Shown: positions 1-64,000, counted from the first letter of the stretch. The stretch: 64,000 nt of DNA from Streptosporangium sp. NBC_01495 (GCF_036250735.1 NZ_CP109430.1:682001-746000), one strand, 5' to 3'. Translations and numbers: made by a program. Notes: generated from the letters alone by a model not told the origin.

Positions 1-127
1 CCCCGGAGACCCCCGCCAGGGTGCCCACCAGGAACATCGCCGTCGCGGCCTCGACCAGGCCGCGCGACTCCGGCCGGGCGGAGGGGCGTGCCGCGGGGTG
101 GGGGGTGGTGCTGACGTCCACGTTCAT
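1..127 (-). CDS. EamA/DMT-type transporter, N-terminal fragment
   Basis: The first 42 codons of a minus-strand gene run off the left edge of the window. The start is the ATG at 127-125. After a polar Pro/Ala-rich leader the frame reads EAATAMFLVGTLAGVSG, which resembles the first membrane helix of drug/metabolite (EamA) exporters. It is divergent from the MocR gene, with only 67 bp between the starts. MocR regulators often control an adjacent EamA exporter, so this is the likely target. The identification rests on a few dozen residues and the gene context only. Confidence 0.5.
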   Translation of the reverse strand, partial: MNVDVSTTPHPAARPSARPESRGLVEAATAMFLVGTLAGVSG

Positions 128-194
128 GTGCGGAATGCTAGGAAGCCAATGGCACCCCTGTCGGGTCCAATGTGGCAGCGGAACAGAGGACCAA

Positions 195-1712
195 TTGGCC
201 GATCTGCACCTCGTCGTCGACCGAGCGGCGGGCGGCGTCGCCGCCCAGATCGCCCGCGAGCTCCGCGAGGCGGTACGGCGCGGGCGGCTGGCGGCCGGGG
301 CCAGGCTGCCCGCCAGCCGCGAGCTGGCCAAAGATCTCGGGCTCTCCCGCGGCGTGGTGGTCGAGGCGTACGAGCAGCTCGTCGCCGAGGGCTTCCTGCT
401 CTCCCGGATCGGGGCGGGAACCACCGTGGCCCCGGCGGCGAGCCGCACCGCCGCCCTGCCCGCTCTCCCCGACGGTCCCTCCCCGGCGCCGGAAGGGCCG
501 TCGCGCGCCGCACCTGCCGGGAAAGGAGATCGCGCCGCACCTGCCGCGAAAGGAGACCGCGAGCCGTACCACGGGCGCCGATCCACCGCGCCCGACCTGG
601 GGGCGTTCCCCAGGGAGCGATGGCTGGCCTCGATGAGGAGGACGCTCGCCGCGCTGCCCGCGGAGGCCCTGGACTACGGCGATCCCGGCGGGGTCCCGGT
701 GCTGCGCGAGGAACTGGCCGCCTATCTCGGGAGGGTGAGGGCGGCCGATGTGAGCCCGGACAACCTGGTGATCGTGGGCGGGGTGGCCCAGGGGATCAGC
801 CTCACGATCCAGGCGCTCGCGGGAAGGCTTCCCCGGACCCGGTCGCCCCACGACCTCGGCTGGTTCCTCCGGGGGGCCGCGCGCCCGGCGCCGCCCCCCG
901 GCCGGATCCGGCTGGCGGTGGAGGATCCGGCGGGGGGACGCCAGCTCCCGCTGCTGCACGCCGCGGGCGCCGACCTGGTCGCCGTCCCCGTGGACGGCGA
1001 GGGCGTCGACGTCGGGGCCCTGGCCGCGACCGGGGTGCGCGCGGTGCTGCTCACCCCCGCGCACCAGTACCCGACGGGGGTCGTGCTCTCGCCCCGCCGC
1101 CGCGCCGAGCTGATCGAGTGGGCCGCCGCGACCGGCGCGGCGATCCTGGAGGACGACTACGACGCGGAGTTCCGCTTCGACCGCGACCCGGTGGGCTGCC
1201 TGCAGGGGCTCGCCGCCGACCGGGTGATCCTGATCGGGAGTGTCAGCAAGTCCCTGGCCCCCGGGCTCCGCCTGGGCTGGGTGGCCGCCCCGCCCGAGAT
1301 CGCCGAGTCGCTGCGGCTGGCCCGCGGCGAGCTGGACCTGGGGTCGCCCGTCCTGGAGCAGTACGTCCTGGCCGACTTCGTCGCGACCGGCGGCTACGAC
1401 CGGCACCTGAGGAGGATGCGCCGGGAGTACCGCGCCCGCCGCGACGCCTTCGCGCTCGCCCTCGGCGAGCACCTTCCCGAGATCACCGTGCGGGGCGTTT
1501 CCGCCGGGCTCCACCTGCTCGCCGAGCTGCCGTACGGCTGGGACGAGGCGGCGGTGGCGGAGACGGCCCAGGACTGCGGGCTGGCGGTCGAGCCGGTGGG
1601 CCCGATGCGGCACGCCCCGGGGCCGCCCGCGCTGGTGATGGGCTTCGCCCGCCTGCCCGTTCGCCGCGCCGACGCGACGATCCGCGCCCTCGCCGACGCC
1701 CTGCGCCGCTGA
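195..1712 (+). CDS. MocR-family regulator (GntR wHTH + aminotransferase-like domain)
   Basis: 505 aa. The N-terminal GntR-type winged helix (residues about 8-80, with GARLPASRELAKDLGLSR) is followed by a fold-type I aminotransferase-like domain. The PLP lysine lies in SVSKSLAPGLRLGW, and the upstream LEDDYDAEFRF motif is also typical. I chose the TTG at 195 because an AGAGGA ribosome site sits 4-5 bases before it and the protein then opens MADLHLVVDRAAGG, as MocR proteins do. Upstream ATGs would overlap the divergent gene. The linker between the two domains carries a perfect-length 27-bp in-frame duplication (504-530 and 531-557). Such proteins normally sense PLP or an amino compound; the effector here cannot be read from sequence. 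Confidence 0.88.
   Translation: MADLHLVVDRAAGGVAAQIARELREAVRRGRLAAGARLPASRELAKDLGLSRGVVVEAYEQLVAEGFLLSRIGAGTTVAPAASRTAALPALPDGPSPAPEGPSRAAPAGKGDRAAPAAKGDREPYHGRRSTAPDLGAFPRERWLASMRRTLAALPAEALDYGDPGGVPVLREELAAYLGRVRAADVSPDNLVIVGGVAQGISLTIQALAGRLPRTRSPHDLGWFLRGAARPAPPPGRIRLAVEDPAGGRQLPLLHAAGADLVAVPVDGEGVDVGALAATGVRAVLLTPAHQYPTGVVLSPRRRAELIEWAAATGAAILEDDYDAEFRFDRDPVGCLQGLAADRVILIGSVSKSLAPGLRLGWVAAPPEIAESLRLARGELDLGSPVLEQYVLADFVATGGYDRHLRRMRREYRARRDAFALALGEHLPEITVRGVSAGLHLLAELPYGWDEAAVAETAQDCGLAVEPVGPMRHAPGPPALVMGFARLPVRRADATIRALADALRR
504..557 (+). repeat. 27-bp in-frame tandem duplication in the MocR linker
   Basis: Two adjacent 27-base units (504-530, 531-557) differ at only two positions and encode RAAPAGKGD then RAAPAAKGD between the DNA-binding and aminotransferase-like domains. 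It is one of several in-frame repeat expansions in this window. Confidence 0.85.
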
Positions 1713-1805
1713 CGCGCCCCACGAGACCCCCTCCCACCTGCGGATACGCCCTCCATGGGATGTGCTGTCCGGACGGGAGGATCGTCCATATGTCCTGACA
1801 AATTC

Positions 1806-1834
1806 TTGACGGCTTCTGACTCGTCGCCTAGAAC
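1806..1834 (+). promoter_or_regulatory. probable sigma70-type promoter of the inositol operon
   Basis: TTGACG (1806-1811) and TAGAAC (1829-1834) are separated by 17 bases and lie 33 bases before the iolG start codon. It is the best -35/-10 pair in the 155-base gap upstream of iolG. No IolR-type operator was recognised. Confidence 0.5.
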
Positions 1835-1867
1835 TGGAGATCGACCGCTTTCTTCTCCGGAGGCACG

Positions 1868-2845
1868 ATGCGTGTTGGGCTACTGGGACTCGGCAGGATC
1901 GGGGCGTTCCACGCCGCGACCCTGGCGGCGCATCCCGGGGTCGACGAGCTGGTGGTGAGCGACGCGGACGGCGGGCGGGCGGCGGAGGTGGCAGCCAGGC
2001 TGGGAGCCCGGGTGGGAGACGCGTTCGACAGCGACGCGGTGGTGGTCGCCACCCCCACGGCGACCCACGCCGAGCTGCTGATGCGCGCCTGCGCCAAGGG
2101 GGTGCCGGTGTTCTGCGAGAAACCGGTGGCGCCCGGCGTACCGGACACCCTGCGCGTGCTCGACGCGGTCAGGCGGAGCGGCACGGTCGTGCACATCGGC
2201 TTCCAGCGGCGCTTCGACGCCGGTTACGCCGCCGCGAGGAAGGCGCTGGCCGCCGGCGAGCTGGGCACGCTGCACCGGGTGCACATGCTCACCGCCGACC
2301 CCCGGCCGCCCGACCCCGGATACATCCCGATGTCGGGCGGCATCTACCGCGACTGCCACATCCACGACTTCGACATCCTGCGCTGGGTCACCGGCAGGGA
2401 GGCCGTCACCGTCTACGCGACCGGTTCCAACCGGGGCGAGGCGTTCTTCGCCGAGGCGGGGGACGTCGACACCAGCGCCGCGCTGCTCACCATGGACGAC
2501 GGCACGCTCGTCACCTTGCAGGGGTCGCGCTACAACGGCGCCGGGTACGACGTGCGGATGGAGCTGGCGGGCACCCAGGGGACCTGGGCGGTCGGCCTCG
2601 ACCCGCGCGCGCCGCTGATCAGCACCGAGGGCCTGCAGCCGCCGGGCGAGCCCTGGCCCGACTTCGCGGCCAGGTTCGAGTCCGCCTACGTCGCCGAGCT
2701 GGGCGCGTTTCTCGGCGCGGCACGGGGGGAGACGGAGAGTCCCTGCACTGTTGAGGACGCCCTCGCGGCGCTCTACCTCGCCGAGGCCGCGGAGCTCTCC
2801 CGGCGCGAGGGGCGCCCGGTGCGCGTCACGGAGGTGATCGTGTGA
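1868..2845 (+). CDS. iolG: inositol 2-dehydrogenase, Gfo/Idh/MocA family
   Basis: 325 aa. It catalyses NAD-dependent oxidation of myo-inositol (or an epimer) to inosose, the first step of inositol breakdown. An N-terminal Rossmann motif GLGRIGAFHA is followed by the family's EKP motif (FCEKPVAPG) and a C-terminal substrate domain that includes DCHIHDFDILRW, where the catalytic Asp/His pair is expected. A GGAGG ribosome site precedes the ATG. It is first in a tightly coupled operon and its TGA overlaps the GTG start of the next gene. The substrate assignment comes from the iolE/C/B/D neighbours, because related Gfo/Idh enzymes use other sugars. Confidence 0.85.
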   Translation: MRVGLLGLGRIGAFHAATLAAHPGVDELVVSDADGGRAAEVAARLGARVGDAFDSDAVVVATPTATHAELLMRACAKGVPVFCEKPVAPGVPDTLRVLDAVRRSGTVVHIGFQRRFDAGYAAARKALAAGELGTLHRVHMLTADPRPPDPGYIPMSGGIYRDCHIHDFDILRWVTGREAVTVYATGSNRGEAFFAEAGDVDTSAALLTMDDGTLVTLQGSRYNGAGYDVRMELAGTQGTWAVGLDPRAPLISTEGLQPPGEPWPDFAARFESAYVAELGAFLGAARGETESPCTVEDALAALYLAEAAELSRREGRPVRVTEVIV

Positions 2846-3849
2846 GAAGAGGCGACCCTGTGAGAGAGTCCGGCTCCGCCGACGGAGGCACTCCGCTGAG
2901 AACGGCCGGCGCGCCCATCTCCTGGGGTGTCTGCGAGGTCCCCGGCTGGGGGCGGCAGCTGGATCGTTCCCGGGTGCTCGCCGAGATGAGGGAGCTGGGT
3001 CTGACGGCCACCGAGCTCGGTCCCTCCGGGTTCCTGCCGCCCTCGCCGGCGCGCTGCCGCTCCCTGCTCGCGGAGTACGGGCTGCGGGCGGTGGGCGGGT
3101 TCGTTCCCGTCGTCCTGCACGAGGCCGACCACGACCCGCTCCCGGTCGTCCGGGCCGCGATGCGCGCCTTCATGGACGGCGAGGTGGACGTGGTCGTGCT
3201 GGCCGCCTCCACCGGCGGCGAGAGCTACGACGCCAGGCCGGAGCTGGACGCCGCCGCCTGGAAGACCCTGATGGGCAACCTGCGCCGGATCCTCAAGAAC
3301 GCCAAGGAGTTCGGCAGGACCGTCACCCTGCACCCGCACCTCGGCACCGTGGTGGAGAACCGCGAGGAGGTCCAGCGGGTGCTCGACGGCAGCCCGGTGC
3401 CGCTCTGCCTCGACACCGGCCACCTCCTCGCGGGCGGCACCGACCCCGCCGAGCTGGTCTCCCGCGCCGCGGGGCGGATCGCGCACGTCCACCTCAAGGA
3501 CGTGGACGCCGCGATGGCCGGGCGGGTGAGGGCGGGCGATCTGACCTACACCCGGGCCGTGAAGGACGGCCTCTACCGCCCGCTGGGCCGGGGTGACGTG
3601 GACCTCCCCGCCATCGTCGGCGGCCTGACGGCGGCCGGGTACGACGGCTGGTACGTCCTGGAGCAGGACGTCGTGCTGGGCCCCGCCGAGGGCGCTCCCA
3701 ACGGTCCCGGCGTTTCCGACGCTCCTGGTGCTTCCAACGGTCCCGGCGCTCCCGGCGACCCCAAGGAGAACGTCCGCGAGAGCCTGGCGTACCTGGGGAG
3801 GCTCACCGCCGGGAGCGACGGGGCGTCTCCCGGCGGGGGACGCGCATGA
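2842..3849 (+). CDS. iolE: inosose dehydratase (TIM-barrel, xylose isomerase-like)
   Basis: 335 aa. It converts 2-keto-myo-inositol to the trihydroxycyclohexanedione used by IolD. The core begins TAGAPISWGVCEVPGWG, the usual IolE opening, and the AP-endonuclease-2-like barrel has LCLDTGHLLAGG and HVHLKDVD metal-site segments. The GTG at 2842 overlaps the iolG stop; GTG 2860 is an alternative. Residues 1-20 before the core look like an added low-complexity leader. Near the C-terminus (3694-3765) there is an in-frame Gly/Pro/Ser/Asn repeat with a 36-base period (ASNGPGAPGD-type), which I do not expect in the enzyme fold. The final stop overlaps the iolC start (ATGA). Confidence 0.85.
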   Translation: MRRGDPVRESGSADGGTPLRTAGAPISWGVCEVPGWGRQLDRSRVLAEMRELGLTATELGPSGFLPPSPARCRSLLAEYGLRAVGGFVPVVLHEADHDPLPVVRAAMRAFMDGEVDVVVLAASTGGESYDARPELDAAAWKTLMGNLRRILKNAKEFGRTVTLHPHLGTVVENREEVQRVLDGSPVPLCLDTGHLLAGGTDPAELVSRAAGRIAHVHLKDVDAAMAGRVRAGDLTYTRAVKDGLYRPLGRGDVDLPAIVGGLTAAGYDGWYVLEQDVVLGPAEGAPNGPGVSDAPGASNGPGAPGDPKENVRESLAYLGRLTAGSDGASPGGGRA

Positions 3850-4811
3850 TCGAGGTCCTGACCATGGGCCGGGCCGGGGTCGACATCTACCCGCTGCAGG
3901 TGGGGGTGTCGCTGCGCGAGGTCGAGACCTTCGGCAAGTATCTGGGCGGCAGTCCCACCAACGTGGCCGTGGCCGCCGCCCGGCTGGGCCACTTCAGCTC
4001 GGTGATCACCAGGACCGGGGACGACCCGTTCGGGCTCTTCGTGCACGACGCGCTGCGCGAGTACGGGGTCGACGACAGCTTCGTCACCCCGGTCGCGCAC
4101 CTGCCCACCCCGGTGACGTTCTGCGAGATCCGGCCGCCGGACGACTTCCCCCTCTACTTCTACCGCTTCCCCAAGGCCCCCGACCTGGAGATCCTCCCCG
4201 AGGAGCTGGACCTGGAGGTCGTCGCGGGAGCGAGGCTCTTCTGGGCGACCGTCACCGGGCTGTCCCAGGAGCCCTCCAGGAGCGCGCACCTCGCGGCCTG
4301 GCGGGCCAGGGGGCGCGTGCCGCACACCGTGCTGGACCTCGACTACCGCCCGATGTTCTGGTCCGGCCCGGAGGAGGCCCGCGAGCAGGTGCGCGAGGCC
4401 CTGCGCCACGTCACGGTGGCGGTGGGGAACCTGGACGAGGTCGAGGTGGCGACCGGCACCCGCGAGCCGTACGAGGCCGCCGGGGCGCTGCTGGAGGCGG
4501 GCGCCGAGCTCGCGATCGTGAAGCGGGGCCCGGAGGGGGTGCTCGGCATGACCGCGGCCGAGACGGTGGAGGTGCCGCCGGTGCCGGTGGAGGTGGTCAA
4601 CGGCCTCGGCGCGGGAGACGCCTTCGGCGGCGCCCTCTGCCACGGTCTCCTCGAACGCTGGCCGCTCGAGGCCACGCTGCGGTTCGCCAACGCGGCCGGG
4701 GCCATCGTCGCCGGACGGCTGGCCTGCGCCCCGGCCATGCCACGGCTCGACGAGGTGATGGACGTGCTCGGCGCGACCGGTGGCGGCCGGGCAGGGGTGG
4801 GAGGCACATGA
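3846..4811 (+). CDS. iolC: 5-dehydro-2-deoxygluconokinase, PfkB family
   Basis: 321 aa. It phosphorylates 5-dehydro-2-deoxy-D-gluconate. The PfkB N-terminal signature is seen in KYLGGSPTNVAVAAARLG and the catalytic C-terminal signature in NGLGAGDAFGGALCHG, with the Asp that acts as base. The ATG at 3846 overlaps the iolE stop and its own stop overlaps the next start, so translation is coupled on both sides. Length is typical for IolC. Ribokinase-type specificity would be possible in isolation, but the operon decides. Confidence 0.88.
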   Translation: MIEVLTMGRAGVDIYPLQVGVSLREVETFGKYLGGSPTNVAVAAARLGHFSSVITRTGDDPFGLFVHDALREYGVDDSFVTPVAHLPTPVTFCEIRPPDDFPLYFYRFPKAPDLEILPEELDLEVVAGARLFWATVTGLSQEPSRSAHLAAWRARGRVPHTVLDLDYRPMFWSGPEEAREQVREALRHVTVAVGNLDEVEVATGTREPYEAAGALLEAGAELAIVKRGPEGVLGMTAAETVEVPPVPVEVVNGLGAGDAFGGALCHGLLERWPLEATLRFANAAGAIVAGRLACAPAMPRLDEVMDVLGATGGGRAGVGGT

Positions 4812-5689
4812 ACGAGCGAGAGCACCGGATGCTCCTCGACACGCGGGCGCGGTTTCCCGGCCGGATCGCGGAGGCGGCGGCGGCGCGGCGGCGCGGGAGG
4901 CCGCTGGAGGAGCGCGACCGGCTTCTGATCATCGCAGCCGACCACACGGCCAGGGGCGTCGTCGGCGTCGGAAGCCGCCCCGGGGCGATGGAGAGCCGCG
5001 TCGAGCTCCTGGAACGCCTGTGCGTGGCGCTGGCCAGGCCCGGCGTGGACGGGCTGCTCGGCACCCCCGACGTCGTCGAGGACCTCCTGCTGCTCGGCGC
5101 GCTGGAGGACAAGATCGTGATCGGGTCGATGAACCGGGGCGGCCTGCACGGGGCGGCCTTCGAGTTCGACGACCGCTTCACCGCCTATGACACCTCCTCG
5201 ATCGTCCGGACCGGCCTGGACGGCGGCAAGATGCTCTGCCGGATCGGCGTGGACGACCCGGCCACCGCCCTCACCCTGGAATCGTGCGGCCGGGCCGTCA
5301 CCGAGCTGGCCTCGCACGACCTGGTCGCGATGGTCGAGCCGTTCTGGTCCCGGCGGGCGGGCGGCACGGTCGTCCACGACCTGTCACCCGAGGGGGTCAT
5401 CCGGTCCATGCACGTCGCCCAGGCGCTCGGCGCGACCTCCGCGCGCACCTGGCTGAAGATCCCGGTCGTGGACGACATGGCACGGGTGACGCGGGCCACC
5501 ACGCTGCCGACGCTGCTGCTGGGGGGCGATCCGGGCGGCGCGCCGGAGCTCACCTACGCGGCGTGGCGCGAGGCTTTGCGGCTTCCCGGCGTGCGGGGCC
5601 TGGTGGTGGGCCGCGCGTTGCTGTATCCCTCCGACGACGATGTGGCCGCGGCCGTCGACACCGCCGCGGCGATGCTGGAGGTGTCATGA
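4808..5689 (+). CDS. Cgl0158-type (beta/alpha)8 aldolase, likely 6-phospho-5-dehydro-2-deoxygluconate aldolase role
   Basis: 293 aa. The true start is the ATG at 4808, which overlaps the iolC stop; the frame stays open far upstream. The protein resembles actinobacterial DeoC/Cgl0158-like barrels found in iol operons: LLIIAADHTARGV at the N-terminus, ARTWLKIPVVDDM with a lysine in the middle, and a late GLVVGRALLYP phosphate-binding loop. By position after iolC it probably cleaves the phosphorylated deoxyketogluconate to DHAP and malonate semialdehyde, replacing class II IolJ. That role is inferred. A GGAGG at 5677-5681 inside its end serves the next small frame. Confidence 0.75.
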   Translation: MNEREHRMLLDTRARFPGRIAEAAAARRRGRPLEERDRLLIIAADHTARGVVGVGSRPGAMESRVELLERLCVALARPGVDGLLGTPDVVEDLLLLGALEDKIVIGSMNRGGLHGAAFEFDDRFTAYDTSSIVRTGLDGGKMLCRIGVDDPATALTLESCGRAVTELASHDLVAMVEPFWSRRAGGTVVHDLSPEGVIRSMHVAQALGATSARTWLKIPVVDDMARVTRATTLPTLLLGGDPGGAPELTYAAWREALRLPGVRGLVVGRALLYPSDDDVAAAVDTAAAMLEVS

Positions 5690-5811
5690 ACGGGAGACCT
5701 GGCCGGAGCGGCATCGGCGGGGACGCGGACGGGAGCCCCGGCCGTGACGACGCCGGTGAGAACGTCAACGGGAGACCTGGCCGGGGCGGCATCGGGGAGG
5801 AGTGGCCATGA
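5686..5811 (+). CDS. small bridging ORF between the aldolase gene and iolB (41 aa, internal repeat)
   Basis: The ATG at 5686 overlaps the upstream TGA (ATGA) and follows a GGAGG by four bases. The frame ends in a TGA that overlaps the iolB ATG (5808). It therefore exactly spans the gap between two operon genes. The peptide is polar and carries two copies of NGRPGR-x-GIG whose DNA repeats are 78 bases apart, a multiple of three. No domain is recognised. It may be translated only to keep ribosomes moving into iolB. The same layout occurs at three other junctions in this window. Protein function is doubtful; the architecture is certain. Confidence 0.45.
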   Translation: MNGRPGRSGIGGDADGSPGRDDAGENVNGRPGRGGIGEEWP

Positions 5812-6647
5812 GCTTCGTTCCCGCGGGAAGCACCGCGCGGGCGCCGTGGGCGCTGTCGATCACCCCGGAGGCGGCCGGGTGGACGTACGCGGGGCTCCGC
5901 GTGCTCTGCCTGTCCGGCGAGGGCGTGGAGTTCGACACCGGCGGCGAGGAGATGCTGGTCCTGCCGCTGTCGGGCGCGTGCGTGGTCGAGTGCGACGGGG
6001 TGCGGCTCGCGCTGAACGGCAGGACCTCGGTCTTCCACGCGGTCACCGACTTCGCGTACCTGCCCGTCGGCACGACCGCGCGGATCACCGGCGAGGGCCG
6101 CTTCGCCCTCCCCGCCGCCCGCGCGACCAGGCGTTTCCCGGTACGGTACGGTCCCGCGCACGCGGTCCCCGTCGAGGTGCGCGGGACGGGGTCGGCCAGC
6201 CGCCAGGTGAACAACTTCTGCGCCCCCGACGCCTTCGACTGCGACAAACTCGTCGCGGTGGAGGTGCTCACCCCCGGCGGGAACTGGTCGTCGTACCCGC
6301 CGCACAAGCACGACACGGCCTCCGAGCGCGAGGCCGTGCTGGAGGAGATCTACTACTTCGAGGGCGGCCCCGGCTACCAGCGGGTGTACGGCACCCACGA
6401 GGTGCTGGCCGAGGTGGCGGGCGGTGACGTGGTGCTCGTCCCCAGCGGCTACCACGGCCCGTCGATGGCGGCCCCCGGCTACGACCTCTACTACCTGAAC
6501 GTGCTGGCCGGGCCCGCGCCCGAACGGTCGATGGCCTTCTGCGACGACCCCCGGCATGCCTGGATCCGCGCCTCGTGGGCGGAGCAGCCGGTCGACCCGA
6601 GAGTTCCGATGACGAAAGGCCCTGTGAGGCCCCGTGAGGCGCAGTGA
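5808..6647 (+). CDS. iolB: 5-deoxy-glucuronate isomerase
   Basis: 279 aa. It isomerises 5-deoxy-D-glucuronate to 5-dehydro-2-deoxygluconate in inositol breakdown. The double cupin has metal-ligand signatures SSYPPHKHD and, later, EEIYYFEGGPGYQRVYGTHE plus YHGPSMAAPGYDLYYLN. The ATG at 5808 has GGAGG seven bases upstream; a GTG at 5802 is too close to that site. It is preceded by the repeat-bearing small frame and followed after one base by iolD. Confidence 0.9.
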   Translation: MSFVPAGSTARAPWALSITPEAAGWTYAGLRVLCLSGEGVEFDTGGEEMLVLPLSGACVVECDGVRLALNGRTSVFHAVTDFAYLPVGTTARITGEGRFALPAARATRRFPVRYGPAHAVPVEVRGTGSASRQVNNFCAPDAFDCDKLVAVEVLTPGGNWSSYPPHKHDTASEREAVLEEIYYFEGGPGYQRVYGTHEVLAEVAGGDVVLVPSGYHGPSMAAPGYDLYYLNVLAGPAPERSMAFCDDPRHAWIRASWAEQPVDPRVPMTKGPVRPREAQ

Positions 6648-6648
6648 A

Positions 6649-8493
6649 ATGACGAGACTCACCGTGGCACAGGCGCTCCTGCGGTTCCTCGCGAACCAGT
6701 GGTCGGAGCGCGACGGCGTGGAACACCGGCTGGTGGCCGGATGCCTGGGCATCTTCGGCCACGGCAACGTCGCCGGGATCGGGCAGGCCCTGGCCGAGCG
6801 GGGCGCGGGAACGGACGGCGACCTGCCGTACTACCTGGCGCGCAACGAGCAGGCCATGGTGCACACCGCCGTCGGCTACGCGCGGGCCCGCAACCGGCTG
6901 TCCACCTTCGCCTGCACCAGCTCGATCGGCCCCGGCGCCACCAACATGGTCACCGGGGCGGCGCTGGCCACGATCAACCGGATCCCGGTGCTGCTGCTGC
7001 CCGGCGACGTCTTCGCCACCCGCGCCGCCGACCCGGTCCTGCAGCAGCTGGAGGACCCCCACTTCCCCGACGTGACCGTGAACGACGCGCTGCGCCCCGT
7101 CTCCCGGTTCTTCGACAGGATCAACCGGCCCGAGCAGCTTCTCGCGGCCCTTCCGGCCGCGATGCGGGTGCTGGCCGACCCGGCCGAGACGGGCGCGGTC
7201 ACCCTGGCGCTGCCGCAGGACGTGCAGGCGGAGGCGTACGACTGGCCCGAGGAGCTGTTCGCCCGCCGGGTGTGGCACGTGGCGCGGCCCGTCCCCGAAC
7301 CCGCCGCGCTGGCGCGGGCGGCGGAGCTGGTCAGGCGGTCGCGGCGGCCGCTGATCGTGGCGGGGGGCGGGGTGGTCTACAGCGAGGCGTGGGAGACGCT
7401 GGCCACCTTCGCCGCCGAGCACGGCGTCCCGGTGGGGGAGACCCAGGCGGGCAAGGGGACGCTGCCGTACGACCACCCCTGCGCGGTCGGCGCGATCGGG
7501 CACACCGGCACCGCCGCCGCCAACGACCTGGCCCGTGACGCCGACCTGGTCATCGGGGTCGGCACCCGCTACACCGACTTCACCACCGCCTCCCGCACCC
7601 TGTTCGGCGAGGCCGCGTTCCTCAACGTCAACGTGGCGGCCTTCGACGCCGCCAAGCACTCCGGCGAGACGCTCGTCGCCGACGCCCGCGAGGCGCTGCG
7701 CGCCTTGGACCTCGGAGGGTGGAGCGCCGACCCCGGCTGGACCGCCAGGGCGACGCGCCTGACCCACGACTGGCAGGAGCAGGTCTCCCTGCTCACGACC
7801 GGGGACGCGCTGACCCAGCCGGTGGTGCTCGGCATGCTCAACGAGGTGGCCCGGCCCTCGGACGTGGTGGTCAACGCGGCCGGGTCGATGCCCGGGGACC
7901 TGCACAAGCTGTGGCGCGCGAGCGACCCGAAGTCCTACCACGTCGAGTACGGCTACTCCTGCATGGGCTACGAGATCGCCGGAGGGCTCGGGGTGAAGCT
8001 GGCCGCGCCGGAACGAGAGGTGTTCGTGCTGGTCGGCGACGGGTCCTACCTGATGATGGCCCAGGAGATCGCCACCGCCGTGCAGGAGGGCGTCAAGCTC
8101 GTCGTGGTGCTGGTCGACAACCGGGGCTTCGCCTCCATCGGCGGCCTGTCGGAGTCGGTCGGGGCGGGACGCCTCGGCACCGCCTACCGGATGCGCGGGG
8201 CCGGGGGCGCGCTGGACGGCGCCCTCCTCCCGGTCGACCTCGCCGCCAACGCGGCCAGCCTGGGCGCCGACGTGATCCGCGCCGACGGCCCCGAGTCGCT
8301 GCGGGTGGCGCTCACCAAGGCGAGGGAGGCCGTCGGCACCACCGTGGTGTACGTCGAGACGGTGCCGGGTCCCGGTCCCCAGACCACGGCCTGGTGGGAC
8401 GTGCCGGTGGCGGAGGTGTCGGGGCTGCCGGAGGTGCGGCGGGCCCGCGCCGCCTACGAGCAGGCCAAGCGGGACCAGCGCCCCTACCTGTGA
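6649..8493 (+). CDS. iolD: 3D-(3,5/4)-trihydroxycyclohexane-1,2-dione acylhydrolase (ThDP enzyme)
   Basis: 614 aa. It opens the ring of trihydroxycyclohexanedione to 5-deoxyglucuronate. It has the three-domain layout of ThDP enzymes: the PYR domain opens with CLGIFGHGNVAGIGQAL and the active-site Glu region is in YYLARNEQAMVH; the middle domain has IVAGGGVVYSEA; the PP domain has the ThDP/Mg motif GDGSYLMMAQEIA running to VDNRGFASIG. I chose the ATG at 6649, one base after the iolB stop, over the GTG at 6634. It is the last gene of the operon; the next gene is convergent only 13 bases away. Confidence 0.92.
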   Translation: MTRLTVAQALLRFLANQWSERDGVEHRLVAGCLGIFGHGNVAGIGQALAERGAGTDGDLPYYLARNEQAMVHTAVGYARARNRLSTFACTSSIGPGATNMVTGAALATINRIPVLLLPGDVFATRAADPVLQQLEDPHFPDVTVNDALRPVSRFFDRINRPEQLLAALPAAMRVLADPAETGAVTLALPQDVQAEAYDWPEELFARRVWHVARPVPEPAALARAAELVRRSRRPLIVAGGGVVYSEAWETLATFAAEHGVPVGETQAGKGTLPYDHPCAVGAIGHTGTAAANDLARDADLVIGVGTRYTDFTTASRTLFGEAAFLNVNVAAFDAAKHSGETLVADAREALRALDLGGWSADPGWTARATRLTHDWQEQVSLLTTGDALTQPVVLGMLNEVARPSDVVVNAAGSMPGDLHKLWRASDPKSYHVEYGYSCMGYEIAGGLGVKLAAPEREVFVLVGDGSYLMMAQEIATAVQEGVKLVVVLVDNRGFASIGGLSESVGAGRLGTAYRMRGAGGALDGALLPVDLAANAASLGADVIRADGPESLRVALTKAREAVGTTVVYVETVPGPGPQTTAWWDVPVAEVSGLPEVRRARAAYEQAKRDQRPYL

Positions 8494-8506
8494 GGTCCTC
8501 GCGCGG

Positions 8507-9673
8507 CTACCGTCGCGCGGCGGGTTCCGGGTCCGGCTGGAAGCCCCGGGCGAGGAACACGATCAGGGCCACCAGGACGGCGGCGGGCACGAACGCCACC
8601 CGGACGCTCACCGTGTCGTTGAGCGTCCCGACCACGGCCGCGCCGACGAGGAAGCCGACGTAGTTGAACATGTTGACCCGCGCGATCGCGGTCTCCGCCC
8701 CGGCACCCAGCCGGCCCGCGGCCGAGAACGACTGCGGGGCGATGACGGACAGGCCGATGCCGATCAGGCCGAACGACACGACGGCCACCGCGACGCCGGG
8801 CGCGACGACGACTCCCAGCGTGCCCACCGCCGCGATCACCGCGCCCACCCGGACCACCGGCGCCGGTCCGTACCTGCGGACGGCGAGGTCGCCGGGGACC
8901 CGCGCCAGGAGCATGGTCGCCTGGTAGACGAGGTAGGCGAACGGCACCAGCCAGCCGCCCGCCGCCAGCGCCTTCTCCATGTAGACCGTGCTGTAGTTGG
9001 ATACCGCCGCGTCGCCGACGTACAGGAACGCCATCGCCAGGCAGAGCGGGATGATCGGCCGCCACGGCACCCGGGGCGCCGCGTGCGCGGCACGCTCACC
9101 GGACCTCTCCTCGTCCCGCCCGTAGAGGCGGGGAAGCATGACCGTCGAGATCACCGCGCCGATCAGCACCGGGACGGAGAAGGACCAGCCCAGTTCCACG
9201 CCGAGCGCGCTGAAGGCGGAGTTGAACCCGGCGCCCAGCATCGAGCCGACGCTCCACACGGCGTGGAAGCCGGTCAGCACGCTCATGCCGTACCGGCGCT
9301 CGACCGCGACCGCCTGCATGTTCATCGCCGCGTCCACCGCGCCGACGAACAGGCCGAACACGGCGCTGAGCGCGTACAGCCCGGCGAGCTGGTCGTTCCA
9401 GCCCGACAGGACCACGGCGGCGCAGACGCCGACCTGGGAGATCCGCAGGACCGGGGCGCTGCCGTACCGGCTCGCCAGGAGCCCCGCGACGGCGCTGCCG
9501 ACCCCGGCGATCACCGGCACGAGCAGCAGGACCAGGGTGAGGTCGCCGTCGCTCAGCCCGAACCTGTGCTGGAGGTCGATCACGTGGGTGAGCAGGGTGG
9601 CGAAACAGATTCCCTGGACGAAGAACGCGGCCCAGGTCGCCACCCGCGCCTGCCTGTCACGTGGGGTCGGCAT
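8507..9673 (-). CDS. MFS transporter
   Basis: 388 aa with about twelve hydrophobic segments and the MFS-like loop ASRYGSAPVLRIS after helix 2. I chose the ATG at 9673 because GGAGG lies six bases upstream; the longer frame from 9706 adds eleven Pro-rich residues and has no ribosome site. It resembles the FucP/YbjJ-like MFS branch in general features (two six-helix halves, second-half loop VRRYGPAPVVRVG). It is convergent with the inositol operon and not obviously coupled to it, so an inositol uptake role is only a guess. Confidence 0.8.
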   Translation of the reverse strand: MPTPRDRQARVATWAAFFVQGICFATLLTHVIDLQHRFGLSDGDLTLVLLLVPVIAGVGSAVAGLLASRYGSAPVLRISQVGVCAAVVLSGWNDQLAGLYALSAVFGLFVGAVDAAMNMQAVAVERRYGMSVLTGFHAVWSVGSMLGAGFNSAFSALGVELGWSFSVPVLIGAVISTVMLPRLYGRDEERSGERAAHAAPRVPWRPIIPLCLAMAFLYVGDAAVSNYSTVYMEKALAAGGWLVPFAYLVYQATMLLARVPGDLAVRRYGPAPVVRVGAVIAAVGTLGVVVAPGVAVAVVSFGLIGIGLSVIAPQSFSAAGRLGAGAETAIARVNMFNYVGFLVGAAVVGTLNDTVSVRVAFVPAAVLVALIVFLARGFQPDPEPAARR

Positions 9674-9826
9674 GACGACCTCCGGGGGAACATGAGGGGG
9701 ATTCAAGTTCCCGTCAGGCTAGGGGCGCCGTACCCGGCGGTCAATGGCCTGCGGTGTTCCGCCCGGGACGTGAGAGGTCCCGGCCGGTTTCGCGTATCCG
9801 CCGTCCGGGACATTCGAGAACGGTCT

Positions 9827-10303
9827 CTATGAGTCGTCGGCGTCGTTCGACTCTCCCCACACCGGCAGGCTCGTGTCGGGGGCGGGAAGGGCGGAGAGGA
9901 TCGCGGCGATGCTGTCCCAGTCGGCGGTCTCGACCGTGTGGACCATCAGGAGGATGAGCGCGGGGATGTCCTCGTGGGCCTTCAGCAGCACGTCCGTGCC
10001 CTGTATGGCCTGGCTGGAGACGGCCTCGTACCCCGTGCCGCCGCCCACCCCCTTGAAGAACTTCGTCGCCTCCTCGCCGCTGCCCCAGAAGTTCCCGATG
10101 GCGTTCAGCTCCGTGGCCGCCTGCCTGACGGCGTCGGAGAGTTCGATCCTCTCGGTGTCGAAGGCGTCCGCGGCGGACCGGAGGTGGGCCGGGACGATCT
10201 CCAGGGACGGGCGAGGCGTCACGCCCGTGACGTCGTACGAGCGGGAACCGCCGGAGGGCGCGGCCGTGGGGTCCGCCGGGTCGGGTAGGGACATATCTGG
10301 CAT
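9827..10303 (-). CDS. WXG100-like small protein
   Basis: 158 aa. A helical region near residues 36-130 (EIVPAHLRSAADAFDTERIELSDA) is followed by FWGSGEEATKFFKG, which sits where WXG100 proteins carry their W-x-G turn (here WGSG). The family comprises small helical-hairpin proteins, often type VII secretion targets in actinomycetes. The tail is acidic (WGESNDADDS). Start candidates are ATG 10303 and ATG 10294, with a GAGGG just upstream. It lies last in a three-gene minus-strand set after a larger WXG100-like protein and a YbaB homologue. No ESX ATPase is in the window. Confidence 0.6.
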   Translation of the reverse strand: MPDMSLPDPADPTAAPSGGSRSYDVTGVTPRPSLEIVPAHLRSAADAFDTERIELSDAVRQAATELNAIGNFWGSGEEATKFFKGVGGGTGYEAVSSQAIQGTDVLLKAHEDIPALILLMVHTVETADWDSIAAILSALPAPDTSLPVWGESNDADDS

Positions 10304-10316
10304 CACCCTCGACAGG

Positions 10317-11225
10317 TCAATCCGTTGGTTTTTTGTGGGCCATCGTGAAATAGAGAAGAGCCCTGCCCAGGGTCTGCTCCCAGGTGGGGGCGAGTTCCCC
10401 GCCTCTCTCCCCGTTCAGGAGGTCGTACGTGGGGCCGTAGCCGAACGAGCCCCCGGCGATCCTGCCCAGGAAGCCCTGCACCTCGGCGTTCTTGGTCATC
10501 GCGTTGACTACCGGGGTGGCCGCTTCGGACACGCCGTAGAAGGCCATCGAGGCGGTGAACTCCTTCAGCGCCTGCACCGCGTTCTCTTTGAACGAACCCG
10601 GGTCCTCGCCCCGCAGGGCGCGAACACCGGCCACCGTGGCCACGTCCCCCACGGCGAAGGACACGCTGCCGAGCGTGGCCACGGTGAGTTTGGTCAGCAC
10701 GGTCCTCGCGACGGCGTGTGCGATCAGCTTGGCGAAGATTGTCGCCTCCGCCCGCCGGATGAGGATCTTCGTCAGATGGCCGGCCGCCGCGTTCTGCCAG
10801 GGAAAGGTGGTGATGAAGACGAAGCTGGCGAAGTTCGCCCACGCCGCCGTGCGGTACGCGTGCTGCGCCGTCTCGATGATCTCGGCGTACTCCGCACACG
10901 CCTCGCTGTTCCGCCTGCAGAGGAGGGCGAGCCGTCCGGGAAAACTCGCCGCCGCGGGCTCTGTGTAGAGCTTGGAGGTCATGGCTTTCTTGAACGCCTC
11001 CACGCCCTCGCCCTCGTTCTTCTTCCACACCGCCTCGGCGGACGGGTAGGTGTTGTGCGGGCTCTGCTCGATGCGCTCGGCGAGCCGTGCCCAGACCTTG
11101 GCGGCCTGGCGGGCACCGTCCGGATCGCCGTCCGGATAGTCGACCGCGAGCATCTTGAAGACGAACGCCGCGAGGCCCAGCGTGCCCAAGCCGTAGATCG
11201 AGATACGTCCAGGACTGATGTTCAA
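10317..11225 (-). CDS. WXG100-like/CpnT N-domain-type protein of unknown function
   Basis: 302 aa. The segment VDYPDGDPDGARQAAKVWARLAERI, with the later VWKKNEGEGVEAFKKAM, resembles the N-terminal domain found in CpnT-like and polymorphic-toxin proteins of actinomycetes. The rest is helical with Ala-rich semi-hydrophobic stretches (FVFITTFPW, VARTVLTKLTVATLGSVSFAVGDVA). No toxin domain is visible at the C-terminus. The start is taken as TTG 11225 with poor ribosome-site support, so the true N-terminus is uncertain. It sits 49 bases after the YbaB gene and 13 before the small WXG-like gene. Confidence 0.55.
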   Translation of the reverse strand: MNISPGRISIYGLGTLGLAAFVFKMLAVDYPDGDPDGARQAAKVWARLAERIEQSPHNTYPSAEAVWKKNEGEGVEAFKKAMTSKLYTEPAAASFPGRLALLCRRNSEACAEYAEIIETAQHAYRTAAWANFASFVFITTFPWQNAAAGHLTKILIRRAEATIFAKLIAHAVARTVLTKLTVATLGSVSFAVGDVATVAGVRALRGEDPGSFKENAVQALKEFTASMAFYGVSEAATPVVNAMTKNAEVQGFLGRIAGGSFGYGPTYDLLNGERGGELAPTWEQTLGRALLYFTMAHKKPTD

Positions 11226-11274
11226 CGGAAGACGCCCTGTGGCCGGTCACCCGGGCAGGAAGGCCGTACCACGC

Positions 11275-11637
11275 TCACCGCCTGCCCTGGGGCGGCAGGA
11301 CGGTTTCGAGCAGGGTGTCGGCGACGAAGGGATTCACCAGTTCCCTCGCCCGTTCCCCGGCGTCGCGGGCCGCCTCGTCGGCCGCCTGGAGGATGGCCTC
11401 GGCCAGTTCGCCCGAGCCGAGCCGCATGGCGCGAGGGTCGATCGTGAGGCTGATGAGCGCGCCCGTCAGCGACGCCTCGGCGGTGACGCGTCCCTGCGCC
11501 GCCTCGCCTCGACCGCGGACCTCGGAGATATGTTCCTGAAGTTCCTCAAGCCCCGTGACCTCTTGGCGGAACTGCTCCAGCAGCCTGTTGAGCTCCTCGT
11601 CGCCACTGCCGCCGAGCATTTCGATGGGTGATCTCAC
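11275..11637 (-). CDS. YbaB/EbfC-family DNA-binding protein
   Basis: 120 aa. The family is a small dimeric nucleoid-associated protein with a helix-strand-helix core. Here the first helix is Glu/Gln-rich (ELNRLLEQFRQEVTGLEELQEHI), the middle reads GRVTAEASLTGALISLTIDPRAM and the final helix covers EAILQAADEAARDAGERARELV. The GTG at 11637 is supported by AGGAG six bases upstream. In actinomycetes such orphan YbaB genes often precede WXG100-like genes, as here. The housekeeping ebfC is normally beside dnaX and recR, so this is a paralogue. Confidence 0.75.
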   Translation of the reverse strand: MRSPIEMLGGSGDEELNRLLEQFRQEVTGLEELQEHISEVRGRGEAAQGRVTAEASLTGALISLTIDPRAMRLGSGELAEAILQAADEAARDAGERARELVNPFVADTLLETVLPPQGRR

Positions 11638-11950
11638 AGCGCTCCTGGACGTCGGGGTGGTCGAGTGCCTGGGGTGATCCGGCGGTCACCCGCGATGTGG
11701 CGGGTCGGCCGGTCGCCAGGGGCCTGTCCCGCCGCCCGAGCGACGAGGCGCCCCCGGCTGTCGCCCGACCAACGTAGATCACAGAGATGGCACATAGCAA
11801 CTCAACCGATAGGAATACTGGGTTTTCCGGTCAGGGATCTGGACGATCCGCATCGGCTTACCGGATGCCTGCCGTGTCAGGCGGCCGGGGCGCGGTTCAC
11901 CGGTCGGCCGGAGACGCTCCTGACGGCCCCGCAGGGATTAGGGTCAAGGG
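11638..11950. other. intergenic region between divergent genes
   Basis: This 313-base gap lies between the starts of the YbaB cluster (minus) and the DUF1707 gene (plus). It is less GC-rich around 11780-11830, where promoters of both directions are expected. I see no convincing -35/-10 pair, RNA gene or repeat. Confidence 0.5.
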
Positions 11951-12553
11951 GTGGAGAGTCCCAGCCCGCCCGCGAACCGCCGTCACCACCGTGAGCCCGG
12001 TCCCGCCGACCTACGGGCGGGCGACGCCGACCGTGAACGCGTGGCCGCCGCGCTGGGTGACGCGCTCGCCGACGGGCGCCTCGACCACGCGGAGCACGAC
12101 GAGCGCACCGACGCGCTCTACGGCGCCCGTACGCTCGGGGAGCTCTCCGCGCTCACCGCGGACCTGCTCCCGCCCGAGGAACAGCCACTCCGCACCGACG
12201 TCCGCCCGGTGGCGGCGTTCTTCGGCTCCGAGGAGCGCTCCGGCCGCTGGGTCGTGCCGACCCGGTTCACGGCCACCGCGATCTGCGCCAACGTCAAACT
12301 CGACCTGCGCGACGCGCTGCTCCAGTCCAGCCACGTCACCCTGCACGTCACCGTGATGGGCGGCACCCTCACCCTGATCGTCCCGGAGGGCGTGCGGATC
12401 GAGATGCCCGCCTCGGCGTTCATGGGGGGCAAGAAGAACCAGGTTCCGGCCTCGCCCGACGGGCCGGTCATCGAGATCACCGGCCTCGTCACGCTTGGGA
12501 GCATCGTGGCCAAGTCTCCCAAGCGTCCCCGCCGCTCCTGGTTCCGCCGCTGA
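11951..12553 (+). CDS. DUF1707 domain protein with C-terminal LiaF-like beta domain
   Basis: 200 aa. The DUF1707 (SHOCT-like) domain covers about residues 20-75 (LRAGDADRERVAAALGDALADGRLDHAEHDER). The C-terminal half is a beta-rich domain (ATAICANVKLDLRDALLQ, MGGTLTLIVPEGVRIEM) of the type found in cell-wall-stress proteins such as LiaF/YvqF. There is no membrane helix, so it is cytoplasmic or peripheral. The start is GTG 11951 with a weak AAGGG upstream; a leaderless message is possible. It is not in an operon. Confidence 0.75.
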   Translation: MESPSPPANRRHHREPGPADLRAGDADRERVAAALGDALADGRLDHAEHDERTDALYGARTLGELSALTADLLPPEEQPLRTDVRPVAAFFGSEERSGRWVVPTRFTATAICANVKLDLRDALLQSSHVTLHVTVMGGTLTLIVPEGVRIEMPASAFMGGKKNQVPASPDGPVIEITGLVTLGSIVAKSPKRPRRSWFRR

Positions 12554-12610
12554 CACCGTTCCCGGGTCGGCGGCCGGCGCTGTTTCCGTGCCGCCGTCGC
12601 TCCTTCGTCA

Positions 12611-12731
12611 GGAGCCCTTCACCGAGAGCTCTTCGCCGAGGGCCCTTCACCGAGAGCTCTTCGCCGAGGGCCCCTCGCCGAGGGCCCCTCGCCGGGGGTG
12701 CTCCTCGCCGGGGGTGCTCCTCGGCTGAGGG
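12611..12731. repeat. tandem repeats with 28-, 14- and 16-base units
   Basis: Two perfect 28-base units (12615-12642, 12643-12670) are followed by two 14-base half-units and then two 16-base units (GGGGGTGCTCCTCGCC and a variant). The array occupies the gap between the convergent DUF1707 and glpX genes. Unlike the repeats inside coding frames here, its unit lengths are not multiples of three. Confidence 0.85.
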
Positions 12732-12754
12732 CGCCCGGCTCCGGCGTCCGTCTC

Positions 12755-13789
12755 TCAGCTGGCGCTGTCGAAGTTGATCGCGCTGTAGGCCCGCAGCTTC
12801 CAGAGCTGGTGCTCGCTCTCGATCTTCCGTATCGTCCCCGAACGGCCGCGCATGACCAGGGAGTTGGTGATGGCCGCCCCCGCGCGGTAGCGGACGCCCT
12901 GCATCAGCTCGCCGTCGGTGATCCCGGTGGCCGCGAAGAACACGTCGTCGGACCTGACCAGGTCGTCGGTGCTCAGCGTGGCGTCGAGGTCGAGGCCCGC
13001 GTCCAGCGCCCGGCGGCGCTCGGCGTCGTCCTGCGGCCAGAGCCTGCCCTGGATGACGCCGCCCAGGCACTTGAGCGCGCACGCGGCGATGATGCCCTCC
13101 GGGGTGCCGCCGATGCCGAGCATCAGGTCGACGCCGGTGCCCACCCGGGCCGCCATGATCGCACCGGCCACGTCGCCGTCGGTGATGAGCCTGATCCGGG
13201 CGCCGGCCTCCCGGATCTCCCGGATGATCTTTTCGTGGCGGGGCCGGTCGAGGACGACCACGGTCACGTCCGACGGCACGCCGCCCTTGGCGCGGGCCAC
13301 CGCGGCGATGTTGTCGGCCACCGGCGCGTTGATGTCGACCGACGAGGCGGCCTCGGGGCCGGTGACCAGCTTGTCCATGTAGAAGACGGCCGACGGGTCG
13401 TACATCGAGCCGCGCTCGCTGACCGCGATCACCGAGATGCCGTTGGGCATGCCGAGCGCGGTGAGCCGGGTGCCGTCGATCGGGTCCACGGCCACGTCAC
13501 ACGCCGCGCCGCTGCCGTCGCCCACGTGCTCGCCGTTGTAGAGCATCGGCGCGTTGTCCTTCTCGCCCTCGCCGATCACCACCACGCCGCTCATGGACAC
13601 CGTGTTGATCAGCTGGCGCATGGCGTTCACCGCGGCGCCGTCGGCGCCGTTCTTGTCACCTCGCCCGACCCAGCGGGCACCGGCCATCGCGGCCGCCTCC
13701 GTGACCCGGACCAGTTCCAGAGCGAGGTTGCGATCGGGTGCGTGCTCTCCCGCGGCGAGGGCGTCGGGAACGGACGTCTCATCGGACAT
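12755..13789 (-). CDS. glpX: class II fructose-1,6-bisphosphatase
   Basis: 344 aa. It hydrolyses fructose-1,6-bisphosphate to fructose-6-phosphate in gluconeogenesis. The Li-sensitive phosphatase metal motifs are clear: [14 protein letters not shown] and [24 protein letters not shown] and GRLWPQDD are typical GlpX segments. The ATG at 13789 has a GGGG-containing ribosome site upstream. It is divergent from the TetR gene with 73 bases between starts. In most actinomycetes it is the sole FBPase and likely essential for growth on acetate or fatty acids. Confidence 0.95.
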
Positions 13790-13862
13790 GGTGGGAAACC
13801 CCTCTCGTGGTTAATGCAACGATCGTAGTTGGCCCCCCTCTGACCGGTCGGCGGAGGATAAT

Positions 13863-14477
13863 GTGCCCACCATGAGCAGCGACACGGAACGACTGGTGAA
13901 AGGCGTGGGTGCGCGGACCTCCGAACGAGGTGCCGCCACGCGCGTCGCGCTCCTGTCCGCCGCGAGGGAGATCTTCGTCACGAGCGGTTTCGCCGAAACC
14001 GGGGTCACCGACGTGGTCGCCCGCGCGGGAGCCAGTGTCGGAAGTCTTTACCATCATTTTTCCGGCAAAGCCGACCTTTACCTCACGCTTTTCGAGGAGT
14101 TCCAGACCCGTCAGACCCAGCGGACCAAGCAGGCGGTCCAGGATGCCAGGGCGGAGGGTGAGGGCGACCCGATGCGGCTGTTCATCGCCGGGGCCCGCGC
14201 CTACCTGGAGGGCTGCCTGGCCGAGCGGGAGATCTCCGCGCTGTTCCTGCGCGGAGACGGGCCGCCGGGGTTCGAGGTCATCATGCGCGACCGGCTCCGG
14301 CAGTGGGCCAAGCGCAACGCCGCCCTGTTCGAGGGCGACGAGGGAGCACTGGTCGTGGTCCTCACCGGCGCGCTCGCCGCCGCGGTCTCCGAGGTCGCCC
14401 TGTCCGACGACGAGGACGCCTCACGGGCTCTCGCCGAGGACGTGCTGACCATCATCGCCCAGATCCGCCGCCCCTGA
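13863..14477 (+). CDS. TetR-family regulator
   Basis: 204 aa. The N-terminal TetR HTH is at about residues 20-66 (RVALLSAAREIFVTSGFAETGVTDVVARAGASVGSLYHHF in order). The ligand domain has ALFLRGDGPPGFEVIMRD. GTG 13863 has GGAGG five bases upstream; ATG 13872 is possible but too far from it. It shares a short divergent promoter region with glpX, but no operator palindrome was identified there and regulation of glpX is not implied. The ligand is unknown. Confidence 0.85.
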   Translation: MPTMSSDTERLVKGVGARTSERGAATRVALLSAAREIFVTSGFAETGVTDVVARAGASVGSLYHHFSGKADLYLTLFEEFQTRQTQRTKQAVQDARAEGEGDPMRLFIAGARAYLEGCLAEREISALFLRGDGPPGFEVIMRDRLRQWAKRNAALFEGDEGALVVVLTGALAAAVSEVALSDDEDASRALAEDVLTIIAQIRRP

Positions 14478-14503
14478 GGACGGACCGCCCTCCCGAACGG
14501 ATA

Positions 14504-15049
14504 GTGTCGACAGTCGTGCAAAGGTTCACTCAGGGCTTCTACGGCTATGTGGTCGCGATGGCGGTCTGTCTGGGCGCTGTCGGCCTGTTCCTGCTGATCA
14601 CGCCGCAGAGCAGGACCGAGCACATCCCCAGGGTCGACTACTCGATCGCCCTCGCCGACCTGCGCCGTACGGCGCCCTTTCAGCTGTGGGCGCCCGAGCC
14701 CGTCGCCGCCGGATGGGTCCCGAACAGCTCCAGGAACACGAACGCCAACGGCGTCACGACCTGGAGGCTCGGCTTCGCCACCGCCAAGCGCTTCCACGCG
14801 ATGCTCGCCCAGAGCGACGAGAAGCCCGCGGCCGAGTTCGCCAACCGGCTCTCCAACACCTCCACGGTCACCGGCACCGTCCAGATCAACGGCGTGACCT
14901 GGGAGCAGCGCCTCCGCGAGGACAAGGACCAGCGTTCCCTCGTACGCTTCCTGCCGGACGTCACGATCGTCGTCACCGGCACCGCCCCGTGGGACGAGCT
15001 GTCCACCCTGGCCGGGTCCCTCAAGCAGCAGCCGAAAAACACCTCCTGA
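14504..15049 (+). CDS. DUF4245 membrane-anchored protein
   Basis: About 181 aa with one N-terminal membrane helix (YGYVVAMAVCLGAVGLFLLIT) followed by an extracytoplasmic domain (APEPVAAGWVPNSSR, TTWRLGFAT, WEQRLREDKDQRSLVR, VVTGTAPWDELSTLAGSL). This is the DUF4245 pattern, a gene that lies beside glpX and xseAB in many actinomycetes. Candidate starts are GTG 14504 and GTG 14516, neither with a strong ribosome site; the frame is open further upstream into the TetR gene. Function unknown. Confidence 0.8.
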   Translation: MSTVVQRFTQGFYGYVVAMAVCLGAVGLFLLITPQSRTEHIPRVDYSIALADLRRTAPFQLWAPEPVAAGWVPNSSRNTNANGVTTWRLGFATAKRFHAMLAQSDEKPAAEFANRLSNTSTVTGTVQINGVTWEQRLREDKDQRSLVRFLPDVTIVVTGTAPWDELSTLAGSLKQQPKNTS

Positions 15050-15377
15050 CGTCCGCCGTTCGGGCCTCGAGGTGGGGTGCCGCCTTCCCGCCAGCCGTTC
15101 GTGCTTCGGGCGGGTGCCGTTTTCCCCGTGCGCCCGTTCGGGCTTCGGGTGAGTGCCGCCCGTGCGCCCGTTCGTGCCTCGGGTGGGTGCCCGCTTTCCC
15201 GTGCGCCTGTTCGGGCCTCGGGTGGGATGACGCCTCCCCGTGCGGCGCGCAAGGCACGTCCCGGTCTTGACCGCGCCCGGCCTGTCCGCCTGTCCGCCTG
15301 TCCGGCGGTCAGGGGGTCAGGGGGTCAGGGGGTCGATCGCGGGATGGCGCCGACCCGGAGTGCCTGGGCCGGGCCGC
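15050..15377. repeat. gene-free gap with degenerate tandem repeats
   Basis: From about 15056 to 15245 a motif of the form GCCCGTTCGGGCCTCGGGTG recurs about five times at roughly 40-50 base spacing, with substitutions. At 15288-15330 two shorter runs follow, CTGTCCGC repeats and three copies of AGGGGGTC. The gap lies between convergent genes (DUF4245 and xseB). The half-palindromic core (CCCGTTCGGG) could form hairpins. Confidence 0.75.
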
Positions 15378-15608
15378 TCAGAAGGGGGCGTCTCCGGCAG
15401 GGTCGGGTTGCCGCCGCTGCGCCATGGCCGCCGCGAGCTTCACCCTGGCCCCCTGGAGCCACTCCTCGCAGACCGCGGCCAGCTTCTCGCCGCGCTCCCA
15501 GAGCTCGATCGACTGTTCCAGCGTGAGCCCGCCCGCCTCAAGGCTGCGGACCACCTCGGTCAGCTCCTCGCGCGCCTGCTCGTACGACGGTGTCTTCTCA
15601 TCGGCCAC
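15378..15608 (-). CDS. xseB: exodeoxyribonuclease VII small subunit
   Basis: 76 aa, the usual size. It forms the small helical subunit that packs on XseA. The conserved pattern SYEQAREELTEVVRSLEAGGLTLEQSIELWERGEKL is complete. GTG 15608 (ADEKTPSYEQ) is chosen over 15617, because an AAGGTGGGG sequence then lies at a usable distance. Normally it directly follows xseA; here a plus-strand GNAT gene sits between them. Confidence 0.92.
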   Translation of the reverse strand: MADEKTPSYEQAREELTEVVRSLEAGGLTLEQSIELWERGEKLAAVCEEWLQGARVKLAAAMAQRRQPDPAGDAPF

Positions 15609-15952
15609 GCACCCCACCTTAGGTCGTGTCCCGGGGATCTTCAGCCGTGACGCCCACCCGGCGCGGCTCCGGCGCGGTCCCGGCCCTGTCCCGGCACGGC
15701 CTCACCGGTGACGGCCGCCCGGCGACGCCTCGCCTCGCCGTACCGTCCGTGGTTCCGTCCCCGTCCCCGTCCCCGTCCCCGGTTCCGGTTCCGCCTGTGG
15801 TTCCGGCACCGGCACACCGCCGTCCATGGTCCGGCACCGGCACATCACCGCCGGTGGTTCGCCACCGGCACACCGCGCATCCGCGACGGCGTGATCCACG
15901 GCGTGCCTCCCCCGGCCGCTTCATCGGGGCGTACAGCTGGCACAATGCCCGG
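15609..15952. repeat. gene-free gap with short CCGTCC/GGTTCC-type repeats
   Basis: Around 15748-15895 there are runs of CCGTCC and GGTTCC hexamers and repeated CCGGCACCGGCACA/TGGTTC elements. The rest of the 344-base gap between xseB and the GNAT start shows no frame with coding character. CACAAT at 15940-15945, just before the GNAT start, may be a -10 for a leaderless message. Confidence 0.65.
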
Positions 15953-16423
15953 ATGAGCGTTCGTGAGGCGACCCCGGAGGACATCCCCGAGCTGGTGCGT
16001 CTCCGTGAGATTCTGGCCGACCGGATGGCCCAGGACGGCAGCTACCCGATCGAAGAAGAGTGGCAGGGGGCCTACGCGGAGAGCCTCGAAGAGCGGCTGG
16101 GCAGCTCCGACACGGCCGTCTACGTGGTGGACGCCACCGGCGCGGGCCTGGCGGCCTGCGGGATCGGCCTCATCTTCCAGCGCTTTCCCGGCCCCTCCCT
16201 CCCCGACGGCCGCTACGGCTACGTCCAGGGCATGACCACCGACCCCCGGCACCGGCGCCGGGGTCACGGCCGGGCGATCATAGGGGCCCTCCTGGAGTGG
16301 TACCGCGGCAGCGGGGTCCGCAGGGTCGACCTGCACGCGACCTCCGACGCCGAACCCCTCTACCGGGAGTTCGGCTTCGTCGACGACGGCTATCCCTCGC
16401 TCACGTGGCGGTCTCGCTCCTGA
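15953..16423 (+). CDS. GNAT-family N-acetyltransferase
   Basis: 156 aa. The GNAT core runs from [20 protein letters not shown] through the acetyl-CoA loop [21 protein letters not shown] (Q/RxxGxG/A type) to [10 protein letters not shown]. The substrate is unknown. No ribosome site precedes the ATG, so translation may be leaderless. It lies on the strand opposite to xseA and xseB, and its last 23 bases overlap the 3' end of xseA (16401-16423). This suggests insertion into an ancestral xseA-xseB pair. Confidence 0.85.
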
Positions 16424-17609
16424 CCGTCACCCGGTCGTCGGGGAAACGCACCGTCAGCTCGTCACCGGGGGAGACCTCGCTCGCGAGCCGTACGACGTCG
16501 CCCGAGGGACGCTGCACGATCGCGTAGCCGCGCTCCAGCGTGGCGGCGGGAGACAGCGAGACCAGGCGGGCGCGCAGGTGTTCCAGCGAATCCTGGGCGC
16601 GGTCCAGGGAGGCGGTGAGGGAGCGTCTCGCCCGGTCCCTGAGCTGCTCGGCCTGCTCGGCCCTGCGTTCGACCTCGCGCACCGGGTCGGCGAGGGCGGG
16701 CCGGGAGCGGGCCGCCGCCAGCCAGGCCGTCTCGCGGTCGAGCCAGCCGCCCGCCACCCTGCGGCCCCGGTCGCGGAGCTGGCGGATCAGCGTCATCTGC
16801 TCGCCGACGTCCGGTACGACCTTCTTCGCGGCGTCCGTCGGCGTGGACGCGCGCACGTCGGCGACCAGGTCGAGCAGCGGATTGTCCTGCTCGTGGCCGA
16901 TCGCGCTGACCACGGGCGTGCGGCACGCCGCCACCGCCCGGACGAGGGCCTCGTCCGAGAAGGGCAGCAGGTCCTCCATCGACCCGCCGCCCCGCGCGAC
17001 CACGATGACGTCGACCTCGCCGTCCGCGTCGAACTTGCGCAGCGCCTCGGTGACCTCACCGACCGCGTACGGCCCCTGCACGGCCACCGGCTCGACCTTG
17101 AACCGCACGGCGGGCCAGCGGCGCCGCGAGTTCTCCAGCACGTCGCGTTCGGCGGCCGAGTCGCGACCGCAGATCAGCCCGACCGTGCCCGGCAGGAACG
17201 GCAGCCGCCGCTTCCTGTCGACACCGAAGAGCCCCTCGGACGCGAGCAACTGGCGCAGCCGCTCCAGCCGCGCCAGCAACTCGCCGACCCCGACCGGCCG
17301 CAACTCCAGCGCGGTGAACGCGAAGGAACCTTTGTTGACCCAGAAGTCGGGTTTCAGATGGGCCACGATCCTGGCGCCGTCGACCGGCCGGGGGAGGGTC
17401 GCCTCGTACACGCCGCGCGGGCAGGTGACCCGGGCCGACACGTTGGCCACCGGGTCGCGCAACGTCAGGAACACCGTGCCGCCGCGGGCGGTCAACTCGG
17501 TGATCTGCCCCTCGACCCAGACGGTGCCGAGCTTGCCGATCCAGCCGCCGACCATCTGCAACACCGTGCGAACCGGGAGGGGCTGCTCAGGGGTGGTCTT
17601 CGAGCTCAT
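16401..17609 (-). CDS. xseA: exodeoxyribonuclease VII large subunit
   Basis: 402 aa. It is the catalytic subunit of the ssDNA exonuclease. The N-terminal OB-fold ([27 protein letters not shown]) is followed by the nuclease domain with [40 protein letters not shown] and [29 protein letters not shown], and then the Arg-rich coiled coil. The C-terminus, [22 protein letters not shown], is typical. The start is ATG 17609. Its partner xseB is separated from it by the GNAT gene. Confidence 0.95.
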
Positions 17610-17636
17610 GGCCGGGAGCCTACGCGCCGGGCGTGA

Positions 17637-19391
17637 CTATTCCGCGGTCTCCAGCTTGGCCAGGCGGTTCTCGTACATCCGCACGACGGCCTCGCGGTCG
17701 GAGGTGGCCCGCTCGTAGGCGATCAGTTCCTGGATCTGCGCGGCGGTCCTGCCGCGCATCCGCGCCCGCAGGGACGCGACCGTCAGCCCCGCGTAGCCCG
17801 GCAGGGGCTCGGCGGGTGTGGCGGCCGTCGCCGTGGTGGTGGTCGCGGCGGTCGTCACGGTGGAGGGCTCGGTCGCCGTGGTGGTCGTCGCGGTGGTCGT
17901 CTCCGGGGAGGGCCCGGCCGCGTCGGCCGCCTCGGGGGCCGCTGCCCTGGTCTCCGTCACCTCGATCACCGCGGCGTCCGAGGTCTCGGGCTTCGCGGTG
18001 TCGACCTTCGTGACCTCGACCTTCACCGCCGCGGGAGCCTCGGCCTCCGCCGTGGCACTCGCCGGGCTGCTCACCGTGGCACTCGCCGTGGCGCTCGTCA
18101 GGGCGCCGCTCTCCGTGCTCTTGCCGTTCTCCGTGTTCCCGGCGTTCCCGGCGTTCTCGGCGTTCCCGGCCGCGACCTCCGCCGGGGCGGCCTTGGTGGT
18201 CTTGCGGGTCCTGGTCGCCCTGGCCTTCGGGGCGGCCTTGACCACCTCGGGTGCGATGGCCTCGGACTCCACGGCCTCGGGCACGGTGACCTCAGTGGCC
18301 TCGGTGACCGGAGCCTTGGCCTTGGCCCGGGTGGCCCTGGGCTTCCTGGCGGGGGCCTCTGCGACCGCGCTCGCCTCCACGGCCTGGGGCTCCACGGCCT
18401 GGGGCTCTGCGGTCTCGGGCTTCGCGACGGGAGTCTTGGCCTTGGTGGCCCTGGGCTTCCTGGTGGCGGGGGCCTTGACCTCGGCGACCTCGGTGACCTC
18501 GGCGGCGGGAACCTCGACCGGGGCGGTCTCGGTGGCCGTGGCCTCCGGGGTGACGCTCTTGGCGGCCTCGGGCTCCGCGGGCTCGGCGGCCGGGACGTCG
18601 GCGGCGGGGGTCTCCGCGACCTTGGCCTCGGCAGGCTCGGCGCTCTTGGCGGTCTCAGCGGGCTCGACGGTCCTGGTGGGCTCAGCGGTCTTGGCGGGCT
18701 CGGCGGCGGCAGGGGTTTCCGTGGTGACCGGAGCTTCCGTGGCCTTCACCTCGGCGGCGGCCGGGGCCTCCGTGGTGACCGGGGCTTCCGTGGTGACCGG
18801 GGTCTCTGTGGTGACCGGGGCCTCCGTGGCCTTCACCTCGGCGGCGGCCGGGGCCTCCGTGGCGACGGTCTTGGCGGGCTTCGTCGTGGCGGTCCCGGAC
18901 TCCGGGGCGGCGGGCGCCTCGGTGGTTCCGGCGGTGGCAGGGGTGTCGACGGCCTCGGCCTTGACCTCAGGAGCCTTGACCTCAGGAGCCTTGGTCTCAG
19001 GAGCCTTGGTCTCGGGAGCGGAGGGGGCCGCGGCGTCGGGCTTGGCGGGGCTGAAGATGACCGGCTCGGGAGCGGTCCTGGCCCCGTTGTTCTCGGCGGC
19101 GGGCCTGCTCGCGGCCTGTCCCGGGCGCGGCGCGAAGATGACGGGCTCGCGGCGGGTGGGCTTCCCCGCCTGGTCCGTGGTCTCCTCGCCGGTCTTCGCG
19201 GTCTGGTCGCCGACCGTCCCGACGGGCTCGTCGGTGGCCTCGCCCTGGCCGGAGGTGCCCTTGAACCTGCTCCGGACGCGGTCGCCGAGGAGCAGGGCCT
19301 GGCCGACCCCGCTCAGCGCGCTCTGCAACATGTGCATCGGCAGGTCTTTTGCCTTTTGTGTGACATTGCGAATCATGTCGGGGACTGACAT
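17637..19391 (-). CDS. lipid-droplet-associated-type protein with a very long repetitive centre
   Basis: 584 aa. Only the ends look conserved: an N-terminal amphipathic region ([38 protein letters not shown]) and a C-terminal domain ([37 protein letters not shown]). In Mycobacterium a homologous gene (Rv1109c type, about 210 aa) sits between xseA and ispH as here. The central roughly 450 residues are Ala/Thr/Glu/Pro-rich repeats ([19 protein letters not shown] twice). They include three basic patches of [11 protein letters not shown] type, like histone H1 tails. The start MSVPDMI at 19391 has GGGAG upstream; the longer frame to 19517 crosses the ispH promoter. Lipid-droplet function is known only from relatives. 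Confidence 0.7.
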
Positions 19392-19503
19392 GTCGTCTCC
19401 CTGGGAGGTCTGTATCGAGAAGGCTAGTGTGGCAAGACTTGTGCCGCATGAGCTTGTGGGACGTATGGGCTGTCTCGCGGGCGTGTCCACGTAGCATAAG
19501 AGC

Positions 19504-20472
19504 ATGACTTCAGACACCCCCGCGACCCGACGCGTGCTAGTGGCGAAGCCCCGTGGTTACTGCGCGGGGGTTGATCGTGCGGTCCAGGCCGTGGAGAAGG
19601 CACTGGAGCAGTACGGCGCTCCGATCTACGTACGCAAGCAGATCGTCCACAACACTCACGTGGTCAGGACGCTGGAGCAGCGCGGGGCGATCTTCGTCGA
19701 GGAGACAGAGCAGGTGCCCGAGGGCGCCATCGTCGTCTTCTCCGCCCACGGGGTCTCCCCGGCGGTCCACCAGGAGGCCGCCCGGCGCAGCCTCAAGACG
19801 ATCGACGCCACCTGCCCCCTGGTGACCAAGGTGCACAACGAGGCCAAGCGCTTCGCCTCCCAGGACTACGACATCCTCCTCATCGGCCACGAGGGCCACG
19901 AGGAGGTCGAGGGCACCGCGGGCGAGGCGCCCGACCACGTCCAGCTCGTCGACGGCCTGCACTCGATCGACACCGTGCGGGTCAAGGACCCCGAGCGGCT
20001 CGTCTGGCTGTCGCAGACCACGCTGTCGGTGGACGAGACGACCGAGACGGTCTCCCGGCTCAAGGAGCGCTTCCCCAACCTGATCGACCCCCCGAGCGAC
20101 GACATCTGCTACGCCACCCAGAACCGCCAGGTCGCGGTCAAGGAGATCGCCGCCCAGGCCCAGCTGGTCATCGTCGTCGGCTCGGAGAACTCCTCCAACT
20201 CCAAGCGGCTGGTCGAGGTCGCCCTCGACCACGGGGCCGACGCCTCATACCTGGTCGACGACGCCTCGCTCATTGACGACGCCTGGTTCGAGGGCGTCAC
20301 CACGGTCGGCGTGACGAGCGGCGCCTCGGTGCCCGAAGAGCTCGTCGCCGAGGTCCTGGCCCGCCTCGCGCGCAACGGTTTCGCGGACGTCGAAGAGGTC
20401 GAGTCCGTCCACGAGAGCGTGCGCTTCGCGCTCCCGCACGAGCTGCGCAGGGACCTGCGCGCCACGGTCTGA
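19504..20472 (+). CDS. ispH: 4-hydroxy-3-methylbut-2-enyl diphosphate reductase
   Basis: 322 aa. This is the last step of the MEP isoprenoid pathway and a [4Fe-4S] enzyme. The three cluster cysteines are in [23 protein letters not shown] and [11 protein letters not shown]; the catalytic Glu region and [11 protein letters not shown] are intact. The ATG at 19504 is only about six bases after a TAGCAT -10-like box, so the message may be leaderless. It is divergent from the lipid-droplet-type gene, and downstream it meets DUF6542 head-on across a hairpin-rich gap. Confidence 0.95.
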
Positions 20473-20504
20473 TCCTGATCACGCCGCTCCGACCGAGCGC
20501 CTCT

Positions 20505-20640
20505 TTCAGAAGGTCCCTCTCCTGAGGGACGCCGCCGTCAGGCGCCTCCCTCAGGAGATCCCCCTCACCCGAGGGAGGTCCCCTCACCCAAGGGGCCTCA
20601 TCATCGGATGCCTCCCTCAGGAGATCCCCTCACCTGAGGA
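20505..20640. terminator. hairpin and repeat cluster between convergent genes
   Basis: A 7-bp stem with four-base loop (20513-20530, GTCCCTC/GAGGGAC) is followed by repeated CCTCCCTCAGGAGATCCCC blocks (20545 and 20611) and further CCCTCACC-GAGGG inverted pairs. The position between ispH (+) and DUF6542 (-) fits a bidirectional terminator built from repeats. There is no U-run, so factor-independent termination is not certain. Confidence 0.5.
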
Positions 20641-20694
20641 ACCTCCGAGGGCCCCCGAGGGATCCCGCCACGGGTGGGGTCTCGCGCCCGGCCG

Positions 20695-21222
20695 TCACTG
20701 CCCCTCGCGCGGGGTGCCGTACACCTTGGGCTCGAAGTATCCCTCGGGCTCGGGGGCGAAGGCGGTGCCGTCGCCGCCACTCCTGGGCCGGGGCACCGAG
20801 GCCCTGGACGCCTTGAGCTCCTCGCGCAGCTCGCGGACGCAGCGGGTCAGGCCACGGCGCCAGGCGATGACCAGCACCAGGAACGAGCCGCCGAACAGCC
20901 ACGGGGCTCCCTGCGACAGCGCGGTGTACATGCCCAGGCCGAAAGCCTGCACGGGCGTGGCCGCGAACAGGGATCGGACCGCCTCGATGAACGCGGTGGT
21001 CACGAAGAAGACCAGGGGCGGGGACACCACCAGCGAGAGCAGGTCCCGGCGGTTCACGAGCGACGCGGCGGCCACACAACCGGCCACGAACGCCGCCCCG
21101 GTCAGCGCCGCCACCCCCAGCAGCGCCTGCAGCACGCTGCCCACCAGCGTGGACGCCAGTACGAAGGCCAGCGCGCCCCGGACGGTCAGCCGGATGCCCG
21201 CGGCCCGGTCAAGCTCACTCAT
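20695..21222 (-). CDS. DUF6542 membrane protein
   Basis: 175 aa. Four hydrophobic helices (LTVRGALAFVLASTLVGSVL, LTGAAFVAGCVAAASLV, LLSLVVSPPLVFFVTTAFIEAV, WLFGGSFLVLVIAW) precede a basic/Pro-rich cytoplasmic tail ending EPEGYFEPKVYGTPREGQ. This matches small actinobacterial DUF6542 proteins coded near ispH and ychF. ATG 21222 is the start. Function unknown. Confidence 0.7.
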   Translation of the reverse strand: MSELDRAAGIRLTVRGALAFVLASTLVGSVLQALLGVAALTGAAFVAGCVAAASLVNRRDLLSLVVSPPLVFFVTTAFIEAVRSLFAATPVQAFGLGMYTALSQGAPWLFGGSFLVLVIAWRRGLTRCVRELREELKASRASVPRPRSGGDGTAFAPEPEGYFEPKVYGTPREGQ

Positions 21223-21370
21223 GCGATCACCCCGCCGGCCTGCTGCACGCCGCCTCGCTCGTCCACCACTTGCCCCCTTGACCCTTGCCCTCGCGGAACC
21301 TCGCGGGCCCCCGCGCGGTCGATCCCACCGTCTCCAGTGTCCGGCCGCCTGAGCCTTCGGGGAACAGTTT

Positions 21371-22675
21371 CTAGGGCAGGTCGTTGGCCAACCTACCGTT
21401 CAGGCGGGATACGGGAGGCGAGCTTGGCTCCTCTTGCGTGAGTAGTTCCGGTGAGGTCAGGGCGCGCGGCAGGTCCTCGACCGCCTGCGGGGTGTCCAGG
21501 TCCGTCTCGACCAGTCCCAGATCGTTCAGCTTGCGGGCGCTCACCAGCACCCGGGTCTCCAGCGAGCCGACCGTCCTGTTGTACGACTCCACGGCCCGAC
21601 TCAGCGAGCGGCCCAGGGCGTCGACGTTGCGCCCCATGCTGCTCAGCCGCTCGTACAGCTCCTTGCCGACCTCGAAGATCGCTCGTGCGTTCTCGCTCAG
21701 CGCGGCCTGCTGCCAGGCGTACTGCGCGGTGCGGAGCATGGTGATCAGCGTGGTCGGCGTGGCGATGTGGACCCGCCGCCGCATGGCGTACTCCAGCAGG
21801 GCGGGGTCGCGTTCCAGCGCGGGGGCGAGGAACGCCTCGCCGGGGATGAACAGGATCATGAACTCCGGCGCCGGGCTGAACGCCTGCCAGTAGGGCTTCG
21901 AGGCCAGCCGGTCGACGTGGTCGCGCACGTGCCGGGCGTGGGCGTCGAGCCGGGCCGACTGGTGGTCGGGATCGGCCGACTCGGCGGCCTCCAGGTAGGC
22001 GGCGAGCGAGACCTTGGAGTCGACCACGATGTTCTTGCCGCCGGCCAGCCGCACGATCATGTCGGGGCGCAGGACGCCGTCCGGAGTGGTGACGCTCACC
22101 TGCTCGTCGAAGTCGCAGAACCGCTGCATACCGGCGATCTCGGCGACCCTGCGGAGCTGGAGCTCTCCCCACCGGCCCCTGGCCTCGGGCCGCTGCAGGG
22201 CCCGTACCAGCGAGCTCGTCTGGGCGCGGAGCTGTTCGTTGCTCTCGCGGACGACGTCGATGTGCTTGGCCAGCTCGGCGTGGGCGGCCCGCTGGCCCGT
22301 CTGGGTGTCGCGCAGCTGTGTCTCGACGCGGGCGAGAGTGTCCTTCAGCGGCTCGATCAGGTGCTCGACGGCCTGCTTGCGCTGCTCCAGCTCGCCGACG
22401 GCCTCGGCCCGGTTGGCGGCCAGCCTCGTCTCCGCCAGCTCCAGGAACCGCAGGTTGTTGACGTCGAGTGCTCGGCTCGACAGGGCCTGGAAGCGTTCGG
22501 AGAGCTGTCCCTCGATGTAGACGACCTTCTCTTCGGCGATCTTCGCGCGGGCCTCGGCGTCGGCCAGGCGCGCTGTGACGTCCACGGCTCCCGAGGCGGC
22601 ACGCGCCCGGCCCAGCAGGAACCCGATCGCGAGTCCCGCGGCGAGGCCCACCGCGAGCTGGAAGGAGAGAGCCAT
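21371..22675 (-). CDS. rmuC: RmuC-family DNA recombination protein
   Basis: 434 aa. One N-terminal membrane helix (FQLAVGLAAGLAIGFLLGRARA), a long coiled coil (residues about 30-150) and then the RmuC nuclease-like domain: GRWGELQLRRVAEIAGM, RPDMIVRLAGGKNIVVDSKVSL, FMILFIPGEAFLAPAL, ATPTTLITMLRTAQYAWQQ. The start MALSFQ at 22675 has GGTGG upstream; the longer frame adds a charged leader without support. RmuC limits inversions at short repeats, which is of interest in such a repeat-rich genome. It is divergent from ychF, with 150 bases between starts. Confidence 0.9.
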   Translation of the reverse strand: MALSFQLAVGLAAGLAIGFLLGRARAASGAVDVTARLADAEARAKIAEEKVVYIEGQLSERFQALSSRALDVNNLRFLELAETRLAANRAEAVGELEQRKQAVEHLIEPLKDTLARVETQLRDTQTGQRAAHAELAKHIDVVRESNEQLRAQTSSLVRALQRPEARGRWGELQLRRVAEIAGMQRFCDFDEQVSVTTPDGVLRPDMIVRLAGGKNIVVDSKVSLAAYLEAAESADPDHQSARLDAHARHVRDHVDRLASKPYWQAFSPAPEFMILFIPGEAFLAPALERDPALLEYAMRRRVHIATPTTLITMLRTAQYAWQQAALSENARAIFEVGKELYERLSSMGRNVDALGRSLSRAVESYNRTVGSLETRVLVSARKLNDLGLVETDLDTPQAVEDLPRALTSPELLTQEEPSSPPVSRLNGRLANDLP

Positions 22676-22826
22676 GACATCCACCCCGGCATGATTCCAG
22701 GCCCGGCCACTCCTGGCGCGCCGACACGCTCCCGGACCGGAACCGGCCCCGTCCGTCCCCGTGACTCCCACCTGTGACCTGTCCGTGGCGGGTAGCAGTG
22801 GGTCATTCCGCGTAAACTCGGCTCAC

Positions 22827-23915
<1,089 letters not shown>

Positions 23916-24048
23916 CGCGTTGACCACGAGCGATGTAGCAGGGCGTCGAGCTTCGCGGCATTCCGGGACCAGGGCATCCGGGAAGCGTGATGGGACCTGG
24001 CCGGGGATGGTGGCGCCCCCGCCGGCCTGAACGGCCCAAGTGGACGGC

Positions 24049-24076
24049 GCCCCCGCCTCCCTCCGAAAGCGGGGGC
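24049..24076 (+). terminator. 8-bp GC hairpin downstream of ychF
   Basis: Perfect arms GCCCCCGC / GCGGGGGC with a 12-base loop lie 134 bases after the ychF stop. It is the only strong stem in this otherwise empty stretch (23916-24150). No U-run follows. Confidence 0.35.
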
Positions 24077-24154
24077 ACCGCCGCGACCGGCGTTCGACGA
24101 CGCCAGGCCCGGGGCGTCGTCCGGTCGCGCCTGGCCCCGCGAGCGGCCCCTGGT

Positions 24155-24358
24155 CACGCACCACCGCTCACGGGAGTTCGGACGCGACGACATGGTCTGG
24201 ATCCGCCCGCCGAGATCGCCCATCGCCTGGAACTTGACGAGGACATCCAGGTTGTCGTACGCCGCAGGACGTTCCTCGTCGACGGCCTGCCCGAGGTCCA
24301 AGAGCCGATCGTGGCCGCAGACGGCCACGAGTTCCGATACGAGGTGAGGATGCGGTGA
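24155..24358 (+). pseudogene. remnant of a GntR-family regulator (UTRA domain fragment)
   Basis: The frame reading HGLDPPAEIAHRLELDEDIQ, then VVVRRRTFLVDGLPEVQ, matches the middle of a UTRA ligand domain (PPAEVAxxLGL ... VVVRRRxxLVDGEPVQ) of GntR/HutC regulators. No DNA-binding domain precedes it, no good start is present and the sequence stops resembling UTRA after this strand-helix segment. It is most likely the decayed 3' part of a deleted regulator. Its TGA overlaps the GTG start of the next gene, so read-through coupling may persist. Confidence 0.6.
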
Positions 24359-25353
24359 CGACACTCACCGTCGGCGCCTGCCTGTCCCTCTCCGGCAAGC
24401 ACGCCCGCTTCGGCAAGCAGGCCCAGCTCGGCTTGGAGGTCTGGCACGCCTCGAACAGCGCGCTGGACCTGGTGATCCAGGACGACCAAAGCGACCCCGC
24501 GGTCCTGCGGGCATCGCTCCGCGGCCTGTCGGATCGCTGCGACATCCTGCTCGGCCCGTACTCGACCCAGCTGATGCGCGGGGCCGGTGACCTCGCCGCC
24601 GAGCTCGGCCGCCTGATCTGGAACCACGGCGGGTCAGGTGACGATGTCGAGGCGGCCCACCCCGGACACGTCATCTCGGTGCTCACGCCCACCAGCCGAT
24701 ACGCGGAGCCGTTCCTGCGGCATCTGGCCGGCACCGAGGCGCTCCCCGTACGGATCGTCTGCGGCAAGGGCGGTTTCGGCCGGCAGGTGGCCGCCGGTGC
24801 CGAGGTGATCGCGCGTTCCCTCGGCATCGACACGGTCCGGCTCGGCCCCGGGGACGACCTGCCGCAGGCAGCCGGAGGCGGTTGGGGCCTCCTCTGCGCG
24901 GGTGCCTTCGAGGAGGACATCGAGACGATCAGGCGGGCCAGGTCACTGCCTGCGCCACCGCGGACGGTGTGCGCGGTGGCGGCGGGCGTCCGCGAGTTCG
25001 GCCGGGCGCTCGACGACCCCAGCGGCGTCTACGGGGTCGGACAGTGGTTCCCCGGCACCGGAGACCCGGCCGAAGTGGGCATCGGCGAACCTGACTTCCT
25101 CGCCGCCTACCAAGACCGCGCCGGGGTGCTCCCCGACTATCCAGCCGTTCAGGCGGTGGCAGCCGCGATCATCGCGACCCACTGCGCGACGGCGGCCGGC
25201 GGCACGGGACGCGACGCCCTGTGGTCGGCCGCCGCGTCATTGGAGACGACCACGCTGTTCGGCGCCTTCAAGATCGACCCCCACACCGGCATGCAACTCG
25301 GCCACCAGCCGACGCTCATCAGGTGGGACTCCGACGGGCCCGCGGCGGTCTGA
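24355..25353 (+). CDS. periplasmic-binding-protein-fold receptor lacking a signal peptide
   Basis: 332 aa. It resembles type I amino-acid-binding (Peripla_BP_6, AmiC/LivJ-like) proteins: TVGACLSLSGKHARFGKQAQLGLEVW at the start, CDILLGPYSTQLMRGAGDLAAELGRLIWNHGG in the middle and PDYPAVQAVAAAIIATHCA ... DPHTGMQLGHQPTLIRWD at the end. There is no signal peptide or lipobox, so it should stay in the cytoplasm, as AmiC-type sensors do. GTG 24355 overlaps the stop of the UTRA remnant. No transporter genes adjoin. A ligand sensor is plausible; substrate unknown. Confidence 0.7.
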   Translation: MTTLTVGACLSLSGKHARFGKQAQLGLEVWHASNSALDLVIQDDQSDPAVLRASLRGLSDRCDILLGPYSTQLMRGAGDLAAELGRLIWNHGGSGDDVEAAHPGHVISVLTPTSRYAEPFLRHLAGTEALPVRIVCGKGGFGRQVAAGAEVIARSLGIDTVRLGPGDDLPQAAGGGWGLLCAGAFEEDIETIRRARSLPAPPRTVCAVAAGVREFGRALDDPSGVYGVGQWFPGTGDPAEVGIGEPDFLAAYQDRAGVLPDYPAVQAVAAAIIATHCATAAGGTGRDALWSAAASLETTTLFGAFKIDPHTGMQLGHQPTLIRWDSDGPAAV

Positions 25354-25823
25354 GGTTCAATCCGCGGCGATCGGCTCGTCCGCGGGCGGGGGATCCTGGT
25401 GTTCGGCTGACCTACCCGGTTCGCCGTTTCCTTCGGGCGGGGGAGACCTCCGAGGGGACGACCTGGCTGGTCGAGGAGAGTGGACGAGGATATTTCGGAG
25501 GGTGTGACCCTAGGTGACATATTTTGTGTTAAATGCGCAGGTCGCGACAGTCCGGGGGCTGTCTAGTTAGCAATGGGTGGCGTTTGAGTAATCAGCCCAC
25601 GCGCTGGCCAGGGGTAATGCGCTTTTCACCGGTCATCGGCGGTATCGGCGGCCTCGCCGAGGTTCCAGACCCGGTTTGCTCAGTCATCACGATGCCTGCA
25701 GCATAGGCGTGGCTTTCCTGGAAGAATCGGCTGGGCGGCTAGAGTAAGTGCGTCACCATGGCCAACGGGATCGGCAGCAATACGACACCGCACCGGCCGA
25801 GGATTGACGCGAGCGGAGGCGTG
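25354..25823. other. long gene-free region upstream of the secretion locus
   Basis: These 470 bases separate the receptor gene from tcpC. The stretch 25510-25600 is distinctly AT-richer than its surroundings (CATATTTTGTGTTAAATG) and probably holds a promoter. TAGAGT at 25740-25745 is a second -10-like box just before the first possible start. I see no RNA gene, no att-like direct repeat and no coding frame on either strand. Confidence 0.5.
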
Positions 25824-26852
25824 ATGGCTCGAAGGTCGACGGTCCAGCGTGATCCCCGGATCGCTGGCGACCCTGAGCTGTCGGCATACCCGGACTTCCC
25901 CGACGATTCCGACCTCGATCGCGCTCCGGCGCGCGGGCGGGGCGCGTCGCGCGGACGCTGGTCCGGTGGGGGTGGCCGCTGGCTGGTGTGGACCGGCCGT
26001 GCCGTGCTCTGGGCGCTCATCGTCGTCATCGTCGTGAACGGGGTCCGCGCGCCCTTCGAGCGCTTCACCCAGCAGAACGCCCCTTCGAACGTGGTGCCCG
26101 CCTCGGGGAACGGCTTCCCCACGGTCCAGGCCTCAGCCTTCGCGGCCCAGTTCGCCGAGGTCTACCTGAACTTCGACGGCGCCCGCCCCTCGGAGAGGGA
26201 GTCGAGACTCGCCCCCTACCTGCCTGAGGGCGCCGAGGCGCAGTTCGGCTGGGACGGTTTCGGCAAGATGAACGCTGGAGCGGTGCAACCGTACGGGATC
26301 GAGGTCGTCGACACCGACAACGCCGTCGTCACCGTCGCCTACCAGTCGGAGAACCGCCGCCAGCTCCTGTCGGTGCCCGTCTACCGCGACCGGGCCGCGG
26401 AGAGGTTCGTCGTCGCCGGGCGTCCGGGCATCCTGCCCGCGCCGAGGGCGGCCGACCTGCCGCCCAAGGGCGCGCCCGAGCGCGACCGCGCCGCGGAGCA
26501 GGAACTGCGCACCACGCTGGAGGACTTCTTCAGGGCGTACGCGGGTGACACCACCGCGCTGCAGCAGTACGCCGACGCCGGGGTCACCCTGCAGGGGTTC
26601 GGGGGCGCGTTCACCCTCCTGCAGCTCAAGGACCTCGCCGTGCCCCTCGGCGGGGGAACCACCCGCGAGGTGACCGCGACGGTCACGTGGGGAGTGCCGT
26701 CGAAGGCGACGCCGTCCACCGATCCGGAACCAGCCGATCCCGGCCAGGCGGAAGGCAAGCTGGAACAGTCCTACTTGCTCACCATGGTCAAACAAGGTGA
26801 CAAGTGGTTCGTCAAGGACATCCGCGGCGCATACCGATCTGTGGCGGGGTAA
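25824..26852 (+). CDS. TcpC/VirB8-like conjugation-type membrane protein
   Basis: 342 aa. A polar N-terminus rich in Asp/Arg/Gly is followed by one membrane helix (LVWTGRAVLWALIVVIVVNGV, about residues 55-75) and then two NTF2-like extracytoplasmic domains (FAAQFAEVYLNFD and ELRTTLEDFFRAYAGD open each). This is the TcpC layout. TcpC proteins form the VirB8-like scaffold of Gram-positive type IV systems. ATG 25824 has GGAGG four bases upstream; the frame's earlier ATG at 25758 does not. First gene of the secretion-like locus. Confidence 0.8.
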   Translation: MARRSTVQRDPRIAGDPELSAYPDFPDDSDLDRAPARGRGASRGRWSGGGGRWLVWTGRAVLWALIVVIVVNGVRAPFERFTQQNAPSNVVPASGNGFPTVQASAFAAQFAEVYLNFDGARPSERESRLAPYLPEGAEAQFGWDGFGKMNAGAVQPYGIEVVDTDNAVVTVAYQSENRRQLLSVPVYRDRAAERFVVAGRPGILPAPRAADLPPKGAPERDRAAEQELRTTLEDFFRAYAGDTTALQQYADAGVTLQGFGGAFTLLQLKDLAVPLGGGTTREVTATVTWGVPSKATPSTDPEPADPGQAEGKLEQSYLLTMVKQGDKWFVKDIRGAYRSVAG

Positions 26853-26988
26853 CGCATGATCGAATGGTGCCGGTCCACGGTGAGCAGAACCCCCCTGATC
26901 GATGAGCCGTCGGTCCGGGTTCCCGCGCTTACGCGCCGCGGACCCGTCGCCGCCCGGCGGGCACGATCGTGAGTACGGAGGACAAGAA

Positions 26989-27279
26989 GTGATTCTCAAG
27001 ACCATGCTGCTGAGCGCCATAGAGCTCGCTCAGCCCACAGCTCCTCCGGCAGGCGTCAACACCGAGGGCCTGGCCGACTTCCTCCGCAGCTTCTTCGCAC
27101 CGCTCTTCCTGGTCATCGTCTCGGTGGTGGCCCTCTTCTTCCTCTTCACCCGTGAGATCACCAGATTCGTCCAGTTCATCATCCTGGCGATCGCCATCGG
27201 CGTGATCTTCTACGTTCCGAACATCATCGAGGTGACTGCCAAGGCGATCGCGGGCGCGCTGGGCATCTCGGGGGGTTGA
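26989..27279 (+). CDS. small two-helix membrane protein, TcpD/VirB2-like
   Basis: 96 aa with two membrane helices (APLFLVIVSVVALFFLF and FVQFIILAIAIGVIFYVPNII) after a short N-terminus. Size and order after tcpC fit TcpD-type or pilin-like subunits of conjugation systems. GTG 26989 has GGAGG seven bases upstream. The 136-base gap before it contains a 38-codon frame (26856-26972) with no recognisable features, which I do not call. The TGA overlaps a TTG (27276) that could couple into the next gene. Confidence 0.7.
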   Translation: MILKTMLLSAIELAQPTAPPAGVNTEGLADFLRSFFAPLFLVIVSVVALFFLFTREITRFVQFIILAIAIGVIFYVPNIIEVTAKAIAGALGISGG

Positions 27280-27326
27280 GACCGGGTTCGAACGGTCAAA
27301 CAAGGAGAGGCGGAGAGGAGGATCAC

Positions 27327-29963
27327 GTGGATCTGCCCACGTACACCAATATCTGGAGGATTGAGAAGCGGCTCTACAAGCTGTACGACCTACGGCTGCC
27401 GATGCCGCTCCCGATTGTCTGGATCGGTGGGTTCGTGGGAGTGCTGGCCCCGTGGTCGCTGCTGCTCTACCTGCTCGGTCTGCCCTTCGCCGCCCCCTGG
27501 CACGTGCTCTACCTGGTGCCGCCCGGTGTCGTCACCTGGCTCTCCACCCGGCCGGTGATCGAGAGCAAGAGGCTCACCGAGCTGCTCCAGTCGCAGGTGC
27601 GCTACGTGGGAGAGCCGCGCACCTGGTGCCGGATGGCCCCCCTCTCCGAGCCCGCCGAGGTCACGCTGAACGGCCGGGTCTGGCGGGCCGCGCCGCAGCA
27701 CGCGGCCGTCCGGGTCAAGGCGTCGCGCAGGGCCAGGCACGCCCAGGCCAGGCGAGCCGCCGTCCGCTCGCGCGAGGTGCGTCCCGCCGTGGCCGCCGCG
27801 GCGGCGGCCGCCGCGACCGCTCCGGTGGCCCGCGAGCGCGTGGCCTGGGCCGAGGTCCACGCCCCTCGTCAGGGCGCCGCCCCGGCCCTCGGCCAGACCC
27901 CGGCAGTCGAGACGTCTCGGGCCGTCGAAGCACCCCGGGCCGTTGAGACGTCTCGGGCCGTCGAGGCCCCCTGGGCCGTCGAGACGCCCCCGGTCACCGT
28001 TCCCGCCGTTCTTCCTGTGCCTTCCGTGCCCCTGGCGCCCCCCGCGCCGCTGCCCGTCGTGACCCCGGTGGCCGAGCCTGTCGCGTTCGCCGAGGCCGCC
28101 GGGTCCGCGCCGGGTACGCCGGTCCTGGGCTCGGCCTCGCGACCGCCCGCCGACCGTTCCCCCGGATCCCCCGGGCGGTCCGAGGTCCAGGCCGATCGCG
28201 CTCCGGCGACCGGATCCACCGCTACGGAGAACGCGGACGACTCGAGGGACGAGGCCCCGGCGGCGTCCGGCGCGACCGCGGCTCCGCCCGCTCCCATCGG
28301 CACCGAGGCGCTGCGGCGCCTGCGCAGGCTCGCGGCCTCCGCCGAGGCCCAGCGCGCCGCCACGGCCCCGGCCGTACCGGACGCGCCTCCCGCACCGGTC
28401 GCGCCCCCGGAGGTGATCGCGCCCGCCGCGTCTGCCGAGACCGTCGCCCCCACCTCGAAGTCTCCCGGCCGGCAGCGGCCCGAGGCCCCGGCCGTGCCGA
28501 CGCCCTCGGCCCCCGAGGCGCCGCGGGTGGAGACACCCGCCCCGGCCCGTGCGGTGCCCGACTCCGCCCAGAAGGGGCCGGCGGTCGTGCCCGACCCCGC
28601 CCAGAAGAGGTCGGCCGTCGTGCCCGACCCCGCCCAGAGGCCCTCCGTCCCGGCCGTTCCCTCCTTCGTGCCGAGGTTCGTCGGACCGGCGCCGATCGGG
28701 CACCGCGCCGCGGAGGCGGCCGAGCTCCCGCAGGACAGACAGGACAGGCAGGACAGGCAGGACAGGCAGGACGGACCGGACGAGGAGAGCGCGCGGCGCC
28801 AGCACCGTAAGGGGCAGCCCGCGCCGATCGGGCGGCCGGTCGACAGGTCGCAGGCGTGGCCGCCGGAGAGGCCCGCGGGCGCGCAGGGCGGTCCCGGCGG
28901 CCCGGCGGGTACCGGCGTCCAGGGAGGCGGCATGTCGATCCGCGCGGTCCCGTCGGGATCGGCCACGGCGGATCCGGTCACCCCGGCGGTGCCGGTGGGT
29001 GGTTCCTCGCGCGGCGAGGCCGAGACCAGGGTCCGCCGGGTGGAGTCGGTGGTCGGCCGCGATTCCTCGGGCGGCTGGCGGCGGCTGGCCCAGGTGGTGA
29101 TCGGACCCGGCGGCGGTGGCCGTACGGACGGCTCGGAGATCGACGAGGCGCGGGCCAGGGCGGTGTTCAGCGGCAGCCGCCGTGTGGTGGTCCTGGGATG
29201 CACCGGCGGCGCCGGGCAGACCACGACCGCGCTCATGCTCGGCCACACCCTCGCCCGCTACCGGGAGGACCGGATTCTCGCGGTCGACGCCAGCACCGGC
29301 TCCCACGCCCTGTCCAGCCGGATCCAGGGAGAGTCGCCCGAGACCCTGACCTCGCTGCTCTCGGGACTCGACAACGTCCAGGGATATCTCGGCATGCGCG
29401 CCTACACCAGCCGCTGCGCCTCGGGGCTGGAGGTCCTCGCCGGAGACAGCGACGCCGGTGCCGAGCAGCGCCTGTCCGACCGCACGCTCTTCTCCGACCG
29501 GCGGCTCGGCCAGACGATGGACATGCTCGACCGGCACTACAAGATGATCGTCATGGACCCGGCGGCGGCTCTGGCCGCGCGGGTCCTCCCCTACGCCGAC
29601 CAGCTCGTTCTCGTCGTCCCGGCCAGCGAGGACGGGCCGGACGCGGTGGCCATGACCTACGAGTGGCTCGACGGGCACGGCTGCGCCGACCTGCGCCACC
29701 GGGCGGTCATGGTGGTCAACGGGGTGAGCCGCCGCAGCATGGCCGACGTGGAGCAGGCGGAGGCGGTCGCGCGGGGCAGGTGCCGGGCGATCGTCCGGGT
29801 TCCCTGGGAGGACGCGCTGGCCCCCGGCAGGGCCGATCGGGTGGAACCGTCCCATCTGAGGGCATCGGGCCGCCGGGCGTACCTCGCCCTGGCCGGTGTC
29901 GTCGTGGCGGGCTTCGGAACGGTTCAGGCGGGTCGACCCAGCGAGGAGGAGTTAGCCCAGTGA
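27327..29963 (+). CDS. TcpE-like membrane domain fused to a ParA/MinD-like domain
   Basis: 878 aa. Residues about 1-120 form a TcpE-like unit (YTNIWRIEKRLYKLYDLRLPMPLP, two membrane helices). Residues about 120-610 are a disordered Ala/Pro/Val linker with repeats (SRAVEAPRAVE; VVPDPAQK; four DRQ triplets). The C-terminal domain (about 610-860) is a MinD/ParA fold: RVVVLGCTGGAGQTTTALML, ILAVDASTGSHAL, IVMDPAAALAARVLPYADQLVLVVP. In the P-loop the expected GKT is GQT and the ParA signature lysine is also missing, so ATP hydrolysis is doubtful. GTG 27327 has AGGAGG five bases upstream. The final TGA overlaps a GTG that opens the small bridging frame. Confidence 0.75.
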   Translation: MDLPTYTNIWRIEKRLYKLYDLRLPMPLPIVWIGGFVGVLAPWSLLLYLLGLPFAAPWHVLYLVPPGVVTWLSTRPVIESKRLTELLQSQVRYVGEPRTWCRMAPLSEPAEVTLNGRVWRAAPQHAAVRVKASRRARHAQARRAAVRSREVRPAVAAAAAAAATAPVARERVAWAEVHAPRQGAAPALGQTPAVETSRAVEAPRAVETSRAVEAPWAVETPPVTVPAVLPVPSVPLAPPAPLPVVTPVAEPVAFAEAAGSAPGTPVLGSASRPPADRSPGSPGRSEVQADRAPATGSTATENADDSRDEAPAASGATAAPPAPIGTEALRRLRRLAASAEAQRAATAPAVPDAPPAPVAPPEVIAPAASAETVAPTSKSPGRQRPEAPAVPTPSAPEAPRVETPAPARAVPDSAQKGPAVVPDPAQKRSAVVPDPAQRPSVPAVPSFVPRFVGPAPIGHRAAEAAELPQDRQDRQDRQDRQDGPDEESARRQHRKGQPAPIGRPVDRSQAWPPERPAGAQGGPGGPAGTGVQGGGMSIRAVPSGSATADPVTPAVPVGGSSRGEAETRVRRVESVVGRDSSGGWRRLAQVVIGPGGGGRTDGSEIDEARARAVFSGSRRVVVLGCTGGAGQTTTALMLGHTLARYREDRILAVDASTGSHALSSRIQGESPETLTSLLSGLDNVQGYLGMRAYTSRCASGLEVLAGDSDAGAEQRLSDRTLFSDRRLGQTMDMLDRHYKMIVMDPAAALAARVLPYADQLVLVVPASEDGPDAVAMTYEWLDGHGCADLRHRAVMVVNGVSRRSMADVEQAEAVARGRCRAIVRVPWEDALAPGRADRVEPSHLRASGRRAYLALAGVVVAGFGTVQAGRPSEEELAQ

Positions 29964-30289
29964 TCCCCCGGGCGCGAGGAGACGTGGTGAGCGGGCGAGA
30001 CGAGGTGCAGGTGGTGATCGGGCAGGCCGGGGTCCGGGCGAGCGGGTCGCACCGGGCGCGGGTGAACGGGTCGTACGAGGTTCGGGTGAGCGGGCTGGAC
30101 AGTAGCGGGCTGGACCGGGTCGGTGCGGTCCGTCCTGGGCGGGTTCGCGAGGGCGGGCCGGGCGAGGTTCGAGTGAGCGGGTGTCGTGGGATCCGGGCCG
30201 GCGAGGGGTCCGGAGGCCGCGCGAACGGGGCCGTGCGAGCGGTGGCCGGGGTGTCGACGGCCCCGGACCCGGGAGGGGAGGGGCCGTGA
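29960..30289 (+). CDS. small bridging ORF before the VirB4 gene (109 aa, degenerate repeats)
   Basis: The GTG at 29960 overlaps the upstream TGA and the frame ends in a TGA (30287-30289) that overlaps the GTG start of the VirB4 gene (30286), so it fills the gap exactly. The peptide is polar, Arg/Gly/Val-rich, with RASG/RVNG/RVSG recurring (RVNGSYEVRVSGLDSSG). The DNA is a decayed GGGTGAGCGGG-type repeat. AGGAGG lies ten bases before the start. No domain is recognised; it could be a real but fast-evolving protein, or only a coupling frame. Confidence 0.45.
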   Translation: MIPRARGDVVSGRDEVQVVIGQAGVRASGSHRARVNGSYEVRVSGLDSSGLDRVGAVRPGRVREGGPGEVRVSGCRGIRAGEGSGGRANGAVRAVAGVSTAPDPGGEGP

Positions 30290-32778
30290 GCCGCGCCTCC
30301 CGGGCGCGCAGCCGCCTGGCCGTCCGATACTTCGACGATCGGATCCTGCTGACCGACTCGTCGGTCTGGGCCTACTTCAGGCTTCCCACCGTGAGCTACG
30401 AGTTCATCACCCCCGAGGAGCGGGAGGCGCTGGCCACCAACATCACGATCGCGCTGGCCGCCATCCGCATGCCCGACGCCGAGGTCCACCTGCGGGTGGC
30501 GCACCGCACCTACCCCGCCGCCGAGTGGGCGATGGCGCTGAACGCCACCTCCGACGAGGGGCCGGGCTGGCGCGACTACCTGGAGGACATGTACCGCCAC
30601 GTCTGGGCCAAGGACTTCTGGACCAAGGAGGTCTACCTCGGCGTGCGGCTCGGCACGCGCGGGCGGCAGCTGGGCACCGGGGTCCTCTCGCAGCTCTTCG
30701 GCTTCTACCAGCGCAGCGAGAAGGCCCTGGGCATCGAGGACGACCACGTCCCCAAGGCGGAGATCGCCAAGTGGTCCGAGCAGGCGGAGCGACTGGGCAG
30801 GGCGCTGTCGGCCAGCGCGCTGTACGCCAGGCACGCCACCTCCGTCGAGCTCGCCTGGCTGTTCCAGCACGCCACGACCGGGTCCCTCGGCGACCCCCCG
30901 GCCTCGGCCAGCCCCAAGCGCCGGTGGGGACAGGGGGAGATCGAGTCCCTCGTCGAGGGGCAGATCCACAACGGCAGGGCGCTGCTGAGGATCGAGCAGC
31001 CGCAGGGCGACTCCTACGTGGCGCACATGTCCTTCGCCCGCTTCCCCGACCTCATGCCCTTCCCCGACGGCGAGCCCTGGATGCACTTCGCCGACCAGCT
31101 GCCCTTCCCCGTGGAGATCAGTTCGAGGATGCGGCTGATCCCGCCCGTCAAGGCGAGCAAGGACGTGGCGCGCAAGCTCGCCCACGCCCGTGACATGGAC
31201 ATCCACATCCGCGAGGCGGGCGCGGAGGCGCCGCTGGCCCTGGCCGAGCAGATCGACGCGGCCAGGATGCTGGAGCACGGCATCACCAAGGAGCGCCTGC
31301 CGTTCGTGTACGGCTGGCACCGCCTGATCGTGTCGGCCCCGACCGAGGAGATCTGCGTGCAGCGGGTCGAGGCGGTCGTGGAGCACTACCGCGACATGGG
31401 CATCGACATCGTCAACTCCACCGGCGACCAGTTCTCGCTGTTCTGCGAGACGCTGCCGGGCGAACGGGTCCGGGTCAACGCCTACGCGCAGCGCCAGCCG
31501 CTGCGCACCATCGCGGGCGGCATGGCCACCGCCACCGTCGACCTGGGCGACCGGACGGACGAGAGCGGCTCGGGCTGGATGGGCCCGTACGTCGGGGAGA
31601 CCCTGGGCCGGGCCCGCAGCATCGTGCACTTCGACCCGCTGGTGGCGGCGACGCGCAACCGGCCGACGGCCATCGCCATCACCGGCGAGCCCGGCGGCGG
31701 CAAGACCACGCTGGCGCTGCTGATGATCTACCAGATGGCGCTGCGCGGGGTGACGGTCGCGGTCATCGACCCCAAGGGCGACGCCGAGTCGCTGGTGCAG
31801 CTGCTGCAGAAGCGGGGCAGGAAGGCGCGGATCATCCCCCTCGGTTCGGCGGCTCCCGGCCTGCTGGACCCGTTCTCGTTCGGCGACGACCTGGCGGCCA
31901 AGAAGACGATGGCCACCGAGACCCTGCGTCTGCTGCTGCCTCGCATGTCGGAGGAACGCGAGTCGGCGATGATCCAGGCGGTCGCCGCGGTGTCCAACGC
32001 CGAGGACCCGTCGCTGGGCAAGGTCGTCGACTTCCTGGAGCAGACCGAGGACGCCGCCTCCAAGAACCTGGGCGCGGTGCTCCGCTCCATGTCGGACATG
32101 CATCTGGCCAGGCTCTGCTTCGACCCCTCGGGCGGCGACCAGATCGACACCGAGGGCTGGACCACGGTCTTCACCCTGGGCGGCCTGACGCTGCCCGACG
32201 CCTCCACCGGCCGCGACGACTACTCGTACGAGCAGAGGCTGTCGGTGGCGCTGCTCTACCTCGTCGCGCAGTTCGCGCGAGGTCTGATGAACGGCCTGGA
32301 CCGGCGGACGCCCAAGGCGATCTTCCTGGACGAGGCGTGGGCGATCACCTCCACCCCCGAGGGGGCCAAACTGGTGCCCGAGGTCAGCCGGATGGGCCGC
32401 TCCCGCAACACGGCGCTGGTCCTGGTCTCGCAGAACGCCGGAGACCTGCTGAGCGAGCAGGTGACGAACTGCCTGTCGTCGGTCTTCGCGTTCCGCTCCA
32501 CGGAACGGGTCGAGGTGGAGCACGTGATGGCGCTGCTCGGGGTCGAACCCTCCGAGGAGCACAAGGCGGTGCTGCGTTCGCTCGGCAACGGCGAATGCGT
32601 CTTCCGGGATCTGGACGGTCGCGCGGGCCGTATAGGGGTGGACCTGATCTCGGATGAGCTGCTGCGCTGGCTGGACACGAATCCGACCCACGACAAACCC
32701 GACGAGAAAGTGCATGATCTTCCTGGGGGCGACAGAGTCGGTAGGCCGGGGGCTGCGGCGCTGGAGGTGCGGTCATGA
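30286..32778 (+). CDS. VirB4/TraC-like type IV secretion ATPase (TcpF-like)
   Basis: 830 aa. An N-terminal domain of about 450 residues (LAVRYFDDRILLTDSSVWAYF, FWTKEVYLGVRLG) is followed by a RecA-like motor with Walker A GEPGGGKTTLALLM (near residue 467), RGVTVAVIDPKGDAESLVQLL, Walker B PKAIFLDEAWAI (near 677) and a sensor-type Gln in LVLVSQNAGDL. It is the energy source of a type IV apparatus. GTG 30286 has GGGAGGGG upstream and overlaps the bridging frame's stop. Its own TGA overlaps the next ATG (32775). Confidence 0.88.
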   Translation: MSRASRARSRLAVRYFDDRILLTDSSVWAYFRLPTVSYEFITPEEREALATNITIALAAIRMPDAEVHLRVAHRTYPAAEWAMALNATSDEGPGWRDYLEDMYRHVWAKDFWTKEVYLGVRLGTRGRQLGTGVLSQLFGFYQRSEKALGIEDDHVPKAEIAKWSEQAERLGRALSASALYARHATSVELAWLFQHATTGSLGDPPASASPKRRWGQGEIESLVEGQIHNGRALLRIEQPQGDSYVAHMSFARFPDLMPFPDGEPWMHFADQLPFPVEISSRMRLIPPVKASKDVARKLAHARDMDIHIREAGAEAPLALAEQIDAARMLEHGITKERLPFVYGWHRLIVSAPTEEICVQRVEAVVEHYRDMGIDIVNSTGDQFSLFCETLPGERVRVNAYAQRQPLRTIAGGMATATVDLGDRTDESGSGWMGPYVGETLGRARSIVHFDPLVAATRNRPTAIAITGEPGGGKTTLALLMIYQMALRGVTVAVIDPKGDAESLVQLLQKRGRKARIIPLGSAAPGLLDPFSFGDDLAAKKTMATETLRLLLPRMSEERESAMIQAVAAVSNAEDPSLGKVVDFLEQTEDAASKNLGAVLRSMSDMHLARLCFDPSGGDQIDTEGWTTVFTLGGLTLPDASTGRDDYSYEQRLSVALLYLVAQFARGLMNGLDRRTPKAIFLDEAWAITSTPEGAKLVPEVSRMGRSRNTALVLVSQNAGDLLSEQVTNCLSSVFAFRSTERVEVEHVMALLGVEPSEEHKAVLRSLGNGECVFRDLDGRAGRIGVDLISDELLRWLDTNPTHDKPDEKVHDLPGGDRVGRPGAAALEVRS

Positions 32779-35267
32779 AGGTCTCCCGTAAGGGATTCGA
32801 GGGCTTTCGCGAGAGACGGTCCCGCAACGGGCCGAAGGGTTCTCGCGAGAGGGGTTCCCGCAGGGGACGGCTGGGCAGGCGGATCGCCATCGGGCTGGTG
32901 GTGCTGGCCGCCTTCCTCGCGCTGCCGCTCGCGTTCCCCGGCGACACGTCCACGGCAGTCGCCGCGGCTCCCTGCGACATGTCTCCCGACCTGTCCCCGG
33001 ACATGGTCGCCGGAGGCGTGGACGGCCTGATCCAGCCGCCGCTTCCCGACCCCGCCCAGCCGGGCGCCCCTGCGGCGCAGCCCCCGGCGACGCAGGGCAA
33101 CTACGCGACGTACGGCATGAGCGGCCAGTTCTGGCACACCCACATGCTCGGCTGCGACGACATCGCCGCGGTGATGGGCAACGCGATGGCCAACACGGTC
33201 TTCCTGTGGGCCAAGGCGCTGGACCGGCTGACCATCACGACCTACCAGGCGGCGGCCACCGAGGGGCCGCTGGAATCGATCAAGAACGTCGTCGACGACA
33301 TGGTGGTCCGCCTGGCCGACGCCATGTACTGGCCGTACCTGCGGCCGCTGGTGATCCTCGGCGCCATCTGGCTGGCCTGGTACGGGCTGATCCGCAAGCG
33401 CGCCACCACCACCGCCGAGGGTGTCATCTGGATGGTCCTCGCGGTCACGGTGGCGGTCTGGTTCTTCAGCCGCCCCGGCGACCTCACGGGTCTGGGCAAG
33501 GTCGTCACCGACAAGACCGGCGAGGTGGTCAACTCCGCCTTCTCCGGGCTGCCCGGCGCGGGCGGCACCTCCTGCCTGCCCGCGAAGGGAGAGGCCAACC
33601 CGCAGGTCCAGGGCGGCGGGTACGGCCAGAGCGGCGTGCCGGGCGTCGAGCAGAACTCCGACGCGCTCTGGTCCACCCTGGTCTGCAAGCCGTGGCTGAT
33701 GGGCCAGTTCGGCACGGCCGACGCCAACGCCCCCATCATCAAGGTGTTCGGCGCCAAGCTGCTGGAGATCCAGACGATCGACGCGGCCGAGATGAAGTCC
33801 GAGCAGATGCCGGAGGCGAACTCCCACCAGGCGAGATACGAGACGGAGGTCGCCGACAAGCTGCAGAACACGCCGGTCTTCCCCCTCTTCCAGGGCAAGG
33901 ACTGGACGAGCCGCCTGGGGGTCGCGATCGGCGCCCTCATGGCCGCGGTGGTCGCGGGGCTGCTGATCTTCCTGGTGGCGGTCTCGCTGCTGGTGCTCAA
34001 GGTCGGGTTCCTGCTGCTGCTCATCCTCGCGCCGGTCTTCCTGCTGATCGGCGTCCATCCGGGATCCGGGCGGATCATCGCCATGCGCTGGGTGGAGATG
34101 CTGATAGGCACCCTGCTCAGACAGGCCGTGCTCGCCCTCGTCCTCGGCGTGCTCGTCTACGGCTACGCCCTGATCATCTCCACGGCGATGCCGTGGGGCA
34201 TGCAGGTCATGTTCATGGCGATCCTGACGATCGCGGTGTTCTTCTACCGGCGGCCGTTCCAGCACCTGTTCTCGTCCATGGACGGGCACACGCTCACCAC
34301 CCGGATGCTCGGCGACGCGGCGACCGCGCCGACCCTGCAGCGGGCGGCGTCCGCGCTGCCGCCGGTCGCGGCGGCCAGGGTGGGCCGGTGGGGCATGCGC
34401 AAGGCCGAGCCGATGCTGCAGGCGGCCGCGATGGCCGGCGGAGCCTCCGTCGGCGCGGCGGCGGCCGCGGTCGCCCAGGGCAGGGTCCGCGGCGAGGACG
34501 GCGGTGCCACGCCGGCCACACCGTCGGGCACCCGGGTCCCGACCGGCGCCCAACCGGCGCCGCTCGACACCGACTCCCAGGCGGCGGGGCGGCGCAAGGG
34601 CACCGGCAGGCCGGTCACCGCGGCCCGCCCCGGCGCGGCGCCGCCGCTCAACCTCTCCGGAGCCGGTACGGGAGGCGGCGCGCCCCCCACCCGGGCCGCA
34701 GGCTCCTCCGGGCGCGGCTCGGGCGGGTCGGGCGGTTCCGGCGGCTGGTTCGGCGGCCGTTCCGGCGGCTGGGCCCCGCAGGGAGGCTCGGGCGGCCGGT
34801 CCTCCTCGGGTGGCGGGTCCTCCTCGGCGGGCAGGTCGTCCGGTTCCCCGGCGGTCCGGCCCTCGGCACCCTCGCCGGGCAGGTCGTCCGGTTCCTCGGG
34901 TTCCTCCGGCTCCTCGGGCGGTGGCGGTCGTTCCGGCGGGAGCATCTTCGGCGGCGGTGGATCCTCCCGGGGCTCCTCGGGCTCCGGCTCCTCGCGAGGC
35001 GGCTCCGGCTCGGGATCGCGTAACGGCGGGTCCTCCCGCGGCTCCTCGGGTTCCGGCGGTTCCGGCGGTTCCGGTGGTTCCGGTGGTTCCGGCGGGAGCA
35101 TCTTCGGCGGCTCCTCCCGGAGCTCCGGTGGTTCGCGCAACCGTGACTCCGGAGGCAGGTCGTCCGAGGCGCCCCCGCTCTGGATCACCAGGCGGGCGGA
35201 GCGCGGCGGGGAGGCCGGTGAGCCGCCGCCGTTCTGGCTGCGCCCGTCCAACCGCGGCAAGGACTGA
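32775..35267 (+). CDS. TrbL/VirB6-like multi-pass channel protein with Gly/Ser-rich tail (TcpH-like)
   Basis: 830 aa. About seven membrane segments (RRIAIGLVVLAAFLALPLAF, LRPLVILGAIWLAWYGLI, a long 33900-34060 hydrophobic pair, LLRQAVLALVLGVLVYGYA, VMFMAILTIAVFFY) place it as the inner-membrane channel. The first 35 residues are a basic tandem repeat (two units of about 35-40 bases, 32790-32870). The last roughly 250 residues (34500-35210) are almost pure Gly/Ser/Arg/Pro, with two SGGSIFGG motifs. Base composition in the tail is extreme. ATG 32775 overlaps the VirB4 stop. Confidence 0.8.
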   Translation: MKVSRKGFEGFRERRSRNGPKGSRERGSRRGRLGRRIAIGLVVLAAFLALPLAFPGDTSTAVAAAPCDMSPDLSPDMVAGGVDGLIQPPLPDPAQPGAPAAQPPATQGNYATYGMSGQFWHTHMLGCDDIAAVMGNAMANTVFLWAKALDRLTITTYQAAATEGPLESIKNVVDDMVVRLADAMYWPYLRPLVILGAIWLAWYGLIRKRATTTAEGVIWMVLAVTVAVWFFSRPGDLTGLGKVVTDKTGEVVNSAFSGLPGAGGTSCLPAKGEANPQVQGGGYGQSGVPGVEQNSDALWSTLVCKPWLMGQFGTADANAPIIKVFGAKLLEIQTIDAAEMKSEQMPEANSHQARYETEVADKLQNTPVFPLFQGKDWTSRLGVAIGALMAAVVAGLLIFLVAVSLLVLKVGFLLLLILAPVFLLIGVHPGSGRIIAMRWVEMLIGTLLRQAVLALVLGVLVYGYALIISTAMPWGMQVMFMAILTIAVFFYRRPFQHLFSSMDGHTLTTRMLGDAATAPTLQRAASALPPVAAARVGRWGMRKAEPMLQAAAMAGGASVGAAAAAVAQGRVRGEDGGATPATPSGTRVPTGAQPAPLDTDSQAAGRRKGTGRPVTAARPGAAPPLNLSGAGTGGGAPPTRAAGSSGRGSGGSGGSGGWFGGRSGGWAPQGGSGGRSSSGGGSSSAGRSSGSPAVRPSAPSPGRSSGSSGSSGSSGGGGRSGGSIFGGGGSSRGSSGSGSSRGGSGSGSRNGGSSRGSSGSGGSGGSGGSGGSGGSIFGGSSRSSGGSRNRDSGGRSSEAPPLWITRRAERGGEAGEPPPFWLRPSNRGKD

Positions 35268-35269
35268 CA

Positions 35270-35956
35270 ATGATCGAGGGAGGCAGCCGGCGGGGAGCCG
35301 TCTTCGCGGTGCTGGTCGTGATACTCGCCGCCGTCGGCGTCTACCTGACCATGTGGCCGGACGCCGGAGAGGGACCGGAGACCCCGGCGGAGCCGGCGGG
35401 CGTCACCCGTACCGTGGCGTCCGGGCAGGAGCCGGCCGCGGAGCCGGCGCGCCCGGCGGCGACGGCCAGCAACGCGCCCTTCGACGTCTACTCCTACCTG
35501 CCGATGACCAAGCAGGAGCTGGCCGCCGCCGCCGACTACGCGCAGCGTTTCACCGCCGAGTACGGCACGTTCAGCTACGACGAGGACCCGGCGGTCTACG
35601 GCGACCGCCTCAAGGGGTACGTCACGGCGGAATTCTCCGGGGCGCTGCTGCGGACCGTCACCTCGCCGGGCACCGTCGAGGCGAACAGGGCCGACGAGAT
35701 CGTCTCGGTCGGGGCGGCGCGGGTGAAGGAGATCCGGCAGATCGACAGTGCCTCGGTGGTCTTCGTGGTCGTCGGCACCCAGAACGTCACGGCCAGGAGC
35801 GGGGTGAACGAGAGGACCGCGGAGTACGCCGTCACGCTCATCCAGGTCGGCGCCGAATGGCGGGTCCACGATCTCCAGCCCGCGGACTCCGGCCAGGAGG
35901 GGGACGACCAGCTCTCCGAGACCGGTGCGACCGGCGAGACCGGCGAGACCGGATGA
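35270..35956 (+). CDS. single-pass VirB8/NTF2-like accessory protein
   Basis: 228 aa. One N-terminal helix (GAVFAVLVVILAAVGVYLTMW), a Pro/Ala/Glu spacer and then an NTF2-like extracytoplasmic domain (AAADYAQRFTAEYGTFSYDED ... VVFVVVGTQNVTARSGVNE ... YAVTLIQVGAEWRVHDLQ). The C-terminus ends in a Gly-Glu-Thr repeat (ETGATGETGETG). It lies two bases after the channel gene. Its stop overlaps the ATG of a 14-codon frame. It likely helps scaffold the apparatus; no closer family recognised. Confidence 0.65.
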   Translation: MIEGGSRRGAVFAVLVVILAAVGVYLTMWPDAGEGPETPAEPAGVTRTVASGQEPAAEPARPAATASNAPFDVYSYLPMTKQELAAAADYAQRFTAEYGTFSYDEDPAVYGDRLKGYVTAEFSGALLRTVTSPGTVEANRADEIVSVGAARVKEIRQIDSASVVFVVVGTQNVTARSGVNERTAEYAVTLIQVGAEWRVHDLQPADSGQEGDDQLSETGATGETGETG

Positions 35957-35997
35957 GCGCCGAGATCACGTACGGGACGGGCGGCGGGGGCGGATGA
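35953..35997 (+). CDS. 14-codon bridging mini-ORF
   Basis: The ATG at 35953 overlaps the upstream TGA (ATGA). The frame (ending YGTGGGGG) closes with a TGA that overlaps the ATG (35994) of the wall-hydrolase gene, again as ATGA. It exactly fills the 37-base gap between the two genes. The product is too short for a function to be proposed; the likely role is to pass ribosomes to the next start, whose own GGGGCGG leader is weak. Confidence 0.4.
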   Translation: MSAEITYGTGGGGG

Positions 35998-37091
35998 GGA
36001 ACAACAAAAACCTCCGCCTCGCGCTGATCCTCGGGGTCGCCGCGCTCTGCCTGATCACGCTGATCATGGCGCCGATGATGATGATCAGCGGCTTCCCCAC
36101 CTTCCCGTCGATCACCGGGGAGGCGCAGCCCGAGTGCGGGGACACCGCGCAGTCGGTGGAGGACCAGTCGGAGACCGCGACGTCCGACATCCCCGAGGAG
36201 TATCTGAAGCTGTACCGCGAGCACGGCCGGAAGGTCGGCGTGCAGTGGAACGTGCTCGCCGGGGTCGGCAAGCGCGAGACCAACCACGGCCGTTCCACGC
36301 TTCCCGGCGTGCGGAGCGGCACCAACTACGCGGGCGCCGCCGGGCCGATGCAGTTTCTCATCAGCACGTGGGGCGGCAAGGCCAAGATCAAGATCCCGTC
36401 CACGTTCAACGGCTACGCCTCCGACGGCGACGGAGACGGCTGGGCCGACGTGTACAACCCGGCGGACGCCATCCTAGGCGCGGCGAAGATGCTGAAGCGG
36501 AACGGCGCGCCGGAGGACGTGCGACGTTCGCTGTTCGTCTACAACCGTGCCTGGTGGTACGTCGACCAGGTCATGGAGATCGCCGGGAAGTACGCCAAGG
36601 ACGGCGAGGTCACCGTCCCGCCCGAGGCGGACGACAGCTGCGACGAGCCCATGCTGGAGGCGGCGCCGACGAGCACGGTGGCCGCGATCCTCGAGTACGC
36701 GCTGGCCCAGCGCGGCAAGCCCTACATCTGGGGCGGTACGGGTCCGGCGGGCTACGACTGCTCGGGGATCATCTACATGGCCTACCGGAGCGTCGGCCTC
36801 ACCATCCCGCGCACCACGTTCGGCCAGTGGCCGTTCGGCGTGGAGGTTTCCGAGGGGGAGGAGCAGGCGGGAGACCTCGTCTTCTTCAACTCCGGTCCAG
36901 GAACCGGCCCAGACCGTCCCGGGCACGTGGGAATGGTGGTCTCTCCGGGCAAGATGGTCGAGGCGAGATGCCGGCTGTGCGGGCCGATCAAGGTCACCAC
37001 CTATCGGGAGCGCACCGGGATCGTGGGATTCACCCGGCCGCTGCAACACCCCCAGGTCCTCGCGCAACTCAAGTCGCGGGAGCAGGGCTGA
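35994..37091 (+). CDS. lytic transglycosylase-NlpC/P60 cell-wall hydrolase (TcpG-like)
   Basis: 365 aa. An N-terminal membrane helix (ALILGVAALCLITLIMAPMMMISG) is followed by a lytic-transglycosylase-like domain (GVGKRETNHGRS with the probable catalytic Glu, AGPMQFLISTWGG) and a C-terminal NlpC/P60 peptidase with Cys (YDCSGIIYMAY, near residue 256) and His (PGHVGMVVS). Such enzymes open peptidoglycan for Gram-positive conjugation or secretion machines. It is the last gene clearly tied to the type IV-like set. Confidence 0.88.
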   Translation: MRNNKNLRLALILGVAALCLITLIMAPMMMISGFPTFPSITGEAQPECGDTAQSVEDQSETATSDIPEEYLKLYREHGRKVGVQWNVLAGVGKRETNHGRSTLPGVRSGTNYAGAAGPMQFLISTWGGKAKIKIPSTFNGYASDGDGDGWADVYNPADAILGAAKMLKRNGAPEDVRRSLFVYNRAWWYVDQVMEIAGKYAKDGEVTVPPEADDSCDEPMLEAAPTSTVAAILEYALAQRGKPYIWGGTGPAGYDCSGIIYMAYRSVGLTIPRTTFGQWPFGVEVSEGEEQAGDLVFFNSGPGTGPDRPGHVGMVVSPGKMVEARCRLCGPIKVTTYRERTGIVGFTRPLQHPQVLAQLKSREQG

Positions 37092-37105
37092 CAGAATCGG
37101 GAGCC

Positions 37106-37519
37106 ATGGAAAAGGTCGTTGTGGGCGCCGCCATCGTCGACGGCGACGGGAGATTGCTCGCCGCTCAGCGTGCTGACCCTCCCGAGCTGGCCGGAGGGTG
37201 GGAACTGCCCGGGGGGAAGGTCGATCCCGGGGAGGACGAGCACGCGGCACTGGTCAGGGAGTGCCAGGAGGAGCTCGGCGTGCTGATCGAGGTGGGCGAG
37301 CGCGTCGGCGGAGACTGGGCGCTCGCCGGCGGCTACGTCCTCCGGGTCTGGCTCGCGGTGGTCGCCGAGGGCAAGCCCGAGGCGAGGGAGCATCTGGATC
37401 TGCGCTGGCTGACCGAGGACGAGCTCTACGACGTGGCGTGGCTCCCCGCGGACCTTCCAATCGTCCGGGCGGTACAAGGTCGTCTCAACGATGGGCAAGG
37501 TCGGTTCAATAAGGATTGA
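37106..37519 (+). CDS. NUDIX hydrolase, MutT-like
   Basis: 137 aa. The complete Nudix box GGKVDPGEDEHAALVRECQEELGV is present, preceded by VVGAAIVDGDGRLLAAQRA, as in 8-oxo-dGTP or CTP pyrophosphohydrolases of the MutT group. The ATG at 37106 comes 14 bases after the hydrolase stop. The frame is open far upstream but has no other supported start. No functional link to the secretion locus is evident. Confidence 0.9.
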   Translation: MEKVVVGAAIVDGDGRLLAAQRADPPELAGGWELPGGKVDPGEDEHAALVRECQEELGVLIEVGERVGGDWALAGGYVLRVWLAVVAEGKPEAREHLDLRWLTEDELYDVAWLPADLPIVRAVQGRLNDGQGRFNKD

Positions 37520-37596
37520 TCCACTCCGCAGCGTGACATAACTGCTACTGGACGTGGCGATGTCGCGTGTCCGTACCCGGGGAACGGAGATATGCG

Positions 37597-39477
37597 GTGA
37601 CCGTATGGTGGCGTGGTGCTGGGTTCGTGTCGGCGGTCGGAGCGGGGGTGCTCGTCCTTGGAGCCTCGGGGGTGTACGCCGTCCAGATGGACGAGCCGGC
37701 CCCGCTGCCCCTCGACCTGGCCGCCGTCGCCGACCCCGGCACATGGGCGCGGGGGAGCCGCGTCGACCAGGTGATCCGCTACCGCATCCGGCTGCGGGGA
37801 CCGGGCACCGACGCGCGGCTGGCGGTCCTGACGACCCCCGCCGAGGCGCTCAGGGGCATCGAGTGCTCCGAGGAGACCAGGTCGTCGGCGCCTCTCCCCA
37901 AGGGGGTGGGGGTGTGCATGGTCGGCGCCCTGCCCGCCGAGGGCGGCACCGTCGACGTGCTGCTCGCCGTGCCGGATCGCCCGCAGGACATCACGGTGTC
38001 CGCCCTGGCCCGGATGAACGGCCCCGACGGCAAGCTGGTGAGGCAGCAGGCCCAGAGCACGATCAAGAGCTCGGACGCGGTGATGCGGGGCGGGGGTGTC
38101 GCCGGAGGACTGGAGACGCTGGAGCACGCCCGCGCCGCGAGGGAGGCCAGGTCCGCCGAGACCCGCCCCGGAGCGGGGGCGCCAGGTGCCGCCAGCATGG
38201 TCCTCAGTGTTCCCCAGACGGTCGAGGAGACCGGAGGGGTCCCTTTGGTCGCACCCGGTGTCTCGGAGGCGCAGAGGGCCGAGCAGCGCATGTCGGCGTT
38301 CCTTCTCGATCTCGCCGGGAAGTCGTTCGTCCTCCCGGCTCCGAAACCGGGCGAGGCGGGTGCGAACGGTGCCGCCGGGGTTCCGGCGGGTCCGGTCGCT
38401 CCCGGCCTTCCGCCGCAGGGAACGCGGCTTCCGGACGGCGCCGCGGCCCCGGGCGCCGAGCCGGAGGCCGGTACGGATGTGCCCGGCCAGGGACAGGCCG
38501 CCGTACCGCCGGCGGAGGTGCCCGCGGCCCCCACGCTTCAGGGACAGAACGGTAGGAATCACTCGGCCATGGGCTCCCAGACAGGTCGCAAGGCAGCCGG
38601 TCGGAAGGCGCACGGGCAACGGCACGCGGCCGGCCGGTCCGGTGCGCGCGGGCAGGGGGCGAACCGGCAGGCTCTCCGGCAGACGGGTCCCGGCCGGCCG
38701 GTGACCGGGCTGCCCGGGGTGCCGCAGCCGGTACCCGGCCAGCCGGGGCTCCAGCAGATGGGTCCCGTTCATCCCGGAATCGGGCAGAAGACAGCCGGTC
38801 GGCCCGGAGCGCGCCCGCCGGTGGTCGGGCCGATGGTTCCCGGCTATCCGGGGGGTGGCCAGTGGCCCGCCGCCGGGCAACCCGCCGTGCCCGGCCAGGG
38901 CATGGCCGGCAGGCCCGGTGCGGGGCTCCAGGGTGCGGGGCAGCCGATGCCCCAGGGCTACCCGGGAGGGCAGCCGATGCCCCAGGGTTATCCGGGGATG
39001 GCGGGACCGCCGGGAACGGCCGGGCAGCCCGGCGTGCCGCAGCAGGGTCCGGGCGGGCCGATGGGCGGCCCCATGGCTCCCGGCCACCCGGGAACGGTGC
39101 AGCAGCCGGGCGGGCCGCAGATGCCGGGCGCGCAGCCGGGCGGGCCGCAGGCGCCGGGGGGCATGACGCCGCCGATCTCGATGGGCATGGCGGGGGCGGG
39201 CCAGATGCCCGGTCTCGTGAACGGTCTCCAGCTGCCGCAGGCGGGTCCCCTCCCCGCCGCGCAGGTCCCCCTTCCGCAGGACCCGCGCCCGCAGGGAGCG
39301 CCACTCCCGCAGGACCTCGACGGCCCGAACGGCCAGGTCCGGCCGGTCGCCGAGTCAAGTCCGCTGACAGGGGTGACGGGTCTCCCCGCGGTGGGGGCGG
39401 CGGTGGGAGCGCTGCTCGGCCTCCTGTGGCTGCAGAGGAGGATCCAGCGCCGCCGCCGGTCGCGACACGTTTTGTAA
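37597..39477 (+). CDS. long disordered membrane-anchored surface protein (Pro/Gly/Gln repeats)
   Basis: 626 aa. An N-terminal hydrophobic segment (GAGFVSAVGAGVLVLGASGVYAVQ), a folded region of about 120 residues with two Cys (GIECSEETRSS, KGVGVCMVGALP), then roughly 350 residues of Pro/Gly/Gln/Ala repeats (GQPMPQGYPG twice, PGGPQMPG, PQAPGGM). The C-terminus has one membrane helix and a basic tail (AVGAAVGALLGLLWLQRRIQRRRR), so most of the protein lies outside the cell. GTG 37597 has GGAGA six bases upstream. No sortase LPxTG/LAxTG motif is seen. Unknown function; pairs with the next gene. Confidence 0.6.
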   Translation: MTVWWRGAGFVSAVGAGVLVLGASGVYAVQMDEPAPLPLDLAAVADPGTWARGSRVDQVIRYRIRLRGPGTDARLAVLTTPAEALRGIECSEETRSSAPLPKGVGVCMVGALPAEGGTVDVLLAVPDRPQDITVSALARMNGPDGKLVRQQAQSTIKSSDAVMRGGGVAGGLETLEHARAAREARSAETRPGAGAPGAASMVLSVPQTVEETGGVPLVAPGVSEAQRAEQRMSAFLLDLAGKSFVLPAPKPGEAGANGAAGVPAGPVAPGLPPQGTRLPDGAAAPGAEPEAGTDVPGQGQAAVPPAEVPAAPTLQGQNGRNHSAMGSQTGRKAAGRKAHGQRHAAGRSGARGQGANRQALRQTGPGRPVTGLPGVPQPVPGQPGLQQMGPVHPGIGQKTAGRPGARPPVVGPMVPGYPGGGQWPAAGQPAVPGQGMAGRPGAGLQGAGQPMPQGYPGGQPMPQGYPGMAGPPGTAGQPGVPQQGPGGPMGGPMAPGHPGTVQQPGGPQMPGAQPGGPQAPGGMTPPISMGMAGAGQMPGLVNGLQLPQAGPLPAAQVPLPQDPRPQGAPLPQDLDGPNGQVRPVAESSPLTGVTGLPAVGAAVGALLGLLWLQRRIQRRRRSRHVL

Positions 39478-39484
39478 AACGCGG

Positions 39485-39512
39485 TTTACTGTTACTTTTG
39501 CCCAACTAGTAT
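39485..39512 (+). promoter_or_regulatory. probable promoter of the second membrane-anchored protein gene
   Basis: TTTACT (39485-39490) and TAGTAT (39507-39512) are spaced by 16 bases in an unusually AT-rich patch, 42 bases before the GTG at 39554. The downstream gene may therefore be transcribed separately from the secretion operon. Confidence 0.45.
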
Positions 39513-39553
39513 TTCTTTGACGTGTTCATGGGTTGATTGCGCGGAGGGCACCG

Positions 39554-41044
39554 GTGACGCGAGCACGGCGCAGGGCAGCTGTCTCCGCCGTTGTGATGTC
39601 CGTGGGACTCAGCGGCGCGGTCCTGCTCGCCCTGGTGCCGCTCACCGGCCCCTCCGCGGCCGGCGCGACCATCAGGACGATGGTCGTCGAGCCGTCGCAG
39701 ATCGAGGGCTGTGACATCGATCCCGCGGGCCCCTGCGAGGAGCCCACGCCGATCGTCACCGTCACGGTCACCGAGGATCCCCAGGGCGGCTCCGAGGAGA
39801 CCGCCGTGCCGCAGAAGACCGTGACCACCACGGTCACCGTCCCGGCGTCGCCGAAGCCCCCCAAGGCCACGAAGACGACGGCTCCGCCCCCGCCCCCGCA
39901 GGAGACGGCGGTCGCGCCGCCGCCGGTCCAGGAGACGACCCCGGTGGTCCCGCCCGCCGAGACCGGCACGCCGGAGAGCAACGACCCCCAGTTCCCGCCG
40001 ACCACCCCCGAGCCGAGCCAGCTGCCCACCGTCACGCCCACGCCGTCCGACACCGCCACGCTCGACGAGAGCGCCGCCGGCACCTCCGTGTACGAGATCC
40101 GCAACGCGGGTTCCGAGTTCGACGGGGCCACGCTGAGCCGCCAGCTCGGCGTCCCGGCGCTGATCCTGGTGCTGCTGGTGCTGTTCGCGGTCCTGATCTT
40201 CGAGGGCAGGCTGCGCCGCCTGGCCCACGCCGCGGCCATCCGCCGGGCCGGTCCGCGTGCGATGGGCCGCGATCCGATGGACCCGATGGCCTACCCCGGC
40301 GGTCCCGGCTACGGCGCCGGACCCGGTTACGCCCCTGGCCCCTACCAGGGCGGTACGGCCTACGCGCCGATCATCAGCTTCGTGCCCATGCAGATGTACG
40401 CCCCGGTCTACCCGGAGGGCTACACCCCCGAGCAGTACCCCCAGGGGTACGACCAGACGACGGCGTACATGCCCGCGGGCTACGAGCAGCAGCAGCCGGT
40501 CGCCGGTCACGGTGACCCGTACGACCCGCAGGCCGGACAGTCGCCCTACGGCCCGACGCTCCAGGACGGCCCGACGCTCCAGGACGGCTCGGCGGCCACG
40601 TTCCAGGGCACCTCGCAGTCCGGCCCCGACTCCCGCGAGGAGCGCCTCCCGCAGGGGGCGCCGGAGTTCCCCGGGGCGCCGTTCCCGCAGGAGCCCCCTC
40701 GGGGCGGTACGGGGTTCGACGGCCCGAGAGACGACTTCCGGTCGTTCGGTCCCACCGCTCCCGGTGACGCCCCCGGCCAGGGCCCTTCGCCGGACCGGAC
40801 CCTCCAGGACGACTCCACTCCGCCCGGCCGGGAATCGCGGGGCGACAGCGGGCCGGAGCGCGAGGCCATGACCTTCGGGCCCGAGTCGCAGAACGGCCCC
40901 GACGGCCGGCCGGCCGGGGGCGAGGGGCTTCCCGCCGAGCCGACCCCGACGGCGGTCTATCCGCTCCCCGGCCAGCCCTCCGACAAGGACACCGACAAGG
41001 ACGGCGGCAAGAAGAAGCGCGGCCTCTTCCGCCGCTCCACCTGA
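39554..41044 (+). CDS. membrane protein with disordered outer and inner arms
   Basis: 496 aa. An N-terminal signal/anchor (RAAVSAVVMSVGLSGAVLLALVPL) is followed by a Thr/Pro/Val-rich stalk (VTVTVTEDPQGG, TVTTTVTVPASPKPPKATKTTAPPPPPQ), a single helix (LGVPALILVLLVLFAVLIF, near residues 203-221) and a long Tyr/Pro/Gly/Gln-rich cytoplasmic tail with a duplicated GPTLQDGPTLQDG and a Lys/Asp-rich end. GTG 39554 has GGAGGG five bases upstream. It resembles the preceding gene in composition and topology rather than sequence. No family recognised. Confidence 0.6.
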   Translation: MTRARRRAAVSAVVMSVGLSGAVLLALVPLTGPSAAGATIRTMVVEPSQIEGCDIDPAGPCEEPTPIVTVTVTEDPQGGSEETAVPQKTVTTTVTVPASPKPPKATKTTAPPPPPQETAVAPPPVQETTPVVPPAETGTPESNDPQFPPTTPEPSQLPTVTPTPSDTATLDESAAGTSVYEIRNAGSEFDGATLSRQLGVPALILVLLVLFAVLIFEGRLRRLAHAAAIRRAGPRAMGRDPMDPMAYPGGPGYGAGPGYAPGPYQGGTAYAPIISFVPMQMYAPVYPEGYTPEQYPQGYDQTTAYMPAGYEQQQPVAGHGDPYDPQAGQSPYGPTLQDGPTLQDGSAATFQGTSQSGPDSREERLPQGAPEFPGAPFPQEPPRGGTGFDGPRDDFRSFGPTAPGDAPGQGPSPDRTLQDDSTPPGRESRGDSGPEREAMTFGPESQNGPDGRPAGGEGLPAEPTPTAVYPLPGQPSDKDTDKDGGKKKRGLFRRST

Positions 41045-41296
41045 CCCGACCGTCCGGGCGCGAGCCACGGCGTCCACGGCCTGGTCGTGGACGGTGCGGG
41101 AAGCAGCGCGGTCAGGGCGGGGGACACCGACGACGCACCAAGGGTGTCGTCGCGGTCGCCGCGCCGAACCGGCCCGCGAGGCCGCGCTCAGGACGATGCC
41201 GAGGGTGATCCATCGTCGGCGTGATAGGGGTGGGCCGCTTCGGGCAGGGGAGGCGGGCACGCCTTCTTCCCGAAGGATCGAACTACTCTTTGTAGA
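41045..41296. other. gene-free stretch with a hairpin after the secretion locus
   Basis: A 7-bp stem (CGTCCAC / GTGGACG, 41071-41093) lies 27 bases after the last stop and may terminate the locus. The rest, up to the MarR operator at 41297, shows no coding frame or RNA gene; composition turns abruptly AT-rich at 41280. Confidence 0.4.
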
Positions 41297-41337
41297 CTAA
41301 AATAGAGACTCTCTGATTTAGAGTCTCTCTATTTTAG
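41297..41337. promoter_or_regulatory. palindromic operator upstream of the MarR gene
   Basis: Perfect 12-base arms CTAAAATAGAGA (41297-41308) and TCTCTATTTTAG (41326-41337) flank a second dyad, AGAGACTC (41304-41311) / GAGTCTCT (41321-41328). Their centres differ by one base. The element is AT-rich in a GC-rich genome and ends 25 bases before the MarR start. This is where an autoregulatory MarR dimer would bind. Confidence 0.75.
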
Positions 41338-41361
41338 AGAGACTGGAAAGAGAGAACCGCC

Positions 41362-41838
41362 GTGTCAACGGAGTCGGAAGGCCGCGAAGAGATGATCATG
41401 GCCGTGTCCGATCAGGGGCGCCTGACGGCGATGCGGTCGGCGCTGTTCCACGTCGGCGTGGCCGGCCGGGCCGGGATCAACGTGACCGACCTCAACTGCC
41501 TGGCCGTCCTCGACAGGGAGGGCCCGCTGACCCCCCACGACCTCGCCGTGCGGATAGGGCTGACGCGTGGTGGCGCCATCACCGCGGTCGTGGACCGTCT
41601 GCAGAGAGCGGGATACGTGCGCCGCGGCCGGGACGGCGCCGACCGGCGCCGCGTCCTTGTCGAGCTGGTACGCGAGGGCCCCTACCGCGCGCTGCAGGAG
41701 ATCCAGGCGGACGTCAACCGGGCCTACGCCGATCTCGCCGGGAGCTACAGCGACGCGGAGCTGACGATCATCCATGACTTCGCCGTCCGCGCCAACGACG
41801 TCATGCGGAGGCAGGCCCAGCGGCTGTGGCGGGACTGA
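41362..41838 (+). CDS. MarR-family regulator
   Basis: 158 aa. The winged helix spans about residues 45-110: VTDLNCLAVLDREGPLTPHDLAVRIGLTRGGAITAVVDRLQRAGYVRRGRDGADRR (read in pieces; recognition helix RGGAITAVVDRL, wing DGADRRRVLVEL). The start is GTG 41362 behind AAGAGAG; ATG 41392 and 41398 are alternatives. The strong palindrome directly upstream implies autoregulation. No divergent target gene adjoins; the downstream gene is on the other strand. Confidence 0.88.
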   Translation: MSTESEGREEMIMAVSDQGRLTAMRSALFHVGVAGRAGINVTDLNCLAVLDREGPLTPHDLAVRIGLTRGGAITAVVDRLQRAGYVRRGRDGADRRRVLVELVREGPYRALQEIQADVNRAYADLAGSYSDAELTIIHDFAVRANDVMRRQAQRLWRD

Positions 41839-41839
41839 A

Positions 41840-42040
41840 ACCGGTGACCCGCTATACTCCCGGGCCTCCGCCCCGCCTCGCCGTGCGGACCTCGGCCTTC
41901 GCCTTGCCTCTTCGTGCGAACCTCAGCCCTCACCCCGCTTCTCCGTGCGGGCCTCGGCCTTCGCCCTGCCTCTCCGCGCGGACCCCGGCCTCCGCCTTGC
42001 CTTGCCGTGCGGCCTTCCGGCGGGAGCCCGCACGGAGAGG
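41840..42040. repeat. degenerate tandem repeat between MarR and the first sdh operon
   Basis: Units of roughly 30-33 bases with the core CGTGCGGACCTCGGCCTTCG and CTTGCCTCTC recur about five times with substitutions. They resemble the 15.1-kb array in motif (CGTGCG, GCCTCGG). The remaining gap to 42105 has GC-rich inverted pairs (GACGGCGCCGTC) that could end the minus-strand operon. Confidence 0.75.
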
Positions 42041-42105
42041 CGGAAACGCGGCGGCGCCGCCCCGGGAGAGCCCGTGGACGGCGCCGTCGTGGAACGCGGG
42101 AAGGG

Positions 42106-42867
42106 TCAGGTCTTCGAGCTGGAACGCTTGAAGATCTTGTTGCCCAGCCAGACCAGCGGGTCGTACTTCCGGTCGACGACGCGCTCCTTCATGGGAATCA
42201 GCGCGTTGTCAGTGATCTTGATGTGCTCGGGGCAGACCTCGGTGCAGCACTTGGTGATGTTGCAGTAGCCGAGACCGTGCTCCTCCTGGGCGGAGTCCTT
42301 GCGGTCGGCCACGTCGTACGGGTGCATGTCCAGCTCGGCGATCCGCATCAGGAAGCGCGGACCGGCGAAGTTGGTCTTGTTCTCCTCGTGGTCACGGATG
42401 ACGTGACAGACGTTGTTGCACATGAAGCACTCGATGCACTTGCGGAACTCCTGGGACCGCTCGACGTCGATCTGCTGCATGCGGAACTCGCCCGGTTTCA
42501 CGTTGGCCGGAGGGGTGAAGGACGGGATCTCCCTGGCCTTCTGGTAGTTGAACGACACGTCCGTGACGAGGTCCTTGATCACCGGGAACGTCCGCATGGG
42601 CGTCACGGTGATCGTCTCCTCCTCGGTGAAGGTGGACATCCGGGTCATGCACCCGAGCTTCGGCTTGCCGTTGATCTCCATCGAGCACGAGCCGCACTTG
42701 CCGGCCTTGCAGTTCCAGCGGACGGCCAGATCGGGGACCTGGGTCGCCTGGAGCCTGTGGATGATGTCGAGGACGACCTCGCCCTCGTTCACCTCGACCG
42801 TGAAGTCCTCAAGCTTGCCCTCGCCGCCCTCGCCCCGCCAGACGCGGAACTTCGCCTTGTAACTCAT
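42106..42867 (-). CDS. sdhB: succinate dehydrogenase/fumarate reductase iron-sulfur subunit (Sdh1 type)
   Basis: 253 aa. The [2Fe-2S] domain has CKAGKCGSCSMEINGKPKLGC (read in two pieces CKAGKCGSC and GKPKLGC). The C-terminal domain has CIECFMCNNVCHV and CNITKCCTEVCPEH for the [4Fe-4S] and [3Fe-4S] clusters. It lies three bases after sdhA and ends the operon anchor-sdhA-sdhB. This gene order and the unusual anchor match the mycobacterial Sdh1 (Rv0247c-Rv0249c) type. Confidence 0.93.
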   Translation of the reverse strand: MSYKAKFRVWRGEGGEGKLEDFTVEVNEGEVVLDIIHRLQATQVPDLAVRWNCKAGKCGSCSMEINGKPKLGCMTRMSTFTEEETITVTPMRTFPVIKDLVTDVSFNYQKAREIPSFTPPANVKPGEFRMQQIDVERSQEFRKCIECFMCNNVCHVIRDHEENKTNFAGPRFLMRIAELDMHPYDVADRKDSAQEEHGLGYCNITKCCTEVCPEHIKITDNALIPMKERVVDRKYDPLVWLGNKIFKRSSSKT

Positions 42868-42869
42868 GG

Positions 42870-44777
42870 TTACTCCTTGGCCAGCGCGTCAAAGGCGGCC
42901 AGCTCTTCCTCGGTGATGTACTTCTTCAGCTCGTCGCGGTCGAACAGTGCGATGAGGTCGTCCCGCATCGAAGGCTGCACCTGCTCCTCCACCGTGACGC
43001 CGGAGCCGTCCGGGGTGAGGCCACAGATCAGGATCTTGGTCCGCCACTCGGGCGACATGCCGGGGAAGTCGTCGCGCGTGTGGCCGCCGCGGCTCTCCTG
43101 GCGCAGCAGGGCCGCCTTCGCCACGCACTCCGAGACCAGGAGCATGTTGCGCAGGTCGAGGGCGAGGTGCCAGCCCGGGTTGTAGATGCGGCTGCCGGCC
43201 GCGCCGACGCCCTGGGCCCGCTCCTTGAGCTTCTCCACCGCCTCCATCGCCTCGGAGACCTCCTCGGCCTTGCGGATGATGCCGACCAGCTCGTTCATCG
43301 TCCGCTGCAGCTCGTGGTGGACCTCGTACGGGTTCTCGCCCGCGCGCTCCAGCGGGGCCAGCGCCTCCGCGCTCGCCTCGGCCACGACCTCCTCGGAGAT
43401 CTTCGGCCGGGCCGCCAGGCCGTCCACGTACGAGGCCGCGCCCGCCCCCGCGCGGCGGCCGAACACCAGCAGGTCGGACAGCGAGTTGCCGCCCAGCCGG
43501 TTGGAGCCGTGCATGCCGCCGGAGACCTCACCGGCCGCGAACAGGCCGGGTACGCCCGCCGCGCCGGTGTCGGCGTCGACCTCGACGCCGCCCATGATGT
43601 AGTGGCACGTCGGGCCGACCTGCATGGCCTCCTTGGTGATGTCGACGTCCGCCAGCTCCTTGAACTGGTGGTGCATCGACGGCAGCCGCTTGATGATCTC
43701 CGCGGCCGGGAGGCGGGTGGAGACGTCGAGGTAGACGCCGCCCTGGGGCGATCCACGGCCCGCCTTCACCTCGGAGTTGATGGCCCGCGCGACCTCGTCG
43801 CGGGGGAGCAGCTCCGGAGGGCGGCGGTTGTTGGCCTGGTCGGTGTACCAGCGGTCGCCCTCCTCCTCGGTGGTGGCGTACTTGTCCTTGAACACGTCGG
43901 GGATGTAGTCGAACATGAAGCGCTTGCCCTCGGAGTTTCTCAGCACCCCGCCGTCACCGCGGACGGACTCGGTGACGAGGATGCCCCTGACCGAGGGCGG
44001 CCAGACCATCCCGGTGGGATGGAACTGGATGAACTCCATGTTGATCAGCTTCGCGCCGGCCAGCAGGGCCAGTGCGTGGCCGTCGCCGGTGTACTCCCAC
44101 GAGTTGGACGTGACCACGTACGACTTGCCGATGCCGCCGGTGGCCAGCACGATCGCGGGGGCGTCGAACAGGACGAGCCTGCCGTTCTCCCGCCAGTAGC
44201 CGAAGGCCCCGGAGATCGCGCCGCTCCCGCCGGGACCCGTCTCCTTGAGCAGGCGGGTGACCGTGCACTCCTGGAAGACCTTGATGTACGCCTCGGCGTC
44301 GCCGTGGAGCCTCTCGTCCTCCTGCTGGAGCGCGACCACCCGCTGCTGCAGGGTGCGGATCAGCTCCAGGCCCGTGCGGTCGCCGACGTGGGCCAGCCGC
44401 GGGTACTCGTGCCCGCCGAAGTTGCGCTGGCTGATCTTGCCGTCCTTGGTGCGGTCGAACAGCGCGCCCCACGCCTCCAGCTCCCAGACCCGGTCGGGGG
44501 CCTCCTTGGCGTGCAGCTCGGCCATCCTCCAGTTGTTGAGGAACTTGCCGCCGCGCATGGTGTCGCGGAAGTGCACCATCCAGTTGTCGTCGCTGTTGAC
44601 GTTGCCCATGGCGGCGGCCGCGCCGCCCTCGGCCATGACCGTGTGCGCCTTGCCGAACAGCGACTTGCAGACGATCGCCGTCCGCTTGCCCTGCTGGCGG
44701 GCTTCGATGGCCGCCCGCAGACCCGCACCGCCGGCGCCGATGACGACGACGTCGTATTCGTGACGCTCGATTTCCAC
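42870..44777 (-). CDS. sdhA: succinate dehydrogenase flavoprotein subunit (Sdh1 type)
   Basis: 635 aa. The FAD-binding Rossmann motif is VVVIGAGGAGLRAAIEA. The His that carries covalent FAD lies in KAHTVMAEGG. Substrate-site segments (EFIQFHPTGMVW, MGGVEVDADTG, AGEVSGGMHGSNRLGGNSL) are intact. The start is ATG 44777, nine bases after the anchor gene. It oxidises succinate to fumarate at the membrane, passing electrons to the quinone pool. Confidence 0.94.
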   Translation of the reverse strand: MEIERHEYDVVVIGAGGAGLRAAIEARQQGKRTAIVCKSLFGKAHTVMAEGGAAAAMGNVNSDDNWMVHFRDTMRGGKFLNNWRMAELHAKEAPDRVWELEAWGALFDRTKDGKISQRNFGGHEYPRLAHVGDRTGLELIRTLQQRVVALQQEDERLHGDAEAYIKVFQECTVTRLLKETGPGGSGAISGAFGYWRENGRLVLFDAPAIVLATGGIGKSYVVTSNSWEYTGDGHALALLAGAKLINMEFIQFHPTGMVWPPSVRGILVTESVRGDGGVLRNSEGKRFMFDYIPDVFKDKYATTEEEGDRWYTDQANNRRPPELLPRDEVARAINSEVKAGRGSPQGGVYLDVSTRLPAAEIIKRLPSMHHQFKELADVDITKEAMQVGPTCHYIMGGVEVDADTGAAGVPGLFAAGEVSGGMHGSNRLGGNSLSDLLVFGRRAGAGAASYVDGLAARPKISEEVVAEASAEALAPLERAGENPYEVHHELQRTMNELVGIIRKAEEVSEAMEAVEKLKERAQGVGAAGSRIYNPGWHLALDLRNMLLVSECVAKAALLRQESRGGHTRDDFPGMSPEWRTKILICGLTPDGSGVTVEEQVQPSMRDDLIALFDRDELKKYITEEELAAFDALAKE

Positions 44778-44786
44778 AGGTGATCC

Positions 44787-45572
44787 TTATGCGAACGAGA
44801 AGGCGATGATGCCCTTGGCGACCAGGCGCACGTACAGGTCGGCGCCCATGACGGAGAACATGGAGATCAGCGCGAGCTGCGAGTGCCTGGCGTTGAGCTT
44901 GGAGACGAAGCCCCACGCCCGGTAGCGGATCGGGTGCTTGGAGAAGTGGTTCAGGCGCCCGGCCGTGATGTGCCGGCAGGAGTGGCACGACAGCGTGTAC
45001 AGGTTGATCAGGACCGCGTTGGCGATCAGGATCCACGTGCCCAGACCCGCCGGGTTCTCGATCAGAGCCTTCACCGCGTCGTACGCCAGGATGAGGCCGA
45101 CGACGATCGCCGTGTAGAAGAAGTAGCGGTGGACGTTCTGCAGGATCAGCGGGAACCGCGACTCGCCGGAGTACTTCTTGTGCGGCTCGTTCACCCCGCA
45201 GGCCGGGGGCGAGAGCCAGAACCCCCGGTAGTAGGCCTTGCGGTAGTAGTAACAGGTGAAGCGGAACCCCGCGGGAAGGCCGAGGATCAGCAGACCGGGA
45301 GGCAGGGTGTACCAGTCGCCGAATGGGGCGAAGCCGAACAGCCGCGCGTCCGGCGGACAGCTCGTCGCCAGACAGGGCGACGCGAACGGCGCGTGGTACG
45401 GCGACACGAAGTAGCTTGTATCAAAGATCGCCCACGTGGCGTAGACGAGGAATGCCGTGAAAATGATGAAAGTGACCAGCGGATAGCGCCACCACTGGTC
45501 GGTTCGCAGGGTGCGCTCCTTGATCTGCGCACGTTGCCTTCTGGCCGGGCTCTCGGCCGTTGTCTGGGTCAT
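44787..45572 (-). CDS. succinate dehydrogenase membrane anchor (Sdh1 type)
   Basis: 261 aa, five membrane helices (YPLVTFIIFTAFLVYATWAIF; LPPGLLILGLPAGFRFTCYYY; YFFYTAIVVGLILAYDAVKAL; WILIANAVLINLYTLSCHSC; LALISMFSVMGADLYVRLV). The Cys/His-rich SCHSCRH near the fourth helix is characteristic of the Rv0249c-like anchor, which differs from the cytochrome b558 SdhC of the second operon. It is the first gene of the operon and starts at ATG 45572. Confidence 0.8.
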   Translation of the reverse strand: MTQTTAESPARRQRAQIKERTLRTDQWWRYPLVTFIIFTAFLVYATWAIFDTSYFVSPYHAPFASPCLATSCPPDARLFGFAPFGDWYTLPPGLLILGLPAGFRFTCYYYRKAYYRGFWLSPPACGVNEPHKKYSGESRFPLILQNVHRYFFYTAIVVGLILAYDAVKALIENPAGLGTWILIANAVLINLYTLSCHSCRHITAGRLNHFSKHPIRYRAWGFVSKLNARHSQLALISMFSVMGADLYVRLVAKGIIAFSFA

Positions 45573-45903
45573 CGAGACCTCTCCACCTCCCGCGGACCCC
45601 GCTCGCCCAGGGGTCCGGGTTGTTTCAGTTGTGCCGCGCGCTGGCCATGGTCGCGCCGGCTCACACGTGCGCGCGCATGTTGGTGGGGGATACGTTACGA
45701 CGGAGCCTAGGGGTTATGTGTAAGGGGTCTCTCACAATTTCACCGACCCGGTGTGATTCCTGTCACGTTCGGCTGCCAAGGGCCTCCCGCCTGCGACGTC
45801 TCACGGGGTGGACGATCACAGGGAGGTCTCAGGAGGTTGTGGACACGGGTGCGGCGAATGAGCAACCCCTGATCTCGCCCCCGACGGCGACCCCGGCGGG
45901 CAC
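45573..45903. other. control region of the first sdh operon
   Basis: This 331-base gap lies between the sdh anchor gene start (minus) and the end of the response-regulator gene. It carries a CRP-like palindrome (45752-45767) and an overlapping inverted pair TCACA...TGTGA (45732-45756). No coding frame with proper bias is present. Confidence 0.5.
45752..45767. promoter_or_regulatory. CRP/GlxR-like site upstream of the first sdh operon
   Basis: TGTGATTCCTGTCACG fits the TGTGA-N6-TCAC(A) consensus of Crp-family regulators with one mismatch at the last base. It lies 180 bases upstream of the anchor-gene start. Crp/GlxR control of succinate dehydrogenase is known in Corynebacterium; its use here is inference. 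Confidence 0.45.
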
Positions 45904-46353
45904 TCAGTAGTGCTGGCCGGAGTTGGGCAGCTTGACGACGGTCACGAAGAAGTCGTCGATCCGCCGGACCACGCTGATGAACTGGTCGAAGTCGACCGGC
46001 TTGGAGACGTAGGCGTTGGCGTGCAGGTTGTAGCTGCGCAGGATGTCCTCCTCGGACTCCGACGTGGTCAGCACGACCACCGGGATCCCGCGGAGCTTCT
46101 CGTCGGCCTTGATGTCCTGGAGCACCTCCCGGCCGTCCTTGCGGGGCAGGTTGAGGTCCAGCAGGATCAGGTCGGGCCTGGGCGCGTCGGCGTAGTCGCC
46201 CTCCTTGCGCAGGAAGGACATGGCCTGCTCGCCGTCGTTGACCACGTGCAGCTTGTTGCGGACCTTGTTGAGCTCGAACGCCTCCCGCGTCAGCAGGACG
46301 TCGCCCGGGTCGTCCTCGACCAGGAGCACGTCGATCCAGCGCAGGTCATTCAT
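45904..46353 (-). CDS. single-domain response regulator (Rcp1-like)
   Basis: 149 aa, one receiver domain and no output domain. Acidic pair [10 protein letters not shown], phospho-acceptor Asp in [13 protein letters not shown], Thr in [11 protein letters not shown] and Lys in [12 protein letters not shown]. Rcp1-type receivers pair with phytochrome-like kinases. The ATG at 46353 overlaps the kinase stop (ATGA). It probably shuttles phosphate from the upstream kinase. Confidence 0.9.
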
Positions 46354-48056
46354 TCCAGGTCTCCTGTGGGAAGGGTCCAGCGGAAGGTCGTGCCTGGCGT
46401 GGCGGCTCTCTCGACGTTCGCGCTGTTCTCGGTGATCGCGGTGTTCTCTGCGTTCTCAGTGTTCTCGGCGGTCCCGGCGGTTCCGGCGTTCTCGGCGGCT
46501 CCGGCGGTCCCGGTGCTCTCGCCGTCTCCGGTGTCGACCCAGATGCGGCCACCGTGGTATTCGACGATCTTCTTGCAGAGCGCCAGCCCGATGCCCGTGC
46601 CCGCGTACACGTCCCGCCCGTGCAGGCGCTGGAAAATCAGGAAGATGCGGTCAGTGTATTTGCTCTCGATACCGATGCCGTTGTCGGTGCAGGAGAACTC
46701 CCACATGTCCCCGTCGCGCCGCACCCCGATGTGGATCACCGGCGGGTCCTGCGAGTGGAACTTGATCGCGTTGCCGACGAGGTTCTGGAAGAGCTGGGTC
46801 AGCTGCGCCCGGTTGCCGTACACCTCGGGCAGCTCGTCGTGGGTGACCGTCGCCCCGCTGTCCTCGATGGTCGCGCCGAGGTTGTTCAGCGCGGCCCTGA
46901 ACGGCACGGTGGCGTCGATCCTGGTGCGCTCGCCGCCCATCCTGCCGACCCGGGAGAAGTCGAGCAGGTCGTTGATCAGCATCTGCATGCGCTTGGCGCC
47001 GTCGACGGAGAAGGCGATGTACTGCTTGGCGCGCTCGTCGAGCTGGTCGCCATAGCGCTGCTCCAGCATCTGGGTGAAACTGGCCACCTTGCGCAGCGGC
47101 TCCTGAAGGTCGTGACTGGCTACGTAGGCGAACTGCTCGAGCTCGCCGTTGGAGCGCTTCAGCTCCGCCGTCTGGTCCTCCAGCTTGCGCTGCGTCTCCG
47201 AGGACCGGCGCCACTCGGCGAGGATGCGGCGGCGCATCGCGTCGACGTGGCCCGACAGCTCGGACAGCTCGGCCGGGTGCTCGACCTTGAGCTTGTGGTC
47301 GAAATCCCCCTGGGCGACCGCGCGGACCTGCTCGTTCAGCTCCGCCAGCGGGCGGAGCACCGCGTACCGCACGATGAGCACCGCGGCGACCGCGGCCACG
47401 ACCAGTGCCAGGGCCACCCCGATGAGCGCGGCGTAGAGGGCCTGCCAGCCGAGGTCGAGCCGCACGACGCCGAGCTCGTGCAGCCGGTTCAGGTGGCTCT
47501 GGAGCCCCGTGAGGGACTGGCGGACCTGGTTGAACCGAGTGGCGTTGATGGTGGCGTTCTGCCGGGAGGCCTCGGTCTTCAGGGTCGGTACGGTGGCGAT
47601 GACCGTCTCGGCGTAGTCGCGCCGCCAGGCCTCTCCCGCGGCCTTCAGCGCGGCCACCTCGGCACTGACCGCCTGCCGTTCCGGTATCCGGGGGAGCAGC
47701 GTGGTAAGCGTGTCCAGCGAGGTCTTCTCCGCGGCGATCGCGTTCCGGTAGTCCCGCAGGGAGACGTCCTCGTTGGTCCTGCCGTACGCCCGCACCGAGC
47801 TCTCCTGCGAGGTCATCGCGTTGGAGATCTCCAGGAGGCGCAGCGCCGCCGGGTCGATGACGTCGACGAGCGTCTCCCTGGCCTCTCGCGTCTCCTCGAT
47901 CGACTTGATCGTGACGACGGCCGAGATCATGAAGACCAGCGCGATGCCCACCCCGGCGAACGTGAACCAGCGGCCCACCGGAAGGTTCCCGACCCCCTTC
48001 GAGGGGGTGAATTCGGGCAGGGGCTGAGGGCTCGAACGGTCGGAACGGCCGGTCAT
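46350..48056 (-). CDS. CHASE3-HAMP sensor histidine kinase with an insert in its ATPase domain
   Basis: 568 aa. A membrane helix ([20 protein letters not shown]), an extracytoplasmic CHASE3 domain (residues about 45-180), a second helix ([20 protein letters not shown]) and HAMP. The dimerisation domain has the phospho-His in [14 protein letters not shown]. The HATPase shows N box [23 protein letters not shown] and [18 protein letters not shown]. Between [10 protein letters not shown] and TTFRWTLP, where two strands normally meet in a short turn, about 40 repetitive residues are inserted ([13 protein letters not shown]). ATG 48056 overlaps the upstream stop; the longer frame is a shadow of the PP2C gene. 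Confidence 0.88.
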
Positions 48057-49207
48057 CGTTTCCCGTTCCGGGAGATGAGCACGGTCGCGAGGTCGTCGCT
48101 GAGCGCGTCGCGGTTCAGCTCGATGACGCGTTCGATGAGGCGGTCGAGCTCGATCCCGCCCTGCTCCTGGACGAGTCTGAGGAGGCCCTCGGTGCCGAGC
48201 AGGTCGGGCCCGCCGCCCACGGTGGCCTCGATCAGGCCGTCGGTGTAGAGCAGCAGCGACCAGTCGTCGCCGAGCGGCACGTCGATCGCCGACCAGCGGA
48301 CGTCCTGGAAGATCCCCAGCGGGGGGCCCGAGGGGGTGCCGGGCACCACGCCGATCACACCGTCGCGGATCAGCAGCGGCGGCGGGTGGCCGACCACGTG
48401 CATCCGCGCCGTGCTGAGCGTGGGGTCGATCGTGACGATGCACAGGGTGGTGAAGATCTCCGCGGACTTGCGCTCCAGGCGGAGCACCGACTCCAGGGTG
48501 CCGAGCAGCTCGTTGCCGGTGTGCCCGGCCAGGACCAGGGTCCGCCAGGCGATCCTGAGCGCGACTCCCAGCGCGGCCTCGTCGGGGCCGTGCCCGCACA
48601 CGTCGCCGACCACCACGTGGACGGCGCCGTCGGGGCTCTGCACGGTGTCCCAGAAGTCACCGGCGAGAAGGGCACGCCTGCGTCCCGGCAGGTAGCGGGC
48701 CTGGTGGTCCAGGACCCCCGGGGTCAGCAGCGGGACCGGCAGCAACCCCCGTTCGAGGCGGGAGTTCTCCTTGGTGAGCAGCTCGGCCTCGACCAGCTTG
48801 CGCTGGGCCAGGTCGGCGCGCTTGCGCTCTATGGAGTAGCGGATCGCCCGCGCCAGCAGGCGGGCCTCCACATCCTGCTTGACCAGGAAGTCCTGGGCGC
48901 CGGCGGCGACGGCCTCCACGCCGACGTGGGTGTCGTTCAGACCGGTCAGCACGAGCACGGCGGCGTGCGGCGCCATCGACAGCACCTGCTCCAGTGCCTC
49001 AAGGCCGGTCGCGTCGGGCAGGGAGAGGTCGACGAGCACGCACCGCACGTCCTCGGTGAGACGCTCCCGGCTCTCGGCCATGCTGCGCACCCAAATGATC
49101 TTGGGTGGGTTGTCCGCCTCGCTGAGCAGCTCCTCCACGAGGAAGGCGTCGCCGGCGTCGTCCTCGATGAGGAGAAGCGTGAGCGTTTCATTGGCGGGGG
49201 CGGTCAC
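48053..49207 (-). CDS. receiver-PP2C (RsbU/SpoIIE-type) serine phosphatase
   Basis: 384 aa. The N-terminal receiver (LLLIEDDAGD, Asp in CVLVDLSLPDATG, Lys in AQDFLVKQDV), a short coiled linker, and a C-terminal SpoIIE-like PP2C domain (ALLAGDFWDTV, VVVGDVCGHGPDEAALGVALR, LLLYTDGLIEA, DDLATVLISR). Metal-binding Asp residues appear intact. These proteins dephosphorylate anti-sigma-factor antagonists; no such partner is in the window. First gene of a coupled three-gene operon. Confidence 0.92.
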   Translation of the reverse strand: MTAPANETLTLLLIEDDAGDAFLVEELLSEADNPPKIIWVRSMAESRERLTEDVRCVLVDLSLPDATGLEALEQVLSMAPHAAVLVLTGLNDTHVGVEAVAAGAQDFLVKQDVEARLLARAIRYSIERKRADLAQRKLVEAELLTKENSRLERGLLPVPLLTPGVLDHQARYLPGRRRALLAGDFWDTVQSPDGAVHVVVGDVCGHGPDEAALGVALRIAWRTLVLAGHTGNELLGTLESVLRLERKSAEIFTTLCIVTIDPTLSTARMHVVGHPPPLLIRDGVIGVVPGTPSGPPLGIFQDVRWSAIDVPLGDDWSLLLYTDGLIEATVGGGPDLLGTEGLLRLVQEQGGIELDRLIERVIELNRDALSDDLATVLISRNGKR

Positions 49208-49468
49208 TGACGCCTCTTCGTTGGATCGGGAGAACCTGTCGACGCTACGTAGAATAGTGTGACACCGGGACTTAGAGGGTGTTGATCAGTCACCCTGGTC
49301 CACGCGACCGATATCGTCCCGCCGCACGTCGGGAACGCGTCACAGTGCCCGTCAGGGGCCTGCCAGATGCCCGTCGGGCACCCGCTGCGAACCCCCGGCC
49401 GCCATGCGAACGAGCACCCGCGCCGCGTGCCGCCGCGGCGGTTCCCGGAGCGGATCCGCCAGGGGGAA

Positions 49469-50401
49469 TCACCCCTCGGTGATCAGATCGAGTCCCTGGG
49501 GAAGGCTGCCGTCGCGGGCGGCCTCGGTGAGGAAGAGGAGCAGGGTCGTGCGGAAGGCCTGGGCGGCGCGGGTGGGCTCGACGTCCTTGCGGTGCGCGAT
49601 GGCTATGGTGCGGCGCAGTCCGGGAGGCGCGAGCGGCGTCCCCGCCAGTCCGGGGCGGCCGTCCAGCACCATCGAGGGAACCAGCGCGATCCCCAGCCCG
49701 GCCTCCACGAAGCGCAGCACGGCGTCCATCTCGCCGCCCTCCACCGCGAACCTGGGCTCGAACCCGGCCTGCCTGCAGGCGCTGAGCGTGGCCTCCCGCA
49801 GGTCGTACCCGCGCCTGAACATCACCATCGGCCGCCGCCGCAGCTCCTCGATGCGCACGTACGGCCTGCGGGTGTGATCGTTCGAGGGGGAGGCGACGAC
49901 GAGGTTCTCCCGCAGGATCTCCTCGGTGACGAGGGCCGGGTCGTCGCTGTGCAACGGCATGATGATCAGCGCCAGGTCGAGCTGGCCGCGGGCGAGGGTG
50001 CGGACCAGGTCGCGGGAGCCGCCCTCCTCCACGAACAGCTCGATGCCGGGGTAGGCGTGATGGAACCTGGCCAGCGCGTCGGCGAGCAGCCCGGCGCAGA
50101 GCGAGGGGGTCGCGCCCAGCCTGACCCGGCCGCGGCGCAGGCCCGCCAGCTCGCCGACCTCGCTCCTGGCGGTCTCGGCGTCGGCCAGCATCCTGCGGGC
50201 CAGCGGCAGCAGCGCCTCGCCCGCCGGGGTCAGCGTGACGTTTCCCCGGGCGCGGCTGAACAGCGGCGCGCCGAGCTCGGTCTCCAGGGCCTTGATCTGC
50301 TTGCTCAGCGAGGGCTGGGCGACGCGCATCCCCTCGGCGGCCTGGGTGAAGTGCCGGGCCTCGGCGACCGCCACGAAGTAGGCGAGTTGCTGGAGCTGCA
50401 C
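49469..50401 (-). CDS. LysR-family regulator, divergent from the second sdh operon
   Basis: 310 aa from GTG 50401 (QLQQLAYFVAVAEARHFTQAAEGMRVAQPSLSKQIKALE, the LysR HTH in order); the substrate domain follows (GRVRLGATPSLCAGLLADALARF). ATG 50440 would add 13 residues. If it is used, its ribosome site would lie in the 3' arm of a 23-bp hairpin (50442-50492). A LysR-type palindrome (50738-50752) just before sdhC makes that operon the probable target. Confidence 0.88.
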   Translation of the reverse strand: MQLQQLAYFVAVAEARHFTQAAEGMRVAQPSLSKQIKALETELGAPLFSRARGNVTLTPAGEALLPLARRMLADAETARSEVGELAGLRRGRVRLGATPSLCAGLLADALARFHHAYPGIELFVEEGGSRDLVRTLARGQLDLALIIMPLHSDDPALVTEEILRENLVVASPSNDHTRRPYVRIEELRRRPMVMFRRGYDLREATLSACRQAGFEPRFAVEGGEMDAVLRFVEAGLGIALVPSMVLDGRPGLAGTPLAPPGLRRTIAIAHRKDVEPTRAAQAFRTTLLLFLTEAARDGSLPQGLDLITEG

Positions 50402-50441
50402 GTTTCCCAAGGGTAGGGGGTCCCCGGTGTCCGGCCTCATC

Positions 50442-50492
50442 CGCCCACGACTTCACCCGTGCGAGTCCCTCGCACGGGTGAAGTCGTGGGCG
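50442..50492 (-). other. perfect 23-bp hairpin in the LysR leader
   Basis: Arms 50442-50464 and 50470-50492 are exact reverse complements with a 5-base loop (GTCCC in plus-strand reading). It lies immediately upstream of ATG 50440 and 41 bases before GTG 50401 of the LysR gene. No U-run follows on either strand. Its stability would make it a strong RNA structure. It could hide a ribosome site, act as a terminator/attenuator or be a small mobile palindrome. Confidence 0.9.
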
Positions 50493-50802
50493 TCGGGCTC
50501 CTGAGCTCCCGGAGCCCTGAACGCGCGGATGCGTAGAGCCTTGCGCACGCGGACGGATGGGGTCTTGAGCGTGGATGGGGTTTTGAGCGCGCGGACGTAT
50601 AGCGCACGGGCCTTCCGGTCTCGGATCCGGGACCGGTGGTGACGTGGGAGACGATGGGAGATCGTGGCCGGGGAGCTGTGAGATTGCTCGCACCGCGCGG
50701 GCGGCGCGTTCCAGGAAGCGGCAGGGACGCACAGCTAATAGCCACAGGCTATGGAAACCACATCCATGATGACTTGGACGGCGGTAAATCCTCCTACTTA
50801 GC
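50493..50802. promoter_or_regulatory. lysR-sdhC intergenic region with LysR box and short repeats
   Basis: ATAGCCACAGGCTAT (50738-50752) is a perfect dyad with the T-N11-A spacing of LysR sites, 51 bases before the sdhC start. Farther left (50520-50600) GCGGATG/GCGGACG and GGGGTCTTGAGCG motifs repeat loosely. TTGGAC at 50774 may be a -35. There is no coding frame. Confidence 0.6.
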
Positions 50803-51573
50803 GTGACAGACGTGACTGCCACGATTGAGCGCGGATCCGCCACCGCGCCGGTGAAACCCCCGGCGGACGCCCCCGCGAAGCCGACGCGGCCCAGGCGGGG
50901 CGGCTTCCTGAGCTCCTCCAACGGCAAGAAGGCCGTGATGGCCGTCACGGGTGCCGTGATGGTGCTCTTCCTTGTCGGCCACATGGCCGGGAACCTCAAG
51001 AGCTTCTTCGGCGCGGAGTCCTTCAACTCCTACGCGGCCTTCCTGCGGACCATGGGCGAGCCGATCCTCCCGCACCGCGTCCTGCTGACCGTCGTCGAGA
51101 TCGGGCTGGTCGTCGCGGTCGGACTGCACATGTGGGCGGCGATCTCCCTGGCCAGGCGGGCGCGCAAGGCCCGTCCGGTCAGGTACGCGGCCAGGCGCAG
51201 GTCCCGGGCGGGCGGCTACGCGGTCCACACCATGCGCTACGGCGGCGTCGTCATCGTGCTGTTCGTGGTCTACCACCTGCTCGACCTGACGTTCGGCGCG
51301 GTCAACCCGGCGGGGGCCGGCTCCACCCCGTACGAGCGACTGGTCGAGGGCTTCGCGCCGTCCCGCTGGTGGGTCACCCTGTTCTACGTGCTCGCGGTCG
51401 TCATGGTCGGCCTGCACCTGCGCCACGGTCTGTGGAGCGCCTTCCAGACGCTCGGCCTGGCGAGCCGTCGCAGCTACCGCCCGCTGAGGGCCGCCGCCAC
51501 GGGGTTGTCGGCCCTGCTGGTCGTCGGCTTCCTCGCGGTCCCGGTCGCGGTCGCGGTCGGAGTGATCAAGTGA
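50803..51573 (+). CDS. sdhC: succinate dehydrogenase cytochrome b558 subunit
   Basis: 256 aa. After a Pro-rich cytoplasmic start come five membrane helices with His residues positioned for two b hemes (LVGHMAGN; VVAVGLHMW; VVYHLLDL; MVGLHLRHG). This is the single-subunit diheme anchor of menaquinone-reactive type B enzymes. The GTG at 50803 has no clear ribosome site and may be leaderless; GTG 50812 is an alternative. Its TGA overlaps a GTG that opens the repeat-built bridging frame. Confidence 0.9.
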   Translation: MTDVTATIERGSATAPVKPPADAPAKPTRPRRGGFLSSSNGKKAVMAVTGAVMVLFLVGHMAGNLKSFFGAESFNSYAAFLRTMGEPILPHRVLLTVVEIGLVVAVGLHMWAAISLARRARKARPVRYAARRRSRAGGYAVHTMRYGGVVIVLFVVYHLLDLTFGAVNPAGAGSTPYERLVEGFAPSRWWVTLFYVLAVVMVGLHLRHGLWSAFQTLGLASRRSYRPLRAAATGLSALLVVGFLAVPVAVAVGVIK

Positions 51574-51760
51574 GCGGGACCCGGCGTGACGAGCGCGGTG
51601 GCGTACGAGGAGCGGGTCTCCCGTACGGCGAACAAGGAGCGGGCCTCCCGCACGGCGGGCGAGAAGCGGATCTTCCGCGCGGTGAACAAGGAACGGATCT
51701 TCCGCGCGGTGAACAAGGGGCGGATCTTCCGCGTGGTGAGCGAGGAGCGGTGAGCGGGTC

Positions 51761-51764
<4 letters not shown>
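51570..51764 (+). CDS. small bridging ORF between sdhC and sdhA (64 aa, 9-residue repeats)
   Basis: The GTG at 51570 overlaps the sdhC TGA, with GGAG seven bases upstream. The frame runs 64 codons and its TGA overlaps the sdhA ATG (51761). The body is a 27-base tandem repeat coding for ADLPRGEQG and variants (units beginning near 51666, 51693 and 51720, with older copies before). sdhC and sdhA are usually adjacent, so this is an added segment that preserves coupling. No independent function is suggested by sequence. Confidence 0.5.
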
Positions 51765-53685
<1,921 letters not shown>

Positions 53686-53689
<4 letters not shown>

Positions 53690-54423
53690 ACCTGACACTC
53701 AAGGTCTGGCGGCAGAGGGGTCCCGAGGACAAGGGCCGCATGGTCACCTACCGGGTCGAGGACGTGTCGCCGGACATGTCCTTCCTGGAGATGCTCGACG
53801 TCCTCAACGAGCGGCTCATCCTGGAGGGCGACGACCCGGTCGCCTTCGACCACGACTGCCGCGAGGGCATCTGCGGCATGTGCGGCATGGTCATCAACGG
53901 TGTCGCGCACGGCGAGCAGGTGGCCACCACCACCTGCCAGCTGCACATGCGGCACTTCGAGGACAACGCGGTCATCACCATCGAGCCGTGGCGCGCCGCG
54001 CCCTTCCCGGTGGTGAAGGACCTGGTCGTGGACCGCTCGGCGTTCGACCGGATCATCCAGGCGGGCGGCTTCGTCTCCGTCCCGGCGGGATCGGCCCCCG
54101 ACGCGCACAGCGTCCCGGTGAAGAAGGTCGACGCCGACGCGGCGTTCGACGCGGCCACCTGCATCGGCTGCGGCGCCTGTGTCGCCGCCTGCCCGAACGG
54201 CTCGGCCTCCCTCTTCACCGCCGCCAAGATCACCCACCTGGGCCTGCTGCCGCAGGGCCAGCCCGAGCGCGACTCCCGCGCCAAGGCCATGGTCGAGCAG
54301 ATGGACGCCGAGGGCTTCGGCGGCTGTACCAACACCGGCGAGTGCACGGCGGTCTGCCCCAAGGGCATCCCGCTGGACACGATCGCCCAGATGAACCACG
54401 ACTACCTGCGGGCCGCGAAGTAG
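53686..54423 (+). CDS. sdhB: succinate dehydrogenase/fumarate reductase iron-sulfur subunit (type B)
   Basis: 245 aa. [2Fe-2S] cysteines in [19 protein letters not shown]; [4Fe-4S]/[3Fe-4S] ligands in [14 protein letters not shown] and [14 protein letters not shown]. The true start is GTG 53686, overlapping the sdhA stop (GTGA); the frame is open further upstream as a shadow of sdhA. Last gene of the operon, followed by a strong terminator. Confidence 0.94.
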
Positions 54424-54436
54424 GTTCCCGAAGACG

Positions 54437-54473
54437 GAGCCGCCCCGGCCGTCGGGGCGGCTCTCGCTTTTCC
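54437..54473 (+). terminator. intrinsic terminator after the second sdh operon
   Basis: A perfect 10-bp stem GAGCCGCCCC / GGGGCGGCTC with a 7-base loop is followed by TCGCTTTT. It begins 14 bases after the sdhB stop. It is the clearest intrinsic terminator in the window. Confidence 0.85.
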
Positions 54474-54494
54474 CGTCCCGGATCGTCGGTACTC

Positions 54495-54540
54495 TCCGGT
54501 TGACGGTTGACGGTTGACCTTCCAGACGGTTGACGCGACA
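54495..54540. repeat. GGTTGAC heptamer repeat
   Basis: GGTTGAC occurs three times in direct tandem and once more after 14 bases, in the gap between sdhB and the SUMF1-type gene. The heptamers contain TTGAC, so they could mimic -35 boxes. The rest of this 277-base gap shows nothing else. Confidence 0.8.
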
Positions 54541-54700
54541 CACGTCCCGCGCCGGGCCGTTACCGTCGATCGTCCGCGATGTGCCGGCCCGGTGCCGACC
54601 GGGCCGATCACAGGCCGATCGCGGGCCTCGATCCCGCCGGGGTGACACGCGGAGTCCGCGTGTCGTCGACACGAACCGATCGCCCAGGAGAGAGCCCGTG

Positions 54701-55402
54701 ATGAGTCCCGAACCGACGCCGCCCCAGGAGATCGCCGAGCGCATGATCGAGATTCCCGCCGGGAAGATCTTCCTGCGGGACGAGGGGACGAAGGCGATCT
54801 GGAAGGTCGAGGTCGGGGCCTTCCTGCTGGCGTCGCATCCCGTGACCCGCGAGCTGTACCGCGCCGTTCGGGGCGAGGAGGGTGAAACGCCCGCGAGTCC
54901 GGCGGGGCCCAGGACGCCGGTGACCGAGGTCTCCTGGCAAGAGGCCGTCCGGTTCTGCAACCTGCTCTCCGAGGCGGCGGGGCTCGACCCCTGCTACTCG
55001 ATGGGCGACGACCGCGACGGGCAGGACGTGGTCTGCGACTGGGAGGCCGGCGGCTATCGCCTCCTGTCCGAGGCGGAGTGGGAGTACGCGTGCAGGGCCG
55101 GGACCTCCGGCGTCCGCTACGGAGAGCTGGACGAGATCGCCTGGTACGGCGGGAACTCCGGCGGCGAGGTGCACGACGTCGCGACCAGGGCGCCGAACGC
55201 GTGGGGCCTGCACGACATGATCGGCAACGTGTGGGAGTGGTGCTGGGATCTCTACGATCCCGGCGTCTACGGCCCGTACCGCGTGTTCCGCGGCGGAGGC
55301 GCGTACGACCTTCCCCGAGGATGCCGGGCGTCGTGCCGCCGCAAGAGCCACCCGACCTTCCGCGTCGACGACCTCGGGTTCCGGCTCGCCCGATCGCGGT
55401 GA
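54701..55402 (+). CDS. SUMF1/formylglycine-generating-enzyme-fold protein
   Basis: 233 aa from ATG 54701 with AGGAGAGA upstream. The FGE-sulfatase fold is clear: MIEIPAGKIFLRDE, HPVTRELYRAV, PVTEVSWQEAVRFCNLLSEAAGL, RLLSEAEWEYACRAG, NAWGLHDMIGNVWEWCWDLYD, FRGGGAYDLPRGCRASCRRKSHP, DLGFRLA. The two catalytic cysteines of true FGE, five residues apart just after the GGS segment, are not at those positions; the C-x3-C here lies later. It is probably a non-FGE member of the superfamily rather than a sulfatase activator. No sulfatase adjoins. Confidence 0.82.
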   Translation: MSPEPTPPQEIAERMIEIPAGKIFLRDEGTKAIWKVEVGAFLLASHPVTRELYRAVRGEEGETPASPAGPRTPVTEVSWQEAVRFCNLLSEAAGLDPCYSMGDDRDGQDVVCDWEAGGYRLLSEAEWEYACRAGTSGVRYGELDEIAWYGGNSGGEVHDVATRAPNAWGLHDMIGNVWEWCWDLYDPGVYGPYRVFRGGGAYDLPRGCRASCRRKSHPTFRVDDLGFRLARSR

Positions 55403-55517
55403 GCGGGGAGACGCCCCAGACCGGGCTCGACGGCACCGGCTCCGCCACCGGACGGCCCTGACGGCACCGATGCCCCGGCACGCCCGAACCCGTACCCGGC
55501 CCCTCGGTTCGGTGCGG

Positions 55518-56078
55518 CTAGCCCAGCTCGACGACGATCTCCTGCCGCAGGCTCGTGAAGTCGAGGCCCGCGTCGGCCAGGACCTTGCTGCCCAGCCCCT
55601 CGCCCTCGCGCAGGATGCCCAGCAGGATGTGCCCGTCGCCGATGTAGTTGTGCTTGAGGTTGACGGCCTCGCGCAGGGACAGCTCCAGGGTCTTCTTCGC
55701 CCGGGGGCTGAAGCGGATGTGGAGGCCGCCGAGCACGCGGCCCCGGCGCTCGATGCCGGGCCTGCGGTCCAGGGCGCCGGGCCCGAAGGCCGCCTCCACC
55801 TTCTCCCTGATGGCCGACAGGTCGATGCCGATCGACTCCAGCGCCTCGGCGTCGAGGGCGTCGCCAGGCTTCGACGGGGTGAGGCGGACGACCGACCGGT
55901 AGGCGCCGGCGTGGTCGAGGCCGTGACGGCCCAGCACCCGCGCCGAGAGGCTTTCCGGCTGGTCGAGCAGGCCGAGCAGGATGTGCTCGGTGCCGATGAT
56001 GTCGTGCCGCAGTTTGCGGGCGTTCTCCTGGGCGAGGGTCACCGCCTGGCGGGCCTCGTGGTGGAACCGTTCGAACAT
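55518..56078 (-). CDS. Clp N-terminal (double ClpN repeat) protein
   Basis: 186 aa. Two ClpN repeats: FERFHHEARQAVTLAQENARKLRHDIIGTEHILLGLL at the start and RAKKTLELSLREAVNLKHNYIGDGHILLGILREGEG near the end. There is no AAA+ module, so it is a stand-alone ClpC-N-like domain that could bind adaptors or substrates, or modulate ClpC. It begins two bases after the HTH gene stop and is therefore in one operon with it. Confidence 0.85.
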   Translation of the reverse strand: MFERFHHEARQAVTLAQENARKLRHDIIGTEHILLGLLDQPESLSARVLGRHGLDHAGAYRSVVRLTPSKPGDALDAEALESIGIDLSAIREKVEAAFGPGALDRRPGIERRGRVLGGLHIRFSPRAKKTLELSLREAVNLKHNYIGDGHILLGILREGEGLGSKVLADAGLDFTSLRQEIVVELG

Positions 56079-56080
56079 CG

Positions 56081-56314
56081 CTATCTCTCCCGTCTCAGCA
56101 AACCTCGGCCGCCCGCGTACTTCTTGTGCACCGCCTGCCGGGTCACTTCCAGACAGTGCGCGATCTCCTGCCAGGACCAGCCCTGCTCCCGTGCGTTCTC
56201 CACCTGGAGGGCCTCCAGCCGGTCGACCAGCGTTCGCAGTGCCCGCACGGCCCGCAGGCCCACGGCCGGATCGCGGCTACCGGCGTCGGATGCCAGCTGC
56301 GCCGTATCACTCAT
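56081..56314 (-). CDS. small HTH protein upstream of the ClpN gene
   Basis: 77 aa. The C-terminal half is an HTH (EQGWSWQEIAHCLEVTRQAVHKKYAGG) and the N-terminal half is helical. ATG 56314 lies seven bases after a -10 box, so the transcript is probably leaderless; no ribosome site is present. The longer frame from 56356 would cross the promoter. It probably represses its own operon through the two inverted repeats upstream. Confidence 0.8.
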   Translation of the reverse strand: MSDTAQLASDAGSRDPAVGLRAVRALRTLVDRLEALQVENAREQGWSWQEIAHCLEVTRQAVHKKYAGGRGLLRRER

Positions 56315-56318
56315 GCAT

Positions 56319-56361
56319 GTCAATTTAGGTTGACGCGAACCGTTTGTCAACTCCAATTGAC
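56319..56361 (-). promoter_or_regulatory. promoter with two identical operator half-site pairs
   Basis: On the minus strand TTGACA (56350-56345) and TAAATT (56327-56322) are 17 bases apart, a near-consensus promoter. Two copies of GTCAA-N6-TTGAC overlie it: 56319-56334 covers the -10 and 56346-56361 overlaps the -35. Binding by the HTH product would block polymerase at both elements. Confidence 0.75.
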
Positions 56362-56427
56362 GGCGACACGCCCGGGGTCGAAAATGGTTTGCCTGGTCAG
56401 GGGGGAGTTTGTAACCCTTGAGGAGAG

Positions 56428-58119
56428 ATGCGCTCCTTACCCACCGCCAACCCCGGCGTTCCCGATGCCCGCAGTCCGATCAGATACCTGCGGTGGGTGG
56501 CCCATACGCAAAGGGGCCCGCTGCTCCTCGGCATCGTCTACGCCACCCTGTGGTGGCTCGCGATGGCGCTCGTGCCGTACGCCATGGGCAGGGGGATCGA
56601 CGCCATCACTGCCAGGGACCTGTCGTCCCTGACCACCTGGGGCGGGGTGGTGCTCGCCCTGGGGATCGCGCAGGCCGTCACCGGCATCCTGCGCCACCGG
56701 CTGGCCGTCTACAACTGGCTGGCCGCCGCCTACCGGACCGTGCAGGTCACCGCCAGGCAGTCGACCCGGCTGGGTGCGACCCTGCCCAAGCGCATGTCCA
56801 CCGGCGAGGTCGTCAGCGTCGGCAACTCCGACATCGCCCACATCGGCAACGCGATCGACATCCTGATCCGGGGCAGCGGCGCGGTCGTCGCCATCGCCGT
56901 CGTGACCGTCATCCTGATGGGCAGCTCACCGCCGCTCGGCCTGGTGGTGCTGGTGGGCCTGCCCCTCATGGCGGTCGCCGTCGCCCCCCTGCTCAAGCCG
57001 CTGCACCGCCGCCAGAACGCCCACCGCGACCTGCAGGGCGACCTCTCCACCCGCGCCGCCGACATCGTCGCCGGCCTGCGGGTGCTGCGCGGCATCGGCG
57101 GCGAGCGGGTCTTCGCCGACCGCTACGGCACCGAGTCCCAGCGGGTGCGGCGGGCGGGCGTGCGGGTGGCCTCCGTCGAGTCGATGCTGGAGGGCGCGCA
57201 GGTCCTGCTGCCTGGGCTGCTGATCACCGTGGTGACCTGGCTCGGCGCGACCTTCGCGATGCGCGGCGAGATCAGCGCCGGTCAGCTCGTCGCCTTCTAC
57301 GGCTACGCCGCCTTCCTGATCGCCCCCGTGCGCACCCTCACCGAGGCCGCGGACAAGCTGACCAAGGGGCACGTCGCCGCCCGCAGGGTGGTGCGCATCC
57401 TCTCGCTGGAGCCGGAGGTGGAGGGCGGCACCGGCCGCTCCGAGGGCGGCCTGCTGCGCGACGTGGCCTCCGGGGTCGCCGTGCGCCCCGGCATGCTCAC
57501 CGCCGTCGCGGCGGCCGTTCCCGAGGAGGCCGCGACCATCGCCGACCGGCTCGGCCGCTACAGCGAGGGCGACGTCGACTTCGGCGACGTGGCGCTCGCG
57601 ACCCTGCCGATCTCCGAGGTACGCCGCCGGATCCTCGTCGCCGACAACGACGCCAAGCTGTTCGCCGGGGTGCTCAGAAACGAGCTCGACGTCACCGGCC
57701 GGGCCACGGCCGAGGAGCTCGACCAGGCGCTGCGGGCCGCGTGCGCCGAGGACATCGTCGAGGCGCTGCCCGGCGGTCTCGACGGGCGCGTCGCCGAGGC
57801 GGGCCGGGAGTTCTCCGGCGGCCAGCAGCAGCGGCTCCGGCTCGCCAGGGCGCTCACCGTCGACCCGGAGGTGCTCATCCTCATCGAGCCCACCAGCGCG
57901 GTCGACGCCCACAGCGAGGCGCGCATCGCCGACCGGCTCGCCAAGGCCCGCGCCGGCAAGACCACGCTGGTCTGCACGACCAGCCCGCTGGTGCTCGACC
58001 GCACCGACCACGTCATCTACGTCGAGGGAGGCGTCGTGCGCGCCCAGGGCACGCACCGGGAGCTCCTGGCCGCCCACCCGGGTTACACCGCCGTCGTCAC
58101 CCGAGGGGAAGAGTCATGA
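56428..58119 (+). CDS. ABC exporter half-transporter with a dead nucleotide-binding site
   Basis: 563 aa. A six-helix exporter domain (residues about 20-310) precedes an ATPase domain in which Walker A is gone: after RPGMLTAVAAA the P-loop GxxGxGKS/T is replaced by VPEEAATIADRL. Walker B reads VLILIEPTSA, without the usual Asp. The signature is intact (FSGGQQQRLRLARAL, near residue 462). It should pair with the next gene so that only one composite ATP site works. ATG 56428 follows AGGAGAG closely. Substrate unknown. Confidence 0.88.
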   Translation: MRSLPTANPGVPDARSPIRYLRWVAHTQRGPLLLGIVYATLWWLAMALVPYAMGRGIDAITARDLSSLTTWGGVVLALGIAQAVTGILRHRLAVYNWLAAAYRTVQVTARQSTRLGATLPKRMSTGEVVSVGNSDIAHIGNAIDILIRGSGAVVAIAVVTVILMGSSPPLGLVVLVGLPLMAVAVAPLLKPLHRRQNAHRDLQGDLSTRAADIVAGLRVLRGIGGERVFADRYGTESQRVRRAGVRVASVESMLEGAQVLLPGLLITVVTWLGATFAMRGEISAGQLVAFYGYAAFLIAPVRTLTEAADKLTKGHVAARRVVRILSLEPEVEGGTGRSEGGLLRDVASGVAVRPGMLTAVAAAVPEEAATIADRLGRYSEGDVDFGDVALATLPISEVRRRILVADNDAKLFAGVLRNELDVTGRATAEELDQALRAACAEDIVEALPGGLDGRVAEAGREFSGGQQQRLRLARALTVDPEVLILIEPTSAVDAHSEARIADRLAKARAGKTTLVCTTSPLVLDRTDHVIYVEGGVVRAQGTHRELLAAHPGYTAVVTRGEES

Positions 58120-59861
58120 GCAGGCAGATCCTGCCCGTCGCCGACCAGGCGCAGGTCCGTGCGTACGCCCGAAGGCTCACCCTGAAGTACCCCCGCGACC
58201 TGACCGTGGCCCTGGTCCTGCACGCCCTGGCCGCCGTCGCGGGCCTCGCGGTGCCGTGGCTGCTCGGCGGCCTCGTCCAGGGCGTCCACAACGGCTCCGG
58301 GGTCGACGTCACCCAGGTGTCACTGGCCATCGGCGGCTTCGTGGTCGCCCAGGCGGTGCTCGTCAGGTTCGCCGTCTACGCCTCCTCCAGGCTCGGGGAG
58401 AAGGTCCTCGCCGAGCTGCGCGAGGAGTTCGTCGAGCGGGTGCTCGGCCTGCCGCTGTCCACGGTCGAGCGCGCAGGGTCCGGTGACCTGATCTCGCGGA
58501 CCTCGCGCGACGTCGACTCGCTGTCGCGCACCGTGCGGCACGCCGTGCCCGAGACGCTGATCGCGCTGGTCACCTGCGTGATCACCGTTGGCGCGCTCGT
58601 CGTGGTCGGGCCGCTGCTCGCGCTGCCCTCGCTGCTGGCCGTCCCCATCCTGTGGATCTCCACCCGCTGGTATCTCAAGCGCGCCAGGGACGGATACCTG
58701 CGCGAGAGCGCGGCGTACGCCGACATGACCGACGGCCTGGCCGAGACGGTCAACGGCGCCCGCGCCGTGGAGGCCCTGGGCCTGCAGGAGCGGCGCCACC
58801 GCCGTACCGACGCCGACATCACCGAGTCGTGGGCGGCCGAGAGCTACACGCTGGGGCTGCGCACGGTCTGGTTCCCCTCGGTCGAGCTCGGCTACGTGAT
58901 CCCGATCGTGGCGACGCTGGTCATCGGCGGCCTCTTCTACACCCAGGACTGGGTCACGCTGGAGCAGGTCACCGCCGCCACACTGTACGTCCAGCAGCTC
59001 ATCGACCCGCTTGACCGGCTGCTCATGTGGATCGACGAGCTCCAGGTCGGCGGCGCCTCCATGGCCCGCCTGCTGGGCGTCGCCGAGGTGCCCGACGACC
59101 GCGAGGCCGGTTCCGGCGCCCCCGAGGGCAGCGAGCTGAAGGCCGACGACGTCCGCTACGCCTACCGCGAGGGCCACGACGTGCTGCACGGCATCGACCT
59201 GACGGTGAGACCGGGGGAGCGGCTGGCCATGGTCGGTCCGTCCGGGGCCGGCAAGTCCACGCTGGGACGCCTGCTCGCGGGCATCCACGGCCCCCGCACC
59301 GGCTCCGTCGCGGTCGGCGGCGTCCCGCTGGTCGAGCTCCCCCTGGACGACCTGCGCGGCCATGTCGCCCTGGTGACCCAGGAGCACCACATCTTCCGGG
59401 GCACCGTACGCGACAACGTGCTGATCGCCCGGCCCGACGCCGACGATGCCCGGGTCCGTGAGGTGCTGGAGGCCGTCAACGCCTGGGAGTGGGTCGAGGC
59501 CCTGCCCGAGGGGCTCGACACGGCCGTCGGCTCCGGCGGCGAGGCCATCCCCGCCGCCCAGGCGCAGCAGCTGGCCCTCGCCCGGCTGGTCCTGGCCGAT
59601 CCGCACACCCTCGTCCTCGACGAGGCCACCTCGCTGATCGACCCCCGCGCCGCCCGCCATCTGGAACGCTCACTGGCCGCCGTCCTCGACGGCCGTACGG
59701 TCATCGCCATCGCCCACCGCCTCTACACGGCCCACGACGCCGACCGCGTCGCGGTGGTCGAGGACGGCCGCATCAGCGAACTCGGCTCCCACGAGGAACT
59801 GGTCGCGGCGGGGGGCTCGTACGCGGCGCTGTGGAGCAGCTGGCACGGCACGTCCAGGTGA
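58116..59861 (+). CDS. ABC exporter half-transporter with intact P-loop and degenerate signature
   Basis: 581 aa. Exporter membrane domain, then an ATPase with Walker A GPSGAGKSTLGRLL (near residue 374), Q-loop VTQEHHIFRGTVRDN, Walker B TLVLDEATSLID and H-loop AIAHRL. The signature motif LSGGQ is replaced by IPAAQAQQ. It complements the first half-transporter: its Walker motifs face the intact partner signature. ATG 58116 overlaps the upstream TGA (ATGA). Likely a heterodimeric multidrug or lipid exporter; cargo unknown. Confidence 0.9.
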   Translation: MSRQILPVADQAQVRAYARRLTLKYPRDLTVALVLHALAAVAGLAVPWLLGGLVQGVHNGSGVDVTQVSLAIGGFVVAQAVLVRFAVYASSRLGEKVLAELREEFVERVLGLPLSTVERAGSGDLISRTSRDVDSLSRTVRHAVPETLIALVTCVITVGALVVVGPLLALPSLLAVPILWISTRWYLKRARDGYLRESAAYADMTDGLAETVNGARAVEALGLQERRHRRTDADITESWAAESYTLGLRTVWFPSVELGYVIPIVATLVIGGLFYTQDWVTLEQVTAATLYVQQLIDPLDRLLMWIDELQVGGASMARLLGVAEVPDDREAGSGAPEGSELKADDVRYAYREGHDVLHGIDLTVRPGERLAMVGPSGAGKSTLGRLLAGIHGPRTGSVAVGGVPLVELPLDDLRGHVALVTQEHHIFRGTVRDNVLIARPDADDARVREVLEAVNAWEWVEALPEGLDTAVGSGGEAIPAAQAQQLALARLVLADPHTLVLDEATSLIDPRAARHLERSLAAVLDGRTVIAIAHRLYTAHDADRVAVVEDGRISELGSHEELVAAGGSYAALWSSWHGTSR

Positions 59862-60063
59862 GAGCAGAACAGCCGCGTGACAGCAGACACGGTGCCTACG
59901 GCGGTCGGAGGCCGATTGGCCCGTTCAAGTCGAGCGATACCCGCTCATTATTGTCCAGCGCGCTCCGCGTGACTTCCGTCTCTACCTGCCCGGCAATCGC
60001 ACCGGCCCGCTGCCGGGCGCGCAATCTGGCTCACGAGATCCTGATATCGCGCATGATGGGGAC

Positions 60064-60687
60064 ATGTCGCACCTTGCACTATTCATAAAGGGCAAGAGTC
60101 GTCATATCGCCATCTACATATTCCTACTGGCGGTAACCGCCGGCGCGGCCGCTCTGCTGGTCGCCCCTAACCTCCAGTTGGGCAATGCCCTGGTGACTGA
60201 CCCGCAATCGCCGGGACAGTACGTCGAGGAGTGGCGTAACGAGGCTGTCCTGGCCTATACCTCCGGTAGCGCGGTCGGGCATGTGTGCGCGCTGCTCGCC
60301 GGTCTGCTGGTCGCACGGTGGAGCACGGACAAGACGCGTCGGGCCGGCCTTGTCGCGGCACTGCTTGCCGGTTCGGGGCTGGGGGCGACCGAGTTGGCGG
60401 TGGCGTCATGGACGGCGACGCCTCTCCTGCGTGATCTGTCGGGATTCCCCGGGGCGGGGAATCCGCCGGAAGGCTGGGTCCTCGACCCGAGCCTTCAGAA
60501 CCACGTCGGCGTCCTGGTCGCCATGGCGTTGACCTTCGCTGTGTTCCTGGTAGCCGCGGGTGCCGGGTTCTGGGTGGCCCAGCGGGCGATGCTGCTCAAA
60601 TTCGTCCTGGTGACGGTATTCGTGGTCATCGTGCCTGTCGCCCTTTTCCTCGTGGCTGTTTTCGCACTGGTCCCGTTCCCCAGCTAG
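60064..60687 (+). CDS. four-helix membrane protein of unknown family
   Basis: 207 aa. Hydrophobic helices at HIAIYIFLLAVTAGAAALLV, VGHVCALLAGLLVARW, VGVLVAMALTFAVFLVAAGAGFWV and LLKFVLVTVFVVIVPVALFLVAVFAL. One extracytoplasmic loop lies between helices 1 and 2, and another follows the Ala-rich AALLAGSGLGATELAVASW stretch. Codon use is less GC-biased than in neighbours, which may mean recent arrival. ATG 60064 has GATGGGG just upstream. I do not recognise the family; gaps on both sides hold no other gene. Confidence 0.6.
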   Translation: MSHLALFIKGKSRHIAIYIFLLAVTAGAAALLVAPNLQLGNALVTDPQSPGQYVEEWRNEAVLAYTSGSAVGHVCALLAGLLVARWSTDKTRRAGLVAALLAGSGLGATELAVASWTATPLLRDLSGFPGAGNPPEGWVLDPSLQNHVGVLVAMALTFAVFLVAAGAGFWVAQRAMLLKFVLVTVFVVIVPVALFLVAVFALVPFPS

Positions 60688-60840
60688 CCACGGCCGGAGC
60701 GAAGCCGCTGAGGCACCCGTCAGATGGCCCCGGCTCGCTTGCTGTGATCAAACGTGCGGGTCAGTAGTACGGCCAGGCGTTCGTCAGGGGTGTTCCAGCC
60801 GGGTCACGGCTGCTGAAACCTTGATCCATGTCCGGGTGTC

Positions 60841-61749
60841 TCACCGCGGGGCCGAGGGGGTGAGCCGGGCCAGGGCGCCGGTTTCGAGGGCGGCCCACAG
60901 GGTGCCGTCGGGTCCGGCCGCGATGCCGTGCGGCTCCGATGCCGGGGTCGGCAACTCGTGTTCGTCGATCCGGCCGTCGGGGGTGATCCGCCCGATGCGG
61001 TTGGCCCCCCACTCGGTGAACCAGTGGTCGCCGTGCGGGTCGGCGACGATGGCGTGGGGGCGCGCCGCGCGATCGGGAAGCGGGAACTCGTCGATCCGTC
61101 CGCCCGGTTCGATCCGCCCGATCTGGCCCGCGCCGATCTCGACGAACCACATCGCGCCGTCCGAGCCGCCGGTGATGCCCACGGGGGCCGCGTCGGCGGT
61201 CGGCAATGGGTGAACCGCGACGTCGCCGCCCAGGCCGATCCGGCCGATCGCGTTCGCCTGGTTCATCGTGAACCACAGCCCGTCGTCGGGGCCGGCGGCG
61301 ATCGCGGACGGGAACGCCCCGGTGACCGGGAGGGAGAACTCGGTGACCGCTCCTTCGGTGGTGATCCGGCCGATCCGGCCGGCGCCGGTCTCGGTGAACC
61401 ACAGGGCGCCGTCGGCTCCCGCCGCGATTCCGAACGGCCCGGCATCCGGCGCTGGCAGCGGGAACGAGCGGATCTCCCCGGTCGTGGTGATCCGGCCGAT
61501 CCGGTGGCTCTGGTACTCGGTGAACCACAGGGCGCCATCGGGGCCGGTGGTGATGACCGTCGGCCCGCACGAGGCCGGGTCGAGCTGGTGGGAGCTGAGT
61601 TCCCCGCCGGGGGTCATCCGGCCGATCCGGCCGTGATGGACCATCGTGAACCACAGCGCCCCGTCGGGGCCGGTGGTGATCCCGTACGGCCCGGCGTCGG
61701 GGCCGGACACGGGAAGTTCCTCAATCGATACGGTCAGGTCGCGTGGCAT
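60841..61749 (-). CDS. vgb: virginiamycin B (streptogramin B) lyase
   Basis: 302 aa. Seven similar blades of about 42 residues, each with GPDGALWFTE-xxxxxIGRI, form a beta-propeller. Vgb linearises group B streptogramins by eliminative ring opening. Of the residues described for the S. aureus enzyme (His228, Glu268, His270, Glu284), I see a His in RPHAIV, then Glu +40 and His +42 in SEPHGI, and Glu +57 in ALETG, nearly the same spacing. ATG 61749 (PRDLTVSIEELP) is chosen over the longer frame. It lies downstream of the ABC-F gene on the same strand. Confidence 0.85.
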   Translation of the reverse strand: MPRDLTVSIEELPVSGPDAGPYGITTGPDGALWFTMVHHGRIGRMTPGGELSSHQLDPASCGPTVITTGPDGALWFTEYQSHRIGRITTTGEIRSFPLPAPDAGPFGIAAGADGALWFTETGAGRIGRITTEGAVTEFSLPVTGAFPSAIAAGPDDGLWFTMNQANAIGRIGLGGDVAVHPLPTADAAPVGITGGSDGAMWFVEIGAGQIGRIEPGGRIDEFPLPDRAARPHAIVADPHGDHWFTEWGANRIGRITPDGRIDEHELPTPASEPHGIAAGPDGTLWAALETGALARLTPSAPR

Positions 61750-61761
61750 GGGACGGATTCT

Positions 61762-61961
61762 CCTTCGGGACGATCTCAAGGACCGGGGTCTTCTGTGACG
61801 GGCATGACAGGTGGGTCAGGGAGTGTTCGTGACGGACTCGGCTAGTGGGGTCACGAGTGTTCGCGACGGACATGACAGGTGGGTTCGCGTGAGTCCGTGA
61901 CGTGCTCGGCGAGTGGATCGGCGCGTGTCCGTGACGGGCTTGGTGAGTGGGGTGGCCGACG
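61762..61961. repeat. degenerate tandem repeat between the ABC-F and lyase genes
   Basis: Motifs GTTCGTGACGGACTCGG, GTTCGCGACGGACATGACAGGTGGG and GTCCGTGACGGGCTTGG recur about six times with a period of roughly 30-40 bases. There is no continuous frame linking the two genes here, unlike the bridged junctions elsewhere in the window. Co-transcription through it remains possible. Confidence 0.75.
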
Positions 61962-63554
<1,593 letters not shown>

Positions 63555-63639
63555 GACGGGCCTCCGGAACAGGATGTGGACAGGTCATCGCGATGCCGGG
63601 TGAAAGGTCCACGTCTGCTGCGCTCCTTAGGTCTTCGTC

Positions 63640-63662
63640 TTAACACTACTGAGTTGTATTAA
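63640..63662. promoter_or_regulatory. palindromic operator between the ABC-F and TetR genes
   Basis: A 23-base dyad with TTAA at both ends matches in 9 of 11 symmetric pairs, centred on 63651. It is AT-rich and lies in the divergent promoter region, 85 bases from the ABC-F start and about 50 from the TetR start. It is the natural TetR binding site. Confidence 0.65.
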
Positions 63663-63709
63663 GCTGGAGTATGCCTGATGTGCCGCAACCCACGCAACCG
63701 GAGGTGATC

Positions 63710-64000
63710 GTGACGCGGAGCGGGACCGTACGGCCCGGTGGGCGTACCGCGCGGGTACGCGAGGTCGTACGCGAGGCCACCCTCGCCGAGCTGGCGGAGA
63801 AGGGGTACGACCGGATGACCGTGGAGGGCGTCGCGCTGCGCTCCGGGGTGCACAAGACCACGGTCTACCGGCGCTGGGGCAGCGTGGAGGGGCTCGCCGC
63901 CGACGCGCTCGACCTGGCCGGGGCCGAACCGTGGCCGGTTCCCGACACCGGCACGATCGAGGGGGACCTGCGTGAGCTCACCCGCCTGGTGCTGGCCGGT
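63710..64000 (+). CDS. TetR-family regulator, N-terminal part (runs off the window)
   Basis: The visible 97 codons contain the TetR HTH: REVVREATLAELAEKGYDRMTVEGVALRSGVHKTTVYRRWGSVEGLAADAL (read in order). GTG 63710 has GGAGG five bases upstream; ATG 63671 is in frame but its GGAG is only one base away. It is divergent from the ABC-F/lyase pair across a palindrome, so it probably represses them and itself. The ligand domain lies outside the window. Confidence 0.85.
   Translation, partial: MTRSGTVRPGGRTARVREVVREATLAELAEKGYDRMTVEGVALRSGVHKTTVYRRWGSVEGLAADALDLAGAEPWPVPDTGTIEGDLRELTRLVLAG

What the first reader, a model, noticed from the sequence alone, without database searches (positions are those of the whole stretch)
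25824..41044. Type IV secretion-like locus without relaxase, coupling protein or recombinase
The order TcpC, TcpD-like, TcpE, VirB4, VirB6/TrbL, VirB8-like, transglycosylase/NlpC-P60 mirrors the Tcp conjugation set of Clostridium plasmids. None of the DNA-processing parts is in the window, and the flanks are ordinary chromosomal genes with no attachment-site repeats. It may be a domesticated secretion machine for proteins, with the two long disordered surface proteins (37597-41044) as candidate parts or cargo.
Basis: partly seen in the sequence, partly recalled or inferred. Interest (0 to 1): 0.7.

Follow-up and report, generated by a model that had tools for sequence, protein, structure and literature searches.

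The report
Order-wide domesticated conjugation machine in Streptosporangiales
A whole order of soil bacteria carries, at one fixed chromosomal place, the channel half of a DNA-transfer (conjugation) machine without the parts that handle DNA, and it is conserved as strictly as housekeeping genes, so it has probably been re-purposed for an unknown cell-envelope job.

Summary
Window 25824-37091 encodes a seven-gene Tcp-type secretion channel: TcpC, TcpD-like, TcpE, VirB4, TrbL, a second VirB8 (fold confirmed) and SLT-NlpC/P60. Its VirB4 is the only AAA_10-type VirB4 in the genome. Orthologs (77% identity or more) occur in 295/295 family genomes and the one sampled genome of a second family, at the same ychF-side site; outside, relatives are at most 31% identical. 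VirB4 dN/dS is 0.03-0.09, below neighbouring ychF. No relaxase or coupling protein is co-inherited and no att-like repeats flank it. So it is chromosomally fixed and, by inference, domesticated.

New: TcpE is fused to a MinD/ParA-fold domain whose P-loop lysine is an invariant glutamine. A Nocardiopsis plasmid with MobF and VirD4 carries the same seven genes with a separate, intact MinD/ParA: the likely conjugative ancestor type. The two disordered proteins exist only in one clade, so they are not core parts or general cargo.

Function is unproven. I favour a VirB4-driven envelope complex for hyphal growth or sporulation, by analogy with Streptomyces cmdA-F, over protein secretion. New variant of a known kind.

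The parts
25824..26852 (+). TcpC-like (VirB8-class, one TM helix) cell-wall channel protein
   Evidence: Pfam TpcC 2e-15; ortholog in all complete loci compared
26980..27279 (+). TcpD-like small membrane protein, two TM helices; 62-98% identical across the family; possible VirB2/VirB3-type part (inference)
   Evidence: marginal TcpD hit 0.085; synteny; dN/dS 0.05-0.16
27327..29963 (+). TcpE (VirB3-like) N-terminus + long Pro/Ala-rich linker + MinD/ParA-fold C-terminal domain whose P-loop lysine is Gln (GCTGGAGQT)
   Evidence: Pfam TcpE 7.5e-19; fold match FlhG/ParA/Soj; alignment of 26 orthologs and 80 named loci
30289..32778 (+). VirB4/TcpF ATPase with intact Walker motifs (GEPGGGKTT, AIFLDEAW)
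   Evidence: AAA_10 2e-67, TcpF 3e-73; alignment A1
32775..35267 (+). TrbL/VirB6 polytopic membrane protein with Gly/Ser-rich tail
   Evidence: PF04610 3e-8; CD3337/EF1877 1e-22
35270..35956 (+). second VirB8-like protein (one TM helix, NTF2-like domain)
   Evidence: TpcC 0.002; AlphaFold2 model pLDDT about 97 in the domain; PDB matches CagV, DotI, PrgL
35994..37091 (+). VirB1-like wall hydrolase: SLT transglycosylase + NlpC/P60
   Evidence: PF13406 4e-7, PF00877 2e-18
37106..37519 (+). NUDIX hydrolase, co-located in most clades but missing in some; membership in the machine uncertain
   Evidence: PF00293 9e-18; synteny
37567..39477 (+). S1: long Pro/Gly-rich protein with N-terminal signal/TM and C-terminal TM + basic tail; clade-specific accessory
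   Evidence: TM scan; at this position only in the Streptosporangium-Nonomuraea-type clade
39533..41044 (+). S2: N-terminal TM, central TM, long disordered tail; clade-specific accessory
   Evidence: TM scan

Best explanation
A conjugation (Tcp/MPF_FA-type) channel of a plasmid- or ICE-like element was fixed in the chromosome of an ancestor of most Streptosporangiales, next to ychF. It lost its relaxase and coupling protein, and its MinD/ParA partner was fused to TcpE and lost the P-loop lysine. It has since been inherited vertically and strictly kept. How it likely works: VirB4 powers a membrane complex (TrbL, TcpE, TcpD) joined to a wall-spanning channel (TcpC and the second VirB8), with its own peptidoglycan hydrolase opening the wall. 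The pseudo-MinD domain, tethered to TcpE, positions or docks the complex instead of cycling on ATP. The job is not self-directed DNA transfer. The most likely output is an envelope or septal function in hyphal growth or sporulation, as shown for the analogous but non-orthologous cmdA-F cluster of Streptomyces. Shown: gene content, fixation, purifying selection, absence of co-inherited DNA-processing genes, the fusion and K-to-Q change, and a plasmid relative that has relaxase and coupling genes. Inferred: direction of evolution, loss of DNA transfer, role of the pseudo-MinD domain, developmental output.
For: 295/295 family genomes plus the one second-family genome have the VirB4 ortholog; 0/3 in a third family of the order. 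In the class sample, relatives outside are at most 31% identical. Same ychF-side position and gene order in divergent genera and in the second family. VirB4 dN/dS 0.03-0.09 versus ychF 0.14-0.17. Coupling protein PF02534 in only 99/201, PF03432 relaxase 40/201, MobF 33/121 of order genomes; several genomes with the locus show none of the three, including the single-contig G016. In the window's genome the main coupling-protein hit sits on contig C2 inside its own SCO6880-type T4SS, and the recurrent FtsK-like gene, where read (L095, L097, L099), lies in integrative elements with integrase and Rep. Only one AAA_10 VirB4 in the genome. N. exhalans plasmid NZ_CP099838 has all seven genes (VirB4 74%), a separate MinD/ParA with KGGVGKTT, MobF and VirD4. 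Chromosomal VirB4s form one clade with the plasmids outside (support 89/100). Precedent: cmdA-F deletion in S. coelicolor impairs sporulation but not plasmid transfer (PMC2782261); no CmdB-like protein above 34% identity in 151 order genomes.
Against: No experiment or expression data. The developmental output rests on analogy to a non-orthologous cluster, and identifying cluster L101 as cmd is itself inferred from gene layout and K90. The place of the plasmid VirB4s in the tree is not fully resolved (distant outgroup, not starred), so a plasmid could have captured chromosomal genes. Divergent or FtsK-type coupling proteins, or FtsK itself, cannot be excluded by profile search.
Confidence: 0.5

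Rival explanations
1. T4CP-independent protein secretion system: substrates reach the channel by Sec or directly through VirB4/TrbL and are released at the surface, as proposed for coupling-protein-free systems such as Ptl and Brucella VirB.
For: Channel parts without coupling protein, as in the VirD4-less systems reviewed in PMC12857230; fast-evolving clade-specific surface-type proteins S1/S2 next to the operon.
Against: No universal cargo gene: S1/S2 are missing at this position in several clades. No effector-like proteins seen. In a monoderm cell a two-step route has no outer membrane to cross.
Confidence: 0.22
2. The chromosomal channel still serves conjugation in trans: plasmids or ICEs that bring relaxase and coupling protein borrow it.
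For: A plasmid-borne version is linked to MobF and VirD4, so this channel type is compatible with DNA transfer.
Against: In the window's genome the main T4CP hit sits inside its own T4SS on C2. Many family genomes have no PF02534, PF03432 or PF08751 gene yet keep the locus. The N. exhalans plasmid carries its own full set. The Streptomyces cmd precedent showed no effect on plasmid transfer (PMC2782261).
Confidence: 0.13
3. A surface filament or pseudopilus assembly system: VirB4 assembles TcpD-like subunits into a short fibre for adhesion or DNA uptake.
For: The TcpD-like protein is after VirB4 among the most conserved parts (62-98%); T4CP-less ComB and Trw systems are thought to do this (PMC12857230).
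Against: Homology of the TcpD-like protein to pilins was neither tested nor found; no competence partner was examined.
Confidence: 0.1
4. Decaying remnant of an integrative conjugative element.
For: Conjugation genes without relaxase or integrase.
Against: VirB4 open in every family genome listed, VirB4 dN/dS 0.03-0.09, same site in the compared loci, no att-like flanking repeats.
Confidence: 0.01

Closest known systems
Tcp conjugation locus of Clostridium perfringens pCW3 / Tn916-type MPF_FA systems
   Same: TcpC, TcpD-like, TcpE, TcpF/VirB4, TrbL-type and wall-hydrolase genes in one operon (the pCW3 set itself from own knowledge)
   Different: No FtsK-type TcpA coupling protein or relaxase; second VirB8; TcpE fused to a MinD/ParA-fold pseudo-ATPase; chromosomally fixed across an order
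Plasmid of Nocardiopsis exhalans (NZ_CP099838) with MobF and VirD4
   Same: Same seven genes, VirB4 74% identical; a MinD/ParA gene belongs to the set
   Different: Has MobF relaxase and VirD4; TcpE and MinD/ParA separate, P-loop lysine intact; plasmid-borne
cmdA-F (SCO4126-4131) of Streptomyces coelicolor
   Same: Chromosomal, conserved cluster resembling plasmid transfer genes, with a VirB4-type ATPase; needed for normal sporulation, septation and chromosome segregation (PMC2782261)
   Different: Different T4SS branch (SCO6880 type, with TraG/VirD4-like protein, judged from L101); about 25% identity in the ATPase; no TcpC/TcpE set
VirD4-less T4SSs (Bordetella Ptl, Brucella VirB, Bartonella Trw, H. 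pylori ComB)
   Same: Channel and VirB4 without coupling protein and relaxase (PMC12857230)
   Different: Diderm systems of pathogens; different MPF types; restricted to species or genera rather than an order
'MOBless T4SS' class of Guglielmini et al. 2011
   Same: Chromosomal T4SS without relaxase, proposed to be domesticated (PMC3158045)
   Different: A statistical class; that survey reported few T4SS in Actinobacteria and, in the passages read, does not describe this locus

Membership tests
Tcp/MPF_FA Gram-positive T4SS (channel module) | VirB4/TcpF, TcpE, TcpC/VirB8, VirB6/TrbL and SLT-NlpC/P60 in one operon | tested here: met
Conjugative system (plasmid or ICE) | relaxase linked to or co-inherited with the T4SS | tested here: not met
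   none in the locus; PF03432 in 40/201 and TrwC in 33/121 order genomes versus VirB4 in 295/295 of the family; other relaxase families were not searched
Conjugative system (plasmid or ICE) | coupling protein (VirD4 or TcpA/FtsK type) linked to or co-inherited | tested here: not met
   PF02534 in 99/201 genomes and in its own T4SS on C2 in the window's genome; recurrent FtsK-like genes lie in integrative elements where read. FtsK itself or a very divergent coupler cannot be excluded.
Integrative conjugative element | integrase and attachment-site repeats; patchy occurrence at varying sites | tested here: not met
   no flanking repeats; same site in compared loci; all family genomes sampled
VirD4-less / MOBless domesticated T4SS | chromosomal, conserved T4SS channel with VirB4 and no relaxase or coupling protein | tested here: met
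VirD4-less protein-secreting T4SS | shown export of protein substrates | not testable with these tools
   needs secretome comparison
MinD/ParA ATPase (C-terminal domain of TcpE) | MinD/ParA fold | tested here: met
   model pLDDT 79; Foldseek FlhG, FleN, Soj, MinD
MinD/ParA ATPase (C-terminal domain of TcpE) | deviant Walker A with lysines KGGxGKT | tested here: not met
   GCTGGAGQ(T/S), Gln invariant in 26 aligned orthologs and 80/80 named loci
Streptomyces cmd cluster | orthology of the VirB4-type ATPase | tested here: not met
   about 25% identity; no CmdB-like protein above 34% in 151 order genomes

The most novel reading that the evidence does not exclude
An entire bacterial order has turned a conjugation channel into a housekeeping cell-envelope machine that acts without coupling protein or relaxase, positioned by a MinD-fold pseudo-ATPase fused to its inner-membrane part. 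Streptomyces did the same in parallel with an unrelated T4SS (cmd), which makes the conjugation-derived developmental complex a recurrent invention of hyphal actinomycetes.
Probability: 0.4. Interest if true: 0.82.

Novelty: new variant of a known kind. Interest (0 to 1): 0.68.

Why it matters
[quoted passage not shown] Here is a candidate present in every sampled genome of a large family of cultured soil actinomycetes, at a fixed site, so one knock-out would address the question. It is also a case of conjugation genes becoming part of a core genome, with a mobile relative that still has the DNA-handling parts.

Tried and rejected
FtsK-like proteins as a hidden TcpA: of the loci holding the recurrent ~480-600 aa protein, three were read gene by gene (L095, L097, L099) and carry it beside an integrase and a Rep-type protein, so AICE-type elements. 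VirD4 next to the locus in G024: 9 kb away beside an M48-type peptidase gene, and elsewhere in relatives. VirD4 on contig C2 as partner in trans: lies inside its own SCO6880-type T4SS. S1/S2 as core parts: absent in other clades. TGA codons reported inside some VirB4 hits: the one checked (L070) lies at residue 832 of 837, the natural gene end. att-like repeats: none flanking. PF03135 found nothing in this genome, because the ATPase is matched by AAA_10 instead. Literature searches for this locus in Nonomuraea, Nocardiopsis, Thermobifida or Streptosporangiales found no description; only open-licence papers are held.

Full report
What is there. The weak TpcC-like protein was modelled from 35 orthologs: one TM helix and an NTF2-like domain at pLDDT about 97 that matches CagV, DotI, PrgL and IcmL-type VirB8 structures, so it is a second VirB8. 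VirB4 keeps both Walker motifs.

The TcpE gene continues through a long Pro/Ala-rich linker into a MinD/ParA-fold domain; the model (pLDDT 79) matches FlhG, FleN, Soj and MinD. The fusion is one reading frame in most loci compared; in L072 it appears as two frames, and in L087 and L091 the TcpE part was not recovered in the fetched stretch, so these were not scored. The P-loop reads GCTGGAGQ(T/S)T: the catalytic lysine is glutamine and the signature lysine is also gone. The glutamine is invariant in 26 aligned orthologs and in all 80 named GTDB loci. A conserved pseudo-ATPase is the simplest reading (inference).

Conservation. With the window's VirB4 as query, 295 of 295 sampled genomes of the family and the one genome of a second family carry the ortholog, against 0 of 3 genomes of a third family of the order. 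In a class-wide sample the family stands at 77% identity or more, while every genome outside it gives at most 31% over long stretches. Named carriers include Streptosporangium, Planobispora, Planomonospora, Sinosporangium, Nonomuraea, Microtetraspora, Microbispora, Acrocarpospora, Sphaerisporangium, Planotetraspora and Herbidospora. 20-kb stretches from divergent genera show the same order TcpC-TcpD-TcpE/ParA-VirB4-TrbL-VirB8-SLT/NlpC; ychF is the upstream neighbour in the loci whose stretch reaches it, and sdhBAC follows in most of the Streptosporangium-Nonomuraea clade. The second family (G001) and a genome with an insertion inside the operon (G028) keep the ychF side as well. Nei-Gojobori dN/dS against three congeners is 0.03-0.09 for VirB4, 0.05-0.16 for TcpD, 0.14-0.17 for ychF, 0.17-0.48 for the other machine genes and 0.45-0.92 for S1/S2. 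This is a vertically inherited core locus, not a mobile element.

Missing DNA-processing parts. In the window's genome AAA_10 over the cut-off occurs only in this VirB4. The VirD4-type hits lie on contig C2 (358 kb), where the main one belongs to a separate SCO6880-type T4SS with its own ATPase. A PF03432 relaxase is also on C2 and a MobF-type one at C1:10.24 Mb. Across the order, VirD4 is in 99/201 genomes, PF03432 relaxase in 40/201 and MobF in 33/121, so none is co-inherited. G016 (one contig) and G011 are among the genomes listed without any of the three that still have the locus. FtsK-like proteins of about 500 residues that recur in the complete genomes were read in three loci and sit in integrative elements with integrase and Rep-type genes. 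FtsK itself, or a very divergent coupler, cannot be excluded. No direct repeat brackets the locus.

A mobile relative. In plasmid records the same VirB4 occurs at 70-74% identity on Nocardiopsis plasmids. The 91-kb circular N. exhalans plasmid carries all seven genes, with TcpE and a MinD/ParA gene separate and the latter with an intact KGGVGKTT, plus MobF relaxase and VirD4. A 145-kb linear plasmid of Nocardiopsis sp. MT53 has the same T4SS set. In a maximum-likelihood tree the 30 chromosomal VirB4s form one clade with the plasmids outside (89/100, not starred). The likely history, not proven, is one domestication of such a conjugative system, with loss of MobF and VirD4, fusion of MinD to TcpE and loss of its P-loop lysine. 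Capture of chromosomal genes by a plasmid remains possible; it would need a separate source for the intact MinD/ParA.

The disordered proteins. S1 and S2 occur at the same place in the Streptosporangium-Nonomuraea-type clade, but in other clades NlpC/P60 is followed by typA or unrelated genes.

Mechanism. Shown: an intact VirB4 motor, channel and wall-hydrolase set under strong selection. Inferred: a VirB4-driven envelope-spanning complex, placed in the cell by the TcpE-tethered pseudo-MinD domain, with a role in hyphal growth, septation or sporulation. The best precedent is Streptomyces cmdA-F: a chromosomal cluster resembling plasmid transfer genes, whose loss disturbs sporulation, septation and chromosome segregation but not plasmid transfer (PMC2782261). 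A cluster in genome G315 with a similar layout and the functional lysine at position 90 (L101) was used to look for cmd in this order; nothing above 34% identity was found in 151 genomes. The two lineages therefore seem to have fixed different T4SS-derived clusters (inference; G315 is unnamed and its assignment to Streptomyces is mine).

Against the known. VirD4-less T4SSs are known in diderm pathogens and include protein secretors, pili and DNA uptake machines, while Gram-positive T4SSs are nearly all described as DNA movers (PMC12857230). MOBless T4SSs were recognised as a class in 2011, with few T4SS reported in Actinobacteria (PMC3158045). No paper found in the library describes this locus. 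It is a new variant of a known kind. Its function is unknown experimentally; the developmental reading has moderate support and the protein-secretion reading stays open.

Noticed in passing
window 24355-25353: Stand-alone Peripla_BP_6-like gene between ychF and tcpC; the ychF-tcpC gap is too small for it in L058, so it looks lineage-specific.
   Followed up: partly
window 41863-42012: GC-rich tandem repeat, 31-bp unit, about 4.8 copies, between the MarR-type gene and sdhB.
   Followed up: no
window 41303-41340: AGAGACTCT palindromes just upstream of the MarR-type gene (41362-41838), a possible autoregulatory operator.
   Followed up: no
G000:C2 (L080, 253-263 kb of C2): The 358-kb second contig carries an SCO6880-type T4SS with VirD4 and an SLT protein 43% identical to the window's, and elsewhere a second full-length FtsK gene and a PF03432 relaxase.
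   Followed up: partly
L094-L099 and L104: FtsK-like gene recurring across the family; in L095, L097 and L099 it sits in integrative elements with integrase, Rep and GntR-type genes.
   Followed up: partly
L073/L105 (G028): In one genome the operon is split between virB4 and trbL by about 6.5 kb with a Ser/Thr kinase gene, yet all core genes are kept.
   Followed up: partly
L101 (G315:C1:4.19-4.21 Mb): Probable Streptomyces cmd cluster: 105-residue TM protein, TrbL-like, SCO6880-family protein, VirB4-like ATPase with K90, TraG-like protein.
   Followed up: partly
L054, L055 (G480, G388): Both listed genomes of another family of the class (f39) carry a VirB4 relative at 31% identity with a TrbL-like neighbour; possibly another chromosomally fixed T4SS.
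   Followed up: no
L188 (Nonomuraea plasmid NZ_CP107854): A 28%-identical VirB4 system on a linear plasmid with an FtsK-type coupling gene directly downstream, showing what a coupled version looks like.
   Followed up: partly
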